Source: a virus. Taken from it: a stretch of 23,751 nt of DNA. The notes below the pieces were generated by a model. The model was not told the origin of the DNA and did not search any database. It saw only the letters and a program-made list of their open reading frames with translations. Positions 1-23,751 of the stretch are shown here, piece by piece (the first letter of the stretch is position 1; each line of letters opens with the position of its first letter). Location of the stretch: IMG/VR virus record IMGVR_UViG_3300044612_001434, positions 1-23,751 of that record, one strand, 5' to 3'. The translations under genes were made by a program, and so were the position numbers.

Positions 1-1
1 T

Positions 2-202
2 TCTGGCTTGTCGAATCAAGCCGAATATGGAACAGCCGAATATGGAATTTCTGAATACTCAGGGAATGTGGCGATCAACGTAATGTCAGTTCAAGGTAGC
101 AGTTCTGGCCGCGTGTTGCAGTTTGGACTAGAGGCGCAAGTAGGCGGGTATCAGATCGCTATTCAGCGGATTGACCTATTCACGAAGGATGGAAGACTAT
201 GA
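2..202 (+). CDS. C-terminal end of a phage tail/virion protein (5' partial)
   Basis: This reading frame is open from the window edge and ends at a TGA that overlaps the ATG of the tail fibre gene (ATGA). The TTG at position 8 is probably internal, so the gene is cut by the window rather than starting here. The visible part holds three imperfect copies of an (A/S)EY(G/S) unit (AEYGTAEYGISEYSG) and then a beta-rich stretch ending in KDGRL. Its place just before the fibre suggests a tail-tip or stabilising protein, but that is an inference from position. The specific function is not recognised. Confidence 0.6.
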   Translation, partial: SGLSNQAEYGTAEYGISEYSGNVAINVMSVQGSSSGRVLQFGLEAQVGGYQIAIQRIDLFTKDGRL

Positions 203-1443
203 GTGACTACATCAAAATAACAGACTATGCAGCAAAGGATGCGCTGCTAACAGGCAACCCATCAAAACTCGTCAAAGGAACTGAGATTGGTGCAGATTTA
301 GATGCCGTCGCTGTTGCAGTAGCTACCAAATTCGATTCAACCGATCTTGGAGTCACTGTTCAAGCTTATGATGCTGATCTGACAACTTGGGCCGGCGTGA
401 CGCCTGGAACTGGAATCGCTACCGCACTCGCCGTGAATGTCGGAACTGCTGGTTCGCCCGTAATCAACGGGGGCGCACTTGGTACTCCATCGAGCGGTAC
501 GCTTACCAATGCGACTGGACTCCCTGCTGCTGGTGTAACTGGAACGGCACTTGTCGCTACTGGAAGCAACCTAACCGGCGGCATCAACTCTGCCCGAGGC
601 AACATCACGCAGCACGCGACGACGATGGACTTCTTCGCCGTCACGTCGCCGGATATTCTTGATGGGACTGGATCAGCGGTAACGATTACCGCTTGTGTGA
701 ATGCGCCGCAGGCTGGGGCAACGCGGAAGTTTTACCCGATTGTCGCCACGGTGCTGACCCACGGGGCGACGTTCGACATTGCAGGGAACGCGAACCTGAC
801 GGCTGCGGCTGGTGATTGCTGGATCATCGAGGCAAAGACAACGTCGACGTATCGGGTTTCTGCCGTGAAAGAGGATGGGACGGCGGTCGCCAGCAGCGCG
901 TCAGGACGGCTGCTCAAGTACACCAAGATCACATCGACCGATGTGACGTGGGCAAAGCAGGCCGGAACAAATAGGATAGTTGTTTGCTGCAAGGGCGGAG
1001 GTGGGGCTGGCGCTGGGACTGCCTCAGCATCTGGGTCCATAGCCACGAATGGAGGCCATGCAGGGACTGTTGTATGGGGTGAGTCATCTACTTTAACGGA
1101 TACTTTTGTCGCAACAATTGGAGCGGGTGGAACTGGCGTATCTGCTGGCTCTGGGAATCAAGGTGGAACTACAAGTTTTACAACGTCCACGCCGACGACG
1201 ATAGCGTCAGCCACAGGCGGGCTAGGGGCGTCGCGCGTTCACATGTCGCGACAGGGTGGCAGCGATGTAGGAGGCAATGGAGAATCAGGAGAGGGCATCG
1301 GGGGCGCTGGAGCAAACGGAACTACTGGCGGTGCGGCGGCAGCAAACTCCGCCGCTGGCGGAGGTGGTTGTTCGGAAGCATCTGCTGATCGCGCCGGGGG
1401 TGCAGGCGGTTCAGGTGTGATTCACGTTTGGGAGTATTCATAA
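199..1443 (+). CDS. Tail fibre / receptor-binding protein with glycine-rich tip
   Basis: This 414-residue protein would form the host-recognising fibre. The N-terminal part (about 1-50, with KITDYAAKDAL and LVKGTEIGADLDAV) resembles podovirus fibre N-termini that attach to the virion. Around residues 90-115 is the motif ALGTPSSGTLTNATGLP, common in phage fibres. The C-terminal ~150 residues are very rich in Gly, Ala, Ser and Thr (GGGGAGAG, GGAGGSGVIHVWEYS), like the polyglycine receptor-binding tips of other fibres. The start overlaps the upstream stop by ATGA, and the TAA stop shares one base with the next ATG. Family assignment is fairly sure; receptor specificity cannot be inferred. Confidence 0.85.
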   Translation: MSDYIKITDYAAKDALLTGNPSKLVKGTEIGADLDAVAVAVATKFDSTDLGVTVQAYDADLTTWAGVTPGTGIATALAVNVGTAGSPVINGGALGTPSSGTLTNATGLPAAGVTGTALVATGSNLTGGINSARGNITQHATTMDFFAVTSPDILDGTGSAVTITACVNAPQAGATRKFYPIVATVLTHGATFDIAGNANLTAAAGDCWIIEAKTTSTYRVSAVKEDGTAVASSASGRLLKYTKITSTDVTWAKQAGTNRIVVCCKGGGGAGAGTASASGSIATNGGHAGTVVWGESSTLTDTFVATIGAGGTGVSAGSGNQGGTTSFTTSTPTTIASATGGLGASRVHMSRQGGSDVGGNGESGEGIGGAGANGTTGGAAAANSAAGGGGCSEASADRAGGAGGSGVIHVWEYS

Positions 1444-1676
1444 TGAGGCTGGCCCTAATAGAGAACGGTATTGTTTCCAATACCATCGAAGCCGATGATC
1501 TGCTGGACGGATTTGTACCGCTGGCAGACCAAGCAGAGGTAGGTATTGGCTGGCTGTTTGACGGGGAGTCGTTCAGCAATCCACGGCCAACACTTCCTTC
1601 GCCTGCGCCGGTTGATCCGGTCGGCAAACTGAAGGCGTTTTTGGCGGCGAATCCTGACGTAGCGGCGCTGCTGTGA
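1443..1676 (+). CDS. Small phage protein after the fibre (possible fibre accessory or chaperone)
   Basis: The protein has 77 residues and begins MRLALIENGIVSNTIEADD. The ATG at 1443 shares its A with the fibre stop, so this start is preferred over the in-frame TTG at 1428. There is a proline-rich linker (about residues 48-58) and a short helical end (KLKAFLAANPDVAALL). Small proteins opening with an ALIENG.V-type beta hairpin often follow tail fibre genes, which makes a fibre assembly role possible. That role is an inference from position only. Confidence 0.7.
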   Translation: MRLALIENGIVSNTIEADDLLDGFVPLADQAEVGIGWLFDGESFSNPRPTLPSPAPVDPVGKLKAFLAANPDVAALL

Positions 1677-1990
1677 CCTACCTCGCCCTCTACATCTACG
1701 CCTTCTACCTGCTGTTCGTCGTGACGATGGCGGCAAAGGCGGCATGGCCGACACTGACGATTCTGCCGCGCATCCTGTTGGCTCCGGTGGCAATAGTCGC
1801 GGTGCTGCTGGATGTGGTGTTCAACGTGGTCGTTGCGACCTTCATCTTCATGGACTTGCCGCAAGAGTACATGTTCACGCAGAGACTCAACCGCTACAAG
1901 TACGGCGAGTCGGATTGGCGAATGAGTGTTGCCGTCTGGATTTGCAAGAATCTCTTAGACGTTTTTCAAAGTGGTGGTCATTGTCGTTAA
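1673..1990 (+). CDS. Small integral membrane protein of the lysis region
   Basis: This is a 105-residue protein with a GTG start that overlaps the preceding TGA (GTGA). Two hydrophobic segments are visible: about residues 2-24 (LALYIYAFYLLFVVTMAAKAA) and 28-59 (a long L/V/I/A run). A hydrophilic tail follows (MFTQRLNRYKYGESDW), ending in a short amphipathic helix. It sits between the fibre and the lysis genes. It could be a holin or a superinfection or assembly membrane protein; nothing in the sequence decides between these. Confidence 0.7.
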   Translation: MTYLALYIYAFYLLFVVTMAAKAAWPTLTILPRILLAPVAIVAVLLDVVFNVVVATFIFMDLPQEYMFTQRLNRYKYGESDWRMSVAVWICKNLLDVFQSGGHCR

Positions 1991-1996
1991 ACGCAT

Positions 1997-2014
1997 CTGC
2001 CTCATAGAAGGCAG
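1997..2014 (+). promoter_or_regulatory. Small hairpin before the ribosome binding site of the next gene
   Basis: CTGCCT (1997-2002) and AGGCAG (2009-2014) can pair around a six-base loop. The Shine-Dalgarno-like GGAAGGA follows at once and the ATG is at 2028. This is the only clear gap in the lysis operon, so the hairpin could modulate translation of the next gene. The stem is short and could occur by chance. Confidence 0.3.
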
Positions 2015-2027
2015 GAAGGAATGAATC

Positions 2028-2258
2028 ATGGAAGATAAGCGAGCGCACGAAAGGCTTGATTCACTAGAAATACTTATGGCGAATCACATGAAGGAGCACA
2101 TCGAGTTGAATACAAGCCTGAAGGTAATCAGCGAGAACACTGCTGAACTCGTCGCCCTTGTGAAAGGCGTCAAGGGATTTCGTTCGTTTGTCTTATGGGT
2201 TGCTCCTTTCGTCGCTGCACTGTTTGCTCTGTGGGCATGGGCAAAGGGGTCAGCGTGA
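2028..2258 (+). CDS. Small tail-anchored membrane protein, holin-like
   Basis: The 76-residue protein has an N-terminal coiled-coil-like region (EDKRAHERLDSLEILMANHMKEHIEL and on to about residue 45). One C-terminal membrane segment follows (about 52-71, FVLWVAPFVAALFALWAWAK). This layout resembles small XhlA-type and other single-span lysis accessory proteins. It has a good ribosome binding site (GGAAGGA) and ends in a GTGA overlap with the next gene. A class III holin or regulator role is plausible but rests on topology and position. Confidence 0.65.
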   Translation: MEDKRAHERLDSLEILMANHMKEHIELNTSLKVISENTAELVALVKGVKGFRSFVLWVAPFVAALFALWAWAKGSA

Positions 2259-2668
2259 TACTCGAACTGATCCGCGACGACGATCCTGCTCTGAAACACA
2301 ACTATGGGAAGTTTTTTGTCGACAAACTGTTCTTTGGCGAAACGCTTGAGGACAAGGATCGTTACCTAGAAGCAGGCGGGGAGAAAATCTATGGTGAATC
2401 GGCTATACCTCGCGGGCGGTACAGAGTCACACTCTCCATGTCCCGTAGATTCGGGCGAAACATGCCAGAAATCCATGACGTTCCAGGCTTCACTGGCGTT
2501 CGCATTCACGGCGGGAACACTGAGCATGACACTCTTGGGTGTCCTCTTCTGGGCCAGACTCGTACTGCCACAGGGATCGCCAACTGCAAGGGAGTGAATG
2601 ACAGACTGTACGTCACCTTGCTTGCCGCTGAACAACGCTGCGAAGAAGTATGGCTGGAAGTTTCGTGA
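2255..2668 (+). CDS. DUF5675 family protein in the endolysin position
   Basis: GTG at 2255 overlaps the previous stop and gives a 137-residue protein beginning MILELIRDDDPALKHNYGK; an ATG at 2237 would add six residues. The sequence matches the DUF5675 pattern, with ESAIPRGRYRV, a PEI-DVPGFTGVRIHGG core and a HDTLGCPLLG stretch. It lies between small membrane proteins and the holin/spanin genes, where phages usually encode the endolysin, and no other lysozyme-like gene is visible in this cassette. The IHGG...LGC arrangement recalls the His-Gly...Gly-Cys catalytic motif of YkuD L,D-transpeptidases. A peptidoglycan-active role is therefore proposed, not shown. Confidence 0.75.
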   Translation: MILELIRDDDPALKHNYGKFFVDKLFFGETLEDKDRYLEAGGEKIYGESAIPRGRYRVTLSMSRRFGRNMPEIHDVPGFTGVRIHGGNTEHDTLGCPLLGQTRTATGIANCKGVNDRLYVTLLAAEQRCEEVWLEVS

Positions 2669-2904
2669 TATTGCAGGACATTTTGGAGTGGGAGCGGAAA
2701 CTGGCGATAAGACGCTCGACAGTGCTATTTGTGACCCTCTGGATGACCTACAGAGCCTTTGAATGGGCGGCGGGATACGCGAACTCCACAAGCCTTACCA
2801 GTGGGCTTGAAGCTGCTGCAATCATTGCCGCCGTGACCGCTCCAATAACATATCTACAGACAGCAGTTTTCAAGGCGTACATTTCCGCGAAGGATGAAAG
2901 ATGA
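2665..2904 (+). CDS. Holin-like membrane protein
   Basis: This 79-residue protein is read from GTG at 2665, which overlaps the previous TGA (GTGA). An upstream in-frame ATG at 2650 would add MAGSF. It opens with MILQDILEWERKLAIRRS. Two hydrophobic segments follow: about 20-39 (TVLFVTLWMTYRAFEWAAGYA) and 49-72 (GLEAAAIIAAVTAPITYLQ). The end is short and charged (SAKDER). Two membrane spans, small size and placement directly before the spanins fit a class II-type holin. Confidence 0.7.
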   Translation: MILQDILEWERKLAIRRSTVLFVTLWMTYRAFEWAAGYANSTSLTSGLEAAAIIAAVTAPITYLQTAVFKAYISAKDER

Positions 2905-3347
2905 CTTTCTTGCTTGCAAACTGGAGGTGGGTTCTGATCGGCCTGCTGATCGCATCAACCGGCCTGTTCTATAAACTCTGGCGGGAGGATGTTCGTGCTT
3001 TCAATGCCTACAAGATTGAAGTTGCTGCGCTAGGTAAAGCGGCTGAGATGGAGAAGAAGTGGATCGAAACTGAACACGCGAAAGTTACCAAGGAGATCAA
3101 AGATGCTATTCCCAAAAAGATTGCTACTGCTCGTTCCAATGCTGTTGCTAACTACCTTGCCAGCCTGCCAGACAACTCCGGTAGCTGTAGAGTGTCCCGT
3201 GTTGCCAACAGTGCCAGCGGAGCTAATGGTTCCGGCGAAGAATCAATTCCTGCTAGTGGAGCCTTCATCCAAGACTGCGCCCAAGACGCCGCAACAGTAG
3301 GGTTGTGGCAATCCTGGGCGAGGGGAGTGGGCTTTCCGGTTAAGTAA
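2901..3347 (+). CDS. Rz: Inner membrane spanin (Rz-like)
   Basis: The 148-residue protein has an N-terminal membrane anchor (about residues 8-26, WVLIGLLIASTGLFYKLW). A long helical, charged periplasmic part follows (EVAALGKAAEMEKKWIETEHAKVTKEIKD). That is the layout of i-spanins, which span the periplasm with an outer membrane lipoprotein to fuse the membranes in the last step of lysis. The start overlaps the previous stop (ATGA). The C-terminal ~65 residues are low in complexity (Ser, Gly, Ala), as expected where a second reading frame (Rz1) constrains the sequence. The 3' end overlaps the convergent leftward gene by eight bases. Confidence 0.85.
   Translation: MTFLLANWRWVLIGLLIASTGLFYKLWREDVRAFNAYKIEVAALGKAAEMEKKWIETEHAKVTKEIKDAIPKKIATARSNAVANYLASLPDNSGSCRVSRVANSASGANGSGEESIPASGAFIQDCAQDAATVGLWQSWARGVGFPVK
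3103..3300 (+). CDS. Rz1: Outer membrane spanin lipoprotein (Rz1-like), nested inside Rz
   Basis: The 65-residue protein lies wholly within the Rz gene in another frame. It has a lipoprotein signal: basic start MLFPKR, hydrophobic core LLLLVPMLLLT and lipobox LPAC with Cys22. A short proline-rich mature part follows (TTPVAVECPVLPTVPAELM). These are the hallmarks of an o-spanin that pairs with the i-spanin. A strong ribosome binding site (AAGGAGATCAAAG) precedes its ATG within Rz. The fully embedded arrangement is well known. Confidence 0.9.
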   Translation: MLFPKRLLLLVPMLLLTTLPACQTTPVAVECPVLPTVPAELMVPAKNQFLLVEPSSKTAPKTPQQ

Positions 3348-3645
3348 GGCTCCGTATTGCCTCAGCGCAACCCTCAAGATTTTGTTTTACACAGACCTTC
3401 GCACACCGCTCCCTCTCCTGCTTGAGTCGTTCATCAAGCGCGGTTGAGTCGATGGGGAGGGCGAATGAAGCATCCGCGCATTCGCGTATTGCAGCCAACG
3501 CCTCCCGCAGCTTTGCTTCTCTGGCTTTGGATTTGATGAGGTCGCTTTGCCTTGCTGGAATCTCATTGATGTAGCTTAGTGCCTCATCCCGTTCCTTCGT
3601 CATGGCGGCGAGTTGCTCCCGTAATTCAGCTTCCACGCGCAGCAT
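3340..3645 (-). CDS. Coiled-coil phage protein of unknown function
   Basis: The 101-residue protein is mostly helical, with heptad-like charged runs (LRVEAELREQLAAMTKERDEA, then KAREAKLREALAAIRE). It ends with a cysteine-bearing part (RERCAKVCVKQNLEGCAEAIRSL). The ATG at 3645 lies directly against a GGAAGG. A GTG at 3636 has better spacing from the same Shine-Dalgarno, so the start is uncertain. It is the last gene of the leftward operon and converges on Rz. The upstream 35-residue ORF ends in the same kind of coiled coil in another frame, so the two may derive from one longer protein. Confidence 0.65.
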   Translation of the reverse strand: MLRVEAELREQLAAMTKERDEALSYINEIPARQSDLIKSKAREAKLREALAAIRECADASFALPIDSTALDERLKQERERCAKVCVKQNLEGCAEAIRSLT

Positions 3646-3733
3646 CCTTCCGCAACTCGGCGTTCTCAGCTTCCAGTTCAGCGATGCGCCAGTTTACTGC
3701 GAATTGAAAATCGCTAGGTGTCATGTAGTTCAT
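3626..3733 (-). CDS. 35-residue coiled-coil mini-protein
   Basis: The ATG at 3733 shares its A with the stop of the preceding gene (TGATG) and follows GGAGAGAAG. The product begins MNYMTPSDFQFAVNWRIAEL and continues with a short Glu/Ala/Leu coil (EAENAELRKDA). It overlaps the next gene by 20 bases in a different frame. Translational coupling on both sides supports expression. It may instead be the N-terminal part of a frameshifted longer coiled-coil protein. Confidence 0.5.
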   Translation of the reverse strand: MNYMTPSDFQFAVNWRIAELEAENAELRKDAARGS

Positions 3734-3870
3734 CACTTCTCTCCTTGCGCGGCGGCGATCATGTTCATGTAGCACCCTCTAACTGTGTGATCTTTCGGGT
3801 TAGCAGAACTCATTGATATGTTCCCGTGCCTAATCATCTCCTCAGTCGGTTCCTTCGGCACCAGCACCAT
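3733..3870 (-). CDS. Small phage protein with VLVPKEPTEEM motif, possibly the detached C-terminus of the upstream gene
   Basis: The 45 residues begin MVLVPKEPTEEMIRHGN and end MNMIAAAQGEK. This type of C-terminal module (PEGxVLVPxEPT-x-EM ... AAA) is common in small phage proteins. The same frame stays open upstream of the ATG (LLYLHPASIPEG), back to the TGA that ends the preceding 69-residue ORF, and those residues also look like the usual part of the module. The gene may therefore be the downstream half of a protein interrupted by one in-frame UGA. Its stop overlaps the next start. Confidence 0.55.
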   Translation of the reverse strand: MVLVPKEPTEEMIRHGNISMSSANPKDHTVRGCYMNMIAAAQGEK

Positions 3871-3918
3871 GCCTTCCGGGATGGATGCGGGGTGGAGGTA
3901 AAGCAGAGTTCCGTTCGG

Positions 3919-4128
3919 TCAAGGCGCCATGTTCCCGCGCTTTGTTTTCAGCCAACCGAAGCCAACCTCAAACACCGGCTCCGCATCCTTCATCCACTCC
4001 GCTTCAAGTCGAGCGGCGAAGTTTTGTAGTTCGTCATCGTTGCCCATGAATGTCTTAGTAGGTAGCACATTATTTCTGCGATCTACAAAACACTGATCCG
4101 CTATCAGCCGTACGTCATCTTTGTTCAT
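3919..4128 (-). CDS. Small phage protein, in frame with the downstream ORF across a UGA
   Basis: The ATG at 4128 overlaps the preceding stop (ATGA) and follows GGAGCGG. The product has 69 residues, beginning MNKDDVRLIADQCF and ending KTKRGNMAP. The TGA stop is followed by C, a context known to favour readthrough, and the frame then runs on into the next ORF. Without this stop the protein would be 131 residues with a conventional C-terminal module. Readthrough, a recent inactivating mutation and a sequence error are all possible. Confidence 0.6.
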   Translation of the reverse strand: MNKDDVRLIADQCFVDRRNNVLPTKTFMGNDDELQNFAARLEAEWMKDAEPVFEVGFGWLKTKRGNMAP

Positions 4129-4277
4129 CTCACCGCTCCTATCTTCCAAAGCTCCATCCAGACCTTGTCGGCCTCGCGTACATGGTTGTCCATCGAAGCC
4201 TCGTCGCCCATGTTGCCGGCGAGGTACGCGAGGGTCATCTCGAATCCGTATCGCAGGTTGAGCAGGAAGGTGTTCAT
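4125..4277 (-). CDS. 50-residue phage protein of unknown function
   Basis: The ATG at 4277 overlaps the upstream stop (ATGA) and is preceded by GGAGG(A). Read from this start it is MNTFLLNLRYGFEMTLAYL and on to KVWMELWKIGAVR. The end overlaps the next start by ATGA. The protein is helical and amphipathic without a recognisable domain. Coupled translation on both sides is the main evidence that it is real. Confidence 0.6.
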   Translation of the reverse strand: MNTFLLNLRYGFEMTLAYLAGNMGDEASMDNHVREADKVWMELWKIGAVR

Positions 4278-4516
4278 TTCTTTTCCTCCTTCACCGCCAG
4301 ATATTTCCAGTACGCACGACCCTGTGTACCCATGATGTAGGTGCATGTATCTGCCGTGCTACTCACTGGCTGCATCCCTAATACCTTGGCACAGACCTTG
4401 GGGGCTTGGGTCGCTCGTTCCTCACCCATCCACAGTCCCGCCACGAAACAGGCAACCGACCAGCAGGCAAAGAACACTATCAGATCGGCGTGAAACGGCT
4501 TTTTCGTTGGCTTCAT
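4274..4516 (-). CDS. Small membrane-anchored or secreted phage protein
   Basis: The 80-residue protein starts at 4516 (MKPTKKPFHADL) after AATCGGGAGGATCA. A single hydrophobic segment covers about residues 11-29 (LIVFFACWSVACFVAGLW). A soluble part with two cysteines follows (KVCAKVLGMQ ... ADTCTYIMG). The topology suggests an inner membrane protein with its C-terminus outside the cytoplasm, where the two cysteines could form a disulfide. The function is unknown. Confidence 0.6.
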   Translation of the reverse strand: MKPTKKPFHADLIVFFACWSVACFVAGLWMGEERATQAPKVCAKVLGMQPVSSTADTCTYIMGTQGRAYWKYLAVKEEKK

Positions 4517-4721
4517 TGATCCTCCCGATTTGTCGCACGATGTATTCACGATCCCTCTGCGCCACTGAGTCTAGGATGATGGCTTCGATGCTTTCAGCGG
4601 AACAGAGTTCGCCCTGTCGCGGATAGCCATCTGGTTGTGCCTCTCGCAGTACGCATTGCCGCCGCAGGAATGCGTTGCTATCCTGGCGCATCGTTTCTTG
4701 TTCTGTCCGATTGCGGTACAT
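4422..4721 (-). CDS. Possible overlapping ORF (alternative frame)
   Basis: This 99-codon ORF starts inside the zinc-motif gene and runs 95 bases into the next gene. In its favour, a strong Shine-Dalgarno (GAGGAGG) lies ten bases before its ATG. Its middle part (AESIEAIILDSVAQRDREYI, then QIGRINEANEKA) also looks like a normal helical protein, and it covers the 54-base gap between the two neighbours. Against it, both neighbours are better supported and its C-terminal third looks like an out-of-frame product. It is listed as uncertain. Confidence 0.3.
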   Translation of the reverse strand: MYRNRTEQETMRQDSNAFLRRQCVLREAQPDGYPRQGELCSAESIEAIILDSVAQRDREYIVRQIGRINEANEKAVSRRSDSVLCLLVGCLFRGGTVDG

Positions 4722-4753
4722 TGTGTTTTATCCTCCTCGTAGCTGCGGTTCAT
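4571..4753 (-). CDS. Small Cys/His-rich, probably zinc-binding protein
   Basis: The 60-residue protein starts at 4753 with an ATGA overlap to the nuclease gene. The pattern CTAIGQNKKRCARIATHSC, then YCERH, matches a small zinc-knuckle type seen in phage and bacterial proteins (C-x-A-x(n)-G-x(n)-R-C ... C-x2-H). It probably forms a single metal-binding fold. The tail is basic and serine-rich. The function is unknown. Confidence 0.65.
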   Translation of the reverse strand: MNRSYEEDKTQCTAIGQNKKRCARIATHSCGGNAYCERHNQMAIRDRANSVPLKASKPSS

Positions 4754-5220
4754 AGTTGCTGCACCTTTTCAATGGCGTCCTTGCACCCGTAGGCATAGAT
4801 GTGATGCCATCCGATGTTGCGAAGGTAGATTTCCCATTCGCGTTGATCGTCGCTGATTGTTGAACCTTTGACGCGCTTCATTTCGATGCCTAGTTTCCAG
4901 TCAAGCACTAGCAAATCCGGTACTCCTGCCGTGAGTCCTTCCGCAACTAAATACGCTGCGAGTTTGTAATCCCGCATGGCGGCATTCGGTACGGCGAAGA
5001 TGCGAACCTTCGGATATTGCATCCTGAACCACTTGACGAAGTTCTTTTGTTCTTCGTGTTCCAGTGGGTACTCCGGTGGCTTGCTCGGAGCGCGTGTTTT
5101 AACCTCTTTGGCGGGCGTATCGAAGCCTTCTGGCATTGGCTTACCTGCCGCGAAGCAAAGGCCGCGCAGAGCCTTCTCGTTAAGGCGTATGGTTTCGTTT
5201 AAGGTGAGCTTCTTTTTCAT
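4750..5220 (-). CDS. VRR-NUC domain nuclease
   Basis: The 156-residue protein is read from the ATG at 5220, which follows GAGGAT and overlaps the upstream stop (TGATG). Residues before that in the same frame look non-coding. The VRR-NUC signature is clear: EHEEQKNFVKWF, VPNAAMRDYKLAAYL, the catalytic-type GLTAGVPDLLVL, then GIEMKRVKGSTISDDQREW. The Asp and the Glu-x-Lys are the expected metal-binding and catalytic residues. Phage VRR-NUC proteins are usually stand-alone Holliday junction or structure-specific nucleases in replication and recombination operons. That fits the RecE/RecT/SSB genes upstream in the same operon. Confidence 0.85.
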   Translation of the reverse strand: MKKKLTLNETIRLNEKALRGLCFAAGKPMPEGFDTPAKEVKTRAPSKPPEYPLEHEEQKNFVKWFRMQYPKVRIFAVPNAAMRDYKLAAYLVAEGLTAGVPDLLVLDWKLGIEMKRVKGSTISDDQREWEIYLRNIGWHHIYAYGCKDAIEKVQQL

Positions 5221-5558
5221 CACCATATCCTCGTCCTCAAATCCCCTTCCTGCTGCCGCTTTCTCCAATTCGGCACAGTGCGACCGGTAGGCTTCGGCTT
5301 GCCAACAAACTCTAGCGGCCCAGACAGGCACTTGCCGTCGATATACAGGCTTCCGGTTGTCGTGTCTGCCCATGCGTCGATATGCCCCTCGTCGCGGTAC
5401 AGCAGCACTTCGCACACAAACCGCGTGTGGTGCTGCTTCGGCCCTCGGACGTCGACAGAGTATTCCTTGCTGCCGGTCAAATCTTCCAGTTGCTTCGTAA
5501 TGAGCAGCGGAGTACCGGCGTCGTCGGCGTCGTGCCACTTGCGGAAGGTAGGAGTCAT
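5220..5558 (-). CDS. Phage protein of unknown function (112 aa)
   Basis: The ATG at 5558 overlaps the upstream stop (ATGA). The protein begins MTPTFRKWHDADDAGTPL, has a beta-rich middle with several aromatic residues (YSVDVRG, HHTRFVCEVLLYRD, GSLYIDGKCL) and ends in a basic tail (KPTGRTVPNWRKRQQEGD). No family is recognised. It sits between the nuclease and a small helical gene in a fully coupled operon. Confidence 0.6.
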   Translation of the reverse strand: MTPTFRKWHDADDAGTPLLITKQLEDLTGSKEYSVDVRGPKQHHTRFVCEVLLYRDEGHIDAWADTTTGSLYIDGKCLSGPLEFVGKPKPTGRTVPNWRKRQQEGDLRTRIW

Positions 5559-5764
5559 TTGATTGCGTCCATAGCCGCACGATAAGCCGGATTCTTGACA
5601 GGAACCTTACAAAACATATCGCACACTCGCGCATATTCCGCAGCCAACTCTACGAGTACCCGTAGCGTGTCGCATTGAGCATTGTTGAGCCGCACTATCT
5701 CGGCTTGCTGGTCGGCGGCGAGTTTGGCTAGGGTCGGTTGCGCCCATGTGGCGAAGTCAGCCAT
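5555..5764 (-). CDS. Small helical phage protein
   Basis: The 69-residue protein starts at 5764 (MADFATWAQPTLAKL), eight bases upstream of the previous stop, with GGAGA before it. It is almost entirely helical and has three cysteines. No domain is recognised. The longer frame upstream of this ATG is non-coding in appearance (LKNFTRRLIY) and was excluded. Confidence 0.6.
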   Translation of the reverse strand: MADFATWAQPTLAKLAADQQAEIVRLNNAQCDTLRVLVELAAEYARVCDMFCKVPVKNPAYRAAMDAIK

Positions 5765-5945
5765 GTAAATTAGTCTCCGCGTAAAGTTCTTCAGCAAACC
5801 GCCGAACCATTGCCAGATTCGTTCGCAAGTCGATCAGTTCGATCGACTGATCCCGATACACCTCGATGTGCCGAGAGTTCGAGGCGCGAAGTTCCGCGTT
5901 CTCGATCTCAAGGCGGGTGAAGGCTAGTTGCTCTTTTCGGTTCAT
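5757..5945 (-). CDS. Short coiled-coil protein next to SSB
   Basis: The 62-residue protein begins MNRKEQLAFTRLEIENAELR. It is a single predicted coiled coil followed by a helix (LRTNLAMVRRFAEELYAE). The start shares an A with the SSB stop (TGATG). Small coiled-coil ORFs of this kind are frequent in phage early operons. The role is unknown. Confidence 0.55.
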   Translation of the reverse strand: MNRKEQLAFTRLEIENAELRASNSRHIEVYRDQSIELIDLRTNLAMVRRFAEELYAETNLHG

Positions 5946-6337
5946 CAGAACGCTTCGTCATCATCAACAACGTAAGCATTCGCCTTCGCCGCTGAATGCT
6001 CTGTAACGGGGGATGCTTCCTGCTGCGATGCCTCCGACTTGCCAAGCAGCGTCAGGTCATTCACGCGCACATCAAGCGATGCACCCTGGCCGCCATCCTT
6101 CTTCTCGTACATGCGCAGGGTAGCCTCCCCGCTGATGCCGACCAACTGCCCCTTGTTGAGATACGGCAACACGGACTCGCCGCGCTTGCCCCACATCTGA
6201 CAGTTCGCCCAGGTTGTCACAGCCTTGTCGCCAAAGCCCGACTTAACGGCTACGGAGAACGATACGAGGCTATTGTCGCCAACAAACTTTTGCTCTGCTG
6301 ACCGTCCGAGATTGCCGGTGAAATTCCAGTTATTCAT
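5945..6337 (-). CDS. ssb: Single-stranded DNA-binding protein
   Basis: The 130-residue protein has an N-terminal OB fold: MNNWNFTGNLGRSAE, SLVSFSVAVKSGFGDK, TTWANCQMWGKRGESVLPYL, KGQLVGISGEATLRMYEKKDG. A variable linker and the acidic tip DDDEAF follow. The tip corresponds to the DDDIPF-type C-terminus that recruits partner proteins. SSB coats ssDNA during replication and recombination. Here it lies with the RecT-like and RecE-like genes, consistent with phage homologous recombination. The start overlaps the upstream TAA (TAATG). Confidence 0.93.
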   Translation of the reverse strand: MNNWNFTGNLGRSAEQKFVGDNSLVSFSVAVKSGFGDKAVTTWANCQMWGKRGESVLPYLNKGQLVGISGEATLRMYEKKDGGQGASLDVRVNDLTLLGKSEASQQEASPVTEHSAAKANAYVVDDDEAF

Positions 6338-6573
6338 TAACGCACCCCACTGTTAAAAAAGTCATCGGCCAAGTCGACCATGTTTGCATCAATTGTGTAT
6401 ACGCCCATCAACGAGTTCGGCGTCTTTTCGAGTTGCGTCCTGAATAGCGCCGTTGTCACTTTAGTCGCCACCCAACTGCCGCCATACGTCACGAACACTG
6501 CCAATGGCACTGGCGAGGACATCAGTTTGCGCTCAAGCGTTTGCGCGGCTTGTCTGCTGATTGCGTTAGTCAT
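6337..6573 (-). CDS. Small protein between recombination genes and SSB, unknown
   Basis: The 78-residue protein starts at 6573 (MTNAISRQAAQTLERKL), eight bases before the preceding stop. A hydrophobic beta-like stretch follows (PVPLAVFVTYGGSWVATK), then an acidic end (IDANMVDLADDFF). The longer upstream frame is a shadow of the Cys-rich gene. Its coupled position next to ssb suggests a replication or recombination accessory role, but no family is recognised. Confidence 0.6.
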   Translation of the reverse strand: MTNAISRQAAQTLERKLMSSPVPLAVFVTYGGSWVATKVTTALFRTQLEKTPNSLMGVYTIDANMVDLADDFFNSGVR

Positions 6574-6787
6574 CGAACTTGGCCGCATCGTTGCGCTCGT
6601 CGGCACGGTCGGCCTCCCAATCCTCGCGTCCATCGTCGTTGCGCTCGACTCCTGAGCCACCGCAACTGCCGCACCGCGTTCCATCGTACATGCCCTCGCC
6701 GCTACCGCTGCACTGTGGGCAGTAGCCGGGTTCGTTGTCGTCAGTCTCGTCGCCGCATTCGGCGTCTGTTCCATCGTCGGAAATCAT
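6566..6787 (-). CDS. Small acidic protein with DnaJ-type zinc motif
   Basis: The ATG at 6787 follows GGGGAG by nine bases; a TTG at 6793 would overlap the upstream stop. The 73-residue product carries two CxxCxGxG-type motifs (CPQCSGSGEG and CGSCGGSGVE), as in the DnaJ zinc-binding domain. It is otherwise extremely acidic (Asp/Glu-rich flanks). DnaJ uses four such motifs for two zinc sites, so this would be one site without a J domain. Small proteins of this kind occur in phages. A chaperone-like or nucleic acid mimic role is speculation. Confidence 0.65.
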   Translation of the reverse strand: MISDDGTDAECGDETDDNEPGYCPQCSGSGEGMYDGTRCGSCGGSGVERNDDGREDWEADRADERNDAAKFDD

Positions 6788-6789
6788 GC

Positions 6790-7683
6790 TCAAATCTCCC
6801 CACCATCAGGATTCGCCGCCATCTCCGCAGCCTGAGCCTTGGCTTGTGCAGCGGAAATCTTGAGGGACTTCAGCAACTCCCGCGCCTCGACAACATCCGA
6901 CTCCATCCACTCGGACAGAGGCTTGCCGTACTCTGCTTCCAGCGCCGGGAGCGTGTAGCCTACGCTTGCGAAGGCGTGCAACACCTTGCCCTTGGTCACG
7001 TCGTCGACGGGACGGTCGGGGCCGATTCCGGTAAGGTCGCCTTCAAGCGGATTTCCGCTGATGGTGCCGCGCACATGGGTAGCCTCGCCTTCAATCACAT
7101 TCAGGTCAGGCTTGTGTGTCTTGCCTTGAGCCTTGGCTGCGGCTTGCTTCACCTTCTCAGGCATGGGCGTCGGTGCTGGTTGCGGAGTAACGTCCTTCTC
7201 CGGTGCTGGTGTGAAATCCTGCACTTCTTCCGGCGTATAGATTCCGACAGATACGCCTGGATACACGGTGCGGATGCCCTCGCTGATGCACCGTGCGCGG
7301 AGCATGGCGCGGGGATACTGCTTCCATGTCGGGTTCTTGGTAAGCCCCGCCTTGGTCGCCATGTCGAACGTCCATTGAATCGAAACCTCGCCGCCAGACG
7401 GATGCGAGAACACGCCGGTAACGTCGGCGTCGGTGTAGGACTTCCAGCTAACCTTGCCGCCTGCGTTCTGGAACCGCGCAAGCATGGCATCAGCCTTGAG
7501 TGCAGGGCGGCCTTGTATGACGTGGTACTCCATTGCTGCCCGCGCAGGATGCAAGCCCTCTGACTGCGCGACGAGCATCAGGGCGATAGCCTGCTCCGGT
7601 GTTTTCATTCCGAACAGGCCGGACTTGGCGACAGCGGTTGCCATCTGTTGTATGTCTTGGAACGGTACGAGTGCGGTGTTCAT
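6790..7683 (-). CDS. RecT-like single-strand annealing protein
   Basis: The 297-residue protein starts at 7683 (MNTALVPFQDIQQMATAV) in an ATGA overlap with the exonuclease. Residues about 15-155 match the RecT/Redbeta pattern: TPEQAIALMLVAQSEGLHPA, YHVIQGRPALKADAMLARF, the IQWTFDMATKAGL block, and KQYPRAMLRARCISEGIRTVYP. A Pro/Lys linker and a helical C-terminal part follow. Such proteins anneal complementary single strands produced by a 5'-3' exonuclease. The RecE-like gene directly upstream completes the pair. Membership in the RecT superfamily is likely; the exact family needs a profile search. Confidence 0.8.
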   Translation of the reverse strand: MNTALVPFQDIQQMATAVAKSGLFGMKTPEQAIALMLVAQSEGLHPARAAMEYHVIQGRPALKADAMLARFQNAGGKVSWKSYTDADVTGVFSHPSGGEVSIQWTFDMATKAGLTKNPTWKQYPRAMLRARCISEGIRTVYPGVSVGIYTPEEVQDFTPAPEKDVTPQPAPTPMPEKVKQAAAKAQGKTHKPDLNVIEGEATHVRGTISGNPLEGDLTGIGPDRPVDDVTKGKVLHAFASVGYTLPALEAEYGKPLSEWMESDVVEARELLKSLKISAAQAKAQAAEMAANPDGGEI

Positions 7684-8462
7684 ACATCCTCCTTCATAGC
7701 CCACGTTGGCAAGCCCAACGTAACGATTTCTTCCTGGTAGCCGGGGAACATTTGCGCCGTGGTGCAGTCCTTCCAGTAGTCGAGCGCACGGCGAACCTCG
7801 CGCCATCCTTGATCCAGAGCCAGAGCGTCCAACTCATACACTGCAACGGCGAACGGTGCCTTTTTCTCGACGGCAACGAAGTAGAACTTCTCCGCTCCGG
7901 TGCCTGCCATGTAGTGCGCCGCCTGCCGATGATAGCCGTAAGCAGCAATGCTACGGGCGAATCCTGCCGGTGATGCGTCCTCGGTGGATTTCAGATCAAC
8001 GATGTACGGCGTTCCGTTTGATTGGAAGTCAGGGCGGCACTTGCATTCAAGCCCGGTATCCTTGTCCGTCCAGAAGTATGATGATTCGGATACGCCATCC
8101 GTCAGGAGTGACGATGCTGTAGGGTTCCGAAGGATAGACACGCACATACCTTGAATGGTGTCCCAATCCGTCGCGCTGATGATCGTCTGCCCTGAGTCCA
8201 GCATGGCCTGCTTTGCCGCCTTGCCTTCCTTGGTGCGCCCGTCCATGTCGAACACGCTGTAGGACTCGGCGAAGCGTACCGGCTCCAGCACCGCCATGTG
8301 GAAGGCAGTACCGAATGCCATTGCTGGAGTCTGCTCGTCGGTGGCACCGTCCAGGTAGGCGCGAGCATGTGCCGGTGACTTGAGTATCTTGCTGATGAGC
8401 GAGTTGCTGACAGCTTCGTGAGCGTGATACTCGCTGGCCGGCATGTCGAGGATGGTTTTCAT
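7680..8462 (-). CDS. RecE-like PD-(D/E)XK exonuclease
   Basis: The 260-residue protein starts at 8462 (MKTILDMPASEYHAH), overlapping the previous stop (ATGA). The N-terminal VSNSLISKILKSPAHARAYL and MAFGTAFHMAVLEP (His55) are typical of RecE-like exonucleases. The catalytic core reads KCRPDF (Asp145), then YIVDLKST (Asp156, Lys158), followed by a helix with YGYHRQAAHYM. These residues bind metal in the PD-(D/E)XK fold. The enzyme would resect double-strand ends to give 3' overhangs for the RecT-like protein encoded next. Confidence 0.85.
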   Translation of the reverse strand: MKTILDMPASEYHAHEAVSNSLISKILKSPAHARAYLDGATDEQTPAMAFGTAFHMAVLEPVRFAESYSVFDMDGRTKEGKAAKQAMLDSGQTIISATDWDTIQGMCVSILRNPTASSLLTDGVSESSYFWTDKDTGLECKCRPDFQSNGTPYIVDLKSTEDASPAGFARSIAAYGYHRQAAHYMAGTGAEKFYFVAVEKKAPFAVAVYELDALALDQGWREVRRALDYWKDCTTAQMFPGYQEEIVTLGLPTWAMKEDV

Positions 8463-8758
8463 GCGAAGTGCCTCCACTTATACTGCCCGACGAGGAAACG
8501 GACTTCGTTCGCAGCGGCGAGGATTTCCGGCTCGTAGTACATCAGCGCGATAGCTGTGGTGCGACCATCGTGCCAGTCGCCCAATTGGTTGTTAGGATCG
8601 GCGCGGCAATCCTTGAGACTGGATGCGGCGATGATTTGCGCCATTCGGTGTGGGTCTGGCCTGTAGTTGCTCATGCTCCATTGTTCCTCGGCCAGCGTAT
8701 CGGGTTGCTGATTATCCTCGTCCTGCTGCTCTTGCCACATTTCAGCACTTCTGCCCAT
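8459..8758 (-). CDS. Phage protein of unknown function (99 aa)
   Basis: The product begins MGRSAEMWQEQQDEDNQQPD, with a disordered acidic N-terminus and a more ordered part (PHRMAQIIAASSLKDCRAD, TTAIALMYYEPEILAAANEV). A second possible start is the Met of MSNYRPDPHRM. The gene is coupled on both sides and directly precedes the RecE-like gene. No family is recognised. Confidence 0.55.
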   Translation of the reverse strand: MGRSAEMWQEQQDEDNQQPDTLAEEQWSMSNYRPDPHRMAQIIAASSLKDCRADPNNQLGDWHDGRTTAIALMYYEPEILAAANEVRFLVGQYKWRHFA

Positions 8759-8927
8759 GATGAACTTCCTTGAACTGGATGACAGGAAACTTCGTCATCG
8801 CTTTAGCAGCGTTCCAGCACTCGTCATGGGTGCCGAACGTCTGCCCTACTACGATAAGATTTGCTACGCCATCCATCGCCGGATGCTGCTGCTCTACTGT
8901 TGCTTGGTACTGCGGTACAGGTTTCAT
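8742..8927 (-). CDS. Small phage protein with strong ribosome binding site
   Basis: The 61-residue protein (MKPVPQYQATVEQQHPAMD, then a hydrophobic NLIVVGQTF strand) has a full consensus AAGGAGGT six bases before its ATG. It is the first gene after a 61-base gap. It could lead a strongly translated sub-block of the operon that includes the exonuclease, annealing protein and SSB. The function is unknown. Confidence 0.6.
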   Translation of the reverse strand: MKPVPQYQATVEQQHPAMDGVANLIVVGQTFGTHDECWNAAKAMTKFPVIQFKEVHHGQKC

Positions 8928-8959
8928 TGTGCTACCTCCTTGTGTGTAATTCTCCTGCT

Positions 8960-8980
8960 GAAACTTACACGAAACTTACA
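8960..8980. repeat. Operator-like direct repeat GAAACTTACA x2
   Basis: GAAACTTACA occurs at 8960-8969 and again at 8971-8980, an 11-base period close to one helical turn. It lies in the only gap between 3340 and 9294, just upstream (on the minus strand) of the 8927 start. Spacing and position suit a protein-binding site or a leader element, but no protein is identified. Confidence 0.4.
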
Positions 8981-8988
8981 ACGCGCAA

Positions 8989-9294
8989 TTAAATTGATCC
9001 GACACGCGGCATGGATTTCCGCAGTCCCGCCAGAATCTTCGACCATCCGATGCGCTCTTTCCATTCAACGCCATCGGCGACCACGCGGTAGCAGTCGACG
9101 CGATCAGTCCGGTACAGGTCGAGCGTGTGAATCTTCTCGCCGAAGTCGAAATCACGGATGATGATCTGCCGACGAAGTTCTGGTAGCGGTTGCGGATATT
9201 CCGGCGCCGGTCCGTCCAAGCGCACACGCTCCCGGCCTCGTCGCATGGCTGCGAGGCGGGTCTGTGCGGCTTTTTTGGTCAGTCGATAGGTCAT
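8989..9294 (-). CDS. Phage protein of unknown function, basic N-terminus
   Basis: The 101-residue protein begins MTYRLTKKAAQTRLAAMRRG, a strongly basic helix. An ordered part follows (PELRRQIIIRDFDFGEKIHTL, TDRVDCYRVVADGVEWKERIG) and it ends KSMPRVGSI. The ATG at 9294 follows AAGGTACACT. It is the first gene downstream of the cassette array in the direction of transcription. The basic N-terminus would suit nucleic acid binding; no family is recognised. Confidence 0.6.
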   Translation of the reverse strand: MTYRLTKKAAQTRLAAMRRGRERVRLDGPAPEYPQPLPELRRQIIIRDFDFGEKIHTLDLYRTDRVDCYRVVADGVEWKERIGWSKILAGLRKSMPRVGSI

Positions 9295-9324
9295 AGTGTA
9301 CCTTGCACGGTAGGTTCACTTAAC

Positions 9325-9334
9325 GTTAGCAAAC
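9325..9334 (+). repeat. Left boundary half site (GTTAGC) of the cassette array
   Basis: GTTAGCAAAC matches the reverse complement of the left outer box of the first attC (GTTCGCTAAC, 9580-9589) at 9 of 10 bases. No full attC hairpin is evident to its left; there is only a short TACC/GGTA pairing at 9299-9312. It may be an attI-like primary site or the remnant of a degraded attC. The stop codon of the first cassette ORF lies inside it. Confidence 0.5.
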
Positions 9335-9565
9335 ATAAAAGTGGCTCTCCTCGCACACTTCAAACACCTGCATCCCCATCACTTCCATTGGTTGCGGTTG
9401 TTCTCCGAAATTGCAGGTAACATAGGCACAAGCGCTGCGCTGCAAGTCAATAAACTCGCCGTATCCGACATAAATCCGCGTCGGCTTTCGTCCTGTCTGG
9501 CTGTAATATCTCCGGTATGCGTCGTTGATCGCTTTGAGAACATCGCCTTCTTTTGCTGTCATCAT
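9326..9565 (-). CDS. Cassette ORF 1: unknown phage/cassette protein
   Basis: The 79-residue protein begins MMTAKEGDVLKAINDAYRRY after GGAGAAGGCAAG. It continues RKPTRIYVGYGEFIDLQRS and ends VMGMQVFEVCEESHFYVC. The alternating hydrophobic pattern suggests a small alpha/beta fold. Its stop lies in the GTTAGC box on the left, and its start is 15 bases from the outer box of the next attC, so it fills one cassette unit exactly. No function is recognised. Confidence 0.65.
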   Translation of the reverse strand: MMTAKEGDVLKAINDAYRRYYSQTGRKPTRIYVGYGEFIDLQRSACAYVTCNFGEQPQPMEVMGMQVFEVCEESHFYVC

Positions 9566-9579
9566 CTTGCCTTCTCCTT

Positions 9580-9640
9580 GTTCGCTAACCCGTCAATCCA
9601 CGCGGACGGCTTTCAGCCGCCGGTGATTTTTGCGTTCGGC
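9580..9640 (+). repeat. attC-like site 1
   Basis: The left outer box is GCTAAC (9584-9589) and the right outer box GTTCGGC (9634-9640). The inner arms pair CACGCGG-A-CGGCT with AGCCGCCGGTG around TTTC, and the A has no partner. The right box extended to 9645 (GTTCGGCGTCAC) is the exact reverse complement of the left box of site 2. This is the shortest site of the set. The 3' end of cassette ORF 2 runs into its stem. Confidence 0.7.
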
Positions 9641-9909
9641 GTCACTATCACCGCGCCGCTTATCCCGTCCCATGCAGCCATTTCGTAGCCGCTTGCACTC
9701 TTCTCTATCTCGCCATCTACGATGTCCCGGAAGTGCGCGGCGATATTCCAAACCTTGTATGCGGGGAACCTGAAGTGGCGCAGCATCTGCCCGTCCTTGA
9801 AGATTTCAACGAGCGCATCACAGGCATAGGGTGCCTTCAGGTAGCTTGCCCGTACCGTGTATCCCCTGTCAGGCTCTTTGCTCTCAAACGCCAGCTTGTC
9901 GATTTCCAT
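9613..9909 (-). CDS. Cassette ORF 2: unknown protein
   Basis: The 98-residue protein starts at 9909 (MEIDKLAFESKEPDRGYTV) with GGAGGAAGGC before the ATG. It is predicted to be alpha/beta (FRFPAYKVWNIAAHFRDIV, MAAWDGISGAVIVTPNAK). The last eight or so codons and the TGA lie within attC-like site 1, as in compact integron cassettes where coding sequence and recombination site abut or overlap. Nothing resembling a known domain is seen. Confidence 0.65.
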   Translation of the reverse strand: MEIDKLAFESKEPDRGYTVRASYLKAPYACDALVEIFKDGQMLRHFRFPAYKVWNIAAHFRDIVDGEIEKSASGYEMAAWDGISGAVIVTPNAKITGG

Positions 9910-9927
9910 GCCTTCCTCCGTTTGTCC

Positions 9928-10003
9928 GTGACGCCGAACCCATCATTCCACAGGACGCCCCGCGATAAAGCTGCGGGTCGCCTGTGAATTCAGGCGTTAT
10001 GGC
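9928..10003 (+). repeat. attC-like site 2
   Basis: The left box is GCCGAAC (9933-9939) and the right box GTTATGGC (9996-10003). The inner arms CACAGG-A-CGCCCCGC and GCGGGTCGCCTGTG pair imperfectly, with the A extrahelical. The flank CATTCCACAGG ... CCTGTGAATTCAGGC is close to the classical CATTCAAGCCG ... CGGCTTAATTCAGGC of known attC sites. The left flank (12 bases) matches site 1 and the right (10 bases) matches site 3, both as perfect reverse complements. Confidence 0.8.
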
Positions 10004-10006
10004 GCA

Positions 10007-10186
10007 TCAGTCGTAGTCCTCGAAGCCCACTTGCGGCGTCAGACCCATCTGCTTTGCGGTTTCGCCAGTGTTGTAATACACGGGGCGCAGCGGGTCACTC
10101 AGTTTTGCCGTCTTCGGCAGCTTCTCCAGTTCGGCAATCAGCGCCCCGACTGTCTTGCACTTTTTCAGCTTCTCTTGCTTGCTCAT
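10007..10186 (-). CDS. Cassette ORF 3: 59-residue protein
   Basis: The ATG at 10186 is preceded by GGGAGTGATGAC. The product begins MSKQEKLKKCKTVGALIAEL and ends QMGLTPQVGFEDYD. It has a basic helix, then a LEKLPKTAKLSDPLRPVYYN loop region. The stop TGA lies two bases outside the right outer box of site 2, and the start is 21 bases from the left outer box of site 3. No family is recognised. The very short coding length fits a minimal cassette. Confidence 0.6.
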   Translation of the reverse strand: MSKQEKLKKCKTVGALIAELEKLPKTAKLSDPLRPVYYNTGETAKQMGLTPQVGFEDYD

Positions 10187-10207
10187 GTCATCACTCCCTA
10201 AGTGTCA

Positions 10208-10281
10208 GCGCCATAACCCGGCGCTCAAGCGGGACGCGCCGCGATAAGGCCGCGTCGCGCCCCTTAGCTATGCGTTCGGCC
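10208..10281 (+). repeat. attC-like site 3
   Basis: The left box is GCCATAAC (10210-10217) and the right box GTTCGGCC (10274-10281). The left arm CTCAAGCGGG-A-CGCGCCGCG pairs with CGCGTCGCGCCCCTT, and the A is unpaired. CTCAAGCGGGAC is nearly identical to the left arm of Vibrio cholerae repeats as I recall them (CTCAAGAGGGAC). The left box is a perfect ten-base partner of the right box of site 2. Confidence 0.78.
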
Positions 10282-10909
10282 CCACAAAGTCGCGGCACTT
10301 GATCTTGGTGATGATCCGATGACCGTTGCGAGTCTTCAACTCCGTTTTAGGCCGCGCCACAATCCCTTCGGCTTGGAAGTCGCCCCACGTCGAGGTGATG
10401 CCAGCCTTTGCCGCCCTGATTGCATCGTGCAGCGTGCCCTCGCCGATGATCGGAACAACATCAAGTCCGAGCTTCTGCGCCGTGTCTTCAACATCAGCGC
10501 GCTGTAGCCACCAGGGGCCGACGCCGACATCAAACAGCACGAAATCCTGATCCGCCCTGTAGTTGCCGCCTCCCTTTTGAATCTTCGCGCCGTAGCCCTC
10601 GCCGTATAGGCACGCGCCATCTGGAAACATCTCGTGCATCTTTTCGGCTTGCGGCAGGAACCGCTCGTTCAACCTTGTCACCAGTTGCGCAGGGATGCTG
10701 GCAGCGGCGGTTCTTCCCCCGTACGTCACCGCGCCATTGCCGTCGATCATCACGCGGATGTTGGTGCCGTCCACCTTCTCGGTGAAGACCCACGTGTTGT
10801 TGGCAAGGTACTCAAGCTCAGGCAGCGTCCACTGCCCTTCAAGCAGCGTCTTGCCGTTGTGTTCCATCTCGCGCTTGAACAGCGTCTGAATCTTGTGGTA
10901 CTCGTTCAT
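10268..10909 (-). CDS. Cassette ORF 4: RNA ligase (nucleotidyltransferase superfamily)
   Basis: The 213-residue protein starts at 10909 (MNEYHKIQTLFKREMEHNG) after GGAGAAAGAA. Ligase motifs appear in order: motif I FTEKVDGTN (Lys45 would be AMP-linked), then YGGRT, motif III LYGEGYGAKI and FVLFDVG, motif IV EGIVARP and motif V IITKIKCRDF. Such ATP-dependent RNA ligases seal RNA breaks, for example in tRNAs cut by host defence nucleases; that use here is an inference. The TAG stop lies inside attC-like site 3, and the leader begins at site 4, so the gene occupies one cassette. It is the only cassette gene with a recognised function. Confidence 0.87.
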   Translation of the reverse strand: MNEYHKIQTLFKREMEHNGKTLLEGQWTLPELEYLANNTWVFTEKVDGTNIRVMIDGNGAVTYGGRTAAASIPAQLVTRLNERFLPQAEKMHEMFPDGACLYGEGYGAKIQKGGGNYRADQDFVLFDVGVGPWWLQRADVEDTAQKLGLDVVPIIGEGTLHDAIRAAKAGITSTWGDFQAEGIVARPKTELKTRNGHRIITKIKCRDFVGPNA

Positions 10910-10926
10910 TTCTTTCTCCGTAAGTT

Positions 10927-10999
10927 GTGTGGTCGAACCCATCATTCCACCGGACCTGCGCGAAAAGCCGCGCAGGCCGGTGAATTCAGACGTTGGGCC
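10927..10999 (+). repeat. attC-like site 4 (best preserved)
   Basis: The left box is GGTCGAAC (10931-10938) and the right box GTTGGGCC (10992-10999). The stem has 14 base pairs: CACCGG at 10948-10953 and CCTGCGCG at 10955-10962 pair with CGCGCAGG at 10969-10976 and CCGGTG at 10977-10982. A10954 is the only bulge and the loop is AAAAGC. The single extrahelical base and the GAATTCAGAC between inner and outer boxes on the right follow the attC plan closely. Confidence 0.82.
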
Positions 11000-11329
11000 T
11001 CACAAGCACGGCCTTACCTCTCCAAAGTAGTCGTCGCATAACTTCGTCACCTCACCCGAAATGTCGCTTGAGAACCGCCCGTTGCCCATGACGGACTCGA
11101 TCTTTGCAAGAAGGTGCATCGCTGGATTGAACAGCCGCGATGCATACTCTGCTTGCGAGTCCATCGCGGCTTTCTTGGCGAGCTTGGACAGCCCTGCTTT
11201 TTTCGCGCAAGCGATCCGCTTGGCGGTTGTCTCTGGTGTTGAAAACGCTTTTCTGCGCATATCTGGTTTCCCTTTCTTCGTTAGTAGGTGTGCATTGCTT
11301 CCGTCAAAAAGCTCGTTCATCGTTGCCAT
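11000..11329 (-). CDS. Cassette ORF 5: basic helical protein of unknown function
   Basis: The ATG at 11329 is seven bases after AGGAGG, so it is preferred over ATGs at 11335 and 11356. The 109-residue product is MATMNELFDGSNAHLLTKKG, then RRKAFSTPETTAKRIACAKK and a Lys/Ala-rich helix (LSKLAKKAAMDSQAEYAS). It ends YFGEVRPCL. The basic middle could bind nucleic acid. The TGA stop overlaps the right outer box of attC-like site 4. No domain is recognised. Confidence 0.65.
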   Translation of the reverse strand: MATMNELFDGSNAHLLTKKGKPDMRRKAFSTPETTAKRIACAKKAGLSKLAKKAAMDSQAEYASRLFNPAMHLLAKIESVMGNGRFSSDISGEVTKLCDDYFGEVRPCL

Positions 11330-11346
11330 TTTCATTCCTCCTGAGT

Positions 11347-11422
11347 GTGCGGCCAAACAGGGCCATCGACACGGACGCCCGGCGATGAAGCCGCCGTGCG
11401 CCGGTCATGTTCGACGTTAAAC
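11347..11422 (+). repeat. attC-like site 5
   Basis: The left box is GGCCAAAC (11351-11358) and the right box GTTAAAC (11416-11422). The left arm GACACGG-A-CGCCCGGCG pairs imperfectly with CGCCGTGCGCCGGTC, and the A is again unpaired. The left outer box matches the right box of site 4 at 10 of 12 positions. The stop codon of the next ORF (TAA) lies inside the right box. Confidence 0.7.
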
Positions 11423-11617
11423 CGCATCACACTTCCCCGCGCTCTCCACATTGATGCCGCCCGACACAAGCCGCGCAGCTTCGGACGTGCTAGTAACGAC
11501 GGCGCACTTAAACTGCGACTCCGCAACGTGGCGCATTGCGCTTGCGGCATTGGTGGCTTCGATCAGGCGAGTTTTCTTGGTGGCGATTTCTTCGACGAGG
11601 TACAGGCGGACTTTCAT
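11417..11617 (-). CDS. First gene of the leftward operon: small phage protein (66 aa)
   Basis: The ATG at 11617 follows AAAGGAACCGCACC. The product begins MKVRLYLVEEIATKKTRLIE, continues ATNAASAMRHVAESQFKCAV and ends GGINVESAGKCDAV. This resembles a widespread small phage/plasmid protein that opens with a beta strand pair followed by an A-x-A-x2-HVA helix; its function is unknown to me. It lies 34 bases from the predicted leftward start point. Its stop is in the right box of attC-like site 5, but no matching outer box is seen upstream of its start. Confidence 0.65.
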   Translation of the reverse strand: MKVRLYLVEEIATKKTRLIEATNAASAMRHVAESQFKCAVVTSTSEAARLVSGGINVESAGKCDAV

Positions 11618-11644
11618 GGTGCGGTTCCTTTTTCGATTGGTTAG

Positions 11645-11673
11645 TTGACAGTGACGGATTCTACCCATATCAT
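11645..11673 (+). promoter_or_regulatory. Rightward promoter of the primase operon (sigma70 type)
   Basis: TTGACA (11645-11650), a 17-base spacer and TATCAT (11668-11673) form a near-consensus promoter. Start of transcription near 11680 leaves a leader of about 24 bases before the ATG at 11704, without an evident Shine-Dalgarno. The GTTGACA here and the TGTCAAC at 11680-11686 form inverted arms 29 bases apart. Confidence 0.75.
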
Positions 11674-11685
11674 TCGCCGTGTCAA
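11658..11685 (-). promoter_or_regulatory. Leftward early promoter (sigma70 type)
   Basis: On the minus strand TTGACA (11680-11685) and TAGAAT (11658-11663) are separated by 16 bases. The -35 box is perfect and the -10 box matches 5 of 6. It would start transcription near 11651 and drive the whole leftward operon, beginning with the cassette array. It overlaps the rightward promoter almost completely. Confidence 0.7.
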
Positions 11686-11703
11686 CACCTAATTGCAAAC
11701 CAA

Positions 11704-11862
11704 ATGAAAACTAAACAGATATATCGGCAACTACTGGATGCGAGCAAGTCGCGTAAGAAAGAGGCGCGCAAACTACGCAAGCAGGGGCTTACATGGACGG
11801 CCATCGGGGTGCATCTTGGGGTTACTCGCCAGCGCGCACAGCAGATAGGAAAGGAGAAATGA
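11704..11862 (+). CDS. Small helix-turn-helix DNA-binding protein
   Basis: The 52-residue protein begins MKTKQIYRQLLDASKSRKKE. A C-terminal helix-turn-helix follows (KLRKQGLTWTAIGVHLGVTR, then QRAQQIGKEK). It resembles region 4 of sigma70 factors (LTxxxIGxxLGVTRxRxxQI). It is the first gene of the rightward operon and sits directly at the divergent promoter pair, so it is a candidate autoregulator or early switch protein. Its stop overlaps the primase start (ATGA). The target is not known. Confidence 0.75.
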   Translation: MKTKQIYRQLLDASKSRKKEARKLRKQGLTWTAIGVHLGVTRQRAQQIGKEK

Positions 11863-14402
11863 CCGACGATCTTGACGCCCTCAAGCGATCCGTGGACATG
11901 GTCACATTGCTGACCGGCTACGGCGTCGAACTAAAGCAGCGCGGAAACGAATACGACTGCCTTTGCATATTCCACGACGAATCGAAGCCGAGTATGCAGG
12001 TCTATATAAAGGACGGAGTACAAAAATGTCATTGCAAGAGTTGCGGGCGCGGCGGCACCGTCATTGATGTTGTCATGGAGATGGACGGTTGCGACGAAGG
12101 CGAAGCGATCAAGCGTTTGCGCGCCAACGGATTCCAGCGCGACGATACCCGCATCAAAGCCGAAGCGCCAATCAAAGCCGCGACGTGGCAGCATCAGGTG
12201 GCACCGGAACCGTTGACCGACTTCAGCATAAAAAACCTTACCTACGTCGCGCACTGGACGTACCTGGACGCTGATGGCGCACTACTCGGCTACGTGGTGC
12301 GCTACGTCAAGCCCGGTGGCGACAAGGACTATCGCCCGTGGAGTTATGGCAGCTACTCCACCAACGTATCCGCGAAGTGGATGAGCAAGGCATGGACGCA
12401 TGGACGGCGACCGATATACGGCCTCGATCTGCTGACCGCGAATCCATCAGCAAAGGTAGTCATCAGCGAAGGCGAGAAAGCCGCCGATGCCTCGCGGCAC
12501 TATTGGGCCTCGCGCATAGGCATAGCATGGCCTGGTGGTGCCAATGCCATAGCCGGAGTAGATTGGACGCCACTGGCAGGGCGTGATGTATTGTTGATAC
12601 CTGATGCCGACCTTACCGGAGTCGGTGAGGCAGCAATGTTCAAGGTGGCTAGCTACCTGCTCCCCCTTGGGTGTAAAGTTAGCATCCTCGATACAAGCGA
12701 CAAGCCTAACAAGTGGGATGTTGCCGATGCTTTATCGGAGGGGATGAGCAAAGAAGCATTGATGGCATGGGCCGCGCCGAGGGTATCGAAACTCGGCAGC
12801 AGAGAACTCGAAAAGCAAAGGCTTGAGGAGGAAAAAAAAACTATGCAATCCGCGCAAGCCGGCGAGCCTGAGCCGATGAATCCGCTCCCAATGGAGGACT
12901 GGTCTGAATACGATCTGCCACCCATAGACGACGATATAGAGCCGCAGCATATACCTCTAACCATTGATGTGCAGCCGACAGAGATAGCCGATGCGCCTGC
13001 GATAAAGCCGGCGAAGGTTGCAAGGCATACGGCTATCAAAGCCGACGAGGAACCCGATGGCCCGGAATTCAGCGATCCAGCGATGGCGGGATATTGGTTA
13101 CAGAATCAAGGAAAGGACTGGGTGTTCGTTACGGAATGGGATAAATGGATGCACTGGAACGGCAGCATTTGGGAAAAGGATAGGACTAACTCGGCGCGTA
13201 AGGTAATCCTTCGGCACCTTGTAAGTGTCAGTGGGTGGGATATGTCCCTGCGACTATCCGATACAGCGCGGCGCGCATTGTGCGACCTGCCGAAAATCGA
13301 GAAGGTGGAGAAGGTTGCCAGAATCCTGAAATGCACAGTCCCCGAAACATTCGACTCGAACATATTTCTGTTAAGCACTCCGGGCGGAGTTGTTGATCTT
13401 CAAACTGCAACGCTATCCGATTCAAGTCCAGATCACTACATAACCAAAAGCACCAAAGTCACGCCAGACTTTTCAAGGTGCGAAGAAAAAGACATCCCCA
13501 TGTTTATGTCCGTCCTTGAACGCGCCCACGGTGGCCCGGAGATGGTGGAATACCTGCGCCGATGGTGCTATTACGTTTTGACAGGGGATACTCGTTTCGA
13601 GTGTTTCCTGTTTGTCTATGGCCCTGGCGGTAGTGGCAAGAGTACATTTATCCACGTCCTGCGCGAGCTTGCCGGCGATTATTCCGTAGCCGCAGCTATG
13701 CAGACATTCTCAGAATCAAAGGGCGCGGAACACTCAACCGAGATTGCCGGCCTTGCCGGGGCGCGATTGGTAACGGCGACCGAAACTGAGAAAAATTCAC
13801 GCTGGAATGAATCCCGCATCAAGACGCTTACCGGCAGGGATCGTATATCAGCCAGATTCATGCGATGCGATTATTTCCAGTTCGACCCTCAATTCAAGCT
13901 GGCGATTGCAGGCAACCACAAACCCCGCCTGCGCTCGGTAGGTGAGGAAATGCGCCGACGTATCCATCTAGTCAATTTCCCATCATCATTCAAGGATGGC
14001 GAGAAGATAGAGAACATCCGCGAATTGCTTGACGCTGAAATGCCTGGAATACTTGCATGGGCAATCCGTGGTGGCGAAGCATGGCGCAGCAAAGGTATGT
14101 CCCGGCCTGCTGCGGTGGATGCTGCAATTGCTGATTACTTGAATGCAGAGGACACGCTAGGCGCATGGCTAGAAGAATGCTGCACGGTGGCGCATGGCAA
14201 ACGGTGCCGTTCGATTGATGCCTATACGAGTTACTCTAAATTCGTTGAATCTGCCGGAGAGGGAGTGCAAGCCCAGAAGGGATTTGTGCAGGAGCTTGAA
14301 CAGCGAGGATTTGAGCGTGTCAAATCTGGAGGTATTATGCACATTACCGGACTTGATATAGTGCCTGCTGCTGCGCCTGCATGGGCCGAACGTGAATTCT
14401 GA
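11859..14402 (+). CDS. Primase-helicase (CHC2 zinc finger, Toprim, SF3/D5-type helicase)
   Basis: The 847-residue protein starts at the ATG at 11859 after AAAGGAGAA. The N-terminal zinc-binding domain has C36-x2-H39 and C59-x2-C62 (CIFH, CKSC). A Toprim-like domain (about residues 190-300) contains VISEGEKAADA and LLIPDAD. After an acidic proline-rich linker (about 325-410) comes the D5/P4-type helicase. Its Walker A is GPGGSGKST (588-596), the Walker B region ARLVTATETE, motif C FKLAIAGNHKP and arginine finger RRRIHLVNF. Such proteins prime and unwind DNA at the phage origin. No DNA polymerase gene is seen in the window. Confidence 0.9.
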   Translation: MTDDLDALKRSVDMVTLLTGYGVELKQRGNEYDCLCIFHDESKPSMQVYIKDGVQKCHCKSCGRGGTVIDVVMEMDGCDEGEAIKRLRANGFQRDDTRIKAEAPIKAATWQHQVAPEPLTDFSIKNLTYVAHWTYLDADGALLGYVVRYVKPGGDKDYRPWSYGSYSTNVSAKWMSKAWTHGRRPIYGLDLLTANPSAKVVISEGEKAADASRHYWASRIGIAWPGGANAIAGVDWTPLAGRDVLLIPDADLTGVGEAAMFKVASYLLPLGCKVSILDTSDKPNKWDVADALSEGMSKEALMAWAAPRVSKLGSRELEKQRLEEEKKTMQSAQAGEPEPMNPLPMEDWSEYDLPPIDDDIEPQHIPLTIDVQPTEIADAPAIKPAKVARHTAIKADEEPDGPEFSDPAMAGYWLQNQGKDWVFVTEWDKWMHWNGSIWEKDRTNSARKVILRHLVSVSGWDMSLRLSDTARRALCDLPKIEKVEKVARILKCTVPETFDSNIFLLSTPGGVVDLQTATLSDSSPDHYITKSTKVTPDFSRCEEKDIPMFMSVLERAHGGPEMVEYLRRWCYYVLTGDTRFECFLFVYGPGGSGKSTFIHVLRELAGDYSVAAAMQTFSESKGAEHSTEIAGLAGARLVTATETEKNSRWNESRIKTLTGRDRISARFMRCDYFQFDPQFKLAIAGNHKPRLRSVGEEMRRRIHLVNFPSSFKDGEKIENIRELLDAEMPGILAWAIRGGEAWRSKGMSRPAAVDAAIADYLNAEDTLGAWLEECCTVAHGKRCRSIDAYTSYSKFVESAGEGVQAQKGFVQELEQRGFERVKSGGIMHITGLDIVPAAAPAWAEREF

Positions 14403-14595
14403 CCCGCTAACCTGGAAGCGTACCGGGAAGATCACGATGCGCGCCGACGACTATCTCATTATCCGATTCCCCACGGCATACGCGGCCCATGTAGGGCTTC
14501 CAGGCGCTCGGGAGCTAATAGGAAATTACCCCGACGCTGAAGCCGCGCAAAGGGCTTGCGAAGCGCATAGGCAAAAAGAAGCCGAAGCGCCTTAG
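14392..14595 (+). CDS. Small protein following the primase
   Basis: GTG at 14392 overlaps the end of the primase gene by 11 bases. The 67-residue product begins MNSDPLTWKRTGKITMRADD, has a beta-rich core (YLIIRFPTAYAAHV) and a helical end (DAEAAQRACEAHRQKEAEAP). Similar small proteins with a TxW...Y.I..F pattern and a terminal A..ACEAH helix are common in phages. The function is unknown. Confidence 0.65.
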   Translation: MNSDPLTWKRTGKITMRADDYLIIRFPTAYAAHVGLPGARELIGNYPDAEAAQRACEAHRQKEAEAP

Positions 14596-14631
14596 ACGGT
14601 TTCGGCTTGAAGGCTAGGCGCGATGCCTAGC
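14579..14631. terminator. Paired hairpins between convergent operons
   Basis: AAGCCGAA (14579-14586) pairs with TTCGGCTT (14601-14608). Next to it GCTAGGC (14613-14619) pairs with GCCTAGC (14625-14631) around GCGAT. They sit between the end of the rightward primase operon and the last leftward gene. Neither is followed by a U-run, so intrinsic termination is only inferred from position. Confidence 0.45.
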
Positions 14632-14647
14632 AGGGGGAATCAGTAGG

Positions 14648-14758
14648 TTAACAGAAAAACGTCCTGCGCGACTCAACCGCGCTAAACGGTCGTTGCTGCG
14701 ATAGGCACTCGGCTAGTGCCTTGCCGAACGCGATTATGTGATGGCTGTAGCGGATCAT
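14648..14758 (-). CDS. 36-residue phage mini-protein
   Basis: The ATG at 14758 follows GAGGGGCTAATC, the module's typical ribosome binding site, and overlaps the leader of the previous mini-gene. The product starts MIRYSHHIIAFGKALAECLS and ends SRRTFFC. It is the last gene of the leftward 14.6-18.8 kb module. No homologous family is recognised; the ribosome binding site is the main support. Confidence 0.5.
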   Translation of the reverse strand: MIRYSHHIIAFGKALAECLSQQRPFSAVESRRTFFC

Positions 14759-14760
14759 GA

Positions 14761-14823
14761 TTAGCCCCTCAAGATAATGGCGATCAACAATGCGACGAGC
14801 GCGACGAGTGCGTGCACGGTCAT
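14761..14823 (-). CDS. 20-residue hydrophobic micro-protein
   Basis: The ORF encodes MTVHALVALVALLIAIILRG, a single membrane segment. It overlaps the preceding stop (ATGA) and has GGAGGAT just before the ATG. Coupling, a good Shine-Dalgarno and a product that is entirely one transmembrane helix suggest a genuine membrane micro-protein. The downstream gene's AGGGG box overlaps its final codons. Confidence 0.45.
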   Translation of the reverse strand: MTVHALVALVALLIAIILRG

Positions 14824-14933
14824 ATCCTCCAGATGCGAATCAATGGGACAAGAGGCGACGCGCACGGATTGAACGTAAAGCATACGCGCCCTATGCGGCC
14901 TTCGATACCTGTTATGGTGCGGTCGACTGTCAT
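14820..14933 (-). CDS. 37-residue phage mini-protein
   Basis: The ATG at 14933 overlaps the previous stop (ATGA) and is preceded by ATAGGGGGCAATC. The product begins MTVDRTITGIEGRIGRVCFT and ends LVPLIRIWRI. It looks like a small beta-rich peptide. Start/stop coupling at both ends supports translation. The function is unknown. Confidence 0.5.
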   Translation of the reverse strand: MTVDRTITGIEGRIGRVCFTFNPCASPLVPLIRIWRI

Positions 14934-15208
14934 GATTGCCCCCTATCCTGTATATACCCGCACATAAGCCACAAGAGGCGCGACAAGTTCGCATCATGGT
15001 CTGACAGTTCGGCATCATCCCATGCGCCATATTCGCGCAGTTCGGCCTTCAGTGTTTCAGGATCAACCTTTGCAAGCTGTCGGCGGATAGTCGGGATCAT
15101 GCGAAGGACTGCAATATCGTTATCACAAGCCCCTTGATGCATTCCAATAGCGGCTTGATTCTTGGTTATGTTGAGTTCGATGCGACCAGATGATGTTGAC
15201 GTCCACAT
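14930..15208 (-). CDS. Phage protein of unknown function (92 aa)
   Basis: The protein begins MWTSTSSGRIELNITKNQAA and continues with a helical region (LRMIPTIRRQLAKVDPETLK, then AELREYGAWDDAEL). The end is DANLSRLLWLMCGYIQDRGQS. AAGGGGTATCAAC lies before its ATG. It is the first gene after a 92-base gap containing hairpins. No family is recognised. Confidence 0.65.
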   Translation of the reverse strand: MWTSTSSGRIELNITKNQAAIGMHQGACDNDIAVLRMIPTIRRQLAKVDPETLKAELREYGAWDDAELSDHDANLSRLLWLMCGYIQDRGQS

Positions 15209-15227
15209 GTTGATACCCCTTAGTTAT

Positions 15228-15288
15228 GCGCCGATATTGGCGCTATGCGATGCAGAGTCGCGCATCCTGTAGCCATGCACGCATGGCT
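15228..15288. promoter_or_regulatory. Two hairpins in the gap between leftward genes
   Basis: AGCCATGC (15271-15278) and GCATGGCT (15281-15288) form a perfect eight-base stem with a two-base loop. GCGCC (15228-15232) and GGCGC (15239-15243) form a second. They lie after the stop of the 15301 gene and before the start at 15208. They could terminate, protect or attenuate the transcript; neither is followed by a U-run. Confidence 0.4.
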
Positions 15289-15300
15289 ATAAGCTGGGGA

Positions 15301-15690
15301 CTAGTCTTTTGTCACCGTGTCGCCAGCGCCGACTATTGGACGATCTTCAGGCCGGAAATACCGTTCACCAAGCGCCTTTTCTGCGTATTCATCCGCAGGA
15401 TCAAGCCAGAACCAATGCCCTTCAAGGTCAGAGCCAAATTGATTACCTAGCTTCACCCGTAGCAGGCGATTGTTTCTCGATATTGGGCGCTCATGCTTAT
15501 GTTCAAGGATTTGCAGCCTTTGGTTGATCTTTTGGAAACTTGAATTGGTTTCCTCAAATTGCTCGTTTATCTTGTCAAGCAATGCAAGCAATGGCGGAAC
15601 AATCTTTTCGGCGGTGTGCATATCTTCTATCCTCCGTTGTTCAGGGTCGTCGTAACAGGCGCAGTCAATATCTTTGCACATATCATTCAT
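15301..15690 (-). CDS. Coiled-coil phage protein of unknown function
   Basis: The 129-residue protein is read from the ATG at 15690 (MNDMCKDIDCACYDDPEQRR), which overlaps the upstream stop by eight bases; an ATG at 15681 is an alternative. The N-terminus has three cysteines (C-x4-C-x-C). A coiled coil follows (LLALLDKINEQFEETNSSFQ, then KINQRLQILEHKHE), and then a part with LEGHWFWLDPADEYAEKAL. No known family is recognised. Confidence 0.6.
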   Translation of the reverse strand: MNDMCKDIDCACYDDPEQRRIEDMHTAEKIVPPLLALLDKINEQFEETNSSFQKINQRLQILEHKHERPISRNNRLLRVKLGNQFGSDLEGHWFWLDPADEYAEKALGERYFRPEDRPIVGAGDTVTKD

Positions 15691-15856
15691 CAAGGCGGAA
15701 CTGACCGACCTTGTTTCCGTTAGAGTCAAACACCGGGCCGGCTGTATGCCCCTTATCGAGTTGATCCCGGACAACATCAAGGATGTTCGATACTTCGAGC
15801 GTGGCATCATCGGAGAATGCCGCATTGTTGCTTTCAATGGTTACGGTGAATTTCAT
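15683..15856 (-). CDS. 57-residue phage protein
   Basis: The ATG at 15856 overlaps the previous stop (ATGA) and follows CTAGGGGAAACAAA. The product is MKFTVTIESNNAAFSDDATL, then EVSNILDVVRDQLDKGHT and FDSNGNKVGQFRLDE. The strand-helix-strand pattern, ending in a D-x-N-G-x-x-V-G hairpin, is typical of small phage proteins of the type MxFtVtIexdNAAF. The function is unknown. Confidence 0.65.
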   Translation of the reverse strand: MKFTVTIESNNAAFSDDATLEVSNILDVVRDQLDKGHTAGPVFDSNGNKVGQFRLDE

Positions 15857-16197
15857 TTTGTTTCCCCTAGCAGGTTATATTTACGGCGTAAAGTTTCGCC
15901 TTGCATAACATCAAGTTGAAATTGCGCAGCAGATCGAACGATTGCCCGTCGAACTGCGCTGTTTGAATCTTTAATGTCATCAAATGGCGTTATTTTTAAT
16001 GTATTTTCATAAGGGTTTTTCCATGCGTGCATTGTTCCAATTCCGACAACTATTGATAATTCCATTGACACAGCAAGTCTTAGAGCGTCCCCGTCATCTT
16101 CGATAGGGTTCCATACTCTGCCGCCATCGCCAACAATGAACGGATATTCTTTCCCGATGGCTTGCGCCGCGAGCTTTAGAAGTTCGATATTAGTCAT
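15853..16197 (-). CDS. Phage protein of unknown function (114 aa), DUF2591-like appearance
   Basis: The protein begins MTNIELLKLAAQAIGKEYPF and contains WNPIEDDGDALRLAVSMELS. It ends AVRRAIVRSAAQFQLDVMQG and so on. The W-x-P-x-x-D-D-G-D-A-L-R-L-A motif is recurrent in phage proteins that help decide nothing more than family membership. The start overlaps the upstream stop (ATGA). The biochemical role is unknown. Confidence 0.65.
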   Translation of the reverse strand: MTNIELLKLAAQAIGKEYPFIVGDGGRVWNPIEDDGDALRLAVSMELSIVVGIGTMHAWKNPYENTLKITPFDDIKDSNSAVRRAIVRSAAQFQLDVMQGETLRRKYNLLGETK

Positions 16198-16376
16198 GGC
16201 TTGAATGTCCGCACGTCGTTGGCAAACTGCTCATGTAATGCGCTGGCTAGTTTGTAATTCTTTGTTCGGTTATCGCTTGCGATCGGGCATGGATCAAGTA
16301 TCCACTTGTATTCACCAAGCGCCTCACGGATGATAATCATCTCGTCGGCAGTGAATCTGTATTCTTTGGTTTTCAT
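16194..16376 (-). CDS. 60-residue phage protein
   Basis: The protein begins MKTKEYRFTADEMIIIREAL and contains a second helix (YKLASALHEQFANDVRT). AAGGGGTAGAAA lies just before the ATG. It is a small helical protein with a basic N-terminus, coupled to the next gene by ATGA. The function is unknown. Confidence 0.6.
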   Translation of the reverse strand: MKTKEYRFTADEMIIIREALGEYKWILDPCPIASDNRTKNYKLASALHEQFANDVRTFKP

Positions 16377-16414
16377 TTTCTACCCCTTAAAAGTCGGCGC
16401 TAGCGATACGGCGA

Positions 16415-16606
16415 TTACAGGCCATGTTCAACGCCCATACCGAGCGCCTTACACAGTTGATAAGCTGCCGTTGTTTTTGCTTCATAGTCGCGCTGGCCGG
16501 AAGGCGTAACAAACACGCTTCCCATGTAGCGATCTTCCTGCCGTTCCGCGAACTCGTAAGCCTCGCGTGCTTTCTTTTGCTCTTTGGTAAGCCGAATCTT
16601 TGCCAT
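16415..16606 (-). CDS. 63-residue phage protein
   Basis: The ATG at 16606 lies four bases beyond the previous stop, with GGAAGGATTGACATC before it. The product begins MAKIRLTKEQKKAREAYEFA and ends QLCKALGMGVEHGL. It is helical and basic at the start. A longer ORF in another frame over the same bases lacks a ribosome binding site and was rejected. The function is unknown. Confidence 0.6.
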   Translation of the reverse strand: MAKIRLTKEQKKAREAYEFAERQEDRYMGSVFVTPSGQRDYEAKTTAAYQLCKALGMGVEHGL

Positions 16607-16610
16607 GATG

Positions 16611-16781
16611 TCAATCCTTCCCGATAGAGTTACGTTCAGCAGCAGCCAGTACCCGCGCCAGTGTCAGCAAAGCCACAGGCACGCCCCTGGACCGGCAGAA
16701 TTGCAGCGTCGGCAGTCTTCCCCAGCGGCGATAGTTACGGCCAGCACGGGCGGCTGCGGTGGCGATAGGATGTAAGGTCAT
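16611..16781 (-). CDS. 56-residue basic phage protein
   Basis: The ATG at 16781 overlaps the stop of the methyltransferase fusion (ATGA). The product is MTLHPIATAAARAGRNYRRW, then GRLPTLQFCRSRGVPVALLT, and ends AAAERNSIGKD. It is rich in Arg and Ala with a hydrophobic helix in the second half. Coupled translation supports it; no family is recognised. Confidence 0.6.
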   Translation of the reverse strand: MTLHPIATAAARAGRNYRRWGRLPTLQFCRSRGVPVALLTLARVLAAAERNSIGKD

Positions 16782-18508
16782 GATTGAATAACCACGATTG
16801 CAGCGTTGACAGATGTTCCTGAAGACTTGAAAGAATCAAGCGGCAAATCTTCCCAAGTTCCGAGACAGGATAACGCCTCGCGTTGGCGCGGACCACCGGC
16901 ACAGATAGCCACAAGCCGTCCACCGGGTTTGAGCATGGACGCAGCGTGCTTGATGTGCTTGATGTCGTCGCCGTTCGCAAAAGGCGGATTCATAACGATG
17001 CGGTCGACCGGCCAGTTGCCGCGCGAAAACTGTAGGAAATCACAGCAGTGCACCGTCGACAGTGCGTACTCTTCCCGCAGTCTGTCTGCAAGTCGCTGAT
17101 TGATTTCAACTGCTACCACGGCGCCCGCTTTGTCGTCGTTCATGATCGCTTGCATGATGTTGCCTGTCCCTGCCGACGGCTCAAGAACGGTCATCCCGCG
17201 CCCGATGTCGGCGAGTTCAACCAAGCGCGCCGCCAGCTTGGGCGGAGTCGGGAACAGTTGAGGCGCGGAAACCACCTGCACGCCTTGCTTGAGTTGTTCG
17301 CGCATGGCTTCGATTGCCGGCATGGTTTCCTGTTTCTGCGTTTGTTCTTTTGGCGGTTCTGTATCTTTCGGAGTTTCCGCAAGCCAAAAGCCCGCGCCGT
17401 TCTCACTTTCCACAAGCCGGCCAGATTCCCGTGCCTCGTCAACTTGTGCCTTGCTCATAACTTCGCGGATTTTGTCCATCGGTTCATTATGATTGAACAC
17501 GCGCCCGCCGTCGTTCCATTGGTGTCGAATCGTAACAGTGATGCGGTTTACCTTGAAAATGTAAGCCCAACCCCCGCGCGGTCCCCACAAGCTGCGCACA
17601 GCGCCGCCGATTTCAGGCTTAACCTTGTCGGTTTCGATGCCTCCGGCCTCGCCAAGCATGGCGCGCTCGTAAGCGATGCGGTTCACGTAATGGTCAAGCC
17701 AGCGCAAGCAATGCGGAATGTATCGGCTGTGCGATGCTACGGCGATTTCGCGGGCCTGTTCCGCCGTGATTCTGCCGCCGTCAAGCGCGCTCCAAAGGCT
17801 TTGCATTCCCTCGTAAGCGTGCACGCCTTCTGCTGCGGGATATTCGGAGAGCAAAAAGCATTTGCTTATGCGGTCATAATTTGCGATGCCTTTAGCGCGA
17901 TCGAATGTAAGCCCTTCGCGCTGCCACATATCGAGGAACTTTTGCGCTTCTGCCAAGTTGCGCTCCTGTTTCCGCTTGTCGGCTTCCAGTCCTTTGATGC
18001 GACGAGCGCGAACCGCTGGAAGCTCTTTATACTTTGCAGCGCGGACAGCACCAGCAGCGCGCGACTTCCAATATTCCGCCGTATCCCACATTTTGACAGC
18101 CTTACGCATTCCGTTTGTGATGCGTTCCGCATCCTTGCGTGCGTGCCGTTCGGAATGATGCCCGATCAGGATAGGTTGACCAAGCGGGATATTGTCGCAA
18201 ATGGCAGACACGGCTTTATGTGCCAATTCCGCCCTTTGTGCATTGTTGCTGCTGTATTCGTCAAAGCGGTCAGCGCGGGCTTCTGCGCGGTCGACCAGGC
18301 TTGTGTCTTCGTCGCCCACCTCGCCGCACATTTCGATAAGCAAGTCCTCCCGCGCCGGCGTCCACATCGGCGCAACAAATAGCCCTTGCTTAGGTGCCCA
18401 TTTGAAGCCGGCAGCCTTTACGCGCTCATAGTCGGATTGATCGAGTTTGAAAGCCGGATAAAGCCTCAGCTTGTTGTCTTCCGGTGAGTAGGTTGCTGTA
18501 TGTTCCAT
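16778..18508 (-). CDS. DUF3560 protein fused to a DNA methyltransferase domain
   Basis: The 576-residue protein starts at 18508 (MEHTATYSPEDNKLRLYPAF) after AAGGGGTACGAAA. The first ~280 residues fit DUF3560: VKAAGFKWAPKQGLFVAPMW, then PLGQPILIGHHSERHARKDA and the coiled LEADKRKQERNLAEAQK. The C-terminal domain (about 415-576) is a SAM-dependent methyltransferase, with motif I EPSAGTG at 443-449, a VVAVEINQRLADRL strand-helix, catalytic NPPF at 507-510 and a KPGGRLVAI strand. NPPF points to N6-adenine (or N4-cytosine) amino-methylation. Plasmids and phages often carry such fusions, perhaps to modify their DNA against restriction; that role is an inference. No cognate nuclease is adjacent. Confidence 0.85.
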   Translation of the reverse strand: MEHTATYSPEDNKLRLYPAFKLDQSDYERVKAAGFKWAPKQGLFVAPMWTPAREDLLIEMCGEVGDEDTSLVDRAEARADRFDEYSSNNAQRAELAHKAVSAICDNIPLGQPILIGHHSERHARKDAERITNGMRKAVKMWDTAEYWKSRAAGAVRAAKYKELPAVRARRIKGLEADKRKQERNLAEAQKFLDMWQREGLTFDRAKGIANYDRISKCFLLSEYPAAEGVHAYEGMQSLWSALDGGRITAEQAREIAVASHSRYIPHCLRWLDHYVNRIAYERAMLGEAGGIETDKVKPEIGGAVRSLWGPRGGWAYIFKVNRITVTIRHQWNDGGRVFNHNEPMDKIREVMSKAQVDEARESGRLVESENGAGFWLAETPKDTEPPKEQTQKQETMPAIEAMREQLKQGVQVVSAPQLFPTPPKLAARLVELADIGRGMTVLEPSAGTGNIMQAIMNDDKAGAVVAVEINQRLADRLREEYALSTVHCCDFLQFSRGNWPVDRIVMNPPFANGDDIKHIKHAASMLKPGGRLVAICAGGPRQREALSCLGTWEDLPLDSFKSSGTSVNAAIVVIQS

Positions 18509-18569
18509 TTTCGTACCCCTTACTATGTATGCGCGGTATACGTCCGCGCCCGTTCAAACGCTACTGGAA

Positions 18570-18586
18570 AGCTCCCAGAGGGAGCT
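18570..18586. terminator. Perfect hairpin AGCTCCC-AGA-GGGAGCT
   Basis: The seven-base stem with a three-base loop lies 12 bases after the stop of the 18599 gene on the minus strand and before the methyltransferase gene. Only TTTCC follows it, so termination would be partial at most. Its stem contains the same GGGAG/CTCCC words that fill the noncoding region at 18.99-19.2 kb. Confidence 0.4.
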
Positions 18587-18598
18587 GGCCGCTAGGGT

Positions 18599-18805
18599 TT
18601 AGAGCAGCAGATCGAACGCATCCGCGTTGGCGAAGTCAAGACCGCCATTAAACACGGTGCGGAATCCACCGCAAGGCCAATCACGCGAAAACTGAAGCTC
18701 AGCACGCACAGATTGCCCCTTGCGGATAATCAAACCGCCGGCGCAATGAATATCCACGCATGCAAGACCGCCATCAATGCCACGAATAGTCTTAATATCA
18801 TTCAT
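18599..18805 (-). CDS. First gene of the 14.6-18.8 kb leftward module (68 aa)
   Basis: The ATG at 18805 follows ATAGGGGTTAATC. The product is beta-rich (MNDIKTIRGIDGGLACVDIH, then GLIIRKGQSVRAELQFSRD) and ends GGLDFANADAFDLLL. It lies about 40 bases from the predicted promoter start. Its first position suggests early, strong expression. No family is recognised. Confidence 0.65.
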   Translation of the reverse strand: MNDIKTIRGIDGGLACVDIHCAGGLIIRKGQSVRAELQFSRDWPCGGFRTVFNGGLDFANADAFDLLL

Positions 18806-18850
18806 GATTAACCCCTATAATTAGTTATAATGCGTAGCGTACAGCCATAG

Positions 18851-18877
18851 AGTATATCCATCGCAAGCGATTGTCAA
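18851..18877 (-). promoter_or_regulatory. Leftward promoter with a palindrome in its spacer
   Basis: On the minus strand a perfect TTGACA (18872-18877) is followed, after a 15-base spacer, by TATACT (18851-18856). Within the spacer ATCGCTTGCGAT (18860-18871) is an inverted repeat of ATCGC around TT. A protein bound there would block polymerase directly, so this looks like a repressed promoter for the 14.6-18.8 kb module. The short spacer would weaken the basal promoter. Confidence 0.6.
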
Positions 18878-19067
18878 GAGTTATTTGCAGTCCGAGACAA
18901 GATATTTATCAAGCACTATTGGAAGAGTATATTAGCAAAGGCTTACCTACAGCGTACAAACCTCCCCAAAAGACCCAAAACACCTCAATTTAGGGAGTCA
19001 GGGAGGCAAAGGGAGTGCTTTTACTATAAGCCTCCGTACACGCGCATACGAACACCAATGTAATACG

Positions 19068-19119
19068 CTCCCTGTCCCTCCCTGCCTCCCTTTTTCCCTC
19101 CCTATTTCCCTCCCTCCCT
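19068..19119 (+). repeat. 52-base polypyrimidine tract of CTCCCT units
   Basis: From 19068 to 19119 only three of 52 bases are purines. The tract is built of CCCTCCCT and TTTCCC words. GGGAG repeats at 18993, 19001 and 19011 on one side and in 19125-19199 on the other are complementary to it, so either flank could fold onto it. Tracts of this type can form triplex or other non-B structures. Confidence 0.7.
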
Positions 19120-19141
19120 ACTTGGGGAGTCTTGGGGAGCG

Positions 19142-19199
19142 TAGATCAGATTAGGGAGTGTTAGGGAGTGTAGATCAGATTAGGGAGTGTTAGGGAGCG
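19142..19199 (+). repeat. Tandem 29-base repeat (two copies)
   Basis: The unit begins TAGATCAGATTAGGGAGTG and ends TTAGGGAG(T/C)G. Copy one is 19142-19170 and copy two 19171-19199, differing at one base. Each contains two GGGAG words. They resemble iterons in layout, though two copies are few. Confidence 0.8.
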
Positions 19200-19596
19200 T
19201 GATACGGGTAACGTATGGTGCTTGATGCAAGGCGGCGCTGTACCGAGTTCGACCTACATGTAGGCGCTCTATCCCCTCTCCAGTAATCGCCGCACCCTGG
19301 GCACGCTATGGCATCGGAGTGGCATCGGCGGCCTGCAAGCTGGCGCGCATCCTTGGCATGTGTCGGAGACGATGCCGCTACCTGGGAGCTGGCCTGCGTG
19401 ATCCGATACCGGCAAGCTGCCGATACCTAGTCGCGTATCCCTGGGCGATGCGATGCTCGCATGGTCGTCGGCTTGGTTGGTTAGTGCTCACTGCGCATGG
19501 TGCAGCGCAGCGTTAGCTCGATGGGGGGGGGCTTTGAGTCGGCTGGGGCGTGAGTTTTAGCCATACCCATCCCCTCGCAAAACGGCTATTCAAAAG

Positions 19597-19605
19597 TTAT
19601 CCACA
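19597..19605 (+). promoter_or_regulatory. Consensus DnaA box TTATCCACA
   Basis: The nine bases match the high-affinity DnaA box consensus exactly. It lies 19 bases before the small terminase start and beside the origin-like region. A single box can also regulate a promoter through host DnaA. Only one perfect copy was noticed, so function is uncertain. Confidence 0.45.
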
Positions 19606-19609
19606 AAAA

Positions 19610-19618
19610 TGCTATGCT
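19610..19618 (+). promoter_or_regulatory. Extended -10 element before the terminase genes
   Basis: TGCTATGCT contains TATGCT with an upstream TG, the extended -10 form. A weak -35 (TTCAAA, 19589-19594) lies 18 bases upstream. Transcription would begin at or within a base or two of the ATG at 19624, giving a leaderless message. The DnaA box falls in the promoter spacer. Confidence 0.35.
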
Positions 19619-19623
19619 AAGTC

Positions 19624-20109
19624 ATGGGAAGACTGACAAACGAAGGGTGGGCGAGAATGGACAGGATGATTGCTGAGCATGGCGAGGAAGGGGCATTGGC
19701 GCTGATAATGACGCGGGTAGCGGAGGGTGAAGACCCTAGGAACATTGCGCGGAGTAATGCGATGCCGTGGATGGTGATGCGTCGGTGGTTGGAGGGGAAG
19801 GCTGAGAGGATGGCGGAGTGGGAGTTGGCGAAGAGGTGTTTCGCGGATGGGTTGGTGTATGAGGGATTGCAGGTGGTGAGGGATGCGAGTGTGGAGAGTG
19901 TGCCGCTGGCGAGGTTGCAGGCGGAGACGTATGGGAAGCAGGCGGCGAAGATGTCGCGGGTGGAGTGGGGTGATCGGGAGGAGAGGGCGAGTGGGTTTGG
20001 AAGTAACGGAATCACAATTGTGATTGGTGATGTGCAGTTGAAAGGGATTGCTGCGCCGAATATTAAGGATGTTGAAGGATTGGTTGTTGATACGCAGGAA
20101 GTTGTATGA
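19624..20109 (+). CDS. terS: Terminase small subunit
   Basis: The 161-residue protein begins MGRLTNEGWARMDRMIAEHG. An N-terminal helix-turn-helix-like region (GEDPRNIARSNAMPWMVMRR WLEG) binds the packaging site in this family. A helical oligomerisation part follows (ADGLVYEGLQVVRDASVESV). It overlaps the large subunit gene by ATGA, the classic pair. No Shine-Dalgarno precedes the ATG at 19624; an ATG at 19657 is a possible alternative. Third codon positions are strongly biased to G (GCG, GAG, GTG, TTG, AGG), unlike the neighbouring genes, which hints at a separate origin. Confidence 0.82.
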   Translation: MGRLTNEGWARMDRMIAEHGEEGALALIMTRVAEGEDPRNIARSNAMPWMVMRRWLEGKAERMAEWELAKRCFADGLVYEGLQVVRDASVESVPLARLQAETYGKQAAKMSRVEWGDREERASGFGSNGITIVIGDVQLKGIAAPNIKDVEGLVVDTQEVV

Positions 20110-21386
20110 GCGAATTACGATTTGATTTCATTCCGTGGCAAAAAGAGGCGATCAAGGACAATTCTCGGTTCAAGACTATTGTCGCCGGAAGACGTTGTGG
20201 TAAAACTAGATTCTCTGTTGTTAATACATTGATAAAGGCATTGGAATGTCCAAGCAAAGATGCAGGGGTGATGTACGTCGCGCCGACGCAGGGAATGGCG
20301 AGAGTTTTGTGTTGGGATTTGCTGCTTGAGCTTGGTGCGTTGGTTATCTCGAAATCTAATGTGAATAATGGCGAGATTAAGTTGGTGAATGGGATAACGA
20401 TCTACGTCAGAGGTGCTGACTCTCCTGATTCACTCCGAGGGATGAAGTTGTACCACTGCACCCTAGACGAGATGCAAATGATGAAGGATAACGTTTGGGA
20501 ATTGATTATCCGGCCTGCACTTTCGGATATGGAGGGTACTGCGCTATTCATTGGAACGCCAAATCCTGGCATCAGTTTATTCCGTGATTATTTCGACCTT
20601 GGAATGGCCGGGACTGACGAAGAATGGAAGTCCTGGCATCTCACAACGTACGACAATCCATTAATCTCTCGGTCTGAAATTGAAGCTGCAAAGCGTTCAA
20701 TGAGTACGATGGCCTTCAAGCAGGAATACATGGCTTCGTTTGATACGATGGGGGCCGACATATTCAAGGAAGAATGGTTTAAGTCTGGCCCTGAACCGAA
20801 GAATGGGAGTTACTACATCGCAGTCGATCTGGCTGGATTCGAGGATGTGAGCGACCCGAATAAAAAGAAGCATTTGGACGATACAGCTATTGCGGTGGTG
20901 AAGATTACTGACGAGGGAACATGGTGGGTAAAGAAGGTTGATATGTTCCGAAAGGATGTAAGGGAAACTGCTGTGAGAATCCTCATGGCGATCAGGACAT
21001 ACAAGCCTATCTGCGTGGGGATAGAAAAAGGAAGTTTGATGAGGGCGGTGATGCCGTACCTTACTGATCTTCAGAGGAAGAACAATGTATATGCCCACAT
21101 TGAAGCAATATCGACTTCCGGTTCAAGCAAAAAAGGAGTTGATGCAATTGCCAATCGCGTGATCTTCGCATTGCAGGGCCGGTTTGAACACGGCAGGATA
21201 ATATTCAGTGATGACGGCAACCATGACAAGCTGAAGGATCAGTTGCTAATGTTCCCTTCACAGAAGGTTCACGATGACGGGGCCGACGCGCTAAGTTTGA
21301 TAGCGCATCTCCATGAAACTATTTATGGCGACCAGAACGAAACAGCAGAGGAATGGGAACCTGTTGATTTAGTCGCTGGAGTGTGA
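20106..21386 (+). CDS. terL: Terminase large subunit (packaging ATPase and nuclease)
   Basis: The 426-residue protein pumps DNA into the procapsid and cuts it. The ATPase half has Walker A VAGRRCGKT (26-34), Walker B LYHCTLDE (Asp121, Glu122) and the coupling motif LFIGTPNP (148-154). The RNase H-like nuclease half has IAVDLAG (Asp241), CVGIEKGS (Glu307) and the late acidic motif HDDGADALS (390-394). These are the three expected metal-binding sites. Length is normal for the family. It is translationally coupled to the small subunit. Confidence 0.93.
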   Translation: MSELRFDFIPWQKEAIKDNSRFKTIVAGRRCGKTRFSVVNTLIKALECPSKDAGVMYVAPTQGMARVLCWDLLLELGALVISKSNVNNGEIKLVNGITIYVRGADSPDSLRGMKLYHCTLDEMQMMKDNVWELIIRPALSDMEGTALFIGTPNPGISLFRDYFDLGMAGTDEEWKSWHLTTYDNPLISRSEIEAAKRSMSTMAFKQEYMASFDTMGADIFKEEWFKSGPEPKNGSYYIAVDLAGFEDVSDPNKKKHLDDTAIAVVKITDEGTWWVKKVDMFRKDVRETAVRILMAIRTYKPICVGIEKGSLMRAVMPYLTDLQRKNNVYAHIEAISTSGSSKKGVDAIANRVIFALQGRFEHGRIIFSDDGNHDKLKDQLLMFPSQKVHDDGADALSLIAHLHETIYGDQNETAEEWEPVDLVAGV

Positions 21387-21431
21387 TAAGTTACTAACCG
21401 GATAGGTTCTTACCGCAGTCAAGGAGTAAAG

Positions 21432-23456
21432 ATGGACGCCGACAAAGTGAATTTCGAGAATACAGGGCATGTCGTGGATGACACGACTGAAGAACCGGCG
21501 ACCATCTATTACGAGCCTACCGAGAACGACAAGGAGCTTACGGCCTTTGTCAGCGACCACTGTGAGCGGTGGCGGGAATATAGGGATCAAAATTACCAAG
21601 ATCTGTGGGACAAATACGAGCGCATCTGGCGCGGCGTGTGGGACGCAAGCGATAAGGCACGGGAATCCGAACGCAGTCGGGTAATCTCCCCGGCAACACA
21701 GCAGGCCATCGAGACACGCCATGCCGAGATAATGGAAGCGATCTTCGGCCAGGGCGAGTTTTTCGACATCAAGGACGATATTGAGGACAAATCCGGTAGC
21801 GTCGATGTTGAGGTGATGAAAGCGAAGCTGTACGAGGACTTCGCGCAGGACAAAATCCGCAAAAGTATCGACCAAATCACGCTGATGGGCGAGATTTACG
21901 GGACGGGCATCGCCGAAATCACTGTCGGCAGCGAAAAACAGTACAAACCCATGCAGGTTCCGATTGACGCGCAGACTGCTGCGTATGGGGTTGGTGAAAA
22001 AGACCGGATTTCCGTCAAATTGGCCCCGGTAAATCCGAGAAATTTCCTGTTTGACCCGAATGGAACGTCGATTGACGACTGTATGGGCGTGGCGATTGAG
22101 CGATATGTCTCGATCCACAAGATTGCACAGGGAATTGCGTCTGGAAAGTACCTGAACGTCGATATTGGAGCGATGTACGACTCTGACGACATCGAGGCGA
22201 CGACCGAAGCGAGGAATTTCGAGGACGACAAGGTAAAACTGCTGACCTACTACGGTCTTGTGCCGCGTGAGTACCTGTCGAAAGAGGAATTTGCTGAAAT
22301 TGAAGGCGTTTCTGAGTCCATAGAAGACTATTCCGACATGGTTGAGGCGATCATCATCATCGCCAATGACGGAACACTGCTGAAAGCCGAAGAATCCCCC
22401 TACATGATGAAGGACAGGCCGGTTATCTGCTATCAGGCGGATACAGTGCCAAATCGCCTGTTGGGGCGCGGAACTGCCGAAAAAGCATCCAATATGCAGG
22501 CCGCAGTCGATGGTTCGATGCGCTCACACATGGACGCACTGGCCCTGACGGTTGCTCCGATGGTAGCGATTGACGCTACCCGCTGGCCGCGAGGCGCGAA
22601 GTTCGAGGTCAAGCCCGGAAAGGGCGTGATGACCAACGGAAACCCGAATGAAATCCTGTTGCCGTTCCATTTCGGTACAAACGACGGTGCGGCGATGACC
22701 ACCAGTAAGGAATTCGAGCGCATGTTGCTGATGGCGACGGCGACGATTGATTCCAATGGATCGGTATCGCAGGTTGCGCGTGATACGAACATGGACATGG
22801 CGACGGCGACCATGATTAAGAAGTACAAGCGTACTCTGGTGAATTTCCAGGAGGACTTCCTGATCCCGTTCATCTGCAAGGCCGCGTGGCGATACATGCA
22901 GTTCGCACCGGAGCGGTATCCGAGTGCTGATGTGAAGTTCATCCCGACTGCGACTCTTGGCATCATTGCCCGTGAGTACGAGCAGAAGCAGTTGGCATTC
23001 CTGATTCAGACTCTTGGGGCGCAATCGCCACTGACGCCGATCCTGATGCAGGGAATAATCAGGAATTCCTCGCTGAACAACCGTGAGCAGATGCTTGAAC
23101 AGATGGCGAAGCAATCGCAACCTGATCCGCAGCAGCAGCAGATGGCGCAGCAGGGTGTGCAGCTTGAGATGGCGAAGAAACAGGCTGAAGTGCAGAAGTT
23201 GCAGGCCGAAGCGCAGAAGACCACGGTTGAAGCGCAACTCGCTCCAGAAGAAGCAAAAGCGAAGATGATTTCGGCGTTGAGCAACAATCTTGACGATGAC
23301 CAAGAGGGTAAGGACTTCGAGCGAAGGGCAAAGATCGCCGAATTGATGATCGCCGAAAAGGACATTATGAGCAACGAGAACATCGCCAAGATGCAGATGA
23401 TGGTGACTCGTGAAAAGAACATGAAGGACAAGGAATACGTGGATCAAGCGATGTAG
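21432..23456 (+). CDS. Portal protein
   Basis: The 674-residue protein forms the dodecameric ring through which DNA passes and to which the tail attaches. It follows terL after 45 bases with AAGGAGTAAAG before the ATG. Features of podovirus portals are visible: an early HCERWREYRDQNYQDLWDKY helix, SRVISPATQQAIETRHAEIM, NPRNFLFDPNGTSIDDCMGV, and the DRPVICYQADTVPNRLLGRG block. The last ~130 residues are Gln-rich and coiled (KQSQPDPQQQQMAQQG, then KKQAEVQKLQAEAQK), as in barrel-forming portal C-termini. Residue counts are near those of P22-type portals. Confidence 0.85.
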   Translation: MDADKVNFENTGHVVDDTTEEPATIYYEPTENDKELTAFVSDHCERWREYRDQNYQDLWDKYERIWRGVWDASDKARESERSRVISPATQQAIETRHAEIMEAIFGQGEFFDIKDDIEDKSGSVDVEVMKAKLYEDFAQDKIRKSIDQITLMGEIYGTGIAEITVGSEKQYKPMQVPIDAQTAAYGVGEKDRISVKLAPVNPRNFLFDPNGTSIDDCMGVAIERYVSIHKIAQGIASGKYLNVDIGAMYDSDDIEATTEARNFEDDKVKLLTYYGLVPREYLSKEEFAEIEGVSESIEDYSDMVEAIIIIANDGTLLKAEESPYMMKDRPVICYQADTVPNRLLGRGTAEKASNMQAAVDGSMRSHMDALALTVAPMVAIDATRWPRGAKFEVKPGKGVMTNGNPNEILLPFHFGTNDGAAMTTSKEFERMLLMATATIDSNGSVSQVARDTNMDMATATMIKKYKRTLVNFQEDFLIPFICKAAWRYMQFAPERYPSADVKFIPTATLGIIAREYEQKQLAFLIQTLGAQSPLTPILMQGIIRNSSLNNREQMLEQMAKQSQPDPQQQQMAQQGVQLEMAKKQAEVQKLQAEAQKTTVEAQLAPEEAKAKMISALSNNLDDDQEGKDFERRAKIAELMIAEKDIMSNENIAKMQMMVTREKNMKDKEYVDQAM

Positions 23457-23481
23457 TTATTCGTTGGGGAGAAGAGTTGTG

Positions 23482-23724
23482 ATGACGCCAGAACTGCAAC
23501 GCTACTATGAGCAACGACTGAGCATGATGGGAGAGGAAGCGTGGAAGGATTTAATGTTTGATGTAGAGCAGATGCTTGCCGCGACAAACGACCTTTCATC
23601 GGTACAGGACGAAAAGACGCTTCACTTCCGGCGCGGGGAAATCAGTATCATGCGGTGGTTACTAAGTTTGCAGTCGGTGAGCGAACAGGTCTATGAGGAG
23701 AAGAAACTTGAGACAACTGATTGA
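23482..23724 (+). CDS. Small conserved protein after the portal
   Basis: The ATG at 23482 follows GGGGAGAAGAG; the upstream in-frame TTG at 23464 is less likely. The 80-residue product begins MTPELQRYYEQRLSMMGEEA and ends LQSVSEQVYEEKKLETTD. It is fully helical. Proteins of this type, with WKDL...D...NDLSSVQDEKTL...RGE, regularly sit between portal and scaffold genes in podovirus-like phages, which suggests a head assembly role. Confidence 0.75.
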   Translation: MTPELQRYYEQRLSMMGEEAWKDLMFDVEQMLAATNDLSSVQDEKTLHFRRGEISIMRWLLSLQSVSEQVYEEKKLETTD

Positions 23725-23751
23725 CATGCGGTGCGCTGCCTGTGGCAGGAC
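23708..23751 (+). CDS. Start of a small zinc-ribbon protein (3' partial)
   Basis: A TTG at 23708 with GAGGAGAAGAAAC before it opens a frame that runs off the window (MRQLIDMRCAACGR); an ATG at 23726 is an alternative. The Cys-x2-Cys at the end is the first half of a probable zinc ribbon, typical of small proteins next to phage scaffold genes. It overlaps the previous gene by 17 bases. Only about 14 residues are visible. Confidence 0.5.
   Translation, partial: MRQLIDMRCAACGR

Follow-up and report, generated by a model that had tools for sequence, protein, structure and literature searches.

The window, the whole 23,751-b stretch of DNA that was analysed, derives from an IMG/VR virus record and carries two gene groups that read away from a short promoter region. 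On the minus strand, the leftward operon region (3340–11617) comprises a 66-aa gene, an RNA ligase, a DUF3799 nuclease, RecT, SSB and small genes, and no other sigma70 site with at least 10 of 12 consensus matches was found within it. The 66-aa gene is the first to be read (11417–11617), has the Shine-Dalgarno sequence AAGGAA and belongs to no known family; in every lineage compared, its orthologue is found on the left side of the promoters. On the plus strand, the first gene (11704–11862) lacks a clear Shine-Dalgarno sequence and encodes a 52-aa helix-turn-helix (HTH) protein resembling region 4 of sigma70. Its stop codon overlaps the start of the primase-helicase gene (11859–14402; CHC2 zinc finger, D5_N and DUF5906) in the ATGA at 11859–11862. 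The gene content thus supports the placement given in a preliminary description of this DNA, between a recombination operon on the left and a replication operon on the right.

Two promoters, each matching the sigma70 consensus at 11 of 12 positions, are interlocked in a 41-bp core (11645–11685). The rightward promoter (11645–11673, plus strand) consists of TTGACA at 11645–11650, a 17-bp spacer and TATCAT at 11668–11673, and the leftward promoter (11658–11685, minus strand) of TTGACA at 11685–11680, a 16-bp spacer and TAGAAT at 11663–11658. The overlapping pair with two perfect -35 boxes, as first described, can therefore be read directly from the letters; the coordinate 11680 assigned at that time to the leftward TTGACA is the low end of its box. 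The two -10 boxes lie 4 bp apart, and the nearest genes begin 27 bp to the left and 18 bp to the right of the core. Counting about 7 nt past each -10 box, transcription is predicted to start at ~11679–11681 on the right (nearest purines G11679 and G11681) and at ~11651–11652 on the left (A on the minus strand), so that the starts are ~29 bp apart and each coincides with the -35 box of the opposite promoter or with its margin, in line with the original claim. Because the predicted transcripts run apart from these starts and do not overlap, "overlapping divergent" is a more accurate term than the earlier "face-to-face", and the pair is not convergent. Opposite-strand consensus sites that share DNA place the pair in the overlapping divergent sigma70 class on sequence, scores and conservation, with exclusion as a prediction. 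Both would be strong promoters of the host sigma70 type, for which we infer activity and steric exclusion.

The inverted repeat GTTGACA/TGTCAAC pointed out in the preliminary description is present, but it amounts to the two -35 boxes and offers no independent evidence of an operator; its seventh base varies (ATTGACA in the relative L022). Two further candidates were rejected. A 13-nt imperfect inverted repeat around the promoters (11630–11642/11698–11710) occurs at about the number estimated for chance and was not seen in diverged relatives, and a palindrome (CGAAT..ATTCG) whose centre lies between the -10 boxes is imperfect, with a half-site spacing unlike that of a usual HTH dimer site. No operator was identified in the window or by comparison of L022 and L027, whose leaders are unlike outside the core though both encode a Cro protein.

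The two promoters are the only sigma70 sites with 11 of 12 matches in the window, and the same pair is likewise the sole pair of such sites in G001 and in G006, a complete circular phage. When the whole window was shuffled with dinucleotides preserved, a divergent pair with starts 7–40 bp apart appeared in 0/400 shuffles at 11/12 on both sides and in 2/400 at 10/12; the fixed-geometry pattern appeared in none of 100 shuffles, even with three mismatches allowed. A scan of all viral contigs for the interlocked geometry returned 19 stretches, compared with 3 for a control spacing, and after removal of 6 kin stretches and duplicates ~11 independent stretches remained against the 3 controls. This excess is suggestive only, since one of the control matches also sits between divergent ORFs. 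In a scan of genomes, the geometry gave 88 matches, mostly in AT-rich genomes, with no clear enrichment; 4 of the 80 examined lay between divergent ORFs with Shine-Dalgarno-like sites. The same interlocked geometry was observed between outward-reading ORFs in four unrelated viral contigs (L017, L023, L024 and L028), and the gene to its right in L023 resembles a small HTH protein. The arrangement may be recurrent in phages.

Relatives of the locus were drawn from viral contigs. The region is identical in G001, G002 and G003, and diverged versions were found in G004 (L022), G005/G006 (L027/L029) and G009 (L131). Both promoters are kept at the same place in L022 and L027/L029, and the geometry of the window, L022 and L027 is identical (TTGACA, 7, ATTnTA, 4, TAnnAT, 6, TGTCAA). 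Pairwise, the cores share 34–36 of 41 positions, while the left gene next to them is 51–59% identical at its third codon positions. Across the three lineages 32 of the 41 core positions are invariant, against a fraction of 0.41 at third positions of the primase gene (P 1.2e-6, in a test on a small sample of three sequences whose sites are not strictly independent). Invariant positions account for 21 of 24 in the hexamers and 11 of 17 elsewhere in the core, and include the CCCA separating the -10 boxes and the TCGCC past the rightward -10 box; the conservation outside the hexamers is modest (P 0.04, or 0.006 with four-fold sites). The -10 boxes themselves vary (TATCAT/TAGAAT, TAGAAT/TACAAT), and every promoter nevertheless remains at 11/12. 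We take this conservation as good evidence that both promoters are in use. That just one of them functions, the second being a fortuitous resemblance, is very improbable: a consensus match is in itself no proof of activity, but both promoters stay at 11/12 in three lineages despite base changes, the shuffles returned no such pair, real genes begin 27 bp and 18 bp from the core on its left and right, and the leftward promoter is kept in L131 even though the rightward one lies elsewhere.

The stretch 11415–13041 is at least 95% identical to G001, G002 and G003, and the C-terminal helicase part differs in G003. The primase-helicase gene loses its resemblance to G003, G004, G005, G006 and L131 at nearly one and the same base, at 13037–13041, which suggests a recurrent recombination boundary between the primase and helicase domains. 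Since near-identity extends over 11415–13041 and similarity stops at its right end, the left gene, the promoters, the HTH gene and the primase N-terminus appear to move as one block.

L131 has the same gene order with separate promoters. Next to an orthologous left gene, a leftward promoter (TTGACT-16-CATAAT) occupies the orthologous place, and the rightward promoter (TAGACA-17-TATTCT) lies downstream, so that the two stand back to back without common elements. Hence overlap is not obligatory for this gene order. Its HTH protein belongs to the same family as that of the window and yet stands beside non-overlapping promoters; on this comparison the type of HTH does not strictly go with overlap of the promoters. 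L131 and its overlap-bearing kin provide a built-in comparison for what the overlap is for. In L131 (204–242) the HTH gene begins ~3 nt past the predicted transcription start, so that its mRNA may have almost no leader; the HTH gene of the window is similarly devoid of a clear Shine-Dalgarno sequence.

In every lineage the first rightward slot holds one small HTH gene, a position that argues for an autoregulator. The gene is of a sigma-region-4-like type in the window group and L131 and of the P22_Cro type in G004, G005 and G006, and the two types never occurred together in one of the genomes examined. PF14549 (P22_Cro) scored over its cut-off in the latter three genomes and gave no match over it in the window, and the best solved relatives of these P22_Cro-type proteins include the Cro proteins of N15, Xylella and P22. 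For the window's 52-aa protein, the Pfam matches to HTH_23 (E 0.002) and Sigma70_r4 (E 0.035) were both below cut-off. Against PF04545 it reached 14 bits (cut-off 24.1), compared with 31 bits (E 1.8e-7) for the L131 homologue, which passes. The two proteins are homologous (pairwise E 1e-7). An AlphaFold model of the 52-aa protein showed a three-helix HTH with pLDDT ~90 over the HTH, and Foldseek returned mostly sigma region 4, with E above 1 and from a two-sequence alignment, which makes it a lead only. Membership in KorA/TrfB (PF16509) was rejected, as the score of 14 bits (E 0.06) falls short of the 26.7 required, and a similarity to RelI came down to a weak HTH match. In G004 (L022), a 160-aa ORF with the look, by eye, of an HNH-type homing endonuclease is inserted in the rightward operon, after the Cro-like gene and ahead of the primase gene, and G005/G006 contain a different ORF at this place.

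The preliminary description had named the HTH gene as the likely regulator. In its favour, a small DNA-binding gene always comes first on the right; against it, the tie to the 52-residue protein in particular is weakened by the occurrence of the same core with the unrelated P22-Cro and by the same-family HTH beside the separate promoters of L131. It is quite unlikely that the 52-aa protein is a free-standing version of the -35-recognition domain of sigma70, acting on the adjacent perfect TTGACA boxes or on the polymerase itself. If so, the phage would shut down the two early operons by imitating the very host factor that recognizes their promoters, and Cro would substitute for it at the same interlocked promoters in sister phages.

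Searches for tyrosine integrase (PF00589), resolvase (PF00239), HTH_3 (PF01381) and S24 repressor (PF00717) gave no match in G000, G001, G004, G005 and G006, most of which are fragments; G006 carries a 127-b terminal direct repeat and was taken as a complete circular phage. The CI-type repressor and integrase that go with a lambdoid CI/Cro immunity switch were thus not found in these five genomes. For this reason the phage looks lytic, and the locus looks like a lytic early promoter rather than a lysis-lysogeny switch. No DNA similarity to named phages was detected.

We favour, as moderately probable, a lytic-phage early region in which the interlocked pair makes polymerases compete and the HTH protein feeds back jointly on both operons. 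This reading combines promoters, geometry, conservation and an HTH slot taken from the sequence with presumed activity, exclusion and feedback. RNA polymerase would occupy the 41 bp in one orientation at a time, so that the two operons would share a single polymerase-loading site and competition would set their expression ratio; leftward firing would serve the recombination operon and rightward firing the regulator/primase operon. The DNA-binding protein from the first slot would then lower both operons together, in a Cro-like manner and with no toggling. In an E. coli bidirectional promoter with one improved -35 box, polymerase competition suppressed the opposite transcript (PMC12825309), and since both -35 boxes are perfect here, strong competition is to be expected. 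In a toy simulation, exclusion without feedback gave memoryless alternation, with equally strong exclusive promoters sharing the firing, and weakening one promoter raised the other when loading was fast. Exclusion alone would therefore make a divider and not a switch. The earlier proposal of a switch between the operons is not supported on this account, and both sets of genes are plausibly required by a lytic phage while it replicates.

A true toggle, in which blocking of one promoter by the HTH protein frees the other to alternate between replication and recombination expression, as at RK2 trfAp/trbAp, is in our view unlikely. The HTH gene does adjoin the promoters, strong mutual exclusion is expected, logic of this kind is known from RK2 and pLS20, and the HTH protein has a weak Pfam likeness to KorA (E 0.06). 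That match is far below cut-off, however, both operons are plausibly needed simultaneously, and HTH type and overlap are not strictly linked among relatives. Joint shut-off is preferred over the toggle because an HTH or Cro protein bound within 41 bp would probably cover and silence both promoters. Cro-family proteins act on nearby operators, and the first-slot HTH gene of all lineages is typical of autoregulators; both points speak against a constitutive, compact bidirectional promoter whose fixed left/right ratio is set by polymerase competition while the HTH protein acts elsewhere. We regard this alternative as unlikely, although the core is conserved across different HTH types, no operator was found, and bidirectional promoters of E. 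coli have been reported to show competition (PMC12825309).

Several known systems resemble the locus, each with differences. Lambdoid Cro control (P22, N15) is similar in that relatives of the window carry a P22_Cro-family protein first in the replication operon; it differs in that no CI partner or integrase was detected in the genomes searched, the promoters are interlocked and not spaced, and the window itself has no Cro. Overlapping divergent promoters were reportedly described by Bertrand et al. 1983 (cited in PMC11686294) for Tn10 tetA/tetR, where one regulator represses both promoters; unlike the early region of a phage, that system belongs to a transposon, confers resistance and responds to a drug as inducer. 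The Pc/Pr pair of the Bacillus subtilis plasmid pLS20 (PMC4207663) shares overlapping divergent promoters, polymerase competition and an adjacent HTH (Xre) regulator. There, however, the -10 and -35 boxes of one promoter coincide with the -35 and -10 boxes of the opposite one, a weak promoter that depends on activation is part of the pair, and the operator is known to be looped (PMC4207663); the promoters of the window are both near consensus, with -10 boxes side by side and each -35 box on the other's start. In RK2/RP4 trfAp/trbAp (PMC7314908), a replication promoter faces another under KorA/KorB control and the pair is termed face-to-face, but the strong promoter inhibits through opposing elongating complexes, whereas the transcripts of the window are predicted not to overlap.

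At E. coli bidirectional promoters, opposite polymerases are also exclusive and can drive divergent mRNAs (PMC12825309, PMC10268837). Their -10 elements are shared or overlapping and their starts 7–25 bp apart, as in the definition of Warman and Grainger, outside which the window falls with starts ~29 bp apart and -10 boxes separated by 4 bp; the five that were tested had low basal activity, compared with two perfect -35 boxes here. The locus is hence a variant on known arrangements, with two near-consensus promoters, a start distance just beyond the 7–25-bp definition and an exchangeable regulator slot. It offers a natural, conserved overlapping divergent promoter with a perfect -35 box in both halves, the regime in which the E. 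coli work predicts strong competition but in which the native promoters assayed there lacked the strength to show it. Unrelated small DNA-binding proteins swap in the regulator slot while the promoter core stays, and distant relatives keep the layout although the surrounding genes have changed.

Elsewhere in the window, a 576-aa fusion of DUF3560 and a methyltransferase-like domain is encoded at 16778–18508 on the minus strand. Tandem 29-bp repeats (GGGAGTGTTAGGGAGCGTAGATCAGATTA, 2.6 copies) lie at 19125–19200 and a DnaA-box-like sequence (TTATCCACA) at 19597–19605, shortly before the terminase genes; together they may mark an origin of replication or a regulatory region. L147 (MW202867.1) contains, without annotation, a distant homologue of the 66-aa left gene, ~800 bp downstream of a gene annotated as sigma-70 and on the same strand.
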